Source: an uncultured Bacteroidales bacterium (GTDB taxonomy: Bacteria > Bacteroidota > Bacteroidia > Bacteroidales > P3). Taken from it: a stretch of DNA of 51,561 nt. Each line of letters opens with the position of its first letter. Within the stretch, counting starts at the first letter, position 1. Below the pieces are notes generated by a model. The model ran no database searches and was not told the DNA's origin. It saw only the letters and a list, made by a program, of their open reading frames with translations. Made by a program: the position numbers and the translations under genes. The stretch covers positions 1 through 51,561 of the forward strand of contig ONJQ01000020.1 of assembly GCA_900318175.1 (NCBI GenBank), in the 5' to 3' direction. Of the stretch, positions 1-51,561 are shown in pieces.

Positions 1-49
1 CAGGGCCACGCATCGTCACAATGCCTAGTTACTTATGCCGCGCATACCA

Positions 50-85
50 AAACTCCTTGCCACCCGTTAAGATGGCAAGGAGTTT
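50..85 (-). terminator. Hairpin, probable terminator
   Basis: A perfect 13-bp stem (50-62 with 73-85) encloses a 10-nt loop. Read on the minus strand the stem runs into a short T run (TTTT), so it could end a transcript coming from the right, including the short relic ORF at 106-192. The T tract is short and the direction is uncertain. Confidence 0.5.
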
Positions 86-105
86 CTTGCTGTTAAGGTG
101 TGATA

Positions 106-192
106 TTATTTGCTTGTAGAAGAATTGATCTCTTTGACCAGTCTAATCAAAGCAAAGGTGCCGTCATGGCATATAGGGTTCGAGTTCCCCAT
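106..192 (-). pseudogene. Short ORF, possible relic of a BspA-type C-terminus
   Basis: A 28-codon reading frame (ATG at 192, stop at 106-108) contains the string ICHDGTF, which loosely resembles the ITCSDGVW string near the C-terminus of the BspA-like protein encoded just upstream on the same strand (355-2154). It is followed by the hairpin at 50-85. It may be the tail of a decayed paralogue, or chance. The rest of 1-272 shows no gene I can recognise. Confidence 0.2.
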
Positions 193-272
193 GATGCAAG
201 TTCTGTCCTAATGACCGATTTGGGATAAACGTTATTATTGACGGGTGGCATACCTCCGCCCTGCCCACCCTT

Positions 273-313
273 AAAAAAGCAGCCGGCCTCTCAAAGAACA
301 CCTTGAGAGGCCG
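273..313 (-). terminator. Rho-independent terminator of the BspA-like gene
   Basis: An 11-bp GC-rich perfect stem (284-294 with 303-313) lies about 40 nt past the stop codon of the 355-2154 gene. In the minus-strand direction it is followed within a few nt by six T residues (273-278), the classic intrinsic terminator arrangement. Confidence 0.8.
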
Positions 314-354
314 ACAGAAGCGGATTATTCGAAAGTTGGAGTAGCAGTTATTTG

Positions 355-2154
355 CTACTTATTGTTGGGGTCGGGTGCGGGCCCTCTGTATATCACTGTT
401 AGGTTAAAACCTGTAGTAGGATCAGGATTACTACCATTAGCCTGTCCCTTTATAGTATTCCAAACACCATCACTACAGGTGATATAGCAGGGATCCCTGG
501 AAGGATTATATTGATTTATAGGGAGGTTGTAATAATCGACACGGTGGCACATACTATCTATAATAGTATTAGAGGAAATAACAAACCCGCTCGTACTCGT
601 ATTAATGCGTGTCAGTTTTTCGCAACCAGAAAATAAATAGCTCATATCGGTTACTCGTTCGGTGGTGAATGAACTTAAATCAATAGTCGCTAGAACACCG
701 CATCTTCTAAACATATAAGACATGTTTTCCAAGTTATGAGTATTGAAATTAGCGAGGGCAAGACTAAGATCACTACCTTCAATATGACATCCTTCAAACA
801 TGTGTGCCATATTCGTCACATTAGTAGTATTGCAGTGTTCGAGACCCGCAAAGGTTGCTAAGTTCGTACATCCCGCAAACATGTATGACATATCAGTCAC
901 ATCTTCGGTTTGAAGGCCACCTTCACCTTCTGTGGGGTCATTATCCCAATGAACAGACCGGAGAGTAGTAAGGCCTTCGTACATGTGGCTACAGTCGGAA
1001 TTGGCATAAATAATCGGAGCATAAGAGTTAATTTGCACGGTGTTTCCCGAAACATAGGCATATATTTTATAGGGTGAAGTAACATCCTGTACTTCTACCC
1101 AATCATCAGGTATTGTTGCAGGAATACCACCTGTTACTCGATTGAAGACGATGTCTTGGATTTCGCCTGAGGTTCCGACAAGTGGATCAATTAGGGCATG
1201 CATATCTGCTTTAAACTGCGGGCCGGGTTCAAGGTATGCATAAGAAGGTTCGAGGAGATTAGTACTTTTGATTTCTAAGTTGATGGGTATAATCTTATTA
1301 CGCACCAGATGTACTGTAGGCTCAGTTGAATTCGGATTACCGATCACATGAGAGGAGTAACCAAGAATGCTACCATTATTATTAGGATCATACACCTCCA
1401 CCTCGAGGATGAGATAGGTGGCGTCGAATGGTGGCACGACAATGTCAAAAGACTGGTCAGAGTTATAATCTAAGTGAGCCATGCTCGCATATCCAGGAGC
1501 GTAAAATGATAAAACGTTGTTGTGTTCGTTGTCAAGCTCATCCATAGTTACAGTAGGGACACCAGTTTCGGAAAGGGTAACATCGGCTTTTCCAGCAAGG
1601 TATGCTCCATATGCATTTAAGGTGATTCTCCTCACTTCTAAAGCAGTATTGTCAGGCAACAAATTCTTTACGTTCACCCGAAGGATGGAACAAAGGTTTT
1701 TGAAAAAGAGTGTGGTGGTACCCGTTGAGGTAGGCGTTGCGACGGCTCCCATAGGCATCTCTAACCGTTGGTGGTCTCCGTCCAAAATATACTTCTGTTC
1801 GGATGGGAACTTGATAGTTGCTTTAGTTTCAGCGGCATTGGGTGTACCCATTGTATGGACTGCTGAGGCTGGGAAGATGGCGCAGTAAACAGAGCTGGCA
1901 GGCACATCAGAGATTGTTGCAAAGGTGGTATTTTGAATATTGAGGCTATAAGAATTGGGGGTGATACCTGGACCCGCGATATACACCCTGTCGGCACCAT
2001 CCCAATAAGGTAAGTGATCATGATCATCACCAAAAAACGCTTTGGTTTCCTGGTCGATAACGGCTTTGAGAGTGACGACATCCTGGTCTTTCTTGCAGCC
2101 AGTCATCACGGCAATACCTGCCAAAAGTGCAAATAATACAAATAACTTTTTCAT
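355..2154 (-). CDS. BspA-like/fimbrillin-like surface lipoprotein with DUF285 repeats
   Basis: A 599-residue surface protein. The start is the internal ATG at 2154, which gives a clean lipoprotein signal (MKKLFVLF..., lipobox MTGC with Cys20); the longer frame up to 2199 would place 15 polar residues before the signal and overlap the upstream gene. Residues about 25-310 resemble the fimbrillin/Mfa-like beta-sandwich region of Bacteroidales pilins. From about 320 to 540 come DUF285 (BspA-type, mycoplasma lipoprotein) repeats, visible as MSYMFAGCTNL, MAHMFEGC, MSYMFRRCG and MSYLFSGCEKL at about 25-residue spacing. Such proteins are exposed on the outer membrane and are linked in other species to adhesion, though the ligand here is unknown. 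The gene is visibly more AT-rich than most of the window, consistent with accessory status. It is probably co-transcribed with the small gene at 2196-2471 and ends at the hairpin at 273-313. Confidence 0.8.
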   Translation of the reverse strand: MKKLFVLFALLAGIAVMTGCKKDQDVVTLKAVIDQETKAFFGDDHDHLPYWDGADRVYIAGPGITPNSYSLNIQNTTFATISDVPASSVYCAIFPASAVHTMGTPNAAETKATIKFPSEQKYILDGDHQRLEMPMGAVATPTSTGTTTLFFKNLCSILRVNVKNLLPDNTALEVRRITLNAYGAYLAGKADVTLSETGVPTVTMDELDNEHNNVLSFYAPGYASMAHLDYNSDQSFDIVVPPFDATYLILEVEVYDPNNNGSILGYSSHVIGNPNSTEPTVHLVRNKIIPINLEIKSTNLLEPSYAYLEPGPQFKADMHALIDPLVGTSGEIQDIVFNRVTGGIPATIPDDWVEVQDVTSPYKIYAYVSGNTVQINSYAPIIYANSDCSHMYEGLTTLRSVHWDNDPTEGEGGLQTEDVTDMSYMFAGCTNLATFAGLEHCNTTNVTNMAHMFEGCHIEGSDLSLALANFNTHNLENMSYMFRRCGVLATIDLSSFTTERVTDMSYLFSGCEKLTRINTSTSGFVISSNTIIDSMCHRVDYYNLPINQYNPSRDPCYITCSDGVWNTIKGQANGSNPDPTTGFNLTVIYRGPAPDPNNK

Positions 2155-2195
2155 TATGATAAGTCTTTTAATTCTTTTGTTGTGATTCTTAATTG

Positions 2196-2471
2196 TCAAA
2201 AGACATGCCCCTCGTTATAAGGGTTATAATCGGTGGCAGCCCAACTTCCGTCGGTTGATGATTGATATTGACCAAAGGTTTCTATTCCATTTCGAACAGG
2301 ATCAGACAGCTGATCTCCGACACGGGTAGACGACGGCTCAAATCCCAACTCCACCTGGAAGGCAACCACCTTGATGGTCGGTGATTCATAACTACTTTTT
2401 GCCAACAGACTATCGGAAGTAGATTCAGACAGTCCTAACGTGCGATTGTTTTTTGTTTTTGTAATTGCCAT
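2196..2471 (-). CDS. Small hypothetical protein preceding the BspA-like gene
   Basis: A 91-residue protein starting MAITKTKNN, without a signal peptide or membrane segment. It is polar and Ser/Thr-rich and I do not recognise its family. Small genes of this size often lead surface-protein transcripts in Bacteroidales. Its stop lies 41 nt before the chosen start of the BspA-like lipoprotein on the same strand, so the two are probably one operon, driven by the promoter-like element at 2611-2618. The frame is intact and its codon use resembles that of its partner. Function unknown. Confidence 0.55.
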   Translation of the reverse strand: MAITKTKNNRTLGLSESTSDSLLAKSSYESPTIKVVAFQVELGFEPSSTRVGDQLSDPVRNGIETFGQYQSSTDGSWAATDYNPYNEGHVF

Positions 2472-3115
2472 TTTAGATGATGAAATTAATTAGTTTGACA
2501 TTTATGTTTTATCTATATGATATTGCAGTTTAGGTTTTCAGTTTGGTAGTGGCAGTTCAGGGAGGTATATGTACCGTTTTTTTTAATAGTGTACTACCTT
2601 TTTTAAATTGCAAAAGTACATTTTTTTGGCTGTTTCTGCCATGTCCATTTTGGGCATATGTTGTTTTGGTTAATGGCTGGATACGTGTTCTTAGGTGGTT
2701 TCTGGTACGTATGTTTGTTGGTCAATTCTTCATATTTTGAATACAGTATTTGCCAGGTGATTTGTTGATTCGTATCCTTGTTGATGAAAGTTACCTGTCT
2801 CTCTGTTATGTAAAAAATGATAACGAAATTGTGTGCGTCGGAGTCGTTGTAAAATGAAAAAATGGTCTCTTTCATGGTGTGTGTTTCTTTTTTTGTTTCC
2901 TGTTTCTTTGATCTGACTTGAACATAAATTCCAGTTACAAGTGCAATACCAAGTAGAAAAAAAGATTACCTAAATTTGGTACTCTTTATAATGACGACCT
3001 CTGTGTTGTCAAATGAAAAGATATAATCACCTTACCAAAGAGCAAAGAGACACAATTTTCTTTCCATTTTCTCGTTATCAAGCCCAAACGTTTTTACGTT
3101 ATACCCATTAGAGCC
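2472..3115. other. AT-rich intergenic region without a convincing gene
   Basis: 644 nt between divergent transcription units. It contains the minus-strand promoter element at 2611-2618 and a weak plus-strand TAnnTTTG match at 2971-2978 (TAAATTTG), which could serve the operon starting at 3116. An open frame on the minus strand (2603-2875, 90 codons) has no recognisable protein character and overlaps the promoter element, so it is not called as a gene. Confidence 0.5.
2611..2618 (-). promoter_or_regulatory. Putative Bacteroidota -7 element for the BspA operon
   Basis: CAAAAGTA on the plus strand reads TACTTTTG on the minus strand, matching the TAnnTTTG -7 consensus. It sits about 140 nt upstream of the 91-residue gene. 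No clear TTTG -33 box was found. Confidence 0.35.
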
Positions 3116-3841
3116 ATGTCAAACAAAAGTATGAAGTATAGGCTGTTGCGAATAGTGAACATGTCCGACGATCTTGACAGGGAAGGTGCAAGTGTATCGG
3201 TAGTCATCCCAAGTGTGTTCTCGGCAGTGCGGATTGTTCGCGAAAGCAATTTCAGCCGTCATACTCAGCAGTTGGTATCCAACCACAATACCATTGGCCG
3301 CAGCTACATCTACGACCACAAGAACCATTTCTCATTCCGCCATGCCTCCGTCGAACTTTTTGTGGCAGGACCTTCGCCCACGGACCGCGAATTGGAGAGT
3401 TTCTATAGCACTGCCGCGGAATACGGTATCAAGCGCAGCCAGATAGTCTTCAGCGACAATAATCTGGTTACCGGCATTGCCGCTTTGGAGTCGGACATGG
3501 TCAAAGAACTGTATAATGCCAGTGAGCAGCGTCAGGTTGTGCTATCCGACTCGATAAAGCGGCTGGACGATTCGCTTGCTCTCTATCGTGCGCAGGACGA
3601 TCTGTGCGACGCTGTGGCACGCGAGGTGATGGTGCAATATCCGTCTGTAACCCGTGTGGTGCTTGGAAAAGCCCGCACACTCTCTTCTGCCGCCGGGGCA
3701 CAGTCCGCCTCTCGGTTTGTGGTGCTCGTAGAAACGACGGCACCCCTCGTACAGGCTGAACTTGATAAACTCCAGTCTTGGCTCCGTGTGCGGCTTGACC
3801 AAAAGCAGGTGTCCGTCATACAGTCTTCTCCCTCCAAGTAG
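3116..3841 (+). CDS. DUF389/TIGR00341-like C-terminal domain protein, probably N-terminally truncated
   Basis: A 241-residue protein. Its order of motifs resembles, from memory, the soluble C-terminal half of Bacteroidota DUF389 (TIGR00341) membrane proteins: a last-helix remnant VVIPSVFSAVRIVRES (about 29-44), an ASVELFVAG strand, a YGIKRSQIVF stretch, a charged helix, and a C-terminal LVETTAPLVQAELDKLQSWLRVRL segment. The usual multi-helix membrane part is missing, and the AT-rich DNA upstream does not encode it, so this is either a domain kept on its own or a decayed fragment. The frame is intact over 726 nt. The stop is 12 nt before the T9SS type B gene, suggesting co-transcription. The ATG at 3116 is the first in frame; a start at the MSDDL methionine is also possible. 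Without a search the family assignment is tentative. Confidence 0.45.
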   Translation: MSNKSMKYRLLRIVNMSDDLDREGASVSVVIPSVFSAVRIVRESNFSRHTQQLVSNHNTIGRSYIYDHKNHFSFRHASVELFVAGPSPTDRELESFYSTAAEYGIKRSQIVFSDNNLVTGIAALESDMVKELYNASEQRQVVLSDSIKRLDDSLALYRAQDDLCDAVAREVMVQYPSVTRVVLGKARTLSSAAGAQSASRFVVLVETTAPLVQAELDKLQSWLRVRLDQKQVSVIQSSPSK

Positions 3842-3853
3842 CAGTATCCGGCT

Positions 3854-5824
3854 ATGTCGTTGCGCAAGTTCATCCTGTTGTCTGCTGTTCTGCTCTCGCT
3901 TCTGTCCGAGGTGAATGCACAGATTCAGCCTACGTGTACGGTCTCCATCACGGTGGCCGACACGCTGTTTGTGCCCGACCCTCAGCATGTCAATGACTCT
4001 GTCCGCTACCGTCTGCTGGTCTCCGAGCCGGCAGACAGTCTGCGCTGGTGGCCCGACAGCCTCTTTGCCGACCCTTCGGCGGCTGAGCAATGGGTCTCGC
4101 TGGGCTGTCACGACACCCTCCGCGTCGGCCTCACCGCCTTTTTCAATCAGGTCAACCTCTTCCATTGGCAGCAGCCGGGCTTCCTGCGCTCCCACACCGC
4201 CTACACCTTCGTGCCCGCTCCCGACAGCGGCGACCTTTGCCAGCCACGCAGCATCGCCTACGACGCCTATCCCCAGAGATATTGCGCCGAGATGGACTAC
4301 AACACCCCGCAGCAGGGCATCATCATCCGTCCCGACACCCTTTGGAGTTACGGCGACAGCGTCTACCCGCTCTCCCCCGACATAAACATGACATTTCTCA
4401 GAAACTTTTTCCCCACTATCAGGGAGTTCCCATTCGACGGCAACCATGTGCCGTTCTATGTTGATACGATTGAGATGTTGGACCCCGACCCCAATTATAC
4501 GTATGTCTTGAATATGACCCATTACACGCTATCGCAGTATGACGACTCGCTCTACTCTCTCCCGGTGCTGTATTTTACGATCAATATTGACGACACGGTG
4601 CCTCGTTTCTTCAGCGCTGAACGTACCGTACCGCTGTGCGACACAACGCTTGTCGATTATCTGAACTTTGCTTTGCCCCATTCTATTGGAGGGATAGGGC
4701 GATATCGTTTTATGAATTCTACATTTTATTTCAATATGAATCCCTCCCCGCGAGGACGGGCAATCTTCCGCTTCTACGAAACGCCCACGCCTTATTACTA
4801 CACCACGGGCTCCTACGGCTTCAGCCGCATAGAGATGGCCGGACGCTGTGCACCCACCGACAGCATCCTGCTCACCGGCCCCCACTGTGGCTGTTTGGTC
4901 TACGATACGGCCAGCCGCGCCGTCTGCCGCAACCAGATGCCTTATACCTGGGACGGACTCACCTTCACCCAACCTGGCAGCGACACACAGCGTATACTGT
5001 CCCTTGCCTGCGACACCCTGCGTCACTACACTCTTACCCTGCGGCCCGACGACACCCTGTCGCGTTTTGATACCGTGGTGGAGAACCGGCTGCCTTGGAT
5101 TCTTTATGGCGACACCATGACCGCCTCCGGCCTCGAAACCATCTTAGTGCACGGCATCCCGCCCGACTGCGACACGCTGCTTTACTACCACCTCACCGTT
5201 CTCAACAACCTGTTCGACACCACCTACACCTATATCTGTCCCAACCAGCTGCCCTATACGCTTCACGGCGTGACGGTCAACACCGACACCGTCTTCAACA
5301 TCACCCTGCAGGGCAGCCAGGGACAGGACAGCACCGTCACCTATTTCGTCTACGTCAAGGCCGACAGCGACACCGCCATATTCGATACCATTGTCGAAAG
5401 CCAGCTCCCCTGGGCTTTCCTCGACAGCCTTTTCACCGACACCGTCAACAACATGCCCTTCCACTTCGTCAACGAGGCCGGCTGCGACAGCCTCATCCTC
5501 TACAACCTTTTCATCTATTGGGAGGGCGACCACTGCGACAGCCTGCTGCAATTCCCCAACGTTGTCACCCCCAACGGCGACGGCTTCAACGACCGTTTCG
5601 TCATTGGCGGGCTGGTAGAGAACGACTGCTATCCCTACAACCTCCTCATCATTGTGGACCGCACTGGCCGCATTGTGTTCCAAGCCGAGAACATCTGCCG
5701 CGACGACCAGTTCTGGGACCCTGCCGCTTCGCGCATCCCCGCCGGCACCTACTTCTACCGCTTCGTAGGCCGCGGCGTCAACCACGCAACCCAACATCAA
5801 GGATGTATAGAAATACTGAAATGA
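3854..5824 (+). CDS. T9SS type B-sorted (gliding motility-associated C-terminal domain) secreted protein
   Basis: A 656-residue exported protein. A Sec signal peptide (MSLRKFILLSAVLLSLL, cleavage near NAQ) is followed by a long Asp/Thr/Tyr-rich region. Its distal part (about 355-555) has degenerate repeats of the type C.NQLPYTL.G...DT and GCDSLILY that are common in Bacteroidales adhesin-like proteins. Residues about 567-656 form a gliding motility-associated C-terminal domain (TIGR04131-like): FPNVVTPNGDGFNDRFVI, then VDRTGRIVF, then IPAGTYFYRFVGRG. This is the type IX secretion type B signal, so the protein should cross the outer membrane and be anchored or released at the surface. Its stop codon overlaps the start of the downstream CARF nuclease (ATGA at 5821-5824), implying translational coupling. 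What it binds cannot be told. Confidence 0.85.
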   Translation: MSLRKFILLSAVLLSLLSEVNAQIQPTCTVSITVADTLFVPDPQHVNDSVRYRLLVSEPADSLRWWPDSLFADPSAAEQWVSLGCHDTLRVGLTAFFNQVNLFHWQQPGFLRSHTAYTFVPAPDSGDLCQPRSIAYDAYPQRYCAEMDYNTPQQGIIIRPDTLWSYGDSVYPLSPDINMTFLRNFFPTIREFPFDGNHVPFYVDTIEMLDPDPNYTYVLNMTHYTLSQYDDSLYSLPVLYFTINIDDTVPRFFSAERTVPLCDTTLVDYLNFALPHSIGGIGRYRFMNSTFYFNMNPSPRGRAIFRFYETPTPYYYTTGSYGFSRIEMAGRCAPTDSILLTGPHCGCLVYDTASRAVCRNQMPYTWDGLTFTQPGSDTQRILSLACDTLRHYTLTLRPDDTLSRFDTVVENRLPWILYGDTMTASGLETILVHGIPPDCDTLLYYHLTVLNNLFDTTYTYICPNQLPYTLHGVTVNTDTVFNITLQGSQGQDSTVTYFVYVKADSDTAIFDTIVESQLPWAFLDSLFTDTVNNMPFHFVNEAGCDSLILYNLFIYWEGDHCDSLLQFPNVVTPNGDGFNDRFVIGGLVENDCYPYNLLIIVDRTGRIVFQAENICRDDQFWDPAASRIPAGTYFYRFVGRGVNHATQHQGCIEILK

Positions 5825-6990
5825 AAACACTTGTCAACATATTCGACCCCGAAGAGCCTTTGGCCGCCTACCTGTTCCTCAAGCAATACTACGAGGAAGA
5901 GGACCGTCTCCTGTTTATTTCCACCCGTGAGGACCGCCAGCTTCTCGCCCCTTATGCCACCCTGTTCCGTCTGCCCGACGACAAGATTGACTTCATCGCC
6001 TTCAAACGCGACGAGGACAGCTACATCTACGAGCGCATCAGCCGTCGTCTCCAGTCCCGCTTGGACCCCTCTGCCCAGTACTGGGTCAACCTGGCGGGCG
6101 GCACCCGTTATCTCGCCCTTGCTGTCCAGCACGTCTTCTCCCAGTTTGATGCACGCCTCTTCTACGTTCAGACACGTGAGAACCTCATCGTCCGTTCCCC
6201 CTTTGACGACCGTGCCGACCTCAGCCGTGACGCTGTGGACACCATACGCTACCGCATGTCCATGGCTGAATATTTCCGTCTCCACGGCCTCAGTCACGAC
6301 CTTGCTGGGAGCAACCACCGTCCCACGCGCAGTGAGGCCGATGCTCTGCGGGTCTTCGACTGCTTCCGCACCCGTCGGCTGCCGCACCGCGCTTTCCACG
6401 CCCTCGAGCAGCTCCGCCTCATCTACCGCGGCATGCGCAAACCCATGTCCATCCACGACATCACCTTCGGCCGTCGCGACCGCCGCGACGCCGTCCCCGG
6501 CCTCCCCGAGCTGCTCAACGCCATCGGCTTTGTACCCAAGGAGAAGGAGATGCTCCAGCCCGCCGAAGTCGACTACCTCACCGGCGGATGGTTCGAGGAA
6601 TATGTCTATTACACCCTCCTCCGTCTCGTCTCGCCCCAGCAGATAGCCATCGGTGTACGTATTGCCCGTCCGGGTATGCAGCACAACAACGAACTTGATG
6701 TGGTTTTTATCAAGGCCAACACCTTGTTTGTTGTCGAATGCAAGACCGGTGTGGCCTCCGACCATATGTTTAATGAAATTGTCTACAAAGCCAGTGCCTT
6801 GAAGGAGTCGTTCCTCGGTCCGTCGTGCCACTCGTATATCTTCACCCTGAAACAGGATTATGATCACAAGTTGCACGACGTGGCCGCCATGATGGGAATT
6901 ACGCTCTGCCCCAAGGGCACGCTGGTGAGCCCGGACCTGATGAGAAAGGTCGCGGAGCAGATGTGCCGAATCTGTAACGAGAGCGTGTGA
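5821..6990 (+). CDS. Card1/Can2-like (DUF1887) CARF-domain PD-(D/E)xK nuclease
   Basis: A 389-residue protein. The start is the ATG at 5821, which overlaps the upstream stop; the same frame is open far upstream, but that part lies inside the T9SS gene and looks like an out-of-frame translation. The N-terminal half resembles a CARF sensor: MKTLVNIFDPEEPLAA and the ligand-loop motif NLAGGTRY (N90, G93, G94, T95). The C-terminal half has a PD-(D/E)xK nuclease core: NELDVVF (E291, D293) and VVECKTG (E306, K308). Length and order match Card1/Can2 proteins, which bind cyclic oligoadenylates made by type III CRISPR Cas10 and then cut DNA or RNA non-specifically. In other genomes this family is also found without CRISPR. 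No cas gene or CRISPR array is visible here, so the activating signal is unknown. The coupling to a secreted surface protein is unusual. The nuclease acts in the cytoplasm. Confidence 0.75.
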   Translation: MKTLVNIFDPEEPLAAYLFLKQYYEEEDRLLFISTREDRQLLAPYATLFRLPDDKIDFIAFKRDEDSYIYERISRRLQSRLDPSAQYWVNLAGGTRYLALAVQHVFSQFDARLFYVQTRENLIVRSPFDDRADLSRDAVDTIRYRMSMAEYFRLHGLSHDLAGSNHRPTRSEADALRVFDCFRTRRLPHRAFHALEQLRLIYRGMRKPMSIHDITFGRRDRRDAVPGLPELLNAIGFVPKEKEMLQPAEVDYLTGGWFEEYVYYTLLRLVSPQQIAIGVRIARPGMQHNNELDVVFIKANTLFVVECKTGVASDHMFNEIVYKASALKESFLGPSCHSYIFTLKQDYDHKLHDVAAMMGITLCPKGTLVSPDLMRKVAEQMCRICNESV

Positions 6991-7003
6991 GGGACTTTGC
7001 TTT

Positions 7004-7495
7004 TCAGCCTATGCAGCCAGTGCCTTTACATCCGGCATATTTCTGTTCCATTTCGAGGAACCAGTCGTAGGCGGTGCTGTTGGCCAGCAGAGGTTCTAAT
7101 GTAGGGTCTTCGCGCACCCGCTCCCAACAGCGGCTTACCAAGTAGCGGAAGCGTGAAAGATTGCGATGGTGGTAGTTGATTTCGGGGCCAAGGACAATCT
7201 CGTCCCAGTCGATTAGCTGTACGGCGGCCAGCATCAGCTCGAGCATGCTCTCCACATGCAGCCCCACGCCCCAGAGCCTGTCGCTGTACTCCTCCCGCAG
7301 CATGCTCTCGCCGCGCATCACCTCCGGCCTGTCCGACGCCCATTCATAGCCCTCCGCCACCCGACGGCGATACTGCTGTTGCTGCCTGACGAAATCCGCT
7401 TTCAGCTCCCTCGTCTGCTCCCGCCGCAGATGAGTCTCCTCGCCGTTGCTCCATGCCATCAACGTACCATTGCTTTTGAGTCTTTTTCTTCTCAT
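7004..7495 (-). CDS. Hypothetical protein, charged N-terminus
   Basis: A 163-residue soluble protein that I do not recognise. The first 45 residues are strongly basic and Gln/Arg-rich (RRKRLKSNG, RREQTRELKADFVRQQQQYRRR). The remainder looks alpha-helical with several Trp/Tyr residues, and a Cys pair closes the chain (YAGCKGTGCIG). No signal peptide or membrane helix is seen. It is convergent with the CARF nuclease gene (13 nt between stops) and lies downstream of the NACHT gene on the same strand, about 430 nt away, with its own promoter-like element at 7684-7691. Position between two presumptive defence genes is suggestive but not evidence of function. Confidence 0.55.
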   Translation of the reverse strand: MRRKRLKSNGTLMAWSNGEETHLRREQTRELKADFVRQQQQYRRRVAEGYEWASDRPEVMRGESMLREEYSDRLWGVGLHVESMLELMLAAVQLIDWDEIVLGPEINYHHRNLSRFRYLVSRCWERVREDPTLEPLLANSTAYDWFLEMEQKYAGCKGTGCIG

Positions 7496-7926
7496 AGTTT
7501 TATTGATTTTGAAATGAATAGAACAATGCTTCCGGATGCCCTTATGTCAAATCACTCTCCGCTGCAAGGGCAATAAATCCCCCTTCAACGGATGCTTTCG
7601 GCATCCTGAATTGCAAGGTTTGTCAATTAAAAACTATGATTATAAACAGATTAACGCATGACGTGTGTTTCCATTAAGTGCTACAAAGATACGAATTATT
7701 TCACACAATGCAACTTTTTTTTGTCATACCAGATACTCACATCCCGCCCGCTTCTTTGTCCTTGAGTTCTGACCAACTCTCTCCAATATGGCATCATTAT
7801 TCCATTTTTACCCGCCAAGCTGACGGATAAAGAACGGCAAAGGTTATTATAACGAACCAGTATTGAAAGGCTCTGCTTGTGATTCAGGAATCAAGAACAG
7901 GAGTGAATGGAAGGCCAGTCAACACC
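7496..7926. other. Intergenic region with promoter element and small hairpin
   Basis: About 430 nt between the NACHT gene and the 163-residue gene, both minus strand. It holds a small hairpin (7590-7595 with 7601-7606, loop TTTCG) and the -7-like element at 7684-7691. No open frame with protein character and no repeat of the array type described elsewhere in the window was found. Confidence 0.4.
7684..7691 (-). promoter_or_regulatory. Putative -7 promoter element (TATCTTTG)
   Basis: CAAAGATA on the plus strand is TATCTTTG on the minus strand, a strong match to TAnnTTTG. A TTG-containing stretch lies about 20 nt upstream in the minus direction. It would produce a leader of roughly 185 nt for the gene ending at 7004. 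Confidence 0.45.
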
Positions 7927-10506
7927 CTATTCGTCTGCCTCCTTCGCCTTCTGGATGACTTCCAATAGACTTTCCCCCCTTTTTACTTTAGGGTCGAATG
8001 CGGCAGGGCTCTTTTCCGCCATAATGCGGTATATCTCCATACTCTCCTGTGCCACAGCCTCCGCAGCGGGGAGGTCTCTTTCTTCCTTAGTAAGGTGCAT
8101 CAATGAGAGGTTAAAGAGCGTTCCAGCCACGTATGGCAGGAAGGCATCGGGATTTTTGTCTGCCAGTTGGCGGCGGATAGACAGGGCCTCGTCGAATTCC
8201 TCTTCGGCTTCCTTGTATTGGTTGGTGTCTTTGTGGAGGACAGCCAAATTGTTCAGCGTCATAGCTACATCGGGCAGGTAGGCATCTGGGTTTTGTGCTG
8301 CTAGTTGGCGGTATGTGGTCAAGGCCTCGTTGTATTCCTTTTCGGCTTTGTCCAGTTGGTTGGTGTCGCTGTGGAGGATGGCCAAGTTGTTCAGCGTCAT
8401 CGCCACATCGGCCAGGTAGGCATCGGGGCTCTTGTCTGCCAGTTGCTGGTAAGTAGACGAGGCCTCGTTGTATTCCTCTTCGGCCTCCTTGTATTGGTTG
8501 GTGTTGCTGTGGAGGTTGGCTAAGTTGTTCAGTGTGTCTGCTACTCTTGGCAGGTAGGCATCGGGTTTTTTGTTTGCCAATTGGCGGCGGATGTTCAAGG
8601 CCTCGTTGAATTCCTCTTCGGCCTCCTTGTATTGGTTGGTGTTGCTGTGGAGGAGGGCCAAGTTGTTCAGTGTCGTGGCTACATATGGCTGATAGGCATC
8701 AGGGTTCTCGTCTGCCAGTTGGCGGCGGATGTTCAAGGCCTCGTTGTATTCCTCTTCAGCTTTGTCCAATTGGTTGGTTTCTCTGTGGAGGACGGCCAAG
8801 TTGTTCAGCGTCATGGCTACATCGGGCAGGTATGCATCGGGGTTCTTGTCTGCCAGTTGGCGGTATGTCTTTAAGGCCTCGTTGTATTCCTTTTCGGCAT
8901 TGTCCAGTTGGTTGGTGTTATTGTGGAGGATGGCCAAGTCGTTCAACACCAGGGTGATGTCGTCTTTATAAGTATTGGGGTTGCCTTCTTCCAGTTTGTT
9001 GAATATGTCTAATGCGACTTTGTAATAGGGTTTGGCTTGACCGAAATGGTTGATATCATCTAATGCAGAGCCTAAACAGTGCAAAGAGGATGCAACGGTG
9101 TAGGGGTGGGTATTCTTCAGTTCGGCAAAGGGTGTGTCTTTTGGTTCAGACCAGGCTTGGAGTGCGTCATCGTAGATCTGCAGGGCGAAGTCCATACCAT
9201 AGACTTGCTTTATCTCCTCGGGGTGTTGCAGGAAGCGGTAGGCCATGAAGTACTCATAGAAGGATTTGTGCGAGAAGTGGAATATATCACCTGTACGGGT
9301 AAGTAATGAGCGTTGCTGGAAAAGGTCTTCGTTAATAGTGGTGTCGTTTGGCTTGGCTAATTGGTGATCAATGAGGATATGTAGTAATTCATCGTATAAG
9401 ATTTCTGTTTTCCCATGCTCGTACATGTATCCTGCCACTTCTGATGTCATGTCCCACCACTGCTTGACTTGTCTATTAGTGACTGTTGGCTGGATTCGAC
9501 TGATGTTGCGATGTAATTCCTTATCTACAATTGTGTCATAGAAGTCGAGAGAGGTGTTGATTTCTCGGTTACTTTCGACAATGTCCCTGATATATGCCAG
9601 TATGATGGGTCGTGAAGCTATTGAGTTATGTTTTTTTATGAGCGCTGCAGCTTTGCTATGTTTTTCAGCTTCATTGGAGATGGAAAATGTTTGGTCTAAG
9701 AAGTCTTGCACTTGTTTATCGTTAAATGGTTCTAAGAGCAGTTTGTTGACCTTCAGCCATGGGTCGCTTCCTCCGATGGGGATGTTGGTTTTGCTGGGTT
9801 CTTCACTGATGTCTTTAAAGAATTGTGAACGGCATGTGATGATAATAAAGGCAAAGTTAGGGTTTTTATAGATTTCTTCTAATTTGTGGAGGAAATTTGT
9901 GTATTCTTTAGATGCTTTCGGTTTTTGAGCTGATAAGTTTTCGTCTAAGGCATCAAGTAGCAGGATGTTCTTTTTGTTGTACTCAAGGGGGGCATTGTTG
10001 ATGGTCTCAAAGAAGTTGTCAGGACGGAGAGAGAAGATTTGGATGTTGTAGGGCAGATTGCTTTGGGTGTGGTTGTTGATATAGTCACTCAAGAGATGTA
10101 CAAGAGCGGAAGTTTTGCCCGAGCCTGTGTTACCGAGAAGCAAGTATACTTTAGGTAATTTGCTACGTTTTACAAATACTTGTTTGAGAAAGAAATCCTT
10201 TAAGAGTATAGGATTTTTTATTTGTAAGGCTGTTTGTACACCGTCTTTGGGCGGAATTGTTGTGATATAGGGTTGGATGTAAATGTTGCCATTAATGTCT
10301 TCCTCTTTGGAGGTTTCGATATTGTTATTTGTATTAGAGGAGCTGTCCGATGGAAGGTAATTGGAGAATTCGTTTGTGATATTGTTGTCAATGTATTCCT
10401 TGTGCCATCTGCGTGTATGGGGCAGGGTAATTTTGATTCCAAAAAAATCAAGAAGTGTTGTTATCCAATCCAAGATTTTGAAGATGTAGACTAGTGTATT
10501 TTCCAT
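7927..10506 (-). CDS. NACHT-type STAND NTPase with C-terminal TPR repeats (candidate anti-phage sensor)
   Basis: An 859-residue protein. A short N-terminal region has a hydrophobic stretch (about 5-26) and a low-complexity Asn/Ser linker. The NTPase follows: Walker A GNTGSGKT (125-132), Walker B ILLLDALDEN (181-190) and a sensor-like IIITCRSQF (221-229). FSHKSFYEYFMAYRFL (411-426) is the winged-helix signature typical of NACHT proteins. From about 468 to 835 run tetratricopeptide repeats of 42 residues (NNLA.LH..TNQ...AE.EYNEAL..RRQLA...PDAYLP.VA). STAND NTPases of this layout (NLR-like bNACHT/Avs groups) usually sense an invader through the repeats, oligomerise and trigger an effector. No N-terminal effector domain is recognisable, so the output is unknown; the hydrophobic N-terminus might act at the membrane. 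The first half is much more AT-rich than neighbouring genes, suggesting transfer. It is a single-gene unit with its own upstream promoter element. Confidence 0.8.
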   Translation of the reverse strand: MENTLVYIFKILDWITTLLDFFGIKITLPHTRRWHKEYIDNNITNEFSNYLPSDSSSNTNNNIETSKEEDINGNIYIQPYITTIPPKDGVQTALQIKNPILLKDFFLKQVFVKRSKLPKVYLLLGNTGSGKTSALVHLLSDYINNHTQSNLPYNIQIFSLRPDNFFETINNAPLEYNKKNILLLDALDENLSAQKPKASKEYTNFLHKLEEIYKNPNFAFIIITCRSQFFKDISEEPSKTNIPIGGSDPWLKVNKLLLEPFNDKQVQDFLDQTFSISNEAEKHSKAAALIKKHNSIASRPIILAYIRDIVESNREINTSLDFYDTIVDKELHRNISRIQPTVTNRQVKQWWDMTSEVAGYMYEHGKTEILYDELLHILIDHQLAKPNDTTINEDLFQQRSLLTRTGDIFHFSHKSFYEYFMAYRFLQHPEEIKQVYGMDFALQIYDDALQAWSEPKDTPFAELKNTHPYTVASSLHCLGSALDDINHFGQAKPYYKVALDIFNKLEEGNPNTYKDDITLVLNDLAILHNNTNQLDNAEKEYNEALKTYRQLADKNPDAYLPDVAMTLNNLAVLHRETNQLDKAEEEYNEALNIRRQLADENPDAYQPYVATTLNNLALLHSNTNQYKEAEEEFNEALNIRRQLANKKPDAYLPRVADTLNNLANLHSNTNQYKEAEEEYNEASSTYQQLADKSPDAYLADVAMTLNNLAILHSDTNQLDKAEKEYNEALTTYRQLAAQNPDAYLPDVAMTLNNLAVLHKDTNQYKEAEEEFDEALSIRRQLADKNPDAFLPYVAGTLFNLSLMHLTKEERDLPAAEAVAQESMEIYRIMAEKSPAAFDPKVKRGESLLEVIQKAKEADE
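8107..8973 (-). repeat. Tandem 126-bp coding repeats (TPR units)
   Basis: Seven successive units of about 126 bp encode the 42-residue TPR blocks of the NACHT protein. The units are very similar at DNA level, for example the recurring plus-strand words GGCCTCGTTGTATTCC and CCAAGTTGTTCAGCGTC, which suggests recent duplication or gene conversion and likely copy-number variation between strains. Confidence 0.85.
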
Positions 10507-10585
10507 GTGTGGCAGTGTATTAATTGTTTATTTGTAATATTTTATGGGGCCAATGTCCTTTGGGATAATAGTGTTTAGTTAGATG

Positions 10586-10593
10586 CAAATATA
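10586..10593 (-). promoter_or_regulatory. Putative -7 promoter element of the NACHT gene
   Basis: CAAATATA on the plus strand reads TATATTTG on the minus strand, matching TAnnTTTG, about 80 nt upstream of the NACHT start. No clear -33 TTTG is visible. Confidence 0.4.
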
Positions 10594-10671
10594 CTACTTT
10601 TTTTTCATCTTTTTGGAAGATTTAGCATGCCGGCAGTGCAATAATTAGGGATAGATGACGTTATAATCTCG

Positions 10672-11037
10672 ATGAAAATAGTGTCGCATATCATGGTGTC
10701 GCTGTCGGTGTTCCTGCTGCTGGTCTTCGGGGCCGGGGGCATGGGATGCCAGCGTTGCTCCTGCTCCGGGAGGGTGAGTATCCTCCTGTTGGACGATGGC
10801 TGCTGCAACCGGGGCAGCGACTGCATGGATGTGAAGGTGTCGCCGGTGTCGGTGGCAGACATGGTTCAGAATGTGTCGCCGCTGGTCGTGGCACAGATGT
10901 CGCCGATGAGTGTATGCAAACAAGAACCGATATTATGGATGCCCGGAATGTGTGATGTTGTCGTTGGATGGCAATACCGAGGCGTCGGAAGTCCGCCAGG
11001 CTGGTTGTCGGGCAATTGTGCGGTCTTGAGGGTTTGA
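10672..11037 (+). CDS. Small Cys-rich exported protein upstream of TonB receptor
   Basis: A 121-residue protein with a hydrophobic N-terminal signal or anchor (MKIVSHIMVSLSVFLLLVFGAGGMGC). It has clustered cysteines: CQRCSCSG, then DDGCCNRGSDCMDV. This spacing (CxCSG ... GCC ... C) recalls short Cys-rich proteins that I have seen beside TonB receptors and HMA proteins in Bacteroidales metal loci, where they presumably bind metal at the envelope. The gene is followed by the phased repeat array at 11047-11120 and then by the TonB receptor and a secreted HMA protein, consistent with one metal-handling locus. The C-terminal third looks less conserved (many Val/Gly/Pro), and the exact start could be the second methionine. 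Function inferred from context only. Confidence 0.55.
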   Translation: MKIVSHIMVSLSVFLLLVFGAGGMGCQRCSCSGRVSILLLDDGCCNRGSDCMDVKVSPVSVADMVQNVSPLVVAQMSPMSVCKQEPILWMPGMCDVVVGWQYRGVGSPPGWLSGNCAVLRV

Positions 11038-11046
11038 CGATGGCTG

Positions 11047-11120
11047 TTGTGAATGTGTTAACGTGTGACTGCGTTAATGTGTTAGTCAATTAACGGATTA
11101 ACACGTTTACGAATTAACGA
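11047..11120. repeat. Phased 8-bp word array in two inverted arms
   Basis: Left arm, five 8-bp steps from 11047: TTGTGAAT, GTGTTAAC, GTGTGACT, GCGTTAAT, GTGTTAGT. Right arm from 11089: ATTAACGG, ATTAACAC, GTTTACGA, ATTAACGA. The right-arm words are reverse complements of the left-arm type. It lies directly in front of the TonB receptor start. Confidence 0.75.
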
Positions 11121-11147
11121 ATGCAAACTGTCAAATCAAAAGAATAC

Positions 11148-13148
11148 ATGAAAAGGATTATTCTATTTAGCCTGCTGCTGTGTGTGGCGTGGTTTGCCGT
11201 GGCACAGAAGCAGGACACGATACAAAAGAAGACGCTTACAGCGGTGAGCGTGAAGTCGAAGGCCGAGGGCTTGAGTCGCCTCGGCGGTGCCGAGAACGGG
11301 CAGAAGATGGGGCAGGAGGTGCTGTTCCGTGCCGCCTGTTGCAATCTCGGCGAGAGTTTTGTGGCCAATCCCAGCGTGGACGTGAACTACAGTGATGCCG
11401 CTGTGGGCGCCCGCCAAATCAAGTTGTTGGGTCTGAGCGGCCAGTATGTGCAGCTGTTGATAGAGAATCTGCCCTGCTTTGCAGGGGCAGCGTCGCCGTA
11501 TGAGTTGAACTATGTGCCCGGGTCGTGGATGAACAGCATTGCCGTGAGCAAAGGGGCGTCGAGTGTGAAGAGCGGCTTCCAGAGCATCACGGGACAGATA
11601 GATGTCGAGTATCTGAAGCCCGACAAGGAACAGGGCGTGGACATCAACCTGTATACCGACAGCCGTCTGAAGACCGAAGGGAATGCGGTAGCGAACATCC
11701 ACCTGAACAAACATCTGAGCACCGAGCTACTGCTGCATGGCGAGAAAGACTGGCTGCACCACGACATGAACAAGGACGGCTGGCACGACTCGCCAGCTAT
11801 CGGCCAGTGGCATGTGCAGAACCGTTGGAAGTACGTCAACGGCCGCTATATCTTCCACGGAGGTGTCGGCTTGATGCGCGAGGAGCGCGAGGGGGGCCAG
11901 ATGAAGGGCGTTTCGGACAACCCCTTCCGCGTGAAACTGGACGCCGACCGCGTTGAGGCGTATATGAAGCATGCCGTGCTGCTGAACTATGAGCATAACA
12001 CCAACCTCGCCCTGATGGCCACTGGAAGCCTGTATGACCTGCAAGGGGAGTTTGGACGGCGTACCTACTCCACCAAGAACAAGGACCTGTATGCACGGCT
12101 GATGTTTGAACACGAGTTCAACGCGCGTCACCAGCTGTCGGCAGGCCTCAGTCTGCTGATGCAGGGCAAGGATGAGCGGGTGGGGCCGATACGGGTGCCG
12201 GAAAGCATGGTGGGATACCGGCTGATAGACCAGTGGCCAGAGACAGTGCCGGGAGCCTATGCCGAATACACCTATAAGCCGTCGCACAAGCTGACCATGA
12301 TGGCTGGTCTGCGGGTGGACAGGAGCAGCCTGTACGGCACTTTTGTCACTCCGCGACTGCATGCCAAGTGGATGGTCTCGGACATGATGACCTTGCGCCT
12401 GTCGGCAGGCAAAGGCTACCGCTCGCCTCACGCCTGGGCGGAGAACCACTACCTGCTGGCTTCGGGTCGCGATGTGACCGTGGCCGAGGATCTGCGAATG
12501 GAAGAGGCCTGGAACAGCGGCCTGTCCGCAGCGTTCTATATCCCCGTGGGCGAACAGACCCTGAAGCTGAACGCCGAGTATTACTACACGAATTTCATCA
12601 ACCAGCTGGTAGTGGACTACGACAGCGACCCGAAGAAGATAAGTATTGGCATGCTGAAAGGGAAGTCGTTCTCCCACACCGTGCAGGTGGATGGGTCGAT
12701 AGACTTTGACGAGGAGCTGGAACTGACGGCTGCGTTCCGCTACAATGATGTGCGCTGCACCTACGGCGGGCGGCTAATGGAGAAACCCCTCACGTCGCGC
12801 TACAAAGGGCTGCTCACCGTAGCTTGGAAACCCTATATGGGGTTGATACAGGTGGATGTGACCCTGCAGCTGAACGGCGGCGGACGCATGCCCACGCCTT
12901 ACACCACTAAGGACAGAAAGCTCTCGTGGGACGAGCGTTTCCCGGCCTACCCGCAGCTGAACGTGCAGGTGACCCGCCGTTTCCGCCATATCACGGTATA
13001 CGTAGGAGGTGAGAACCTCACAAACTACCGCCAGCCCATCCCCGTAATCGGAGCAGACAACCCGTGGGGCAGCTCTTTCGAGCCGACCATGGTTTGGGGA
13101 CCCGTACACGGAATCATGGGCTACGCAGGTGTGAGAATGAATTTTTAA
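11148..13148 (+). CDS. TonB-dependent outer-membrane receptor, probable metal/metal-complex uptake
   Basis: A 666-residue outer-membrane receptor. The ATG at 11148 was chosen because it gives a normal signal peptide (MKRIILFSLLLCVAWFAVAQ). A plug domain follows (about 25-155; GARQIKLLGLSGQYVQLLIENLP and VSKGASSVKSGFQSITGQIDVE), then a beta-barrel ending in the aromatic residue F (GVRMNF). Such receptors pull substrates through the outer membrane using TonB/ExbBD energy. The upstream Cys-rich protein and the downstream secreted HMA protein suggest a metal or metallophore substrate; the metal cannot be read from the sequence. The gene lacks the N-terminal CarboxypepD_reg domain of SusC-type receptors, so it is not a polysaccharide utilisation transporter. 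The stop codon falls inside an 8-bp word array (13142-13173). Confidence 0.85.
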   Translation: MKRIILFSLLLCVAWFAVAQKQDTIQKKTLTAVSVKSKAEGLSRLGGAENGQKMGQEVLFRAACCNLGESFVANPSVDVNYSDAAVGARQIKLLGLSGQYVQLLIENLPCFAGAASPYELNYVPGSWMNSIAVSKGASSVKSGFQSITGQIDVEYLKPDKEQGVDINLYTDSRLKTEGNAVANIHLNKHLSTELLLHGEKDWLHHDMNKDGWHDSPAIGQWHVQNRWKYVNGRYIFHGGVGLMREEREGGQMKGVSDNPFRVKLDADRVEAYMKHAVLLNYEHNTNLALMATGSLYDLQGEFGRRTYSTKNKDLYARLMFEHEFNARHQLSAGLSLLMQGKDERVGPIRVPESMVGYRLIDQWPETVPGAYAEYTYKPSHKLTMMAGLRVDRSSLYGTFVTPRLHAKWMVSDMMTLRLSAGKGYRSPHAWAENHYLLASGRDVTVAEDLRMEEAWNSGLSAAFYIPVGEQTLKLNAEYYYTNFINQLVVDYDSDPKKISIGMLKGKSFSHTVQVDGSIDFDEELELTAAFRYNDVRCTYGGRLMEKPLTSRYKGLLTVAWKPYMGLIQVDVTLQLNGGGRMPTPYTTKDRKLSWDERFPAYPQLNVQVTRRFRHITVYVGGENLTNYRQPIPVIGADNPWGSSFEPTMVWGPVHGIMGYAGVRMNF

Positions 13149-13173
13149 TGTGTTAATTCGTAAATCTTATAAT
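13142..13173. repeat. Short phased 8-bp word array across the TonB receptor stop codon
   Basis: Consecutive octamers TTTTTAAT, GTGTTAAT, TCGTAAAT, CTTATAAT span the end of the TonB receptor gene (stop TAA at 13146-13148) and the gap to the HMA gene. GTGTTAAT and the following TCGT are also found in the array at 44469-44516. Confidence 0.5.
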
Positions 13174-13176
13174 GAT

Positions 13177-13530
13177 ATGAAACGTTTATTGATGATAGTG
13201 ATGGCACTGCTTGTTGCTATTGGAGTTTCTGCCCATACGGGCGGTGGTAAGAAGGAAATGCGTGTGTTAGTGGTCACCACCAACCCCGAGATGCACTGCC
13301 AAAACTGCGAGAAGAAAATCAAAGAGAACATCCGTTTCGAGCCGGGTGTGCGCAAGATTGAAACCAGCCTGGAGAAACAGCAGGTGAGAATCATCTACAA
13401 CCCCGCCAAGACCGACGTGAAAAAGCTGACCGAAGCTTTTGCCAAGATAGGCTACGAGGTGAAGGTGCTGAGCGATCAGGTAGAAGGGCAAGCAGACAAA
13501 AAAGAACAATCTAAAAGCCGTAAGAAATGA
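13177..13530 (+). CDS. Secreted HMA-domain (heavy-metal-associated) protein
   Basis: A 117-residue protein starting at the ATG at 13177, which gives a signal peptide (MKRLLMIVMALLVAIGVSAH). Residues about 28-100 form a heavy-metal-associated fold with the metal-binding motif MHCQNC (C41, C44) and the usual beta-alpha-beta pattern (VRKIETSLEKQQVRIIYNP, then LTEAFAKIGYEVKVL). A charged Lys/Glu-rich tail follows. HMA domains bind Cu(I) or other soft metals; because of the signal peptide this one would act in the periplasm or at the envelope, probably with the TonB receptor encoded 28 nt upstream. Its stop codon overlaps the hydE start (ATGA, 13527-13530), so the two are translationally coupled. 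Confidence 0.85.
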   Translation: MKRLLMIVMALLVAIGVSAHTGGGKKEMRVLVVTTNPEMHCQNCEKKIKENIRFEPGVRKIETSLEKQQVRIIYNPAKTDVKKLTEAFAKIGYEVKVLSDQVEGQADKKEQSKSRKK

Positions 13531-14561
13531 ATGTGATAGACCACATCAGAGAGAGCCAAGACCTGACTCGCGATGAATTGGAGCTGATTCTCACCACCGA
13601 CAATAAGGAGGCTATTGAGTATCTGCGCACATCGGCACGTGCTGTGGCCGACAGCGTCTATGGCAACAAGATTTTCATGCGCGGGCTGATAGAGCTTTCC
13701 AGCTATTGCAAGAACGACTGTCTCTATTGCGGACTGCGCCGCAGCAACAAAGAGGCAGTCCGTTACCGCCTTACTGAGGAGGAAATCTACGACTGCTGCG
13801 AGACGGGGCACTCTCTCGGTTTTCGCACCTTCGTGATGCAGGGCGGCGAGGATGCATGGTTCAACGACGAGCGCATGTGCCGCATTGTCTCCACCGTTCG
13901 CCAACGCTTCCCGGACTGCGCCATCACCTTGTCGCTGGGTGAGCGGAGTCGCGAGAGCTATCAGGCGTTGTACGACGCGGGTGCCAACCGCTATCTGCTC
14001 CGCCACGAGACCGCCGACGCGGAGCATTACGGTAGGCTGCACCCCGCCGAGATGTCATGGCAGCACCGCATGGACTGTCTCCAAGCGTTGAAGGAGATAG
14101 GCTACCAGGTGGGCTGTGGCTTTATGGTGGGATCCCCCTTCCAGACAATCGACACGCTTTATGCCGACCTGCAGTTCATCCGCTCCTTCCAGCCGCACAT
14201 GGTGGGCATAGGCCCCTTTGTCTCGACGCACAACACCCCCTTCGAGGGCTATCCCAACGGCAAGGTGGAGACCACCCTGCGGTTGCTTGCACTGATTAGG
14301 CTGCTGCATCCCCGCGTGCTGCTGCCCGCAACAACGGCCCTCGGCACCCTGCATCCGCGCGGACGTGAACTCGGCATCCAGTTCGGTGCCAACGTCATCA
14401 TGCCTAACCTCTCGCCTCGTACCCACCGCAAGGACTACGCCATCTACGACAACAAGATATGCACAGGTGAGGAAGCCGCCGAATGTCGCGCTTGCACGGA
14501 ACAGCGCATCCGCAGCATAGGCTACGAAAGCATTGTAGACCGCGGTGACTACAAGGGCTAA
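13527..14561 (+). CDS. hydE: [FeFe] hydrogenase H-cluster radical SAM maturase HydE
   Basis: A 344-residue radical SAM enzyme of normal HydE length. It carries the CX3CX2C cluster motif SSYCKNDCLYCGLR (C61, C65, C68) and the GGED loop MQGGEDAW. A second, HydE-typical CX7CX2C set lies near the C-terminus (C312, C320, C323; ICTGEEAAECRAC). HydE works with HydF and HydG to build the di-iron subcluster of [FeFe] hydrogenase in the cytoplasm. Biotin synthase and PylB are relatives, but the second cysteine set favours HydE. No hydF, hydG or hydrogenase gene is in this window. The start overlaps the HMA gene by 4 nt, placing this cytoplasmic enzyme at the end of an envelope metal operon. The gene ends before the bidirectional terminator at 14625-14661. 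Confidence 0.92.
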   Translation: MNVIDHIRESQDLTRDELELILTTDNKEAIEYLRTSARAVADSVYGNKIFMRGLIELSSYCKNDCLYCGLRRSNKEAVRYRLTEEEIYDCCETGHSLGFRTFVMQGGEDAWFNDERMCRIVSTVRQRFPDCAITLSLGERSRESYQALYDAGANRYLLRHETADAEHYGRLHPAEMSWQHRMDCLQALKEIGYQVGCGFMVGSPFQTIDTLYADLQFIRSFQPHMVGIGPFVSTHNTPFEGYPNGKVETTLRLLALIRLLHPRVLLPATTALGTLHPRGRELGIQFGANVIMPNLSPRTHRKDYAIYDNKICTGEEAAECRACTEQRIRSIGYESIVDRGDYKG

Positions 14562-14624
14562 AGGCTAAGAAGAGTAGCTGGTTTAAAACTAAAAAGGGGA
14601 GTACGCAACTTAGTACCAATTGAG

Positions 14625-14661
14625 AAGGGGCATGATGTCGTTTGACACCATGCCCCTTTTG
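14625..14661. terminator. Bidirectional terminator between hydE and the OmpH-like gene
   Basis: A 10-bp stem (14625-14634 with 14649-14658) is extended inward by a TGTC/GACA helix around a GTTT loop and followed by TTTT on the plus strand. It separates two convergent genes, hydE and the OmpH-like gene, whose stops flank it. Confidence 0.8.
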
Positions 14662-14679
14662 TTATTGCTATAGACTGGG

Positions 14680-15483
14680 TTATTTGCTGGCTTTCTTGCC
14701 TTTGACGGTCTTGTACTCTTCGTTAAGGCCTTCGATGATCTCGTTGGTGATGTCCATGGCGGGATTCATGTAGAGGGTGGGGGAGTCGTTGAAGGTTTTG
14801 CGCATGATGATGTCGAACTGCTGGTTGGCGGCATTGTATTCGCGCACAAAGGCAAAGATGCGGTTGAGGAGTTCGATGTTGGCATCCAGCTGTTTCTGCA
14901 TGACTTTCTGTGTGAGCTCTGCTTCGAGGGTTGCGAGTTTCTCGGAGCGCTGTTTGAGCTCGGCCTCGGTGGCTTGCTGCTGGCTGAGGGTCATGTTCTC
15001 GCCGGTTTGCAGATAGGTCTGATAGTCCTTCTGGAACTTGGTCACCTGCTGCTGGTAGTTCTTTTCCTGTGAATCCTTGTATTTGTTGAGTTCTTCCTGA
15101 AGGTCGATGGCATATTGGTATTTGGCCAGGAGGGTGTCGCTGTCGATACAGGCAATTTTGAGGGCTCCGTCTTTGGCCACCACGGGTGCCGTGGCGTTGG
15201 GATTGTGCATGCTGCGGGTGCCGATGCCGGTGAAGTGGAAGATGTAAAGGAGTACGAGGCCGATGAGCAGCACGATGTTGCACACGAGGATGGCCGTATG
15301 GCAGCAATTCTTCTTGCTGTTGCAGCTGTTGTCCTTGGGGGCATTGGGGGCTTGTGCGGCAGGGCTTTCGGTGTTGGGCATAGGCTCGGGGTTGGCAGGA
15401 TGTTGTTCTTGGGGTTCTTTCATGCTGATGGTGTCGAGGCTGTTGTCGTCGACGGGTTTGTTGAGGTCTTGATTGATTTCCAT
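14680..15483 (-). CDS. OmpH/Skp-like periplasmic chaperone with N-terminal membrane anchor
   Basis: A 267-residue protein. A Pro/Ala-rich cytoplasmic N-terminus (1-60) is followed by one membrane helix (about 63-84, AILVCNIVLLIGLVLLYIF). The periplasmic part starts KIACIDSDTLLAKYQYAIDL, the OmpH entry motif, and continues as a long Gln/Glu/Lys coiled coil (about 125-225) that returns through FVREYNAANQQFDIIM. This is the Skp/OmpH fold, which holds unfolded outer-membrane proteins. Most Skp proteins have a cleavable signal; here the anchor and 60-residue cytoplasmic tail are unusual but known among Bacteroidales relatives. It is the last gene of a run with gltX upstream. Confidence 0.8.
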   Translation of the reverse strand: MEINQDLNKPVDDNSLDTISMKEPQEQHPANPEPMPNTESPAAQAPNAPKDNSCNSKKNCCHTAILVCNIVLLIGLVLLYIFHFTGIGTRSMHNPNATAPVVAKDGALKIACIDSDTLLAKYQYAIDLQEELNKYKDSQEKNYQQQVTKFQKDYQTYLQTGENMTLSQQQATEAELKQRSEKLATLEAELTQKVMQKQLDANIELLNRIFAFVREYNAANQQFDIIMRKTFNDSPTLYMNPAMDITNEIIEGLNEEYKTVKGKKASK

Positions 15484-15497
15484 TGTTGTATTGTTTT

Positions 15498-15533
15498 TTG
15501 TCGGACTTGTCGAACTTGTCAGACTTGTCGGAC
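15498..15533. repeat. Four tandem 9-bp repeats (TTGTCGGAC type)
   Basis: TTGTCGGAC, TTGTCGAAC, TTGTCAGAC, TTGTCGGAC in exact 9-bp register, filling the gap between the gltX stop and the OmpH-like start. Confidence 0.9.
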
Positions 15534-15544
15534 GGTGATTATTC

Positions 15545-17080
15545 TTATTGATTGTCTATCTCGCCGAGGGTGTCGATGGCACGCTGCACACGGGCAATGG
15601 TCTCTTCTTTGCCAATAGTCATGACGAGTGTGAGCATGTCGGGGCCGACGGTGGTGCCGACGACAGCAAGGCGCAGAGAGTTCATAATCTGGCCCATGTT
15701 GAGTTCGTTGCCTTTGATGTAGTCCTCAAGGAGGGCCTGATGGATGGCGTCGTACTCAAAGGGGACGGTGTTGAGGATTTCGATGACTTTGGCCATGTGG
15801 GTGGTCATGCCGGGTTTCCAGCGTTTGGCCACTGCCTTGGGATCGTACTCGGTGGGTGCGACGAAGAAGTAGTGTGTCTGGTCCCACAGCTCGGAGGGGA
15901 AGGAGATGCGCTCTTTCATCATGCCGCAGACTTTGACAACATAGTCGTGGGGGGCATCGATGCCATGCTCTTTGAGTTGGGGGAGGAACATCTCGGCTAT
16001 ACGCTCGTCTGAGCATTTCTGCAGATACTCGTGGTTGAACCATTTGGCTTTCTCGATGTTGAACTTGGCTCCGCTCTTGCTGATATGCTCTATGCTGAAG
16101 AGGCTGATGAGCTCGTCCATCGTCATGAGCTCCTGATCGTTGCCGGGGTTCCAGCCGAGGAGGGCCAGCATGTTCACCACGGCCTCGGGCAGGTAGCCGC
16201 GTTCGCGGTAGCCGGAAGAGAGTTCGCCAGTCTCAGGATTGTGCCAGTCGAGGGGGAAGACGGGGAATCCCAGGCGGTCGCCGTCGCGCTTGCTCAGCTT
16301 GCCGTTGCCGTCGGGTTTGAGCAGCAGGGGCAGGTGGGCGAACTGGGGCATGGTATCTTCCCAGCCAAAGGCGCGGTAGAGCATGACGTGGAGGGGAGCC
16401 GAAGGCAACCACTCCTCGCCACGGATGACGTGCGACACCTCCATGAGGTGGTCGTCCACGATGTTAGCCAGATGGTAGGTGGGCATGCCGTCCGACTTGA
16501 AAAGCACCTTGTCGTCCAGCAGGCGGCTGTTCATGGCAACGTCGCCGCGGATAAGGTCGTGGACGGTGATGTCGATATTCTCAGGGAACTTGAAGCGGAC
16601 CACATACGGGTCGCCGTTCTCCAGGCGGCGTGCCACCTCGTCGGCGCCCAGAGAGAGGCTGTTCTCCATGGTGCCGCGGGTGGTGCAGTCGTACTGGAAG
16701 GTCTTCTTTTGCGCTTCATATTCCTTGCGCTTGGCGTCGAGGACTTCAGGGCGGTCAAAGGCGTAGTAGGCCCAGCCGTCGCGCAGCAGTTGGTCCGCAT
16801 ATTGGCGGTAGAGGGGTTTGCGGTCACTTTGGCGGTAGGGGCCGTAGTTGCCACCGATGTGGACTCCCTCGTCAAACTTGATGCCGAGCCAGTCGAGGGC
16901 TTCGATAATATAGTCTTCGGCACCGGGAACGAAACGGGTCTGGTCTGTGTCTTCGATGCGCAGTATCATGTCGCCGCCATTTTGGCGGGCAAAGAGGTAG
17001 TTGTACAAAGCGGTGCGGACGCCGCCGATGTGCAGCGGGCCTGTGGGACTGGGGGCAAAACGGACGCGAACTTTTCTCAT
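15545..17080 (-). CDS. gltX: Glutamyl-tRNA synthetase
   Basis: A 511-residue class I synthetase that charges tRNA-Glu with glutamate in the cytoplasm. The HIGH-type motif [10 protein letters not shown] (11-20) and the KMSKS-type motif KLSKRDG (261-267) are both present. The anticodon-binding C-terminal helical region continues to the end (LGEIDNQ). The N-terminal [20 protein letters not shown] is the canonical start, so the ATG at 17080 is secure. Length is normal for bacterial GluRS. It lies between the glycosyltransferase and the OmpH-like gene on the same strand with short gaps filled by repeat words, and is probably part of the same transcript. Confidence 0.97.
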
Positions 17081-17106
17081 GTTATTTTTTATTTTGTATT
17101 TAGTTT

Positions 17107-17139
17107 CTATTTCTTTTCTATTTTATTTCTATTTTGTTT
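17107..17139. repeat. Three tandem 11-bp T-rich repeats
   Basis: CTATTTCTTTT, CTATTTTATTT, CTATTTTGTTT in 11-bp register within a longer T-rich gap (17085-17140). The third unit covers the stop codon of the glycosyltransferase (17129-17131, minus strand). Confidence 0.75.
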
Positions 17140-18139
17140 GTAGTTGACTGAATAAATGGTGACGAAGCAGATAGTAATCAACAAGTATCAGCCGAGGGTG
17201 GATACAGCTGACGGGAAGCTGCTGCTGCCTCCGCAGGCGCTTCACCTTGAGGCGGGGCATCCACTTGTAGAAGGCTCTGTGGGCTTGTACCACGGCGGAG
17301 AACTCTTTTGGTTTGCGTTCCATCAGGAATTTGAACGCTGCCACATAGTCCAGCACCACACGGCAGACCATGACCCATGCCAGTCGGCTCTGGGGCAGGT
17401 TCTTGTAGAGGAGAGCCATGTTGTTGCGGAAGTTGAGGTAGGTCTTGTGGGGATTGGACTTGGGCAGGGTGCCGCCGCCCACGTGGTACACCACCGAGTG
17501 GGGGCAGTATTCCACTTCGTAGCCGGCATTCTTGGCGCGCCAGCAGAAGTCAATCTCCTCCATGTGGGCGAAAAAGTCGTCGTCCAGGCCGCCCAACTCC
17601 TTCCATACCGACGAGCGGACAAACATCGCGGCCCCCGAAGCCCAGAAGATAGGGCAGGGGTCGTCGTACTGGCCACGGTCCTGCTCCAGTGTGGTGAACA
17701 TGCGACCACGGCAGAAGGGGTAGCCGTATTTATCGATGAAACCGCCAGCGCCGCCGGCATACTCGAAGGTGTCCCGCTGGTCGTACATCAGCAGCTTGGG
17801 CTGGCAGATGGCCGTCTGCGGGTGTTGCTCCATTTGGGCTATGACGGGTTCAATCCAGTTGGGCGTCACCTCTACATCGTCGTTCAGCAGCACGTAGTAG
17901 TCGGCCTCGACCTGCTCCAAGGCGCGGTTGTAGCCGCCGGCAAAGCCGTAGTTCTTGTCCAACTCGATAATGCGCAACTGGGGGTAGTGCTCCCGCACAA
18001 AGGCAAGGGAGTCGTCAGTAGAGCCGTTGTCGGCAATGATTACCTCGGTGTCGCCCGTGCTGTGGAGTGTGACCGACGGCAGAAAACGCTCCAGCATTTT
18101 CTTCCCATTCCAGTTCAGTATCACAACGGCAGTGGTCAT
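17129..18139 (-). CDS. Family 2 glycosyltransferase (rhamnosyltransferase-like)
   Basis: A 336-residue GT-A fold enzyme. The ATG at 18139 (MTTAVVILNWNGKKML) gives the usual GT2 start; the frame is open eight codons further. Motifs: VVILNWNG, IIADNGSTDDS, the metal-binding LLNDDVEV (DD), and EEIDFCWRAKNAGYEV in the acceptor region. It probably adds a sugar to a lipid-linked precursor of a surface polysaccharide or lipopolysaccharide on the cytoplasmic face of the membrane; the substrate cannot be told. No membrane segment is seen apart from mild hydrophobicity near the C-terminus. The adjacent acyltransferase of the LpxL type fits a lipid A/LPS role. The C-terminal end overlaps an 11-bp repeat unit. 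Confidence 0.85.
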   Translation of the reverse strand: MTTAVVILNWNGKKMLERFLPSVTLHSTGDTEVIIADNGSTDDSLAFVREHYPQLRIIELDKNYGFAGGYNRALEQVEADYYVLLNDDVEVTPNWIEPVIAQMEQHPQTAICQPKLLMYDQRDTFEYAGGAGGFIDKYGYPFCRGRMFTTLEQDRGQYDDPCPIFWASGAAMFVRSSVWKELGGLDDDFFAHMEEIDFCWRAKNAGYEVEYCPHSVVYHVGGGTLPKSNPHKTYLNFRNNMALLYKNLPQSRLAWVMVCRVVLDYVAAFKFLMERKPKEFSAVVQAHRAFYKWMPRLKVKRLRRQQQLPVSCIHPRLILVDYYLLRHHLFSQLQTK

Positions 18140-18195
18140 TCTCTTCTCTTCAGTTTGATGCAATTAGTGGCTAATTGTGTGTGGGGTATAAAGTA

Positions 18196-19038
18196 TTATT
18201 CAACAGTCAGTGGTTTCAGCTCCATGTCGGCAGGGCGTGTGCGTTTCCAGCGCCGGTGGGACCACAGCCAGTACTCAGGCTTTTTGTTGATGGTCTGCTT
18301 GAGCATGGCTATGTAGCGCGAAGTGATGGTGTATTGCGGCACTTCGTCGGGCCTTTCGCACAGGGGCGTGAAGCGCACCTCATAGCGTCCGCGCTGCACC
18401 TTGGTCACTTCGTAGTAGAGGACGGGCATGTTGTACTTGCGTGCAAAATACTCGGCCCCGTAGAGAAAGGGCGTCTCCTGGTTCATGAACATGGTCCAGA
18501 AGGACTTGTGCACATCGTTGGGGGATTGGTCGCTCAGCATCATATAGGCCACGGGCACCTTGTGCTGGTGGTAATAATCCATGGTCTGCCGCACGTTGTG
18601 CTGGTCCACAATCTCGGTGCCGTAGCGTCCGCGCCTGCGCGTGATGTACGATGCCACAGACTTGTCCTGTAAGGGCTTGCCGACACCCACGCCGTGGTGC
18701 ATCACTTGGTAGTTCAGCGAGGTGATCATGTACTCCCAGTTGTTGTAGTGTGCCGACATCAGCACCACGCTCTGCCCGCTCTCGTAGTAGCGGTTCACCA
18801 CTTCGCGGTTCACAAAACGGTATCGCTTCATGATGCTCTGCGGACGGGCGTAGAGGTTGTAGATGCCCTCCATGAGCAGGTCGCAGATGTGGTGATAGTA
18901 GGCCCGCTCAATCTCCTTGCGCCTTTCCGCACTGAGTTGGGGGTAGGCCTTGGCCAGATTGGCGCTCGTCACGCCACGGCGGTAGCGCACCACATGGTAG
19001 GCTATCACAAATAATATGTCGGACAGGATGCTGCTCAA
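18196..19038 (-). CDS. Lipid A-type lysophospholipid acyltransferase (LpxL/HtrB family), non-ATG start
   Basis: A 280-residue acyltransferase of the LpxL/LpxM family, which adds a secondary acyl chain to lipid A at the inner membrane. The catalytic HX4E-type motif is SAHYNNWEY, followed by GVGVGKPLQDKSV, MLSDQSP and a C-terminal WLWSHRRWKR. The reading frame begins with TTG at 19038; an in-frame TAG lies ten codons upstream and there is no ATG. The family normally has about 25 more residues (a membrane-associated helix) before the ILSDILFVIAYHVVRYRR region seen here, so the N-terminus is short. The stop of the GWxTD gene is 32 nt upstream. Confidence 0.82.
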   Translation of the reverse strand: MSSILSDILFVIAYHVVRYRRGVTSANLAKAYPQLSAERRKEIERAYYHHICDLLMEGIYNLYARPQSIMKRYRFVNREVVNRYYESGQSVVLMSAHYNNWEYMITSLNYQVMHHGVGVGKPLQDKSVASYITRRRGRYGTEIVDQHNVRQTMDYYHQHKVPVAYMMLSDQSPNDVHKSFWTMFMNQETPFLYGAEYFARKYNMPVLYYEVTKVQRGRYEVRFTPLCERPDEVPQYTITSRYIAMLKQTINKKPEYWLWSHRRWKRTRPADMELKPLTVE

Positions 19039-19070
19039 GATGGGTGAGTGAATGCTTTGATGCTACCTGA

Positions 19071-20591
19071 TTAATAACCTCGGTTGAACTGCTGTCCTAC
19101 CTCGCCGATGGCTTCCTCGTCCACGGTGTTGCGGCTCAGCATGCGCTCCCAGCCGGGAGTGACAACCTCGCCACGGGCATTGGAGTTGAGCAGCTTGTAA
19201 TAGCCCCCGCGGAACTCGTCCCAGAACAGGAACACGCGGTTGCTGTAGTCGCCCGGCAGGGTGTTGTAGCGCCACAGCTGGTAGGGCAGGTAATAGATGT
19301 AGCCCTCGTTAGCCTTTGTCCCCTCGCCCAGCGAGTTGGCCGTATTGGCGTTCAACGACCAGTGCACGTTGTTCAGAGCACCCACAAAATTCTTCTCGTC
19401 GCGCACATAGTCCGGGGGACCGTACTGGAGGTACACGCGGCCTCGGTCCGTGCGGTAGCCCGGAGTGCGGGGATAGGTGAAGTGCTCCTCGACATATTTC
19501 ATGAGCTTGTAATACTCCTTCCATTTGCCCTCGGGGTTCACCTCATCGCGGCTCTTCCAAAAGCGGTACAGGTAAGTCTGCTTCTCTGCCAAAGCTTGTC
19601 TACCCAACAAATCCTTGGCAATGGAAAGCTCCGCAGCCGACGAGATGGGGTAAAGGGCGTCAATATAGTAGTTGATAGTCTCTTCGTCATTGATAAGTGC
19701 GGCGAACGAGGTGGCCACCTCCGCCTCCGTGGCCGTAGCCTCCTCTATGTTGGGGTTGGAACGCATAATCATCACTTCCTTGCGGAACAGCGCGTCCCCA
19801 TCACCGTTAGTGACCTCTGCCACGATGACGTAGTTGCCGGAAGGCAGACCACTCACATCCAAGTCGGCAAACACTGGCACGCAGGCCTTTGGGGCCACGC
19901 CGCTGCGCTTCCAGCCAATCTTGGGCAGCCGGATACCTGACTCCCGCTGGGTGACGTAGACCTCCACGTTGTAGGCTCCGCTGCCGATTTCTTTGTCCGT
20001 GTTGTAAAGCTCGAAATAGGGGTGCAGCACCTGCACCTGTTCGGGCACAAAGTCGTCGATATACGGGACCATGTCGTACCCGTTGCGTGACAGCATATTC
20101 TCCGTCGTGGTCGGCATGGCGGACTCCATCAGTTGTATGGCGCTCATCATCGGCTTCCCCTTGCCATAGTATACCAACAGCTTCTCCTTCAGCATCACAG
20201 GGTCGTCGTCGGTGCCGTTGTCCTTCAGCGTCAGCTCCAAGTCGTAGATGCCGTTGGCCAGGCCGAAACGTTGCAAGTCCATGAAAGTGAAATTCGTGGC
20301 CTCAGCACTGGATGTGAACGGGCTGAGCAGATTGTATTTCTTCACATACTCCACAGTGTCGCCCCTCCGTGCCACCAGTGTCACCTCCACTGAAGCTCTA
20401 AACCTTCCCTCTTCCACCTCTTGGAAAGCGAGGCCGCGGGCATCGAAACGCAGATACGTCTCTACATAAGGCTGATTGCTCTCAGGCAGATAAAACACCG
20501 AGTAGCCAAACAAGGCAGTCAATTGCGACCGCGATGCAAATCCTGTCACAGACATGGCCACTGCCACAAACAATAATGCAAGTTTCTTCAT
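19071..20591 (-). CDS. GWxTD domain-containing exported protein
   Basis: A 506-residue protein. The ATG at 20591 gives a signal peptide (MKKLALLFVAVAMSVTGFAS); the longer frame from 20651 would bury it. The middle consists of beta-rich segments. The C-terminal 170 residues carry the GWxTD domain: YLYRFWKSRDEVNPEGKW, then PGYRTDRGRVYLQYGPPDYV, here with Y-R instead of the W-x of the name motif. GWxTD proteins are common in Bacteroidota and Acidobacteriota and are exported, but their function is not established. The gene leads a minus-strand run with the acyltransferase, the glycosyltransferase, gltX and the OmpH-like gene, pointing to cell-envelope biogenesis. Confidence 0.82.
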   Translation of the reverse strand: MKKLALLFVAVAMSVTGFASRSQLTALFGYSVFYLPESNQPYVETYLRFDARGLAFQEVEEGRFRASVEVTLVARRGDTVEYVKKYNLLSPFTSSAEATNFTFMDLQRFGLANGIYDLELTLKDNGTDDDPVMLKEKLLVYYGKGKPMMSAIQLMESAMPTTTENMLSRNGYDMVPYIDDFVPEQVQVLHPYFELYNTDKEIGSGAYNVEVYVTQRESGIRLPKIGWKRSGVAPKACVPVFADLDVSGLPSGNYVIVAEVTNGDGDALFRKEVMIMRSNPNIEEATATEAEVATSFAALINDEETINYYIDALYPISSAAELSIAKDLLGRQALAEKQTYLYRFWKSRDEVNPEGKWKEYYKLMKYVEEHFTYPRTPGYRTDRGRVYLQYGPPDYVRDEKNFVGALNNVHWSLNANTANSLGEGTKANEGYIYYLPYQLWRYNTLPGDYSNRVFLFWDEFRGGYYKLLNSNARGEVVTPGWERMLSRNTVDEEAIGEVGQQFNRGY

Positions 20592-20698
20592 ATCTTTATA
20601 AATTGTGTTACTAATATATCTCACGAATATCCATAAAGCGGTGTTCTCCATCTATTTAGATAAAAAAGCCATCACTAATGGACATTCTAAACCAACTG

Positions 20699-20706
20699 CA
20701 AAGATA
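20699..20706 (-). promoter_or_regulatory. Putative -7 promoter element of the GWxTD operon
   Basis: CAAAGATA on the plus strand is TATCTTTG on the minus strand, matching TAnnTTTG, about 108 nt upstream of the GWxTD start. It follows a run of nine T residues on the minus strand. A loose ATTG lies upstream at a non-ideal distance. Confidence 0.45.
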
Positions 20707-20807
20707 CAAAAAAAAACTCACAATGCACCAATTTGATTGTGAGAATGTGCTATTGTGTTAAGGTTTAGGTATTAATGCTGAACCGGACAAACGTCCTGAA
20801 TGTGGGG

Positions 20808-20864
20808 AAAAAGAGAATGTGTCAATCCGTAGACATTGTCGCATGAACGGATTGGCACATTCTC
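20808..20864 (-). terminator. Rho-independent terminator of alaS
   Basis: An 18-bp stem (20813-20830 with 20847-20864; one G-T pair) with a 16-nt loop lies just downstream of the alaS stop. On the minus strand it is followed at once by TTTTT (20812-20808). Confidence 0.85.
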
Positions 20865-20884
20865 GTGAAGGGTAACACGCTTCC

Positions 20885-23491
20885 TTATTTCAGCATCTCT
20901 GCGGCCACTTGCAGTGCGCGGTCGAGGCCGTCGGGGTTCTTGCCTCCCGCAGTGGCGTAGGCGGGCTGTCCGCCGCCGCCGCCCTGTATTTCTTTACCCG
21001 CAGCGCGGACGATGGTTCCGGCGTTCAGTCCGGCATCGACGCGGTTCTTGCCGAGGGCCACAAGGATGGAGGGTTTGCCGCCATTCACGCTGCCCAGCAC
21101 CACGGCCATATCGGGCTTCTGTGCAGCAAGGGCAAGCATGGCGTCCTTCAGTTGGCTGAGGTCGCCTTCCATGCGGCGCACCAGCAGGGGCGACTCCTCT
21201 AATTGGCGGGCGAGGTCCTTGGTCAGGGCTTCGGCCTGTGCACGCTGGTAGTGCTCCACTTCGGCGCGGAGGGCGGCTCCTTCGTCTTGCAGACGCTGCA
21301 CGGCAGCGGTGAGGTCCTTGGGATTCTTCAGCATTTCACGGAGGGCATCCAACTGGTCCTGAAGATTGTTGTTATAGGCCTCGGCGGCTGCACCTGTCAC
21401 GGCCTCAATGCGGCGCATGCCGGCAGCCACGGCACCCTCGCTCACAATGCGGAAGGAGCCTATGTGGCCGGTGTTGTCGATGTGGGTACCACCGCAGAAC
21501 TCGACGCTGTCGCCGAATTTCACAACGCGCACCTTGTCGCCGTATTTCTCGCCAAAGAGTGCCATGGCACCCAGCTTGCGAGCCTCCTCTATGGGCATGG
21601 CGCGATGTTCTTCGAGGGCAATAGCGCGGCGGATGTCGATGTTCACCTGTTTCTCCACCTCGCGAATCTCCTCGTGTGTGAGCTTGGCAAAATGAGAGAA
21701 GTCAAAGCGCAGCCGCTGGTCGTCCACGCTGGAGCCCTTCTGCTCCACATGGGTGCCAAGCACGTTGCGCAGGGCTTTGTGCAGCAGGTGTGTGGCGGAG
21801 TGGTTGCATTGGATGGCAATGCGGCGGCACTTGTCCACCTCGGCCTTGTAAGGCTGGTCGAGGTAGGCGGGCAGTTTGGTGACGATATGTATGATGAGGT
21901 TGTTCTCTTTCTTGGTGTTCACCACGGGCACCATGTCGCCAGCGGGATTGGTCAGTGTGCCCTGGTCGCCCACCTGTCCGCCGCTTTCGCCATAGAAAGG
22001 CGTGCGGTCGAATACCAGTTGGTAGAACTCTTTGTCCTTCACTTTCACATGGCGGTAGCGGGTGATGTGCACCTCGGCGGTCAGTTCGTCGTAGCCGATA
22101 AACTCTTGGTTAGTGCCAGGGATGAGTTCCACCCAGTCGTCGTTCTCCACCGTTGCGGCAGCGCGCGAGCGGTCTTTCTGTTCGGCAAGGCCACGGTTGA
22201 AACCGTCCATATCCACACTCCAGCCCTTTTCGGAGGCCATGAGTTGCGTCAGGTCCACAGGGAACCCGTAGGTGTCGAACAATTCAAAGGCGAAAGCACC
22301 GTCGATGGTCTTGCTGCTGTCGGCTTTGTGAGCGGCAATGTAGTCGTCAAAGCGCTTGATGCCGCCGGAAAGGGTCTTGAGGAATGACTGCTCCTCCTCC
22401 AGTATGATGCGCTGGATGAGTTGCTGCTGCTTAACCAGTTCGGGGTATTGCTCGCCCATTTGCCCCACGAGGGTCTCCACCAGACGGTTCATGAACGGCT
22501 CTTTGAAGCCGAGGAATGTATACCCGTAGCGGACTGCACGGCGCAGGATGCGACGAATGACATAGCCAGCCTTGGCGTTGCCGGGCAACTGGCCGTCGGC
22601 AATGCTGAAACTGACGGCACGCAGGTGGTCGGCAATGACGCGCATGGCTATGTCTGCCTGTTCCTCCTGACCGTAGGTACGGTTTGCCAAACGGGCAATC
22701 TGCTGGATGAGGGGCTGGAAGACGTCGGTGTCATAGTTGGACTTCTTGCCTTGCATCACCATGCAAAGTCGCTCGAAACCCATGCCGGTGTCGATGTGTT
22801 TGGCCTTGAGGGGCTCCAGGGTGCCGTTGGCAAGGCGGTTGTACTGCATGAACACCAGGTTCCATATCTCGATGACGAGGGGGTTGTCCTTGTTGACCAG
22901 GTCGCGGCCAGGCACCTGCTGTTTCTCGGCCTCGTCGCGCAGGTCGATGTGTATCTCGCTGCATGGGCCGCAGGGTCCCTGATCGCCCATCTCCCAGAAG
23001 TTGTCCTTCTTTGAGCCTTTCAAAATACGGCTCTCGTCGATGTGTTCCTTCCAGTACTCGTATGCTTCGGTGTCCATCTCCAGTCCGTCCTTTGCATCTC
23101 CGCCGAAGACGGTGACGTACAGGTTCTTCTTGTCAATGTGCATCACCTCGGTGAGGAACTCCCAGCCATAGGCGATGGCCTCGCGCTTAAAGTAGTCGCC
23201 AAAGGACCAGTTGCCCAACATCTCGAACATGGTATGGTGATAGGTGTCGTGGCCCACCTCTTCAAGGTCGTTGTGCTTGCCGCTGACGCGGAGACACTTC
23301 TGTGCATCCGTGGCGCGGGGATATTGTGCATCGGCATTGCCAAGGAAAATGTCCTTGAACTGGTTCATGCCGGCATTGGTGAACATCAGGGTGGGGTCGT
23401 TCTTGACCACCATGGGCGATGAAGGGACGATGTGGTGTCCCTTGCTTTCAAAAAATTTCAGGAACTGACTGCGTATTTCGTTGCTGGTCAT
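20885..23491 (-). CDS. alaS: Alanyl-tRNA synthetase
   Basis: An 868-residue class II synthetase that charges tRNA-Ala. The start is the ATG at 23491 (MTSNEIRSQFLKFFESKGH), the family's usual N-terminus; the frame continues upstream but with no homology. Motifs: PSSPMVVKNDPTLMFTNAGMNQFKD near the start, the editing-domain HSATHLLHKALR (HxxxH) and CGGTHIDNTGHIG (Cys and His of the editing site). A C-Ala domain ends with AGKEIQGGGGGQPAYATAGGKN. Length is normal. A GroES-like gene lies 13 nt upstream, so the two are probably co-transcribed, and the transcript ends at the strong hairpin at 20808-20864. Confidence 0.97.
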   Translation of the reverse strand: MTSNEIRSQFLKFFESKGHHIVPSSPMVVKNDPTLMFTNAGMNQFKDIFLGNADAQYPRATDAQKCLRVSGKHNDLEEVGHDTYHHTMFEMLGNWSFGDYFKREAIAYGWEFLTEVMHIDKKNLYVTVFGGDAKDGLEMDTEAYEYWKEHIDESRILKGSKKDNFWEMGDQGPCGPCSEIHIDLRDEAEKQQVPGRDLVNKDNPLVIEIWNLVFMQYNRLANGTLEPLKAKHIDTGMGFERLCMVMQGKKSNYDTDVFQPLIQQIARLANRTYGQEEQADIAMRVIADHLRAVSFSIADGQLPGNAKAGYVIRRILRRAVRYGYTFLGFKEPFMNRLVETLVGQMGEQYPELVKQQQLIQRIILEEEQSFLKTLSGGIKRFDDYIAAHKADSSKTIDGAFAFELFDTYGFPVDLTQLMASEKGWSVDMDGFNRGLAEQKDRSRAAATVENDDWVELIPGTNQEFIGYDELTAEVHITRYRHVKVKDKEFYQLVFDRTPFYGESGGQVGDQGTLTNPAGDMVPVVNTKKENNLIIHIVTKLPAYLDQPYKAEVDKCRRIAIQCNHSATHLLHKALRNVLGTHVEQKGSSVDDQRLRFDFSHFAKLTHEEIREVEKQVNIDIRRAIALEEHRAMPIEEARKLGAMALFGEKYGDKVRVVKFGDSVEFCGGTHIDNTGHIGSFRIVSEGAVAAGMRRIEAVTGAAAEAYNNNLQDQLDALREMLKNPKDLTAAVQRLQDEGAALRAEVEHYQRAQAEALTKDLARQLEESPLLVRRMEGDLSQLKDAMLALAAQKPDMAVVLGSVNGGKPSILVALGKNRVDAGLNAGTIVRAAGKEIQGGGGGQPAYATAGGKNPDGLDRALQVAAEMLK

Positions 23492-23504
23492 AGGAAAAGG
23501 TGTG

Positions 23505-23861
23505 TTAAAAGTCGTCGCGTTCCACAAGCAGGATGGCGTTCTGTGGAACGATGTAATATTTCTCGTTGTTATATTTAATCTCGATGGCGTTTTTCTGGAG
23601 GAAGAGGGCCAGGTCGCCGGGTTTCACCTGGAGGGGCATATAGTGCGGGTCGGTGCTGTGCTGGTTCCATGCCTCGCCTTCGTCCATGGAGGGCAGGGGA
23701 TAGCCCGGACCGCATTTGAGGATGTAGCCGGACTGAATCTTCTCCTTGTCCTGATAACCGGCGGGAAGATAAAGTCCGCTTTTGGTGCGGTCGACGGCAT
23801 CGTTGGGTTTTATCAACACTCTGTCCCCCACCACGATAATCTTGTCTAAGTTTGTTGTCAT
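23505..23861 (-). CDS. GroES/Cpn10-family co-chaperonin-like protein
   Basis: A 118-residue protein from the ATG at 23861 (MTTNLDKIIVVGDRVLIKP). Cpn10 features: GDRVLIKPNDAVDRTKSGLYLP, a loop around the position of the mobile loop, VKPGDLALFLQKNAIEI and YYIVPQNAILLVE. It is longer than the 95-residue GroES, with an insert DEGEAWNQHSTDPHYMPLQ (about 75-93), and no groL is adjacent. It is thus probably a Cpn10-fold paralogue rather than the standard partner of GroEL; its target is unknown. It forms a unit with alaS and is transcribed divergently from the fucosidase through the palindromic promoter region at 23879-23926. The longer frame to 24077 is rejected as it runs through that promoter. Confidence 0.75.
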   Translation of the reverse strand: MTTNLDKIIVVGDRVLIKPNDAVDRTKSGLYLPAGYQDKEKIQSGYILKCGPGYPLPSMDEGEAWNQHSTDPHYMPLQVKPGDLALFLQKNAIEIKYNNEKYYIVPQNAILLVERDDF

Positions 23862-23878
23862 ACCTATAAATTGAATTT

Positions 23879-23926
23879 GCAAAGTTACGAAAATAATTTG
23901 AATCCACTTTTTTTTCGTAACTTTGC
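23879..23926. promoter_or_regulatory. Palindromic divergent promoter pair
   Basis: A perfect 15-bp inverted repeat (23879-23893 and 23912-23926) holds a TAnnTTTG -7 element in each arm: TAACTTTG on the minus strand at 23880-23887 and TAACTTTG on the plus strand at 23918-23925. A TTTG at 23897-23900 lies 17 nt before the plus-strand element and may be its -33 box. The arms would serve the GroES-like gene and the fucosidase. Confidence 0.65.
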
Positions 23927-23979
23927 ACTTTGATACAGTCTCGTGCTGTGAACTATTGTATATTGAAAACCTTGCTATT

Positions 23980-25428
23980 ATGTGTAAATATAAATATATA
24001 GCGGTGGCTCTGTTGTGCGTGTTGTGCAGCTTTGTGACCCGAGCACAGGAGCCTGAGCCTCCCAAGGTCGACCCCACGTGGGAGTCGATAAACCAAAGGG
24101 GCTATCCCGACTGGTTTCGGGATGCCAAGTTGGGCATTTTTGTACATTGGGGACTCTATTCTGTGCCCGCATGGTCTGCACCGGACGGCTATGCCGAATG
24201 GTTCTACCGTGGCTTGATGGTGGGCGACACCATCCGCGTGAACGAAATGCAGGACTTCAACCGCCGATGGGGATACATGCTTGGCGACCAATGGAGTGGC
24301 CGACTCAGCAACAGCCAGAGTGTCAAGCAGCGCCCCAAACCCACCGACCTCTATACCCTCTACGCCCAGACTTGGCATGCCGAGCATTGGAACCCCGACC
24401 AATGGGCAGACCTTTTTGCCCGCGCAGGAGCCAAATATGTGGTTCTTGTCACCAAGCACCACGACGGCTACTGCCTGTGGCGCAGCCGCTACCAACCTAA
24501 CTGGAACAGTGTGGTGACGGGTCCGCACAAGGACATTGTGGGGCTCCTCACACAGTCCGTCCGCAAGGCTGGCATGAAGATGGGATTCTATTACTCCCTC
24601 ACCGAGTGGACCAATAATCTGCACATCTGGATGCACGACCCGGACAGCGCCATCGGCGAATACGTTGACCACTATATGATGCCTCAGTTCAAAGAATTGG
24701 TTCGTCAATACAAGCCCAGTCTCATCTTTGCCGACGGCGAGTGGCAGAACAGCGCCGCCCAATTCCGTGCACCGGAGCTGATAGCCTGGTACTACAACAC
24801 CGTAGGACCCGAAGCCATCGTCAACGACCGTTGGGGCGAGGGCACGCAGCACGGTTTCAAGACCCCTGAGTACAAGGGCGCCATCAAGGACACCATCCGT
24901 CCCTGGGCCGAATGCCGCGGATTGGGCAAATCTTTCGGTCTGAACCGTAACGAGCCGTTGGAGAATTATCTTACCAGCGACTCTCTCATCCGCCATTTTG
25001 TCAAGCTGGTAGCTGCTGGCGGAGGCCTTACTCTCAATGTGGGGCCCAATGCTGACGGAACCATTCCCATGCTCCAGCAGGAGCGTCTGCTCGACCTCGG
25101 CAATTGGCTGAAGGTGAATGGCGAGGCCATATATGGCTCCCGTCCCTACAGCAAGATGTGCGAGATGGATAGCACGGTCTTTTACACCCGCAACAACGGC
25201 AACCTCTACGCCATTGCCACCCATCTTGACAGCAAGGTCCTCATCCTCAAAAACATGCCTCGTCCCGGTCTGCTCTCCCAAATCAAGTTGTTGGGATGCG
25301 ACAAGCCCATCATCCACTACTATTTCGCTGGCAGTATCTATATCCGCCTTAACAACCTGACTGTCGAGGATCTCTCCAAGACAAAAGGGGCGTGGGTGTT
25401 CCGCATTACAAAGTTCAACGGACGGTAG
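23980..25428 (+). CDS. Alpha-L-fucosidase, GH29
   Basis: A 482-residue exported glycoside hydrolase. The ATG at 23980 gives a signal peptide (MCKYKYIAVALLCVLCSFVTRAQ); longer starts would lie in the promoter. GH29 marks: WFRDAKLGIFVHWGLYSVPAW (about 45-65), VTKHHDGYCLW, and PSLIFADGEW with the presumed nucleophile D252 in the position of the family's WFDG motif. LNVGPNADGTIP is also a GH29 signature. The enzyme removes alpha-linked L-fucose from host glycans or plant polysaccharide, probably in the periplasm. No SusCD pair or other glycosidase is nearby, so this is not in a visible polysaccharide utilisation locus. Confidence 0.9.
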   Translation: MCKYKYIAVALLCVLCSFVTRAQEPEPPKVDPTWESINQRGYPDWFRDAKLGIFVHWGLYSVPAWSAPDGYAEWFYRGLMVGDTIRVNEMQDFNRRWGYMLGDQWSGRLSNSQSVKQRPKPTDLYTLYAQTWHAEHWNPDQWADLFARAGAKYVVLVTKHHDGYCLWRSRYQPNWNSVVTGPHKDIVGLLTQSVRKAGMKMGFYYSLTEWTNNLHIWMHDPDSAIGEYVDHYMMPQFKELVRQYKPSLIFADGEWQNSAAQFRAPELIAWYYNTVGPEAIVNDRWGEGTQHGFKTPEYKGAIKDTIRPWAECRGLGKSFGLNRNEPLENYLTSDSLIRHFVKLVAAGGGLTLNVGPNADGTIPMLQQERLLDLGNWLKVNGEAIYGSRPYSKMCEMDSTVFYTRNNGNLYAIATHLDSKVLILKNMPRPGLLSQIKLLGCDKPIIHYYFAGSIYIRLNNLTVEDLSKTKGAWVFRITKFNGR

Positions 25429-25652
25429 GCCTCAGTCTAACGTCACCCGATGCCGTGTCGTTCTCGCGGTCTTGTTCCCCTCAATGAGGCATTGATGCGG
25501 CCATTGAGCTGCGATACGTCGTAATCGAAAAATACGTGAAGTAACATTTCCGCATCCCCACCTACACTACCATCGCGTTGATAGAGCGGTGCGAGGACAG
25601 GATGGGGAGTTAATTTATGGTGTATTTCAAAGCGTAGTAGTCGGGGAGACCA

Positions 25653-26423
25653 CTAAATGATGCGCAGGGTGGTGAGGGCATGAAGGATGCCTTCTTCGTC
25701 AACAGAGGTGGTTACGTAGTCGGCGTGAGCCTTGACGCTGTCGTCGGCATTCCCCATGGCAACACCGATGCCGCAGTAGTCCAGCATCTCGATGTCGTTG
25801 CCGCCGTCGCCAAAACCGATGCATTCTTCTTTTTTCATTCCGAAGTGTTGCAGTATGCTTTCAATGCCGGAAGCTTTGCTGTTGTGGGCGTTGACAAGGT
25901 CGCTGAACTGCGAATGCCAGCGCGGCAGACGGCAGTGGGGCAGCATCTGCAGGACGGCAGCATCGCGCTCGGCGGGCATGATGGCGATGATTTGGTAGGT
26001 CTCGCGCCCTTTCATCTGCTCCGTGGGCATGAGTGGGGGCATGGTGAATTCCAACTGGTTGCGGATGGCGTTGGCTACCGGGTTTGAGTGAGTGTTGACG
26101 AACATCTCGTGCTCTGTAAAAATCATGGTGCAGAGGTCCTCGCGCTGCGCGTAGTCCAGCCAGCTGTCGGTCTCGGCCTGTGGAATGGGGTTGCGGAGCA
26201 GGACTTTGTCGCCTACAAAGCAGTAGCCGCCGTTCATGGTGACGTAGCCGTCGAAAGCCACGGGCATGTCGGGAATAAGCACCTTGGGACGCCCCGAGGA
26301 GATGAACGTTTTGATGCCCCGCTGATGGAGGGCTTGGAAGGCACGGATGGTGCCTGGGGATACTTGATGGGTTGTGAAACTGAGGAGAGTACCGTCGATG
26401 TCGAAAAAGGCGGCTTTTATCAT
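25653..26423 (-). CDS. Cof-type HAD-IIB hydrolase
   Basis: A 256-residue cytoplasmic phosphatase of the HAD superfamily, class IIB (Cof). Motif I is FFDIDGTLLS (D8, D10), motif II is FISSGRP, and the late motif is ECIGFGDGGNDIEML. The C2-type cap lies between. Such enzymes dephosphorylate sugar phosphates, pyridoxal phosphate or similar small molecules; the substrate cannot be predicted. It is 4 nt downstream of the purine nucleoside phosphorylase gene, so a nucleotide or sugar-phosphate salvage role is plausible. Confidence 0.9.
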   Translation of the reverse strand: MIKAAFFDIDGTLLSFTTHQVSPGTIRAFQALHQRGIKTFISSGRPKVLIPDMPVAFDGYVTMNGGYCFVGDKVLLRNPIPQAETDSWLDYAQREDLCTMIFTEHEMFVNTHSNPVANAIRNQLEFTMPPLMPTEQMKGRETYQIIAIMPAERDAAVLQMLPHCRLPRWHSQFSDLVNAHNSKASGIESILQHFGMKKEECIGFGDGGNDIEMLDYCGIGVAMGNADDSVKAHADYVTTSVDEEGILHALTTLRII

Positions 26424-26427
26424 AGCG

Positions 26428-27246
26428 TTAGATTTTTGAGATTATGGAGCGCAGTAAGGTTGTCATCTGTTCAGCGGCGCGGTTGGCTTGCAGCACCACG
26501 TCGTCGCCATCGTTGAGGCAGCTGTCGCTGAGGTCGTTGCTTTGATTGGTGATGATGCTGATGCCGAATATTTCAAGGCCGCAGTGGCGTGCCACAATGA
26601 CTTCGGGAACGGTGCTCATGCCCGCAGCGTCGCCTCCAAGGGTGGCGTACATGCGGTATTCGGCGGGAGTCTCGTAGGTGGGGCCAGTGCCGGCCACGTA
26701 AACCCCTTGGCGTAGGGTGATGCCGAGGCTGGCAGCCTCAGCAATGGCCACTTGGCGCAGTCGGCGGCTGTAGACGGTGGTCATGTCGGGAAAGCGGGGT
26801 CCGAGTTCATCCAGATTGGGTCCGATGAGGGGATTGGGCATGAGGTTGATGTGGTCCGTGATGACCATCATGTCGCCCACTCGGAAGTCGGGGTTGACGG
26901 CTCCTGCGGCGTTGCTGACAAAGAGGGTCTTCACGCCGAGACGCGCCAGCACACGGACGGGGAAGGTGACTTGGTCCATGCTGTAGCCTTCGTAGTAGTG
27001 GAGACGGCCCTGCATGGCAAAGACCCGTTTGCCTCCGAGGGTGCCGACGATGAGGTTGCCCTTATGGCCGGTGGCTGTTGATGTTTGGAAGTTGGGGATT
27101 TGGCTATACGGGATCGTGATGGGCTGCTCGATGTGGTCAGCCAAGGGGCCGAGGCCACTGCCAAGAATGATGGCTATCTGGGGTACATCGTCGCCCGCAA
27201 TGCCGAGCAGGAAACGGCTGCTTTCGTCTATCTTTTGAAGGGTCAT
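26428..27246 (-). CDS. Purine nucleoside phosphorylase (PNP-I, inosine/guanosine type)
   Basis: A 272-residue enzyme of the trimeric PNP family that splits purine nucleosides with phosphate into base and ribose-1-phosphate. Motifs: IILGSGLGPLADHI (phosphate site), GRLHYYEGYS, VSNAAGAVNPDFRVGDMMVITDHIN, and GPTYETPAE. The N-terminus MTLQKIDESSRFLLGIAGDDVPQIAI is normal, so the ATG at 27246 is taken. It sits in a run with the HAD phosphatase downstream and the bifunctional nuclease and rdgB upstream, a nucleotide-metabolism group. A phased 8-bp array occupies the gap upstream of its start. Confidence 0.93.
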   Translation of the reverse strand: MTLQKIDESSRFLLGIAGDDVPQIAIILGSGLGPLADHIEQPITIPYSQIPNFQTSTATGHKGNLIVGTLGGKRVFAMQGRLHYYEGYSMDQVTFPVRVLARLGVKTLFVSNAAGAVNPDFRVGDMMVITDHINLMPNPLIGPNLDELGPRFPDMTTVYSRRLRQVAIAEAASLGITLRQGVYVAGTGPTYETPAEYRMYATLGGDAAGMSTVPEVIVARHCGLEIFGISIITNQSNDLSDSCLNDGDDVVLQANRAAEQMTTLLRSIISKI

Positions 27247-27249
27247 GGA

Positions 27250-27297
27250 GTGAATGTGGCAATTCGTTAATGTGGGAATGTGTTAATGTGATAGTGG
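27250..27297. repeat. Phased 8-bp word array upstream of the PNP gene
   Basis: Six octamers in register from 27250: GTGAATGT, GGCAATTC, GTTAATGT, GGGAATGT, GTTAATGT, GATAGTGG. It nearly fills the gap between two co-directional genes. Confidence 0.7.
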
Positions 27298-27303
27298 GCG
27301 CTT

Positions 27304-27870
27304 TCAGGTTGATTTCAGTTGGTTGATGCGCTTCATGATTTCGGCGGCTTGTTCGTAGTCTTCGGCTTCCTCGCATTGGCGCAGTTTCTCTTCCAGCTGT
27401 TCAATGGTCTCTTCGGGGTTGGGGAGATGGGCTTTGTTCTGCGGCATGTTGGCTTCGAGGGCGCCGGGCTCCATGGAGGTCTCTTCGAGCACCGAAAGGT
27501 CCATCATCACGTCGCACCCCTGCATGAGGGCCAGGATGATGGCGTCCGTGGTGCGGCTGTCGACATGCTTCTCGGTGAAACCGTCGCTGATGAAGAGTGT
27601 GGAGTAGAAGATGCCCTCTTCGAAACGGTCAATGGTAACCTTTTTCAGCGTCAGCATGAAGCTTTCCATGATGTTGAAAAGGAGATTGTGGGTGAGCGGA
27701 CGGCGCGCCTGCCGACGCTCGATGGCCATGACGATGGCCTGAGCCTCTGTCTCGCCGATGATGACGGGTATCTGCTTGCCACGCTCGGGCGCACTGAGCA
27801 CAAGCACGTAGGCATCGCTCATGGACGGTGTTTGGAGTATCTGTAGGGGGAATACGTTAGTATAGTTCAT
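27304..27870 (-). CDS. Bifunctional nuclease (BFN/DUF151) family protein with UvrB/C motif
   Basis: A 188-residue protein. Residues 1-130 form the DUF151/bifunctional nuclease domain: LVLSAPERGKQIPVIIGETEAQAI, then HVDSRTTDAIILALMQGCDVMM. Residues about 148-185 are a UVR helical hairpin (IEQLEEKLRQCEEAEDYEQAAEIMKRINQL), as found in UvrB, UvrC and McsA. Plant and bacterial BFN proteins have reported nuclease activity, but the cellular role of bacterial members is poorly defined. The gene lies between rdgB and the PNP gene in a minus-strand run with short gaps. The combination of both domains is the usual Bacteroidota architecture. Confidence 0.9.
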   Translation of the reverse strand: MNYTNVFPLQILQTPSMSDAYVLVLSAPERGKQIPVIIGETEAQAIVMAIERRQARRPLTHNLLFNIMESFMLTLKKVTIDRFEEGIFYSTLFISDGFTEKHVDSRTTDAIILALMQGCDVMMDLSVLEETSMEPGALEANMPQNKAHLPNPEETIEQLEEKLRQCEEAEDYEQAAEIMKRINQLKST

Positions 27871-27927
27871 TGACCTGAGTGTTTCGTTGTGCAGCGAGCA
27901 GTGCCGACGGGGAGGGCAGACGCTGCG

Positions 27928-28503
27928 TCAGTTTGCGAGGTAATTCACCAGCTGTTTGACGGCAAGGCCCCTGTGGCTGATTTGGTTCTTCACATCGAGC
28001 GGCATCTCGGCAAAGCTGACTGCATAGCGGTCCGGCATGAAGATGGGGTCGTAGCCAAAACCGCCTTCGCCATAGCGCCCGGTAAGGATGCAGCCCTCCA
28101 CCCTGCCTTCAAAAAAGCGGGCCTCGCCCCCCTCAATAAGGCATATCACCGTGCGGAAGGCGGCCTTGCGGTTGGTTTTGCCCTCCATGGCTGCAAGCAG
28201 CTTGTTGACGTTGTCGTCGAAGGTGCAGTGCTCGCCGGCATAGCGTGCGCTGTAGACTCCGGGTGCGCCGCCGAGGGCGTCCACTTCCAGCCCCGTGTCG
28301 TCGGCAAAACAGTCCTTGCCCGTGCGCTCCCACACCCATTGGGCTTTCTGAAGGGCGTTGCCCTGAAGGGTGTCGGCGGTTTCGGGGATCTCGCCTTCCA
28401 ACCCTGCGTCGGCAAGGCTCACAATGTTCACCTTGCCGACAAGCAGTTGGCTTACCTCTTCTAATTTGTGTTTATTGTTTGTCGCAAAAATGAGTTCTCT
28501 CAT
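27928..28503 (-). CDS. rdgB: RdgB/HAM1 non-canonical purine NTP pyrophosphatase (XTP/dITP)
   Basis: A 191-residue enzyme that hydrolyses dITP, ITP and XTP to keep deaminated purines out of nucleic acids. Motifs: MRELIFATNNKHKLEEV (nucleotide-binding start), FADDTGLEVDALGGAPGVYSARYAG, GEGGFGYDPIFM, and SHRG near the end. Length and start are standard. It is 7 nt downstream of the stop of the large T9SS type B gene and precedes the BFN gene, so it is probably co-transcribed with both. Confidence 0.95.
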   Translation of the reverse strand: MRELIFATNNKHKLEEVSQLLVGKVNIVSLADAGLEGEIPETADTLQGNALQKAQWVWERTGKDCFADDTGLEVDALGGAPGVYSARYAGEHCTFDDNVNKLLAAMEGKTNRKAAFRTVICLIEGGEARFFEGRVEGCILTGRYGEGGFGYDPIFMPDRYAVSFAEMPLDVKNQISHRGLAVKQLVNYLAN

Positions 28504-28510
28504 GTGTATA

Positions 28511-31360
28511 CTATCTTAGTATTGTGACCGACCCTTTGACGGAATACTTCTGTATGCTGCCCTTGCGCTGGTACTTGATCACGTAGGGGTAGGTGCCCTG
28601 CGGCAAGGGTTTCCCGTTGCTGGTGCCGTCCCATTTAAAGCGGATGTCCTCCGAGGTGAAGACGACGGCCCCGCGGCGGTTGAAGATGGCGATATGGAAC
28701 GACTCCATCTCGCTGTTGCTGATGATGCTGAAGACGTTGTTGGTGGCCTTGTTGGGCGTGAAGACGTTGGGACGGAAGAAACCGAAGGTGTCTATGTCAA
28801 TGGTCCAGAGGGTGTCCGTCGAGCAGCCCAGCTCGTTGAAGCTGCGCAGGGTGACGGTGTTGCAGTCGTTAGTATAGATGTCGAAATGGTGGGTGACGGT
28901 CTTGCCTGTCGACACGCCGCCGTCGCCGAAAATCCATTGCGAGTGGTCGGAGTACTGCGAGTTGTCGGTAAAGCTGACCACGGGGGTCTCGGTGTCGATA
29001 TAGTCGGGCGAATAGTCGAAGTCGAGGATGGGCTCCGGCACCTCACGGACGGTGATGTCGATAGCGGCAATATCGCAGCTGTCGGCAGCATAGCCCACCA
29101 GATAGTAGCGCGTCTCCTGATGGGGCGACACGACGATGGTCGCGTTGTTCTTCTGGCTTTCGAGGTCGGGGTCGGGAGGGTAGCTGGACCATTCGTACCA
29201 CAGGGCACCCTCGCCTGTGAGGGTTACGCTGTCGCCAGGGCAGTGTTTCGCATGCCTCGGCGTGGCGACGATGCGGGTGGAGAGCAGCGAGAGGTTCACG
29301 CTGTCCCATGCCACGCAACCGGCATCGGCCGTAATCTTCAGGTAGTAGGTGGTGTGCGGCTGGGTGGGACGGGTGTAGAGCGCATCGCCGCGGCAGATGG
29401 GCTCCTCGCCCGGTTGGTCAAGATGTCTGTACCACGCAAAGGAGCAGCCCGACACCGAGGTGGTCGCCTTCACATGCGACTCGTGCCCGTTGCAGATGAT
29501 CGTGTCCTCCGAGAAATGGATCTCAGGGTCGTGGAAGAAATAGATGGTGTCGTACAGCGTGTCCGAGCAGTCGGCGGCGTTGGTCGTAATCAGCATAAAG
29601 GGGTTCTCGAAATCCTCAAAGTCGCGTGTCACACTCGCCGTGCCGCCCATGCCGGCCGTCTCGCTGTCGATGGTAGTGTCAGCAAACACCCATTTGCGCT
29701 TCACAATGTCCTCCGTAAGGTCCGTGATGGTGGTCTGGTCGCCCACGCAGAGGGTGCGCTTGCTGATGTCTATCCGTGTGTTCGGGGGTGTGTCCACATG
29801 GATGACGTAGACCTTCGTCGTGTTGCACGTGCTGTCCTCCAGATACATGGTCAGCTCAATGGCATAATCGCCCGGCACGTTGGTGCGGAACACCACCGTG
29901 TCGCCATGCAGGACGGTCTGCACCGGGGTGTCCACCATGCTTCCCTCGTGTATCACCCATTTGGTCATGCTGTGGTCAATCTTGGGAGCGTTCAGCCCCT
30001 GGAACGGCACACGCCCCATAGCCTCCATATAAACCTCCGAAGTGTCAAGGCATACAGTGGTGAAGAGGGCATTGATGACAGGCTTGATGTTGCTCGTCTT
30101 CGTGTAGACCGTGGAGTGGAACGGCTTCTGTGGGTCCATGGCCGAGGTCATCACGCACTTGTAGGTCGTGATGCCCGCCGTGTCGCCCACCGCGATCTCC
30201 CTTGCCGCGTCGGCCTCCGTGGCAATAAAATCGTTGATGCGCGAGACGTGCGTGTTGTTCGTGCTCGTCGGCCCCAGCTGGCGGAAGGGCAGCGTGGCCA
30301 TATACTCCGAATTCGTTGTCTGCCCGTCGTAGCCGTTGGAGGAGACATACCACGTGTAATCCATCAGACCCTCGGGGGCGCGCAGCGTGTCCACAGCGTC
30401 CGACATGCCCTGCGGACACCCCGACGAGGTGATCTCCATGGCCTGGCAGCTGCCGGCTATATAGGCATAGATCGGGTCCACGTCGTAGATGCAGTCGCTC
30501 GTGTACATCTCAATGCGCACCGAGTCGTACAGGTAGTTTATCAAGCTGATGGCCACGCGCGTCCACGGCTTGTAGCAATAGCAGCAGCTCGTGGCGCCTG
30601 CCGTTGTGGGCGACCCGTTGAACCCCTCCACCCAAGGCTCCGGCAGGGTCCCGGTCACCGCCGGTGCCGGCACATTGAACCAAAGATCATCATTCAGCGG
30701 GAAATTGTTCCACTGATCCGTCGTGCTGTTCTTGCCCACCACGCGGATGATAAACTCCCCTGCCTCCCTCGGCGAGTGGTTATAGCGGCATGCCACGATG
30801 GCGTAGTCAATAAACAGCAGGGCGTTTCTTGGCGTCACCATCATGGTGTAGAACAGAGCCTCTGCGCCCTTCGTGTTCACCTCGTTGTCCGTGATGTTGT
30901 AGACGCTCTGGCCCGTGGCGCGCATGTCGCCCAGGCGTATGCTTGTCAAGTGTCCCGGGGGTATGCGCTGCATGCCCTGCCCGGCCGAGTTTACCGTGAA
31001 GAGGTCCATACCCGCATCCGTCTGCGTGTAGATGCGGAAACGCTTGTCGTGGCCGTCAAACAGCGTGCAGTGGTTGCACGCACAGCGGTCATCGTCCGGA
31101 CCTGAATCGTGCGTTGTCGAAGTGATGTTCGCGTTGCCCCTTATCGGCGTCTTGCTGCTCAGGCAGCAGGTGCTCAGCACATTGCTTCCCGTGCTGCCCC
31201 CTGTGCCGCGCACGCGGTTGCCCACACGCGCCGTCCACGACCCTATATCCGTCGACAACGAGTTGAACGACGTGGGGTTGTGCAACCCCGGACAGGCGTT
31301 CTGCCCCACCCCGGGGGCCGCCGCTGCCAACAGCAGCATCATCATTAAAAAACGTTTCAT
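28511..31360 (-). CDS. Large T9SS type B-sorted surface protein with PKD-like domain
   Basis: A 949-residue secreted protein. The ATG at 31360 gives a signal peptide (MKRFLMMMLLLAAAAPGVGQ); the frame up to 31525 is rejected because that extension lacks a signal. The N-terminal region has many Cys residues (CPGLHNP, STCCLSSKTP, DDDRCACNHC) and reads like a large beta-rich adhesin. Several Ig/PKD-type segments follow, the clearest being VVSFTDNSQYSDHSQWIFGDGGVSTGKTVTHHF. The last 90 residues are the gliding motility-associated type B signal: FFRPNVFTPNKATNNVFSI, then IFNRRGAVVF and PLPQGTYPYVIKYQ. It should be delivered to the cell surface by the type IX system. Substrate or ligand unknown. Confidence 0.87.
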   Translation of the reverse strand: MKRFLMMMLLLAAAAPGVGQNACPGLHNPTSFNSLSTDIGSWTARVGNRVRGTGGSTGSNVLSTCCLSSKTPIRGNANITSTTHDSGPDDDRCACNHCTLFDGHDKRFRIYTQTDAGMDLFTVNSAGQGMQRIPPGHLTSIRLGDMRATGQSVYNITDNEVNTKGAEALFYTMMVTPRNALLFIDYAIVACRYNHSPREAGEFIIRVVGKNSTTDQWNNFPLNDDLWFNVPAPAVTGTLPEPWVEGFNGSPTTAGATSCCYCYKPWTRVAISLINYLYDSVRIEMYTSDCIYDVDPIYAYIAGSCQAMEITSSGCPQGMSDAVDTLRAPEGLMDYTWYVSSNGYDGQTTNSEYMATLPFRQLGPTSTNNTHVSRINDFIATEADAAREIAVGDTAGITTYKCVMTSAMDPQKPFHSTVYTKTSNIKPVINALFTTVCLDTSEVYMEAMGRVPFQGLNAPKIDHSMTKWVIHEGSMVDTPVQTVLHGDTVVFRTNVPGDYAIELTMYLEDSTCNTTKVYVIHVDTPPNTRIDISKRTLCVGDQTTITDLTEDIVKRKWVFADTTIDSETAGMGGTASVTRDFEDFENPFMLITTNAADCSDTLYDTIYFFHDPEIHFSEDTIICNGHESHVKATTSVSGCSFAWYRHLDQPGEEPICRGDALYTRPTQPHTTYYLKITADAGCVAWDSVNLSLLSTRIVATPRHAKHCPGDSVTLTGEGALWYEWSSYPPDPDLESQKNNATIVVSPHQETRYYLVGYAADSCDIAAIDITVREVPEPILDFDYSPDYIDTETPVVSFTDNSQYSDHSQWIFGDGGVSTGKTVTHHFDIYTNDCNTVTLRSFNELGCSTDTLWTIDIDTFGFFRPNVFTPNKATNNVFSIISNSEMESFHIAIFNRRGAVVFTSEDIRFKWDGTSNGKPLPQGTYPYVIKYQRKGSIQKYSVKGSVTILR

Positions 31361-31460
31361 AATAGCGTTACATTTTGTGATTATCCTGTTTATTATTTTT
31401 CCCATCATAAAATCGCGTCGCCCGCTGTACCATCCTTTCCCTTTCTCCTGCACGGACACC

Positions 31461-32591
31461 TCACAGCCTCCTGCCCAGCTCCGGCAGCACACTTGCCTTC
31501 CACTGCGTGTAATCCCCCTCCACAATATGTTCCCTTGCCGTCCGTACCAACCACATGTAGAACGCCAGATTGTGTATCGAGCAAATCTGCAGTCCCAGTA
31601 TCTCCTCTGCCTTAATCAGATGGTGCAGATACGCCAGCGTGTAGCTCCTGTCGCTCTCCGCAGTGCTCTCTGGGTCAATCGGCTCGAAGCAGGTCGCCCA
31701 CTTACTGTTCTTCACGTTGATAGTCCCGTGTTTAGTAAACAGCAGGCCGTTGCGCCCGTTGCGCGTCGGCATCACGCAGTCGAACATGTCCACCCCTCTT
31801 TCAATCCCCTCCAGCAGGTTCGCCGGCGTGCCCACGCCCATCAAGTATCGCGGTTTATCCTTGGGCAGTATCGCGTTCACCACCTCAATCATCTCGTACA
31901 TCGTCTCAGTCGGTTCGCCCACTGCCAGTCCTCCTATCGCGTTGGCTTCCGCTTCCTTGCTGGCCACAAACTCCGCGCTCTTTCGCCGCAAGTCTGCATA
32001 CTTGCACCCCTGCACAATCGGCAGCAATGCCTGCTCGTAGCCATACAGTGGTTCCGTCTCATTGAAGTGTTTTATGCAGCGGTCCAGCCAGCGGTGCGTC
32101 AGCTCCATCGTCTCGCGGGCATGGCGGTAGTCCGACTCCCCGGGCGCGCACACGTCGAACGCCATCATCATGTCTGCGCCAATCACCCGCTCAATGTCCA
32201 TCACCCTTTCCGGTGTGAACAGATGGCGGCTGCCGTCGATGTGCGACTGGAACGTGCAGCCCTCCTCCTTGATTCTCCTGTTCTCGGCCAACGAGAAGAC
32301 CTGGAATCCGCCGCTATCCGTCAGCAAGGGCCGCTCCCATCCTGCGAAACCGTGCAGTCCCCCTGCCGCCCGCAGTGTCTCCAAGCCTGGCCGCAGGAAC
32401 AGATGGTAAGTATTGCCGAGGATAATCTGAGCGTTGATGTCCCTGACCAACTCGTGCCGATGCACAGCCTTCACACTACCCGCCGTCCCGACGGGCATGA
32501 AGATGGGTGTGGCTATTTCACCGTGCGCTGTGGTGATTATCCCAGCTCTGGCGTTGCTACCCGGATCCGCTTTCTCTATCTTGAACTTCAT
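31461..32591 (-). CDS. tgt: tRNA-guanine(34) transglycosylase (queuine tRNA-ribosyltransferase)
   Basis: A 376-residue enzyme that exchanges guanine 34 for the queuosine precursor in tRNAs with GUN anticodons. The ATG at 32591 (MKFKIEKADPGSNARAG) is the family start; the frame extends only to a TTG. Catalytic features: LTDSGGFQVFSLA (Asp of the base-binding site) and MFDCVMPTRNGRNG (nucleophile Asp). The usual zinc site (CxCxxC plus His) reads ESTAESDRSYTLAYLHHL here: the His is kept but all three cysteines are missing. I recall the same loss in other Bacteroidota Tgt proteins, but could not check it. The gene is the first of its minus-strand run and has a -7 element upstream. Confidence 0.95.
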   Translation of the reverse strand: MKFKIEKADPGSNARAGIITTAHGEIATPIFMPVGTAGSVKAVHRHELVRDINAQIILGNTYHLFLRPGLETLRAAGGLHGFAGWERPLLTDSGGFQVFSLAENRRIKEEGCTFQSHIDGSRHLFTPERVMDIERVIGADMMMAFDVCAPGESDYRHARETMELTHRWLDRCIKHFNETEPLYGYEQALLPIVQGCKYADLRRKSAEFVASKEAEANAIGGLAVGEPTETMYEMIEVVNAILPKDKPRYLMGVGTPANLLEGIERGVDMFDCVMPTRNGRNGLLFTKHGTINVKNSKWATCFEPIDPESTAESDRSYTLAYLHHLIKAEEILGLQICSIHNLAFYMWLVRTAREHIVEGDYTQWKASVLPELGRRL

Positions 32592-32655
32592 AATTCTCAA
32601 CTTTTCAGCATCTCACAGCCGACAGTTATGAACAATCGGTTAATATTTCATCCTG

Positions 32656-32663
32656 CAAAGATA
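32656..32663 (-). promoter_or_regulatory. Putative -7 promoter element of tgt
   Basis: CAAAGATA on the plus strand is TATCTTTG on the minus strand, 65 nt upstream of the tgt ATG. It lies back to back with the plus-strand element at 32687-32694. Confidence 0.55.
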
Positions 32664-32686
32664 CGAAAAAAATCAAAAATAATATA

Positions 32687-32694
32687 TATTTTTG
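32687..32694 (+). promoter_or_regulatory. Putative -7 promoter element of the glycosyltransferase operon
   Basis: TATTTTTG matches TAnnTTTG and lies 23 nt before the ATG at 32718. No clear -33 TTTG is seen upstream in the AT-rich stretch. Confidence 0.5.
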
Positions 32695-32717
32695 CAAGAA
32701 AAATATTTCAACCCAAA

Positions 32718-33881
32718 ATGGACTTTACTCCAATACTCACAGACCCTTGCACCATGGCGCTAACCATCGTGCTTGCCCTAAGTCTGGTTATTTTGTGCCT
32801 CTATTACGGACTTTTCTTCTTCCGTGTGGGACATTTGAAAAATTCATCACGTAAAAAAAGTGCCGAGGACGAACCTCTCAAACCCGTCTCGGTCATCCTC
32901 ACCGCCCAGAACGACGGCGAGTGGCTCCGCTCCAACCTCGTATACCTCCTTGAGCAGGACTACCCCGACTTCGAGGTGGTGGTGGTGGACTACCTCTCTA
33001 CCGACGATACGCAGTATGTCCTCCAGCTCCTTGCCAAAAACTATCCGCACCTTAGAATCGTCACCCTGCTCGAAAATGCCAATGGCTATCAAGGCCTCAA
33101 ATACCCCTTCTCCATCGGCATCAAGTCTGCCAAAAACGACATTCTTCTCCTTGCCGAGCCCGAGTGCATGCCTATGGACACCACCAACTTCAATTGGATT
33201 CGCTCCATGGTCCAAGGCTACCGCAATGACCACATCGACATCGTCCTCGGCTATTGCGGCATAGCCTACAAACCCTCCCTCTTCAACTGGCTGCAGCAAT
33301 ACGACAACCTGGACTACAGTGTCGAGTACCTCGGTGCCGCAGCCTTGCGCCATCCCTTCACCGGCAACGGGCGCAACCTCAGCTACCGCCGCTCCCTCTT
33401 CCTGAAAAACGACGGCTTCATCTACCACTACTACATCCCCTACGGCGCCGACGACATGTTTGTCAACCAGAATGCCCGCCGCCGCAACACCGCTGTAGTC
33501 CTTACCCCTGAGGCCTACACCTACGTCCAGCCCCAGCCCACGCTCCGCCAGTGGCACCAGTACCGCAAGCACCGCGATGTCACCCACCTCTTCTACAGCT
33601 TTGGTCTCAAATGCTCGCGTCTTGCCAAACCCCTCAGCGTCTTCCTGTTTTACCTTGCCGGTGCGCTCCTTCTTGTTCTTGGCACCTTCCCTTGGCAGCT
33701 CCTTGCCGCCGTCCTTGCCTTCAAGCTCGCCTGGCAGATAGTCTCCACCGCCCAGGCCGCCCGCAGGCTCACCGTCAAGCCTGTCATTTATATCCTTTCG
33801 CCCCTTTTTGAAATTTATTTTCTCGTTGTAAATACTTTTTTGTCCATATTTCCGTTATCACGCCAAAAGAAACTGAAATAA
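32718..33881 (+). CDS. Membrane-anchored family 2 glycosyltransferase
   Basis: A 387-residue protein starting at the ATG at 32718, just after a promoter-like element; the same frame is open far upstream but there it runs antisense through tgt. One N-terminal membrane helix (about 13-36, MALTIVLALSLVILCLYYGLFFF) is followed by a GT-A domain: PVSVILTAQNDGEWLRSNL, VVVDYLSTDDT, LLLAEPECMP and YGADDMFVNQNARRR. Two further hydrophobic segments near the C-terminus (about 300-345) make it an integral-membrane GT2. It probably builds a surface glycan; the acceptor is unknown. It is 13 nt upstream of the ECF sigma gene and is likely the first gene of that operon. Confidence 0.87.
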   Translation: MDFTPILTDPCTMALTIVLALSLVILCLYYGLFFFRVGHLKNSSRKKSAEDEPLKPVSVILTAQNDGEWLRSNLVYLLEQDYPDFEVVVVDYLSTDDTQYVLQLLAKNYPHLRIVTLLENANGYQGLKYPFSIGIKSAKNDILLLAEPECMPMDTTNFNWIRSMVQGYRNDHIDIVLGYCGIAYKPSLFNWLQQYDNLDYSVEYLGAAALRHPFTGNGRNLSYRRSLFLKNDGFIYHYYIPYGADDMFVNQNARRRNTAVVLTPEAYTYVQPQPTLRQWHQYRKHRDVTHLFYSFGLKCSRLAKPLSVFLFYLAGALLLVLGTFPWQLLAAVLAFKLAWQIVSTAQAARRLTVKPVIYILSPLFEIYFLVVNTFLSIFPLSRQKKLK

Positions 33882-33894
33882 TGGTCTAAAAGGC

Positions 33895-34500
33895 ATGGAA
33901 CCTTTCCTATCTAACGAGAAGGCACAACGCGATTATCAGCTTGTCATTGCCGCCCGCGACAAGGGCGACCAGCGGGCCTATGCCGACCTTATGCGTTTCT
34001 ACCGCGAGCCCATCTACCTCATGCTCCTCCGCATGACCCACAGCCCGGTGGATGCCGACGACCTCACCATGGAGGCCTTCAGTAAGGCCTTCTGCCAACT
34101 CTCCACCTACACCCCCCAAAACACCTTTGCCACATGGCTCTTCGCCATTGCCAGCAACCACGGCATCGACTTTATCCGCCGTCAGCACATGCGTCTTGTC
34201 TCCCTCAACTCCATGTCCGTCACCGAAGAGAATGAGGCCTACGAATTCCCCATTCCCTCCGACGACCCCAACCCCGAGGAGGAGCTCATCACCCGCCAGC
34301 GCGACCAGCTGGTCCGCAGCCTTGTGGACCGTCTCGCTCCCCGCTATCGCCGCATCGTGTCCCTGCGCTATTTTGACGAACTCTCCTACGAAGAGATTGC
34401 CCGCCAGCTCAACCTGCCTCTCGGCACCGTCAAGATACAGCTTCGCCGTGCCCGCATACTCCTTGGTGAGATCATTCATTCACATAAACAGAACCTATGA
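33895..34500 (+). CDS. RNA polymerase ECF-type sigma-70 factor
   Basis: A 201-residue alternative sigma factor. Region 2 is seen in DADDLTMEAFSKAFCQLSTYTPQNTFATWLFAIASNHGIDFIRRQ (about 53-100) and region 4 in LAPRYRRIVSLRYFDELSYEEIARQLNLPLGTVKIQLRRARILL (about 146-192). No anti-sigma gene is adjacent. In Porphyromonas gingivalis an ECF factor, SigP, drives type IX secretion genes with PorX; the T9SS cargo in this window makes a similar role thinkable, but family membership alone does not show it. The stop overlaps the start of the outer-membrane protein gene (ATGA at 34497-34500), so the pair is translationally coupled. Confidence 0.93.
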   Translation: MEPFLSNEKAQRDYQLVIAARDKGDQRAYADLMRFYREPIYLMLLRMTHSPVDADDLTMEAFSKAFCQLSTYTPQNTFATWLFAIASNHGIDFIRRQHMRLVSLNSMSVTEENEAYEFPIPSDDPNPEEELITRQRDQLVRSLVDRLAPRYRRIVSLRYFDELSYEEIARQLNLPLGTVKIQLRRARILLGEIIHSHKQNL

Positions 34501-35411
34501 AACATCACATATCCCTTTTCCTCATAGCCCTCCTTGTCTGCGCCATGCCCTTGCAGGCTCAGAAACAGAAAAAGAAAGCCTCGTCAACCCCGCAGCAGCA
34601 CCTCTCCGGCCTTGGTGTGTCCATCAATGCCGGTCTGCTCATACCCAATGCCAAGCAGGCCAACTTCTACAGCGGTCGCCCCGGCAACGAGAACACTATC
34701 GACCGCGTGCTGCGTTCCGAGCAGTACGGCACTCAGATCTGGACCAGCCTCGTCAATCAAGGCCTCATCTCGCCCAGCGCCATCCCCTCCTACAGCGCCT
34801 TCACCATTGCCGAATACCCCGACATGTACTATAAGCTCACCTACCAGATAGGCGTGGGCATACGCTACGACTACAACAGTGGCTGGGGCTGGCTGCTCAG
34901 CTTCGACTTCAGCCAGGTCACTGCTGCTGGTCAGTTCCTCCTCTCCAGCGACAATGGCGTCGGCATCCCCGGCAGCCGCCAATACGTCCCCTGCGACATC
35001 TTCGGTGTCGAGAAGCGCGTCCTCATCGACTTCTCCATCCTCCGCCGCTTCCCGATTACCGACATCCTCGACCTCGAATTCTCCCTTGGTGCCGACATCA
35101 ACAATACCAAGGTCACCGAGAACGCCATGATGATAGGTGGCCGTTCCTACAGCATCCTTGATGTCTGGGGTGGCCAAAGTCCCTATGCCGGCTCCGGCTC
35201 CTACGATTACATCAACCAAGGCGGAATAGGCTTCGGAGCCCTCTCTTCCCTTGCCCTTGGCTACAATCTCAACGGCTCCGCTATCGACTTCGGCTACGCC
35301 CTCCGCTACATGCAAACCAAGTACAAGGGCTACAACGATTCCGACAGCTTCGCCCTGCAACACACCATTTTCTTCCGTTTCAATCTCAACAATTTCAAAC
35401 TCTTTAAATGA
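34497..35411 (+). CDS. Outer-membrane beta-barrel-like protein coupled to the sigma factor
   Basis: A 304-residue protein with a signal peptide (MKHHISLFLIALLVCAMPLQAQ). The mature part alternates hydrophobic and polar residues with many Gly/Tyr/Ser strands (GIRYDYNSGWGWLLSFDFSQV, LGYNLNGSAIDFGYALRYM) and ends in an aromatic-rich strand (HTIFFRFNLNNFKLFK), a pattern of small outer-membrane barrels such as the PorT/OMP_b-brl type. I could not place it in a specific family. The 4-nt overlap with the sigma factor suggests that the sigma factor and this protein are made in fixed ratio; it might be a surface sensor or simply envelope cargo. Confidence 0.7.
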   Translation: MKHHISLFLIALLVCAMPLQAQKQKKKASSTPQQHLSGLGVSINAGLLIPNAKQANFYSGRPGNENTIDRVLRSEQYGTQIWTSLVNQGLISPSAIPSYSAFTIAEYPDMYYKLTYQIGVGIRYDYNSGWGWLLSFDFSQVTAAGQFLLSSDNGVGIPGSRQYVPCDIFGVEKRVLIDFSILRRFPITDILDLEFSLGADINNTKVTENAMMIGGRSYSILDVWGGQSPYAGSGSYDYINQGGIGFGALSSLALGYNLNGSAIDFGYALRYMQTKYKGYNDSDSFALQHTIFFRFNLNNFKLFK

Positions 35412-35477
35412 AAGTAATCGCCGCCCGCACGCTTAGGCTTTCGGGCAGCACAATATCCAAATAACAACCAACAAGTA

Positions 35478-36017
35478 ATGATACAATTAACAGACCTTTC
35501 GCAATCCGACCATCCGCATTTCGCCAAAGATCTATTCGAATCGGCTTTCCCCGACGAAGAACGACCTCCTTTCGGGGAGTTGAAGCATCGTAACAAAGAC
35601 AAATTTCATTTCATGGTCGCCACCAACGACGACGGCGACGAGCCCATCGGAATCCTTACCTACTGGACCTTCGATGAGTTTGTCTATATAGAGCACTTCG
35701 CCATTGACGAAGACCTCCGCAATCAGGGTCTCGGCAAAGCCGTCTTCCTCAATTTCCTTTCGCAGCAAACCCAACAGGTGGTTCTCGAAGTGGAGCATCC
35801 GCACGACGAGATTTCCGAGCATCGCATTGAATTCTACGCAAGTATGGGCCTCTATTCCAACCCTCAGGACTACCTCCAACCTTCCTATCATGGAGACCAA
35901 GTCACTGTGCCCATGATAATTATGACAAAATACGAAATCGACGATGAGGAATTTGACGAAATTCGCGATATTTTATACCGCGAAGTGTACAAATGCAAGC
36001 CTTCCAACATGCGTTGA
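35478..36017 (+). CDS. GNAT-family N-acetyltransferase
   Basis: A 179-residue GNAT enzyme. The acetyl-CoA-binding motif A is HFAIDEDLRNQGLGKAVFLNFL (about 74-95), preceded by beta-strands FHFMVATN and IGILTYWTFDEFVYIE, and followed by VVLEVEHP and YASMGLY. The C-terminal extension is acidic (EIDDEEFDEI). It transfers an acetyl group from acetyl-CoA to an amine of unknown identity in the cytoplasm. It lies 66 nt after the outer-membrane protein gene on the same strand and is followed by the tRNA-Arg unit, which has its own promoter. Confidence 0.9.
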   Translation: MIQLTDLSQSDHPHFAKDLFESAFPDEERPPFGELKHRNKDKFHFMVATNDDGDEPIGILTYWTFDEFVYIEHFAIDEDLRNQGLGKAVFLNFLSQQTQQVVLEVEHPHDEISEHRIEFYASMGLYSNPQDYLQPSYHGDQVTVPMIIMTKYEIDDEEFDEIRDILYREVYKCKPSNMR

Positions 36018-36093
36018 CATATTTTTTTTCGTTTTTTAAAATCCAAGTTTTCATTGTTTTAAAAGCTTCGCTACAAAAAAAGTCAAAAAAAAA

Positions 36094-36124
36094 TTTGGTG
36101 CGTCGAAAAAAAGTCGTATCTTTG
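36094..36124 (+). promoter_or_regulatory. Bacteroidota sigma-ABfr promoter of tRNA-Arg
   Basis: TTTG at 36094-36097 and TATCTTTG at 36117-36124 are separated by 19 nt, an exact match to the TTTG-N19-TAnnTTTG consensus. Transcription would start about 30 nt before the tRNA. This is the best promoter match in the window. Confidence 0.85.
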
Positions 36125-36164
36125 CAACCGCTTTCGAGGAAGAGATAACCCAAAGCACCAAGAT

Positions 36165-36238
36165 GGCTCCTTAGCTCAACTGAATAGAGCATCTGACTAC
36201 GGATCAGAAGGTTGCAGGTTTGAATCCTGCAGGAGTCA
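36165..36238 (+). tRNA. tRNA-Arg (anticodon ACG)
   Basis: A 74-nt cloverleaf: acceptor stem GGCTCCT/AGGAGTC with one G-T pair and discriminator A, D arm TAGCTC...GAGC, anticodon stem TCTGA/TCAGA with loop CTACGGA (anticodon ACG, reads CGN arginine codons after A34 deamination), and T arm GCAGG-TTTGAAT-CCTGC. CCA is not encoded. It follows a consensus promoter and precedes a terminator. Confidence 0.95.
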
Positions 36239-36246
36239 CACAAAGA

Positions 36247-36278
36247 GGAGAACCCAACAATGGGTTCTTCTTTTTTTT
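36247..36278 (+). terminator. Rho-independent terminator of tRNA-Arg
   Basis: A 10-bp stem (36247-36256 with 36261-36270, one G-T pair) with loop ACAA is followed by eight T residues, beginning 9 nt after the tRNA. Confidence 0.85.
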
Positions 36279-36435
36279 GTCCCCCAACCGTCCTTCTCCC
36301 CCGTCCGCTTTCTTCCACTTCGCAGCCCCTCCCTGCTTCCGCTCGCGTCCTCGTGCGCCCCTCCGCCGACAGCCCTCCCGCCATCATCCCATTATACTCC
36401 CTTCGCCCTTCCTTCGCTCCTTTTAGGTCAGTTCT

Positions 36436-36573
36436 CTAATATTTGTTCCTCATTTCTTCCTTTTTCATTGGATAAATGAAGTACCACATGAGGGCTATCA
36501 GTCCTACAGGGAGCGACGGAGCACCGAAATTGGTCTCCATGCCCGGGGTGGTGAAGGACATCCGCGCCGTCAT
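36436..36573 (-). pseudogene. Short membrane-segment ORF, possible relic of a transporter C-terminus
   Basis: A 45-codon frame (first ATG at 36573, another at 36561; stop at 36436-36438) contains a hydrophobic segment LPVGLIALMWYFIYP followed by MKKEEMRNKY. A last helix followed by FIYP and a charged tail is reminiscent of the C-terminus of some major-facilitator transporters. Its 5' end coincides with the first 45-bp repeat copy, so a larger gene may have been cut by repeat insertion. Weak evidence; it could also be chance. Confidence 0.25.
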
Positions 36574-36611
36574 AGATGCATACCCCCAGCCCCTCTGAAG
36601 AGGGGAGTTCG
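36567..36611. repeat. 45-bp direct repeat, copy 1
   Basis: Identical over 45 bp with the copy at 36751-36795. The core holds a short hairpin (CCCCTCT-GA-AGAGGGG). Confidence 0.9.
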
Positions 36612-36750
36612 CCAGCGGGTCAGCTCAACCCCGGTGTTTAGGTCCCCGTTTCGCCCACACGTGTTACATCCGTCTCTTTTTGACTTGCCTTCGGAAGCTG
36701 CTTTACATAAAGGGGACTTCCACAAAATCACCCCGGAGGGGGGTGTGTGA

Positions 36751-36795
36751 CCGTCATAGATGCATACCCCCAGCCCCTCTGAAGAGGGGAGTTCG
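36751..36795. repeat. 45-bp direct repeat, copy 2
   Basis: Second exact copy of the 36567-36611 element, in the same orientation, 139 nt after the end of copy 1. Same CCCCTCT-GA-AGAGGGG hairpin. Confidence 0.9.
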
Positions 36796-36980
36796 AGGTG
36801 GAGAGGTGCCGGCTGGCACTCGGGATGGCGACGGCGGTGAGGAAAAGACGACAGTGAAAAACGACCCCGCCAGCACCCACCCCTTTTATTTAATTTTTTT
36901 TGCAGGGGGGTGTAGTGTTTTGGCTTTTTGTTACGTTCTTATGAGCAAAAATGTATTTGTCAAATAAAAATTTGTTATTA

Positions 36981-38699
36981 ATGCGTAAACTTATTCTTTC
37001 TGCAACGATGCTTTTGATGACGTTTGCCTTGCAGGCGCAGACGTTTGTCTCCACCACTCCCGGCAGCCGCAATGTGCTTGTTGAGGAGTTCACGGGCGTC
37101 AGCTGTCAGTATTGCCCTTTGGGGCACAAGGCCGTTGATTTCACCCTCAAGTCCTTTCCCGGCAGGGCTTTTGCCATCAACATCCATCAGGGCGTTTTTG
37201 CTTCACAGTTCTCCACTCAGTGGGGCAACGCTTTGGCCAACCAGGCCGGAGTTCAGGGCTATCCCTCCGCTACGGTGAACCGCCACGCGTTCAGCAGCGG
37301 CACCATCCAGATTGACCCGGGGCAGTCCTACCCCTGCGCCCAGCAGATGATGGAACAGGAGGCGAAGGTGAACGTTGCCGCTACAATGGACATCGACCCC
37401 GCCACGCGCCTGATGGTTGTGAGGGTGGAGGTGTATTATCCCGGCAATGGGCCAGGGGATATTAATATGCTCAACGTGGCGTTGGTCCAGAACAACGTTC
37501 TGGGGAACCAGACAGGCGGGTCGCAGTACTACCCTGAAAACATGGTGAACGGCCAGTACCGCCACATGCACATTCTGCGCCACCTGCTTACCGGCCAGTG
37601 GGGCGACACCATCCATGACGTCAGGGCGGGGAGTTTCTTCACCAAGGAGTATGCCTATGTTGTGCCCCGGCAGATTGGCGACCTGGCCGTGGACAATCTG
37701 GACGACCTCAGCGTGCTGGTTTTTGTGTGCCAGGACAGGAAGGAGGTGCTGAACGTGTGCGAGGCCATCCGCAAGGGCGACAAAGCTTACATTGCCTATG
37801 GCGACAAGGGCGGCTATGAATGCTCGCTGGACTACCACCCGTATGTCTGCGTGGTCAATCCCACCGACAGGCCTGTCAGCGACCTCCGCTTTGAGATTGA
37901 CGGCACGAATGTGGTGCGCCATAAGACCATCAGCCCCTACACCGCCGACACGGTACAGGTGGCGTCCTACAGCATAGCCGACATGCCCGCCGCCCACGGG
38001 CAATATGGCGAAACGGTCAGCGTCAGGCTTGCGGGATACACTACGGGCGGCTCACAGGTGAATGTCAGCGACAACGCCTTGAGTGTCGACTATGCCCATG
38101 TGGACGTCTACACGGCTGAAGGTCCCCTTACGCTGAGCATAAAATACGACAGCTATCCACAGGAAGTGACCTTCACGCTGGCGGGGCTGGCGGACTGCCA
38201 GTACTATTATCGTGTCGAGGGTGCTGACGGTGATGCCGGCAGAACGGTGGACTACACCCTTTCGCCCGCCACGGCAGGTCTCTACAGGCTCAAATTGGTG
38301 GACGTGGGCGCTGACGGACTGAACGGCACGGTGACAGTCGCCGATGCCGCACACAACACCCTCTTCAGTCGCAGCGGCAGAGACCTGATGGTTTGGGACA
38401 ACTACTATTTCAATATCACAACCCCCGGCACCGACGGTCCTATAGGTACCGTTGTGGGGATAGATGAGCCCGCCACCCAGCCGGCGGAATGGAACGTGTG
38501 GCCCAATCCGGTGAGCGATGTGCTCCACATCCCGGAGGGACCCGAAATCCGTCGTGTCGATGTCCTGGACCTTTCGGGGCGTGTGCAGGCCACCTCGGCA
38601 GACGGCGAGGTCAATGTCTCAGCCCTTCCTGCCGGTCTATACATCCTCCGTGTGGTAACCGCCGAGGGCGTTATGGTAAAGAAAATCATCAAGCAATAA
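36981..38699 (+). CDS. Omp28-related protein with T9SS type A sorting domain
   Basis: A 572-residue exported protein. The ATG at 36981 gives a signal peptide (MRKLILSATMLLMTFALQAQ). The N-terminal domain (about 25-260) is of the Omp28 type with a thioredoxin-like CxxC in EEFTGVSCQYCPLGHKA, a motif seen in Porphyromonas Omp28 relatives. The middle is beta-rich. The last 75 residues are a type A T9SS signal: WNVWPNPVSDVLHI, VDVLDLSGRV, LPAGLYILRVV and the C-terminal KKIIKQ. It should be secreted to the cell surface. It is the first gene of a six-gene plus-strand cluster (gaps of 21, 27, 4, 19 and 37 nt) that ends at 44462 and encodes proteases and lipoproteins. The CxxC could make or break disulphides in the secreted partners. 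Confidence 0.87.
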   Translation: MRKLILSATMLLMTFALQAQTFVSTTPGSRNVLVEEFTGVSCQYCPLGHKAVDFTLKSFPGRAFAINIHQGVFASQFSTQWGNALANQAGVQGYPSATVNRHAFSSGTIQIDPGQSYPCAQQMMEQEAKVNVAATMDIDPATRLMVVRVEVYYPGNGPGDINMLNVALVQNNVLGNQTGGSQYYPENMVNGQYRHMHILRHLLTGQWGDTIHDVRAGSFFTKEYAYVVPRQIGDLAVDNLDDLSVLVFVCQDRKEVLNVCEAIRKGDKAYIAYGDKGGYECSLDYHPYVCVVNPTDRPVSDLRFEIDGTNVVRHKTISPYTADTVQVASYSIADMPAAHGQYGETVSVRLAGYTTGGSQVNVSDNALSVDYAHVDVYTAEGPLTLSIKYDSYPQEVTFTLAGLADCQYYYRVEGADGDAGRTVDYTLSPATAGLYRLKLVDVGADGLNGTVTVADAAHNTLFSRSGRDLMVWDNYYFNITTPGTDGPIGTVVGIDEPATQPAEWNVWPNPVSDVLHIPEGPEIRRVDVLDLSGRVQATSADGEVNVSALPAGLYILRVVTAEGVMVKKIIKQ

Positions 38700-38720
38700 T
38701 AACTTTAATACTACACTACA

Positions 38721-39209
38721 ATGAAGAATATAATTCGATTATTCATGGCGGGCATGATGGCCTTGGCAACCATAGGCTTTGCATCTTGCGAGAAGGAACC
38801 TGCCAACAACAATCAACAGGGCGGCAACACCAATCCGACAGAACTTGTCTACGAAACCCTTGTGGGAACCGAATGGGAAGGCACCTATTCCACCACAACC
38901 CAAACGCAGTATGGCGCTGTGCCATGCACCATCCACTGGACGGTCGACTTCCTACGCGACGGACGCGGCGAGGTGATGTTCTGGCTGGAAAGCCAGGCTT
39001 TCGATTCCGACCAGTATTCGTGGCAGATGACCTACACCTACGACGGACACAACGCGGGTGTCATTACGGACGAGGACGGCAGCTGGCCTTTCACCTGCGA
39101 CCCCTACAACCGGACCATGAATGTGACCCTCCAGTTCCAGACCCAGCACGAAGAGGGCGGCCAGATGTTCACCTACGGAGGCCCCACAACGCTGCACCAG
39201 ACAAGATAG
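38721..39209 (+). CDS. Lipocalin-like lipoprotein, paralogue 1 (protease-cluster partner)
   Basis: A 162-residue lipoprotein: MKNIIRLFMAGMMALATIGF, lipobox FASC (Cys23), then EKEP and a short Asn/Gln-rich linker. The mature domain (about 45-162) has alternating strands (LVGTEWEGTYST, CTIHWTVDFL, YSWQMTYTYDGHNAGVI, MNVTLQF) and ends GGPTTLHQTR, a small beta-barrel in the style of lipocalin-like Bacteroidales lipoproteins. It is a paralogue of the lipoprotein at 43160-43648 (shared SCEKEP, TYTYDGH, GGPTT.HQ). The two copies bracket the pair of C10 proteases. A role as inhibitor or chaperone of the proteases is an inference from this arrangement. Confidence 0.7.
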   Translation: MKNIIRLFMAGMMALATIGFASCEKEPANNNQQGGNTNPTELVYETLVGTEWEGTYSTTTQTQYGAVPCTIHWTVDFLRDGRGEVMFWLESQAFDSDQYSWQMTYTYDGHNAGVITDEDGSWPFTCDPYNRTMNVTLQFQTQHEEGGQMFTYGGPTTLHQTR

Positions 39210-39236
39210 TCAACACCGATCTGCATATCACGAACG

Positions 39237-41165
39237 ATGAAAAAGATTCTATTCATCATTGCCCTGTTTGCAATCGACCTCACGCTCCATGCCGCACCCG
39301 TCAGTGCGGGCAAAGCGGCCGACGTGGCGCAGTCCTTTCTGAGACAGACCCTGCAAGTCAAACAGTCCGTCAGGCTTGAGTTGCGTACATGGGACTACGA
39401 TGCCGTCCACCTGTTCACCCTTCCTCAAGGGGGCTGGGTGATGGTGGCCGCCGACGACTGCGCCCGCCCGATACTGGCCTATTCCTTGAGCGGCACACTG
39501 CGCCCCGATGCCCTGCCTGTGGCAGTGCGGAATATTGTGAGTGTCTACCAGCAGGAGATTGCGCTTGCGCGCAGCGCCAAGGATGTAAGCTGTCAAAAGG
39601 AGTGGGATGTGTTGGACGGAGGCCAGCCTCTGCAAAGCGCCGAGGAAGAGGAGGTGGGACCCCTGTTAACCACCCAATGGTTCCAGAAATCGCCCTACAA
39701 CCAGCTCTGCCCTGGCCATACGATGACAGGCTGTGTGGCCACCGCCATGGCGCAGGTGATGAAATACTGGAACTATCCTGCTTTCGGGCGTGGAAGCCAT
39801 TCCTACACCGACGATTCAGGCTATGGCACCCAGAGTGCCGACTTTGGCAACACCCGTTACGACTGGGTGAACATGCCCGACCGCCTGACGGGGAACTCCA
39901 CTGCCGCAGAAAAGGCAGCCGTGGCCACACTCATGTACCACTGCGGTGTAAGCGTCAACATGCACTATTCCACCGTCTACAGTGGCACAACCCTTGTCAA
40001 ATGTGCAACCGCTCTGCCCGATTATTTCCGCTATAACAGCCGCGATATACGTTATCGTGCCAAGGGTCAGATGAGCAACGACGCATGGACCGACACCCTG
40101 ATTGCCGAGCTCCGTCTGCATCATCCCATCCTGTACGGAGGCAACGGCCCCTCTGGTGGGCATTGCTTTATATGCGACGGCTTCAATGCGCAGCGATACC
40201 TCCATTTCAACCTCGGCGAGGACGGCGAGGGCGACGGCTACTATCAAGTCGGTGCCATCACCTATGGCGCATATTCTTTCAACCAGGCCAACGATGCCAT
40301 TCTGGGACTGCATCCCGAATATGGCCTCTACCTCAATGAGGAGACGGTAAGCTTCACCCGCAATGCTGCCCAGCGGCAGGTATGGTTCAGCACCAGCGAC
40401 ACGGTCGATGCCCCTTGGACTGCCGTCGTGTCCGACAACTGGATTCAAATCGGCAACACCGAATTCAACCATCTTGGACAAGTCACCGTCAATGTCTCCG
40501 AAAACACCACGGGTGTGGAACGCACGGGAACTGTGCTTTTCACCCAAGGAAACCTTTCGGTTACACTTAATGTAGTACAGGAAGCCTACGATCCGGCCAC
40601 CGACTACTGCCCTCTGACGGTGGAGATGGAGAACACCCACAACGAACCCTGGGCGGGAGATGCTCACCTGAGCTTTGAATCGCCCAGTGGCACAGTGTAC
40701 GGCATTGCTCAGCATACCTCCAATAGTCGCACCAGCACGGCCACCATCAGTGTCGCGCCTCATGGTGTCATGGTACGCTGGCATCCTGGTGGTGCACTGG
40801 ACCGCTATATCAACTACAAGATCAAGAACAGGCACGGAGAAACGCTGGTGGAGGTCAATAATGCCTACTTCGATGGCGATGACTTCCTCATAGAGTGGCC
40901 CTGCAATCGGCTTGGTATAGACGACCCGCAGGAGGTGAAGCCGGAATGGTGTGTATCGCCCAATCCCACAACGGGACGGATAACCGTCACGGGCGGTAAC
41001 GATAACGGACAGCCTGTACGCCTGGAGGTATTGGATGCTGCGGGTCGTGTGCTGCTGCACACTGTTGGGACTACCGCCGACCTTACCCATGTGTGCTCAG
41101 GCGTATACTACGTAAGGATTATAACCGACAGTACTGTCACAATAAAGAAAGTGTTAAAAGAATAA
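39237..41165 (+). CDS. C10 family (streptopain-like) cysteine protease with BACON and T9SS type A domains, copy 1
   Basis: A 642-residue secreted protease. Signal peptide MKKILFIIALFAIDLTLHA, propeptide (about 20-140, with MVAADDCARPILAYS, typical of C10), catalytic domain (about 145-360), a BACON domain (about 375-455, ending VTLNVVQEA), a beta-domain, and a type A sorting domain (CVSPNPTTGRITV to KKVLKE). Catalytic residues: C166 in MTGCVATAMAQVMKYW, H309 in SGGHCFICDGF and N325 in LHFNLGEDGEGDGYY; an upstream QWFQKSPYN supplies the oxyanion Gln. In streptopain and in copy 2 the Asn is followed by aromatic residues in N(W/F)GW; here this reads NLGE, so the active site may be altered. It probably degrades proteins outside the cell. 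Confidence 0.88.
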   Translation: MKKILFIIALFAIDLTLHAAPVSAGKAADVAQSFLRQTLQVKQSVRLELRTWDYDAVHLFTLPQGGWVMVAADDCARPILAYSLSGTLRPDALPVAVRNIVSVYQQEIALARSAKDVSCQKEWDVLDGGQPLQSAEEEEVGPLLTTQWFQKSPYNQLCPGHTMTGCVATAMAQVMKYWNYPAFGRGSHSYTDDSGYGTQSADFGNTRYDWVNMPDRLTGNSTAAEKAAVATLMYHCGVSVNMHYSTVYSGTTLVKCATALPDYFRYNSRDIRYRAKGQMSNDAWTDTLIAELRLHHPILYGGNGPSGGHCFICDGFNAQRYLHFNLGEDGEGDGYYQVGAITYGAYSFNQANDAILGLHPEYGLYLNEETVSFTRNAAQRQVWFSTSDTVDAPWTAVVSDNWIQIGNTEFNHLGQVTVNVSENTTGVERTGTVLFTQGNLSVTLNVVQEAYDPATDYCPLTVEMENTHNEPWAGDAHLSFESPSGTVYGIAQHTSNSRTSTATISVAPHGVMVRWHPGGALDRYINYKIKNRHGETLVEVNNAYFDGDDFLIEWPCNRLGIDDPQEVKPEWCVSPNPTTGRITVTGGNDNGQPVRLEVLDAAGRVLLHTVGTTADLTHVCSGVYYVRIITDSTVTIKKVLKE

Positions 41166-41169
41166 GCCC

Positions 41170-43140
41170 ATGAAAAAGACGCTCATTCTCATGTCGATGT
41201 GCCTGTTTGTCATGGCCGCTGCGGCCAGACCGGTGACGCAAAAAGAAGCCACCTGTGTGGCCAACCGTTTCTGGCAGACAGTGCTTCATGGCGAAGGGCA
41301 AGTGTATCCGTGTCCTTGGCAGTACAGCCAGGTCTACCTGTTCGTGGGCGAACACCAGGGATTTGTTCTGGTGTCGGCTGACGACTGTGCACGCCCCGTA
41401 ATAGCCTACTCGCTTCATGGCAGATTATCACCTGATTCATTGCCTGTGCAGGTGTCGGAAAGAATGGAAGCCTACTGTGGACTGATAGCCGACGGAATAG
41501 GCCAGCAGGTGGTGCCTACGTCCGCCGATGCCTCACGGTGGGAGCAACTACTCAAAGGCAACCTGCCCAAGGATGGTGACAACGACGACCGCATCGGTCC
41601 GCTGCTGGAGACCCATTGGCACCAGGACGGAGGCTATGCCCTGCTCACCCCGCAGCACACCCCCACAGGCTGTGCGGCTACAGCACAGGCACAAATGATG
41701 CGCTACTGGAGTTATCCCGCCTTCGGCCATGGCAACGAGTCCTACAACTGTCCGCCCTATGGCGCCCAGTCGGCCGATTTCTCCCACACCCTCTACGACT
41801 GGGCCAACATGCCCGACCAGGTGACCACTGGTAGCCCCTACCGACAGCAGTTAGCCGTCTCGACCTTGATGTACCATGTAGGCGTAAGCCTCCACATGGG
41901 CTATGCCGAGGGAGGCAGCGGTGCCGCAGGTTTGGTGGGCCATCCGGGTACACCCAGTATCGACAACTCGCTTAAAGACCACTTCTACTACAGTCGCAAA
42001 ATGCGCCCGATATACAGAACCGATGGATACACTGACCAGCGGTGGGCCGACAGCCTTGTTACCGAACTGCGTCTGCAACACCCCATTATCTATTGCGGCG
42101 TGGCTCCAGAAGGGGGACACGGCTTTGTGTGCGACGGGTATGAGTACCGCAACGGACAAGTCTTCTTCCATTTCAACTTCGGCTGGAGCGGAAACGGTGA
42201 CGGCTACTACACCGTCGACGACATTTGCCCCAACGTCAGCCCGACAGGGGAAATAGGCTCAATCTACCATTTCAATCAAAGCAATCAAGCACTGCTCGGT
42301 GCTGTGCCGGACTATGGTCTCCATGTCAGCGACACTTTGCTCACCTTCACCCGTGACGGTGGCAGCCGCCAGCTGTACTTCTGCAGCATCGACACCTCCG
42401 TATCGTCGTGGAGCGTCAGTGCCGACCAGCCTTGGGTGACTATTGACCGCAACGGTGTGGATCATGTCGGGGCGATTGCCATTGCAGCCGGCGAGAACAC
42501 CTCAGGAAGAGAGCGACAGGCCACCGTCACCTTTTCGCAGGACGGTCAAAGCATTTCGGTCGTAGTGGTGCAGACCTACTACACCTCCGACGACTACTGT
42601 CCCCTCACGGTTGTGATGGAAAGCACCCGCAACGGGGGATGGGAAGGCGGTGCCTACCTCAGCTTCGAGAGCCTCTCGGGTTACGTCTATGGCACTGCGG
42701 CACTCTCGTCAGGCAGCAGCGCCACCGTCGAGGTGGGTGTGGCTCCCCACGACATCAACGTGGTGTTCCACCATGGCGGCAGTTCCGACCGCTTCATCAA
42801 CTATCGTGTCCTCAACCGTTATGGCGAGGAACTGGTGGCGGTGGAATATGCGTTCATGAACGGTGGCACGCACTTCATCGAATGGCCGTGCGCCCATCTG
42901 GGCATAGAACAGCGTTCCGCAGAAACCTCGTCCTGGCGGGTGTGGCCCAATCCCGTCCACGATGTGCTGCATATCGAAGCCGCCACCCTGCTGCGTGCCG
43001 AGCTGTACGACATATACGGACGGTGTGTGGCATCGACTTCGGGCAGTGATGTCGACTTGTCTGGTCTGCCCGCAGGCATTTATTTCCTCCGTGCCGTTAG
43101 CGACAGCGGTGTGTATGAATCAAGAATAATCAAACAATAA
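41170..43140 (+). CDS. C10 family (streptopain-like) cysteine protease with BACON and T9SS type A domains, copy 2
   Basis: A 656-residue paralogue of the preceding gene, 4 nt downstream. Signal peptide MKKTLILMSMCLFVMAAAA, propeptide with LVSADDCARPVIAYS, catalytic domain with C168 (TPTGCAATAQAQMMRYWSYP), H317 (EGGHGFVCDGYEY) and N336 (FHFNFGWSGNGDGYY), a BACON domain ending VVVVQTYY, a shared beta-domain (YLSFESLSG ... APHDINVVFHHGG) and a type A sorting domain (WRVWPNPVHDVLHI to ESRIIKQ). The catalytic triad looks complete. C10 proteases of Bacteroides and Prevotella relatives cleave host proteins and are made as zymogens. The gene pair probably arose by duplication with later divergence. 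Confidence 0.9.
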   Translation: MKKTLILMSMCLFVMAAAARPVTQKEATCVANRFWQTVLHGEGQVYPCPWQYSQVYLFVGEHQGFVLVSADDCARPVIAYSLHGRLSPDSLPVQVSERMEAYCGLIADGIGQQVVPTSADASRWEQLLKGNLPKDGDNDDRIGPLLETHWHQDGGYALLTPQHTPTGCAATAQAQMMRYWSYPAFGHGNESYNCPPYGAQSADFSHTLYDWANMPDQVTTGSPYRQQLAVSTLMYHVGVSLHMGYAEGGSGAAGLVGHPGTPSIDNSLKDHFYYSRKMRPIYRTDGYTDQRWADSLVTELRLQHPIIYCGVAPEGGHGFVCDGYEYRNGQVFFHFNFGWSGNGDGYYTVDDICPNVSPTGEIGSIYHFNQSNQALLGAVPDYGLHVSDTLLTFTRDGGSRQLYFCSIDTSVSSWSVSADQPWVTIDRNGVDHVGAIAIAAGENTSGRERQATVTFSQDGQSISVVVVQTYYTSDDYCPLTVVMESTRNGGWEGGAYLSFESLSGYVYGTAALSSGSSATVEVGVAPHDINVVFHHGGSSDRFINYRVLNRYGEELVAVEYAFMNGGTHFIEWPCAHLGIEQRSAETSSWRVWPNPVHDVLHIEAATLLRAELYDIYGRCVASTSGSDVDLSGLPAGIYFLRAVSDSGVYESRIIKQ

Positions 43141-43159
43141 TCATAAAATACACAAACAG

Positions 43160-43648
43160 ATGAAAAAACTCCTTCTATTGACTTTGACGGCAGTTGCCGC
43201 CATCGCTTTCTCCTCCTGCGAGAAAGAACCTGCAGCCAATAATCCTGCAGGTCCTTCCACGCCCGACATCCCGACAACATTGGACATCGTGCGCACCTCC
43301 TGGCAAGGGGTCTACAGCGGCACCGTTGTGCACCCTCAGGCGGGCACGCTTCCGTGTGTCTTGACTTGGACAATCGACTTTGTCGACGAGAGCAATGTGA
43401 GCATTCTTCTTGAGACGGTCACGGGTGGACAACCCCAGCAGCCCCAGGAAATGGCCTGCACCTATACCTATGATGGACATAAGGGCGAGCTTATCAGCGA
43501 AGAGGATGGCGAAGTGCAGCGTGACCCCTTCGAGATTGACCCAGTCAATCGCACATTCACTATCGACCTTCGCATCACAACAGGCTTCTCGCAGGAGAAC
43601 CCGCAGGTTGTTGGCGGTCCCACCACCTTCCATCAAATCAGAAAATAA
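43160..43648 (+). CDS. Lipocalin-like lipoprotein, paralogue 2 (protease-cluster partner)
   Basis: A 162-residue lipoprotein with the same length and layout as the one at 38721-39209: MKKLLLLTLTAVAAIAFSSC (Cys20), EKEPA, a Pro/Asn linker, then a small beta-barrel-like domain with VRTSWQGVYSG, CVLTWTIDFVDE, ACTYTYDGHKGEL, FTIDLRIT and the ending GGPTTFHQIRK. Similarity between the two is clear in motifs but sequences have diverged. It sits 19 nt after protease copy 2. In Bacteroides fragilis, C10 protease genes lie next to small inhibitor genes, so an inhibitor role is plausible but unproven. Confidence 0.7.
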   Translation: MKKLLLLTLTAVAAIAFSSCEKEPAANNPAGPSTPDIPTTLDIVRTSWQGVYSGTVVHPQAGTLPCVLTWTIDFVDESNVSILLETVTGGQPQQPQEMACTYTYDGHKGELISEEDGEVQRDPFEIDPVNRTFTIDLRITTGFSQENPQVVGGPTTFHQIRK

Positions 43649-43685
43649 AATTCAATTCAATAATAACACTAAAAAGTAACACACT

Positions 43686-44462
43686 ATGACAAAGAACATC
43701 TTCAGACTGCTATGCGTCACACTGCTGGCAGGCATGACATTCGCCTCATGCGAAAGAGAGAACATCACACCTGGAAAGTACACCGTTACCGTCAATTCGG
43801 CCAACGAACAGATGGGCAAGGCTTATGGCGGTGGCCAGTATGACGCCGGTGCAACCGTCCGTATTTGGGGCACCCCTGAGGTCGGATACCAGTTTGACCG
43901 TTGGAACGACGGCAACACCGACAATCCTCGCAACATCACTGTGGGCGGCGATGTGACCTACACGGCCTACTTCAAGACCATCGGCTCCGAACCCGACACC
44001 ACGGGCGGTGGCGGAGAGAACCCGGGCAATTTCACTGCATCATTTGTTGTGGACGGCACCCCCTATAACGGCATTGCCCTTGTGAGTATGGGCCAAAGCG
44101 ACAACCTTTTCAACCTTGCTGTTTATGCCGGTGAGTCAGGTCCTGTTTTTGTCACGTACATCCTCCCGCGTACCGGCAGCCAGACCATCAGCGATGGCAT
44201 TCAGTGCTTCTTCTATGAAAGCGAAAGCGACTTTGTCGAAACCTCACAGGGCAGCATTCCTCCCTATCTGTCTGTGCCTACTGCCGGATGCACCTACGAT
44301 GTCAGTGTCACTGCTCTCGACCTCAATGCCCAGACCGTAACCATGACTGCCACTGGCACGATGCTCGACATTGCCGCCGCCGAGGCTGGCCAGACCCATC
44401 TGGTGTCTTTCTCGGTGACGATGGACGGCTCGTTCCAATATCCCGGCACTCCGTCGAAATGA
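43686..44462 (+). CDS. Lipoprotein with InlB-type/bacterial repeat domain
   Basis: A 258-residue lipoprotein: signal MTKNIFRLLCVTLLAGMT, lipobox FASC (Cys22). Residues about 30-95 form a divergent InlB B-repeat/bacterial repeat domain (YTVTVNSANEQMGKAYGGGQYDAGATVRIWGTPEVGYQF split by WNDG and NITVGGDVTYTAYF). A Gly/Asp linker precedes a second beta-rich domain (about 110-255) that I do not recognise. Surface or periplasmic location is expected. It ends the protease cluster; the stop is followed by a phased 8-bp array and by a terminator at 44534-44571. Its partner is unknown. Confidence 0.75.
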   Translation: MTKNIFRLLCVTLLAGMTFASCERENITPGKYTVTVNSANEQMGKAYGGGQYDAGATVRIWGTPEVGYQFDRWNDGNTDNPRNITVGGDVTYTAYFKTIGSEPDTTGGGGENPGNFTASFVVDGTPYNGIALVSMGQSDNLFNLAVYAGESGPVFVTYILPRTGSQTISDGIQCFFYESESDFVETSQGSIPPYLSVPTAGCTYDVSVTALDLNAQTVTMTATGTMLDIAAAEAGQTHLVSFSVTMDGSFQYPGTPSK

Positions 44463-44468
44463 GGTCTT

Positions 44469-44516
44469 GAATTTGTGAATGTGTTAATTCGTTTATAGAT
44501 TAACACATTCACAAGT
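44469..44516. repeat. Phased 8-bp array forming a 16-bp perfect inverted repeat
   Basis: Octamers GAATTTGT, GAATGTGT, TAATTCGT, TTATAGAT, TAACACAT, TCACAAGT. Positions 44473-44488 and 44499-44514 are exact reverse complements with a 10-nt loop. The words match those of the array at 11047-11120. Confidence 0.8.
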
Positions 44517-44533
44517 TTTATGCAGCCCAAGCA

Positions 44534-44571
44534 GGAGGGGCGGCCGTTTTATGGCCGTCCTTCCTTTTTTT
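44534..44571 (+). terminator. Rho-independent terminator of the protease cluster
   Basis: A GC-rich stem (about 44534-44545 with 44553-44564; core GGCGGCC/GGCCGTC) with a loop around TTTTA is followed by TTTTTTT. It closes the operon 36981-44462. Confidence 0.8.
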
Positions 44572-44686
44572 GTCGGGGTGTGTCGCTCTCGGCGCATCAT
44601 GTGGCTCTTTAGGTTTACATTGGCAGAGGGGCAATAATACGCTCTTATTGGCGTTATCAATGCAGAATCAAAAAACTCCTACCGAT

Positions 44687-47600
44687 ATGAAAAAGTCGTT
44701 CATCCTCCTTGTGCTCCTTGGCTTGGCCATGGGGAGCCTCTGTTCACAAACCGTGTTGAAGAAGACTCAACAGGCAGCAACAGCCTCCGACGGATTTGCC
44801 CGCATAGAAGCGATGCTGGAAAAACAGCACTACAGCGATGCCTTTGCCGCGGCGGACAGTCTGCGGAACGCCGCGTTGCATATGGCAGAAGCACGCGGAA
44901 CCGACGCGGAACTGTCGCACCGACTGCTTGCCGCCACATGGTATATGGAGCGTGCCGCCATGCGCTATCAGGAAGATGCGATGGACAGCAGCCTGTCGCG
45001 CTTCCGTGCCGTGATGCCCTATCTGGTACCCGTGGACCGCGCTGTGTGCCACCTGTTCCTCGGCAATGTCGACTCCGCCTTGGTGGACACCCTCTCCCTG
45101 CGCGGTGTGCCCAACAGCAGTCTGGCACCTTTCTGTGAGCAACCCAAGGAGGCGTTGTTCAACATCACCCCGACGGTGTATGACCTGCTGATGCACTTGG
45201 CCGTGCAAAATGTGCCGTTGGAGCGGGGACTGGAACTGCAGCGGCAGTTGGTGGAGTACAGCCGCAGCCGTGGCGACATGAACTTGACGCTCTACAACGA
45301 ACTGCGTTGGCTGGAACTGATGGATGGCAAGCCTAACCTCTCCAAGCCTTACCGTCGCCGCTTGGTGCAGGATCGTCTGAACCGCTACCGTAGCAGCGGC
45401 AACGAGCAGGTGGCGCTGCTGTATCTCAAGTTGGCACGCATGGCGGAGGCGGACGATGACTTTGTCGCAGCCGTGGCCTATTGCGACAGCGCCATCAGCC
45501 GCTGGCCCAAGAGCCAAGGGGGCGTGGAGTGCGCCAATCTTAAAAAAGGAATAAAGGAGCCTGTAATCTCTGTCGATATGCAGGAAGTGTGTGCCGCCGG
45601 GCGCGACCTGCTGGTGCGCGTGACGAGCCGGAACACAGCAGAGCTGCACTACCGTGTCATCGCCTTCCCAGCGGGCTATGACCCATACAAGCTCAGCGAC
45701 GAGCAAGCGCGTGCACGGCTGCTGGCATGCAGTGTGAAGGAACGCTGGCAGCAGAAGCTGACGGACGGCAGCGCGGAGCAGCGGCCTGTCAAGATGGGCG
45801 ACTATCAGTACCACCACCATTACGGCTACGTGCCGGCATTGGCACCGGGGCATTACATGCTTTTGGTGTCGCCGTCGGCGGACTTCAAGAGCAAAGGATT
45901 TGTGGCGAATGGATTCACCGTGGCGGGTGCTGCCATCGTGCTGACGCAGTGCGACTCCACTGGCGTGAGCGGCTATGTGGTGGACAACGTCAGCGGCCAG
46001 CCCGTGCGCAACCAGCGTGTGGACTTGCGGCGAAGCCTTACATACCCAGTGAAGTTCACCACCCTCGGCACGGTGAAGACTGATGCTGACGGCTTTTTTG
46101 CCTTCAAGCAGCGCTTGGTGAGCAGAGAGGTAACCAAGAAGGGGTATTGGCAATACTACGATTACCAGCTGACGATGCGCCACAGAGGGTTGGACATAAC
46201 ACGCGAACTGCTCCCCGCAGGCGGTGACGATGCCTCGGCGCAGCGCAGTGACTACCAACTGCTGGTGGACAGGCCGGTATATCGGCCCGGCGACACGGTG
46301 CAATTCCTGTTGCTGGCCGCCAGCGTGAACGGTGGCCGCGAGGGCCACACTGTGGCTGGGCAGCGCATCAGGATGGAGCTCCGCGACGTGAACCACAAAG
46401 TGGTGGACTCGCTGAGCGGCGCCACGGATGGATTTGGCCGTGTGAGCGGGCGGTTCGTGATTGCCCCCAAGGCACTTCCCGGCAGTTTCAGCCTTCAGGC
46501 TTTCGGACCGATGGAGAAGAGCGTTAGCCGTGCGGGAACGACGATGAGCCGCAGGGGTGAGCAGATGGTGGCACTCCGCTACCTGAACGTGGAGGCCTAC
46601 AAACAGCCCAAATTCACCGTCACGCTGAAGGCGCGAGACCGTCGCGACAGCGCAGGGCAGAGCCTTGCCCCACGAATGGGCGACAGCTTGGTGGTGGAAG
46701 GTATGGCGGCATCGTACACGCAGGTACCTGTGGCGGGTGCGCGTGTGCGGTGGTCCGTGACGCGCACCATGGTGCGCCCATGGTGGCGCCGCTGGTATGG
46801 CAATATGCCTTTCGACGGTTCCGCAAATGTGGCTTCTGACTCACTGACCACCGACGCGGAAGGACTGTTCCGAATAGCCTTTGTCGCTTTGCCGGACAGC
46901 GCGGTGGAACTCTCCACACGCCCTTGTTTCCAGTATCAGGTGCAGGTGGACGTGACCGACCTGAACGGCGAGACGCACAGCCAGCGGCTGACCCTGAAAG
47001 CCGGCTATGAGAACAGCTATGTGCACATCACCCTGCCCCAGCAGACCTCCGACCTGAAAGAACTGACGTACCAGTATTGCGACCTGAACGGCACGCCGAT
47101 GAAAGGATATGTGAATGTGGAGGTGGAGCAGCTGCGGCTGCCGGAACGCCTGTGGTTGGAGCATCCGCAGTTGCGGAGCGGCGTGCTGCACACGATGGGG
47201 GAGACGGAGTTCAGGAAACGTTTCCCGCTGACTCCTTATAGCTACGACGAGACGCAGATGGCTCACTGGGAGGTGGAGAAACGCGTGCTGCTGGCGCGGG
47301 TGGAGAGCCATGACCAGTTGGTGAACAGCATGAAGATGCCCATGCTGGGAGCAGGTGTCTATCGCATCATACTGACCCCCGACAGCGGTCCCAAGGAGCT
47401 GCGCCCCATGGCGGACACAGCCGTAGTGGTGTACACTCCCAAGGGTTGCCAAAGGGTGTACACGCAACAACTGCTGTGGAGCGAAGTGAGCAGCGAGAGC
47501 GCACGGGTGGGCGAGACAGTAAGGCTGCGTGTGGGAACCCGCCATGAGGGCGTGCGGGTGATGTACCGCCTGACGCATGGCAACCGGGTGATAGACAGAC

Positions 47601-50600
47601 GGGTGCTGACACTGAATGACGAGATTGAGACCATAAATATACCCGTCAGCGACGCGTTGCTGGGAGGATTCGAGATAGAGCTGTGCGCCCTGAAGGAGGG
47701 CCGCAGCAGCACGGTGAGGCACCGTGTGGAAGTGCCTTACGGCCACAAAAAGCTGGATGTGGAGTTCCTCACCTACCGCGACAGGCTGACGCCTGGCCAA
47801 AGGGAGCGATGGACACTGAGGGTGAAGAAGGCACAGGAGGCAGACAGCTCGGCAGCACTGCCCGGCACGCAGGGGAAGCAGAGCACGATGGATGCGGCAC
47901 TGCTGCTTGGCATGTACGACGCCGCGCTGAACAGCTACGGCTATGTGGACTACAGCTGGTGGCCGTGGCGCAACGCCCAATCGCAGAGCCTGATGGGTGT
48001 GAACTATGCATTCGATTGGCAGTATCAGTCAAGCCGCCAACTGATCGTGCCACAGGGGGAATGGCTATTCTATAAGGGGAAAACACCCGCCGGTTGGAAT
48101 TTCACCGCCCTGGACCACAGGGGGAGGCGCTGGAGGCGGGCAGGAATTGCGGAGCCGTATTTGGAGGAGATTGTGGCCTCTGTGGGAGGCGTGGGATACG
48201 CCACCGCCCGCGGTGAGGATGGTATGGTGACCATGTCAGCCAAGAGGGCCAAGAGCAGCAATGCCGCACCCGCCCCAGAGGTGTCGGCAGAGTTGGAAGT
48301 GGTGGAGAACTATGCGGTTGAGGAAGAATTAGTCGAGTTGGATGAGGCCGACAATGGTACGGGAGTTTCCGCTGAGAAACCCTATCTGCGCACCAATCAG
48401 AGCACGCTGGCATTCTTCGAACCTACACTGCGCACCGCTCCGGACGGGACGTTGGAATACAGTTTCACTGCACCGGACCTGCTGACGGAGTGGGACGTGA
48501 AGGGGTTGGCTTGGACGCGCGACCTTTCGGTCGGCAACGTGGAACGGAAACTGATTACGCGCAAGCAACTGATGGTGCAGCCCAACATGCCGCGTTTCCT
48601 GCGCGAAGGGGACAGCGCAACCTTGATGGCCAAGGTGATGAACCTGACAGACAGCACGCTGACGGCGGAGGTGCACTTTAGTTTCACCTTCCCTACAACG
48701 GACGGTAAGGGGCGCGAGCAGGAGGCAGTGAGAAGGGTGACGGTAGGCGCACACGGCTCGGAGCAGGTGCTGTTCCCAGTCGTGGTGACAGCGGGCGGCA
48801 CGGTGGCAACGTACAAGTTTGTGGCCACAGCCAGCCAGCATAGCGACGGGGAGCAAGGCCCCCTGCCCCTGCTGACAAACCGACAGGCAGTGACCCGGTC
48901 GGTGAGCATGTACATGAACGGCGCAGGCAGCAAGCAGTATGCCATGGAACTCCCGGCCTCGACGACGGCTCGTCCCGTTAGCTTCACGGTGGAGTATACG
49001 TCCAACCCCGTGTGGATGGCTATTCAGACATTGCCGTATATGAGCCAGTGCAGCAATCCGTCTAACATATACCTTTTCAACAGCTATTATGTCAACTCGT
49101 TGGGCAAGAAGATTGCTAACCTGTTCCCGGAACTGAAGCATTGCGCCGACGGCGCCACGGAGCAGGCGAGCCCCTTGATGCGCAACGCGGATGTGCGGCA
49201 AACCCTGTTGGAGGAGACGCCGTGGCTGGGCGACGGCGAGAGCGAAGTGGAACGGCTGCGGAACATTGCCCGCTACTATGACGACGAGGAGCTGGCGCGA
49301 CAGTGCAGCGAGGCCTTTGAAAAACTGCAACGGGAGCAGCACGCCGACGGCGGTTGGCCCTGGATGCCCGGCGGCAGATGGAGCAGCCCCTATGTGACTC
49401 AGTATATCCTGAAGGGCTACGGAATGATGGAACGGCAGTTGCCGCGCGGCAAAACGAGGATGCAAAGCCGCGCCCTGGACTTTGTGGACAAGGCGGCACT
49501 GCAGGACTATTTAGAGTGGAAACGCTTTTTGGACAAGCATCCCGGCAGTACCTGCAAGCCCATCATGCTGGATTACCTCTACACGAGGAGCTACTATCTG
49601 GGGAAGTCGTTCTCTGCTGGCACAAAGAAGGCCTACGATTTCTTCTACGCCAACGCCAAGGAGCGTTACGGCGAGTACACCTCCTTGTATGATCAAGCGT
49701 TGCTGGCGCTCGTCTTCCAGCGTAACGGCGACACTCGGCTGGCTCGGGAGATGGTGGAGCGCATCAGGCAGAAAGCCCTTCGCAGTGACGAGATGGGCAT
49801 GTATTGGCGCGACAACAAGGCGGGCTATTACTATTACCAACGCCCTGTGGAGACGCAGGCACTGCTGATTGAGACCTTCCGCGAGGTGGTGCCGCAGGAC
49901 ACTCTGTCCGTGGCTCAGATGCAGCAATGGCTGCTGAAACAGAAGCAGACCACACGGTGGAGCTCGGACATCGCCACACTGCGGGCCATTCAGGCCCTGA
50001 TGCCTATCGGGGCAACGGAGAAGAGTGGCTTTGGAAGATTGGCAGGTTCGGACCGCATTGTGGTGCGCGGAAAGGCCATGACCGATACCCTTGTCGCGCC
50101 GCAGCAGGATGCCGGCTATTTGCGGCATACCTACCGCGCCGACACTTTGGAACAGATGGTGGGAACGCGGAACCTCTCGGCCACTATTACAAGGGCCAAC
50201 AAGGGGATTGTCTGGGGTGCGCTCTATTACCAGTACACTGAGCAGATGGACAAGATTGAGGCCTCGGAAACGGGCGTCACCCTGCAGCGGCAGCTTTTCA
50301 AGGTGGAGGCCGACGGGTCGCTGACCGAGCTGAAGAAGGGTAGGGGACTGCGCGTGGGTGACCGTCTGCGGGTGCGGCTGCATGTCAGCTGCGACAGGGT
50401 GTTGGAATATGTGGAGCTGAAGGAACTGCGTGCTGCCAGTCTGGAGCCTGTGACCACCTCCTCCGGCTGGGCTTGGAGTAGTGGGCTGAACTACTACGTC
50501 GCCGTGATGAACAGCCACAACGCCGTCTATATCGACCGCTTGGAAAAAGGCAAGTATATCATCGACGCAGAATACTACGTGACCAACCCCGGCACCTTCA

Positions 50601-50683
50601 CCCTGCCTCCTTCAGTGCTGCAATGCCTCTACGCCCCAGAATTCCGCGCCACCACCCCCGGCCAAAGAATAGAGGTGAGATAG
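44687..50683 (+). CDS. Alpha-2-macroglobulin family protein lacking the thioester motif
   Basis: A 1998-residue exported protein, normal length for Bacteroidota A2M. The ATG at 44687 gives a signal peptide (MKKSFILLVLLGLAMGSLCSQ); the earlier frame is not signal-like. Marks: a CarboxypepD_reg-like segment (GYVVDNVSGQPVRNQRVDLRR, about 428-450), the MG2 motif DRPVYRPGDTV (528-538), the A2M entry LAFFEPTLRTAPDGTLEYSFTAPDLLTEWDVKGLAW (split) near 1245-1285, and a helical toroid (QTLPYMSQCSNPSNIYLFNSYYVNSLG). At the position of the thioester CGEQ the protein has C1455-S-N-P, so no thioester can form. Bacterial A2Ms trap proteases in the periplasm; without thioester the trap would work sterically, if at all. 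It lies right after two secreted cysteine proteases. Confidence 0.9.
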   Translation: MKKSFILLVLLGLAMGSLCSQTVLKKTQQAATASDGFARIEAMLEKQHYSDAFAAADSLRNAALHMAEARGTDAELSHRLLAATWYMERAAMRYQEDAMDSSLSRFRAVMPYLVPVDRAVCHLFLGNVDSALVDTLSLRGVPNSSLAPFCEQPKEALFNITPTVYDLLMHLAVQNVPLERGLELQRQLVEYSRSRGDMNLTLYNELRWLELMDGKPNLSKPYRRRLVQDRLNRYRSSGNEQVALLYLKLARMAEADDDFVAAVAYCDSAISRWPKSQGGVECANLKKGIKEPVISVDMQEVCAAGRDLLVRVTSRNTAELHYRVIAFPAGYDPYKLSDEQARARLLACSVKERWQQKLTDGSAEQRPVKMGDYQYHHHYGYVPALAPGHYMLLVSPSADFKSKGFVANGFTVAGAAIVLTQCDSTGVSGYVVDNVSGQPVRNQRVDLRRSLTYPVKFTTLGTVKTDADGFFAFKQRLVSREVTKKGYWQYYDYQLTMRHRGLDITRELLPAGGDDASAQRSDYQLLVDRPVYRPGDTVQFLLLAASVNGGREGHTVAGQRIRMELRDVNHKVVDSLSGATDGFGRVSGRFVIAPKALPGSFSLQAFGPMEKSVSRAGTTMSRRGEQMVALRYLNVEAYKQPKFTVTLKARDRRDSAGQSLAPRMGDSLVVEGMAASYTQVPVAGARVRWSVTRTMVRPWWRRWYGNMPFDGSANVASDSLTTDAEGLFRIAFVALPDSAVELSTRPCFQYQVQVDVTDLNGETHSQRLTLKAGYENSYVHITLPQQTSDLKELTYQYCDLNGTPMKGYVNVEVEQLRLPERLWLEHPQLRSGVLHTMGETEFRKRFPLTPYSYDETQMAHWEVEKRVLLARVESHDQLVNSMKMPMLGAGVYRIILTPDSGPKELRPMADTAVVVYTPKGCQRVYTQQLLWSEVSSESARVGETVRLRVGTRHEGVRVMYRLTHGNRVIDRRVLTLNDEIETINIPVSDALLGGFEIELCALKEGRSSTVRHRVEVPYGHKKLDVEFLTYRDRLTPGQRERWTLRVKKAQEADSSAALPGTQGKQSTMDAALLLGMYDAALNSYGYVDYSWWPWRNAQSQSLMGVNYAFDWQYQSSRQLIVPQGEWLFYKGKTPAGWNFTALDHRGRRWRRAGIAEPYLEEIVASVGGVGYATARGEDGMVTMSAKRAKSSNAAPAPEVSAELEVVENYAVEEELVELDEADNGTGVSAEKPYLRTNQSTLAFFEPTLRTAPDGTLEYSFTAPDLLTEWDVKGLAWTRDLSVGNVERKLITRKQLMVQPNMPRFLREGDSATLMAKVMNLTDSTLTAEVHFSFTFPTTDGKGREQEAVRRVTVGAHGSEQVLFPVVVTAGGTVATYKFVATASQHSDGEQGPLPLLTNRQAVTRSVSMYMNGAGSKQYAMELPASTTARPVSFTVEYTSNPVWMAIQTLPYMSQCSNPSNIYLFNSYYVNSLGKKIANLFPELKHCADGATEQASPLMRNADVRQTLLEETPWLGDGESEVERLRNIARYYDDEELARQCSEAFEKLQREQHADGGWPWMPGGRWSSPYVTQYILKGYGMMERQLPRGKTRMQSRALDFVDKAALQDYLEWKRFLDKHPGSTCKPIMLDYLYTRSYYLGKSFSAGTKKAYDFFYANAKERYGEYTSLYDQALLALVFQRNGDTRLAREMVERIRQKALRSDEMGMYWRDNKAGYYYYQRPVETQALLIETFREVVPQDTLSVAQMQQWLLKQKQTTRWSSDIATLRAIQALMPIGATEKSGFGRLAGSDRIVVRGKAMTDTLVAPQQDAGYLRHTYRADTLEQMVGTRNLSATITRANKGIVWGALYYQYTEQMDKIEASETGVTLQRQLFKVEADGSLTELKKGRGLRVGDRLRVRLHVSCDRVLEYVELKELRAASLEPVTTSSGWAWSSGLNYYVAVMNSHNAVYIDRLEKGKYIIDAEYYVTNPGTFTLPPSVLQCLYAPEFRATTPGQRIEVR

Positions 50684-50808
50684 AAAGGATAGAGGGATAG
50701 AACAGATAGATAAGATAGAAATAAATAGAAACTAGCCTATAATGTCTATCTCTTCTATCAAATCTATCCCCTCTATCGAATCTATTAAATCTATAAAATC
50801 TATCAAGT
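50679..50808. repeat. Phased 9-bp word array in two inverted arms
   Basis: Left arm from 50679: GATAGAAAG, GATAGAGG, GATAGAACA, GATAGATAA, GATAGAAAT, AAATAGAAA (one unit is 8 bp). Right arm, seven exact 9-bp units from 50746: CTATCTCTT, CTATCAAAT, CTATCCCCT, CTATCGAAT, CTATTAAAT, CTATAAAAT, CTATCAAGT. The left-arm core GATAG is the complement of CTATC. The first unit contains the A2M stop codon. Confidence 0.9.
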
Positions 50809-50830
50809 CAAATTAAAAACCAAAACAACA

Positions 50831-51502
50831 ATGCAAGAAGAAGACAAATACCACTACCTCCGCAAGCAAGCCCACTGGGAGAACCTTTGGTTCTACCAGA
50901 AAACGGTGACGCTCTACGATATGACAGTGGTATTCTGTAGGCGGTTCCTCCCTGCCCATGGCGACCGCACAGTTGACCAGATGGTGCAAGCTGCCCGTAG
51001 CGGTAAGCAGAACATAGTGGAGGGTTCAGCTGACGGGGTAACCTCCACCGAGATGGAGGCGAAGCTGCTCAATGTGGCGCGAGCCAGCATCAAGGAACTG
51101 AAAGAGGACTACCTCGACTATCTCCGTAGCCATAAGCTTACGCTGTGGGACGTGTCTCATCCCCGCTATGCCGCCATGCAACACTTCTGCCAAAAGCACA
51201 ACAAGATTGAGGATTACGAACCCTTCTTCGACCGCTGGACCGACGAGGAGATGGCAAACGCAGCTGTGACACTCTCCTGCATGGTAGACACCATGATGCA
51301 GACCTATCAAAAGAAGAAAGAAAAAGAATTCGTAACCGAAGGCGGCATCAAAGAACGCATGACCGCCGCCCGCCTCGACTTCCGCTCCGACAAGAAAGAA
51401 GAATTAGAAGCCGCCCACCGTGAGATGAACGCCCTGCGCGCCCGCCTCCAACAATTAGAGCAAGAAAACGCTCTCCTCCGCCAACAATTGAAACAAATCT
51501 GA
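50831..51502 (+). CDS. Four-helix-bundle suffix-domain protein with coiled-coil tail
   Basis: A 223-residue protein. Residues 1-145 match the four-helix-bundle type (23S rRNA intervening-sequence protein/suffix-domain group): LWFYQKTVTLYDMTVVFCRRFL, RTVDQMVQAARSGKQNIVEGSADG, TEMEAKLLNVARASIKELKEDYLDYL. A linker and a coiled coil follow (about 180-223; EELEAAHREMNALRARLQQLEQENALLRQQL). Related small bundles include the Avd accessory proteins of diversity-generating retroelements, but no reverse transcriptase is present in this window. It is bracketed on both sides by phased 9-bp arrays (50679-50808 and 51516-51551). Function not established; nucleic-acid binding is plausible from the family. 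Confidence 0.85.
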   Translation: MQEEDKYHYLRKQAHWENLWFYQKTVTLYDMTVVFCRRFLPAHGDRTVDQMVQAARSGKQNIVEGSADGVTSTEMEAKLLNVARASIKELKEDYLDYLRSHKLTLWDVSHPRYAAMQHFCQKHNKIEDYEPFFDRWTDEEMANAAVTLSCMVDTMMQTYQKKKEKEFVTEGGIKERMTAARLDFRSDKKEELEAAHREMNALRARLQQLEQENALLRQQLKQI

Positions 51503-51515
51503 AACAATATTTAGC

Positions 51516-51551
51516 CTATCCTATCTATCCAATCTATAATTTCTATTAAGA
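51516..51551. repeat. Phased 9-bp word array downstream of the four-helix-bundle gene
   Basis: Four 9-bp units from 51516: CTATCCTAT, CTATCCAAT, CTATAATTT, CTATTAAGA. Same word family and orientation as the right arm of the array at 50746-50808; probably continues past the window end. Confidence 0.8.
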
Positions 51552-51561
51552 AATATTCTTG

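Follow-up and report, generated by a model that had tools for sequence, protein, structure and literature searches.

The window, that is, the whole stretch of 51,561 nucleotides analysed here, carries close to its right end a small gene set between arrays of a short repeated word. The gene (50831–51502, + strand) encodes a protein of 223 aa with an S23-type four-helix bundle and a four helix bundle suffix. It is preceded by the right arm of the upstream array, eight CTATnnnnn units at an exact 9-bp step (50737–50808, + strand; CTAT at 50737, 50746 and so on to 50800). To the left of this lies an inverted left arm (50679–50728), read as CTATC/CTATT on the - strand, with five GATAG units at 50679, 50688, 50696, 50705 and 50714 and one AATAG unit at 50724. 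Its steps are 9, 8, 9, 9 and 10, so that it is phased only roughly, and it is able to pair with the right arm. Four more CTATnnnnn units at a 9-bp step follow the stop codon (51516–51551, + strand). The earlier note had described the inverted arm, the phased upstream units and the units after the stop codon, and all are found as described except that the upstream units number eight, not seven. The left flank is a gene of 2007 aa (44660–50683, + strand), which we take to be alpha-2-macroglobulin-like; its stop codon falls within the first GATAG unit, and it is the left flank of the element in relatives too. The right flank is out of sight because the contig ends at 51561.

A run of three CTAT words at a 9-bp step has nine matches in the window, all of them here, and none in 100 dinucleotide shuffles; in 20,000 shuffles of 50679–50830 the longest such run never exceeded two. 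On these shuffles and on the concentration of the phase near the gene in relatives, a chance origin of the array is rejected. As RNA, 50679–50815 folds into a hairpin with z = -6.5, and none of 200 dinucleotide shuffles folds as well. The spacer bases differ between units while the word is conserved (the four CTAT columns themselves are invariant by construction, as the units were picked on them), and slippage is therefore judged unlikely. Across the arrays of the window's genome the consensus is TCTATCnnn.

The protein scores above the NCBIfam cut-offs of TIGR02436 (30.5 bits against 24; residues 22–92) and TIGR04258, the four helix bundle suffix (56 bits against 40; residues 138–185), while its 28 bits fall short of the Pfam PF05635 gathering score of 33.8. 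It has a long C-terminal helix. The S23 structures 2gsc and 2rld top its Foldseek ranking with probability 1.00 and weak E-values (0.016 and more); 2rld is BT_0352 of Bacteroides thetaiotaomicron, an S23 protein of the heptamer type. Profiles and fold ranking thus agree with the earlier placement of the protein among small four-helix-bundle proteins of the S23, or intervening-sequence, family. PMC4990558 describes this family as having no known function.

The array phase was compared between DNA beside homologous genes and far DNA, over 800 nt away. The first set comprised 94 suffix-type (TIGR04258) genes of one GTDB family, including the window gene and its three paralogues; it was what remained of 97 hits after removal of a duplicate (L053) and of two short open reading frames (L164 and one of L168). 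The suffix-type loci were drawn from among the matches listed (30 loci, 60 regions further down the list and the genome's own genes), and the genomes compared include incomplete drafts. At a lag score of 0.70 or more, lag 9 is strong beside 63 of the 94 genes and far away in 6, although these genes are not independent and one clade of 22 rows has a single word. Near the gene, every other lag from 4 to 17 reaches the threshold in at most seven genes, and only lag 18 exceeds this. Among 80 named relatives, scored at 0.65, lag 9 is found in 45, lag 10 in 15 and lag 8 in 5 (43, 15 and 5 of 78 when the two genes shared with the first set are removed), as against far lag 9 in 8 and none in shuffled DNA. 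The comparison that the earlier note proposed, phased arrays near homologues against control DNA, is thus strongly positive. The arrays often lie on both sides of the gene, and the array-gene-array plan is kept in several protein clades. In the suffix types, 9-mers common to upstream and downstream DNA tend to have the same orientation, with direct sharing outnumbering inverted by 36 to 12 (n = 94). Folded as RNA, the DNA upstream of the gene has z below -3 in 20 of 64 cases against 3 of 64 far away.

TIGR02436 genes without the suffix domain also have arrays, mostly at a 7- or 8-bp step and inverted across the gene, and these occur on cyanobacterial plasmids as well. At a threshold of 0.75, lag 7 is found near 16 of 30 such genes in a family sample against 8 of 30 far away, with lag 9 near 2 of 30. 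These genes were taken from a profile search, which found the gene in 30 of 30 cases (lag 7 in 16), instead of a regular-expression search for open reading frames, which found it in 18 of 30 (lag 7 likewise in 16). In a phylum sample lag 7 is hardly above far DNA (6 of 30 near, 5 of 30 far), and lag 8 is found in 6 of 30 near and 1 of 30 far. For plasmid genes lag 7 is found in 13 of 17 near and 3 of 17 far. The arms are predominantly inverted: 25 to 3 in a count of 34 genes, which missed the arms of the Nostoc plasmid locus L373, where the downstream array overlaps the gene end, and 25 to 3 and 20 to 4 in the two 30-gene samples, which allow for overlap. The corresponding far DNA gives 6 to 4 and 8 to 5.

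The step differs between the protein subfamilies, being mostly 7 or 8 without the suffix domain and 9 or 10 with it, and the array word follows the protein clade; words in relatives include ACTAGT and GTCnGAC. On a protein tree of 93 rows (L144 and L164 left out) the word label requires 24 changes, compared with 61.2 when shuffled; the word list was made by hand and leaves 24 of 95 rows without a label, and with these dropped 14 changes are required. The earlier suggestion that the protein binds the arrays thereby gains indirect support from sequence comparison. The agreement is weak proof of binding, because plain co-inheritance of array and gene would also give it.

Occupied and empty sites with common flanks, as expected of a mobile element, are found at three kinds of locus. 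At the aspS-menA junction, 30 loci comprise 4 full units, 4 solo arrays, 20 without gene or CTA array and 2 that are unusable. Twelve of the 20 are tight, with 112–128 nt between two motifs; the other eight hold about 40 nt extra, in which for some loci repeats of 7 or 8 bp can be made out by eye, and are therefore not strictly empty. Two Nostoc plasmids (L372 and L373) each supply the other's empty site. When target-site duplications were checked, TTCTA was found on both sides in L373, a single case, and extra bases at the right end in L372. At the window locus, genome G127 has a solo array without the gene, with 30 nt in common with the downstream array of G091. The presence and absence pattern could in part reflect loss.

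The phase in both sets, the aspS-menA sites and the reciprocal Nostoc sites support the earlier proposal that gene and arrays form one element. We consider it probable that this element is mobile, probably selfish as well, and ends in arrays whose word its own protein recognises. Its plan is a phased array, an S23-type four-helix-bundle gene and a second phased array, and each of its ends is a series of short words with constant spacing instead of a single long terminal repeat. It would insert mostly into gaps between genes, and loss of the gene would leave a solo array, with arrays of the same word becoming dispersed through the genome. The arms are inverted copies in the suffix-less elements and self-complementary words or local inverted arms in the suffix types, so that hairpin folding is possible in RNA or single-stranded DNA. 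By analogy with a solved relative, the protein may be an oligomeric ring. Since the step tracks the subfamily and the word tracks the clade, we infer that it recognises the word at each step, in RNA or DNA, and it may thereby mark, protect or move its own element, perhaps to this day. Within the unit there is no visible nuclease, recombinase or reverse transcriptase.

The window's genome contains further arrays of its word at dispersed sites. One alternative is that the protein is a host regulator, a ring-shaped RNA- or DNA-binding protein with its sites in leaders and gaps, for which the dispersed arrays would be the regulon; TRAP is the model for such a mode of action, in which each subunit of a ring binds one phased unit. 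The agreement between word and clade and the good folding of the arrays as RNA would suit it, as would the 7 of 22 dispersed arrays whose place is directly before a start or in the gap separating tandem genes. The other 15, by a simple call of open reading frames, lie inside open frames; one array forms part of an insert, 30 residues long, in a relative of TruB, which also counts in favour of the mobile element, and in the nrdB-nrdA operon the units are on the other strand. Arrays on both sides of the gene, and a junction that is full, solo or without the element depending on the genome, also fit a regulator poorly, and we regard it as rather unlikely.

A second alternative sees in the arrays an independent MITE- or REP-like parasite that depends on some unrelated enzyme for its movement, and in the gene a passenger or a host factor enclosed by two of them. 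It would account for a unit without a visible nuclease, for arrays more numerous than genes and for arrays in genomes without the gene. The earlier note held that equally frequent arrays in such genomes would count against one joint element. Within the genus, CTA arrays do occur in 9 of 17 genomes in which no TIGR04258 gene was found, and are commoner in those with the gene (51 of 62; Fisher p 0.02); in other genera the figures are 5 of 61 and 2 of 9 (p 0.22), all presence calls resting on the matches listed, incomplete drafts included. Three genomes (G120, G101 and G117) have many CTA arrays although the genes found there carry other words; the gene may be lost or in missing contigs, or other factors may have spread the arrays. 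Against a separate parasite, both word and period go with the protein, and one plan recurs across several protein clades, which leaves it with a low probability.

Neutral short tandem repeats made by slippage, with the gene adjacent by chance or through a common tolerance of gene gaps, are very improbable: such repeats are common in gaps, and far regions do show lag 7 in 10 of 94 and lag 11 in 6 of 94 cases (lag 7 in 16 of 80 at 0.65), but here the word is conserved among varying spacers, the phase is bound to the S23-type gene and its subfamily, and the suffix-less arms are inverted. Least credible is a diversity-generating retroelement in which the protein would act as Avd, an example of a small four-helix bundle in the earlier note; this reading is not supported because the window protein has no PHROG match and RVT_1 (PF00078) was not found in its 91.8% complete genome (3 of 14 control genomes were positive); a suffix-less relative does match a PHROG named Avd protein of such elements (E 6.9e-7), a kinship at the profile level, but no Avd entry is among the best 50 folds listed for the window protein. 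A phage or defence gene reading was dropped as well, with no phage record matching either protein and no PADLOC family matched.

The probable mobile element has a partial parallel in REP/BIME sequences, dispersed palindromes that belong with a single cognate clade of proteins (RAYT) and adjoin its gene. Dispersed palindromic repeats linked to a cognate protein clade beside its gene are common to both; in contrast, the protein encoded between the arrays is an S23-type bundle in place of a Y1 transposase, and the arrays consist of 6–7-bp words at a fixed step. The window element is best read as kin to 23S rRNA intervening sequences. PMC4990558 calls that of Coxiella, with its S23p gene, a selfish genetic element and reports a terminal stem of 28 bp and, ahead of the start of S23p, heptamers (GACAGAT) in tandem. 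Both kinds enclose an S23-type gene in inverted repeats able to form a stem, and the Coxiella layout is the plan of the suffix-less elements. The window likewise has its S23-type open reading frame between inverted repeats, with a GATAG arm upstream and CTATC arrays on both sides. Unlike an intervening sequence, it follows the 2007-aa protein gene instead of lying inside a 23S rRNA gene. The S23-array elements lie between protein genes, with arrays also inside them, the words vary and solo copies are scattered, and the suffix types mostly have 9- or 10-bp steps.

Heptamer repeats form another point of contact. Two papers report TAACTGA in Beggiatoaceae, cyanobacteria and Bacteroidetes (PMC4679880), and GGGAATC in Xanthomonas and GGGGA(C/T)T in Nostoc (PMC4692102), the Xanthomonas words often in inverted pairs (70 and 75 cases). 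Such repeats have no settled cause. They too consist of words of 7 bp, repeated in tandem between genes, and the groups concerned have S23 genes as well. A text search of the two papers found no mention of S23 or a helix bundle, and none of the titles and abstract openings searched linked S23/TIGR02436 to phased repeats, subscription papers and preprints being outside this scope. We propose a link between heptamer repeats and S23 genes, which would give each of them a cause open to testing, namely a protein specific for one word together with its array.

More tentatively, and with the balance somewhat against it, these elements may be a new class without a nuclease, its word-array ends read in register by a four-helix ring, with intervening sequences and heptamer repeats as kin. 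The step of 7, 8, 9 or 10 would be fixed by protein geometry, and the class would also show itself in 23S rRNA intervening sequences and in the unexplained heptamers of cyanobacteria, Xanthomonas, Beggiatoaceae and Bacteroidota. Solo arrays would spread into the gaps between genes and also into reading frames, as a step of 9 equals three codons. The proposed link of S23 genes to heptamer repeats would add a type of mobile element without its own nuclease, provide natural protein-word pairs whose specificity and step length have shifted repeatedly, and account for one origin of in-frame inserts and interrupted operons. The layout shared by Bacteroidota and cyanobacterial plasmids, with other words and spacings, and its appearance as insertions between genes suggest a family of mobile elements that has found little recognition. 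Cultured carriers of such genes include Prevotellamassilia timonensis (L237) and Nostoc. TIGR02436 proteins are encoded by 153 of 198 sampled genomes of the phylum, and a suffix-type relative is present in one plasmid record.

At the end of the window, arrays of short repeated words surround an S23-type gene of 223 codons (50831–51502, + strand), S23 being the protein family of 23S rRNA intervening sequences (IVS). The earlier note had described a GATAG arm, a CTATnnnnn run in an exact 9-bp step 5′ of the gene, and four CTAT units after the stop codon, and all of these are present: a left arm upstream of the gene (50679–50728; five GATAG units and one AATAG unit, steps of 9, 8, 9, 9, and 10 bp), a right arm of eight units between it and the gene (50737–50808), and a downstream array of four CTATnnnnn units (51516–51551). 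Chance is excluded as the origin of these arrays. Folded as RNA, the array region gives a hairpin of short stems, separated mostly by internal loops of 2–3 nt (z −6.5). That the product is a small four-helix-bundle protein, as the note had also held, agrees with its scores, which exceed the NCBIfam cut-offs of both TIGR02436 and the suffix domain TIGR04258; for PF05635 the score lies under the Pfam cut-off. Foldseek with the AlphaFold2 model (mean pLDDT 93.2, pTM 0.78) ranks the solved S23-family structures 2gsc and 2rld at the top (probability 1.00), although E-values start at 0.016 and none falls below 0.001.

Of 149 genomes in the GTDB family to which the window belongs, 71 have TIGR04258. 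Phase was scored as the agreement of bases 4 to 18 positions apart (the lag) over 45-base stretches, beside 94 TIGR04258 genes including the window gene and its three paralogues. The check proposed beforehand, of phase near homologues against control DNA, came out clearly: lag 9 reached at least 0.70 next to 63 of the 94 genes (mean maximum 0.753) and in 6 of the 94 controls taken more than 800 nt from the gene and comprising several times more sequence, with the qualification that these genes are akin, many at a common locus, so that the counts are not independent trials. Near the gene, lag 18 reached this value in 47, lag 10 in 7, and the remaining lags in at most 2; in the control, lag 7 did so in 10 and lag 11 in 6. 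A second set, the best 80 of 572 relatives found, gave at a cut-off of 0.65 near the gene lag 9 in 45, lag 10 in 15, lag 8 in 5, and lag 7 in 2 (43, 15, and 5 of 78 for lags 9, 10, and 8 when the two overlapping the first set are left out), in far DNA lag 9 in 8 and lag 7 in 16, and in shuffled near-gene DNA none at any lag. By their record titles, these named relatives comprise Bacteroidales, Prevotellaceae, and other drafts, many of them labelled as rumen or gut, along with two cultured species, Prevotellamassilia timonensis and Hoylesella timonensis.

A single inherited array does not account for all phased genes because the words differ among clades. TCTATC occurs in the window and at L136, L159, L163, and L164, CCTAGG in a 10-bp step at L064, L067, and L110, and a TCCGGA-like word at L246 of the named set. 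Further words are TCTAGA, ACTAGT, CTATAG or CTATAAA, CTTAAAG, GTCnGAC, and CCCATTAA, and a GAnTAnTC-like word is often readable as QNN repeats at the protein start. Many array words are self-complementary; exceptions are TCTATC, AACTAT, and CCCATTAA, which have two inverted arms in the loci read, those of CCCATTAA on either side of the stop codon. Among the 94 suffix-type genes, direct 9-mers common to both sides (36) outnumber inverted ones (12). The word label, mapped on the protein tree, changes 24 times with 'no label' as a state, versus 61.2 times when shuffled (0 of 200 shuffles as low), and 14 times with unlabelled rows removed; TCTATC types fall together in a single supported clade neighbouring the TCTAGA types. 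This agreement is evidence for gene and array as one unit more than for binding, since plain co-inheritance of the two would give the same match.

Arrays, mostly of 7 bp, also accompany the suffix-less paralogues (TIGR02436 only, about 120 aa); TIGR02436 occurs in 153 of 198 phylum genomes. With a cut-off of 0.75 over 28-base stretches, far stretches being longer than near ones, lag 7 was reached near the gene in 16 of 30 loci of the same family and far from it in 8; for lag 9 these counts were 2 and 4. Among 30 loci sampled across the phylum, the near and far counts were 6 and 5 for lag 7 and 6 and 1 for lag 8, and lag 9 was reached in none. In the phylum sample, lag 7 by itself shows no excess near the gene. 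Inverted arms are the stronger sign, outnumbering direct ones by 25 to 3 (family) and 20 to 4 (phylum) of 30, versus 6 to 4 and 8 to 5 in the far control. One suffix-less protein matched 25 plasmid records (21 cyanobacterial, 4 Riemerella); in 17 analysed regions, comprising 16 of these and the lone suffix-type plasmid match, lag 7 was strong near the gene in 13 and far from it in 3. Step length therefore follows mostly the protein subfamily (mostly 9 or 10 in suffix types, 7 or 8 in suffix-less ones). The lag-7 control over the phylum and the count of direct repeats in suffix types weigh slightly against the reading of phased array, gene, and phased array as a single mobile element, which on balance is fairly probable.

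Plasmids pNsp_c (L372) and pNsp_a (L373) of Nostoc sp. ATCC 53789 have a common gene run (91–99% identity) and carry one four-helix unit each; the units differ and lie in different gaps, each gap being without a unit on the other plasmid. Their plan is heptamer array, gene, inverted heptamer array. TTCTA flanks the L373 unit at both ends, a possible duplication seen in one case only, and L372 has some extra bases at the unit's right end. At a junction flanked by what we take to be aspS and menA (30 loci, one per genome), 20 loci have neither a four-helix gene nor a run of at least three CTA at 9 or 10 bp (12 tight, 8 about 40 nt longer, some with 7- or 8-bp repeats by eye), four have arrays without the gene (9-bp step in L410, L426, and L427, 10-bp step in L436), and four a full unit (L407, L415, L420, L433); aspS was not found in one locus and menA in another. 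The window's left-flank locus in G091 has array, gene, and array from a presumed macroglobulin-like gene, the window element's left neighbour, to the next gene. With the same neighbours, G127 has only an array, sharing 30 nt with the G091 downstream array, as would be expected if the gene had been removed by array–array recombination, and G092 a degenerate array. Units also lie inside operons, in an nrdB–nrdA gap on the opposite strand, a cas6–cas4 gap, and a gap of cas10 and a cmr3-type gene. On cyanobacterial plasmids (L361, L371, L370), four-helix genes occur within CRISPR-Cas gene runs of cas6–cas4 and cas10–cmr3 type. GTCnGAC or CCCATTAA units stand immediately 5′ of one presumably transketolase-like gene at L051, L060, L073, L077, and L078, as if different elements filled this gap in different species.

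Among the 149 family genomes, 67 have CTA repeated over five 9-bp steps. Within the genus, such arrays are present in 51 of 62 genomes with TIGR04258 versus 9 of 17 without (p 0.02), and in other genera in 2 of 9 versus 5 of 61 (p 0.22), counting CTA words only in incomplete drafts; arrays without the gene are common enough to weigh against a strict one-to-one link. CTAT arrays also stand at many further places in the window's genome, including 12 in a 63-kb stretch of contig C45, in or near a phage-like gene run with a 1375-aa ORF that we assume to be tape-measure-like; these may belong to a prophage or have accumulated in one. In this stretch (C45:160861–223741, L039–L042), 11 of the 12 are on the same strand and two end at most 4 nt from a start codon. 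In two genomes rich in CTAG arrays, 22 arrays (20 regions) comprise 7 in tandem-gene gaps and 15 inside open frames by simple ORF calls. One such frame is a TruB relative with the array in residues 172–206; solved TruB chains align on either side and are without about 30 residues there.

The IVS plan of a gene inside paired repeats is common to the window element, which is therefore read as an IVS relative found in operons of protein genes, differing by its suffix domain and longer step. Passages of PMC4990558 describe for the Coxiella IVS tandem GACAGAT heptamers 5′ of the start codon of its S23p gene, a terminal stem of 28 bp, and RNase III cutting, and cite a ring-shaped pentamer of four-helix bundles for the Xanthomonas protein. 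A protein ring binding one word per subunit would give a strict step with free spacers. No cutting or joining enzyme was seen within the unit, nor the reverse transcriptase domain RVT_1 in the window's genome. Heptamer repeats are described for cyanobacteria, Beggiatoaceae, Xanthomonas, and Bacteroidetes in parts of PMC4679880 and PMC4692102, whose text gave no match to S23 or helix bundle. In the full-text literature searched, which leaves preprints and most subscription papers outside, no title or abstract start tying S23-type genes to phased arrays was found.

Other repeats occur in the window. Four units in a 9-bp step (15498–15533: GTCGGAC, GTCGAAC, GTCAGAC, GTCGGAC) lie between two − strand genes (14680–15483 and 15545–17080, the latter presumably glutamyl-tRNA synthetase-like); this is a solo array, whose word belongs with another gene of the same genome (C57, L048). 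In the gap of genes 10672–11037 and 11121–13148, an array of TGTTAATG-like 8-bp units is followed by a facing array of AATTAACG-like ones (together 11048–11122); the pair resembles 8-bp arrays of some suffix-less relatives. TTAATGTG-like 8-bp units (27253–27290) lie between genes 26428–27246 and 27304–27870, and TTTCTATTT units of about 11 bp (17087–17139) between the divergent genes 15545–17080 and 17156–18316. A 138-bp tandem repeat of about six copies (8126–8945) lies within an 859-aa gene on the − strand, which probably encodes a repeat-domain protein.
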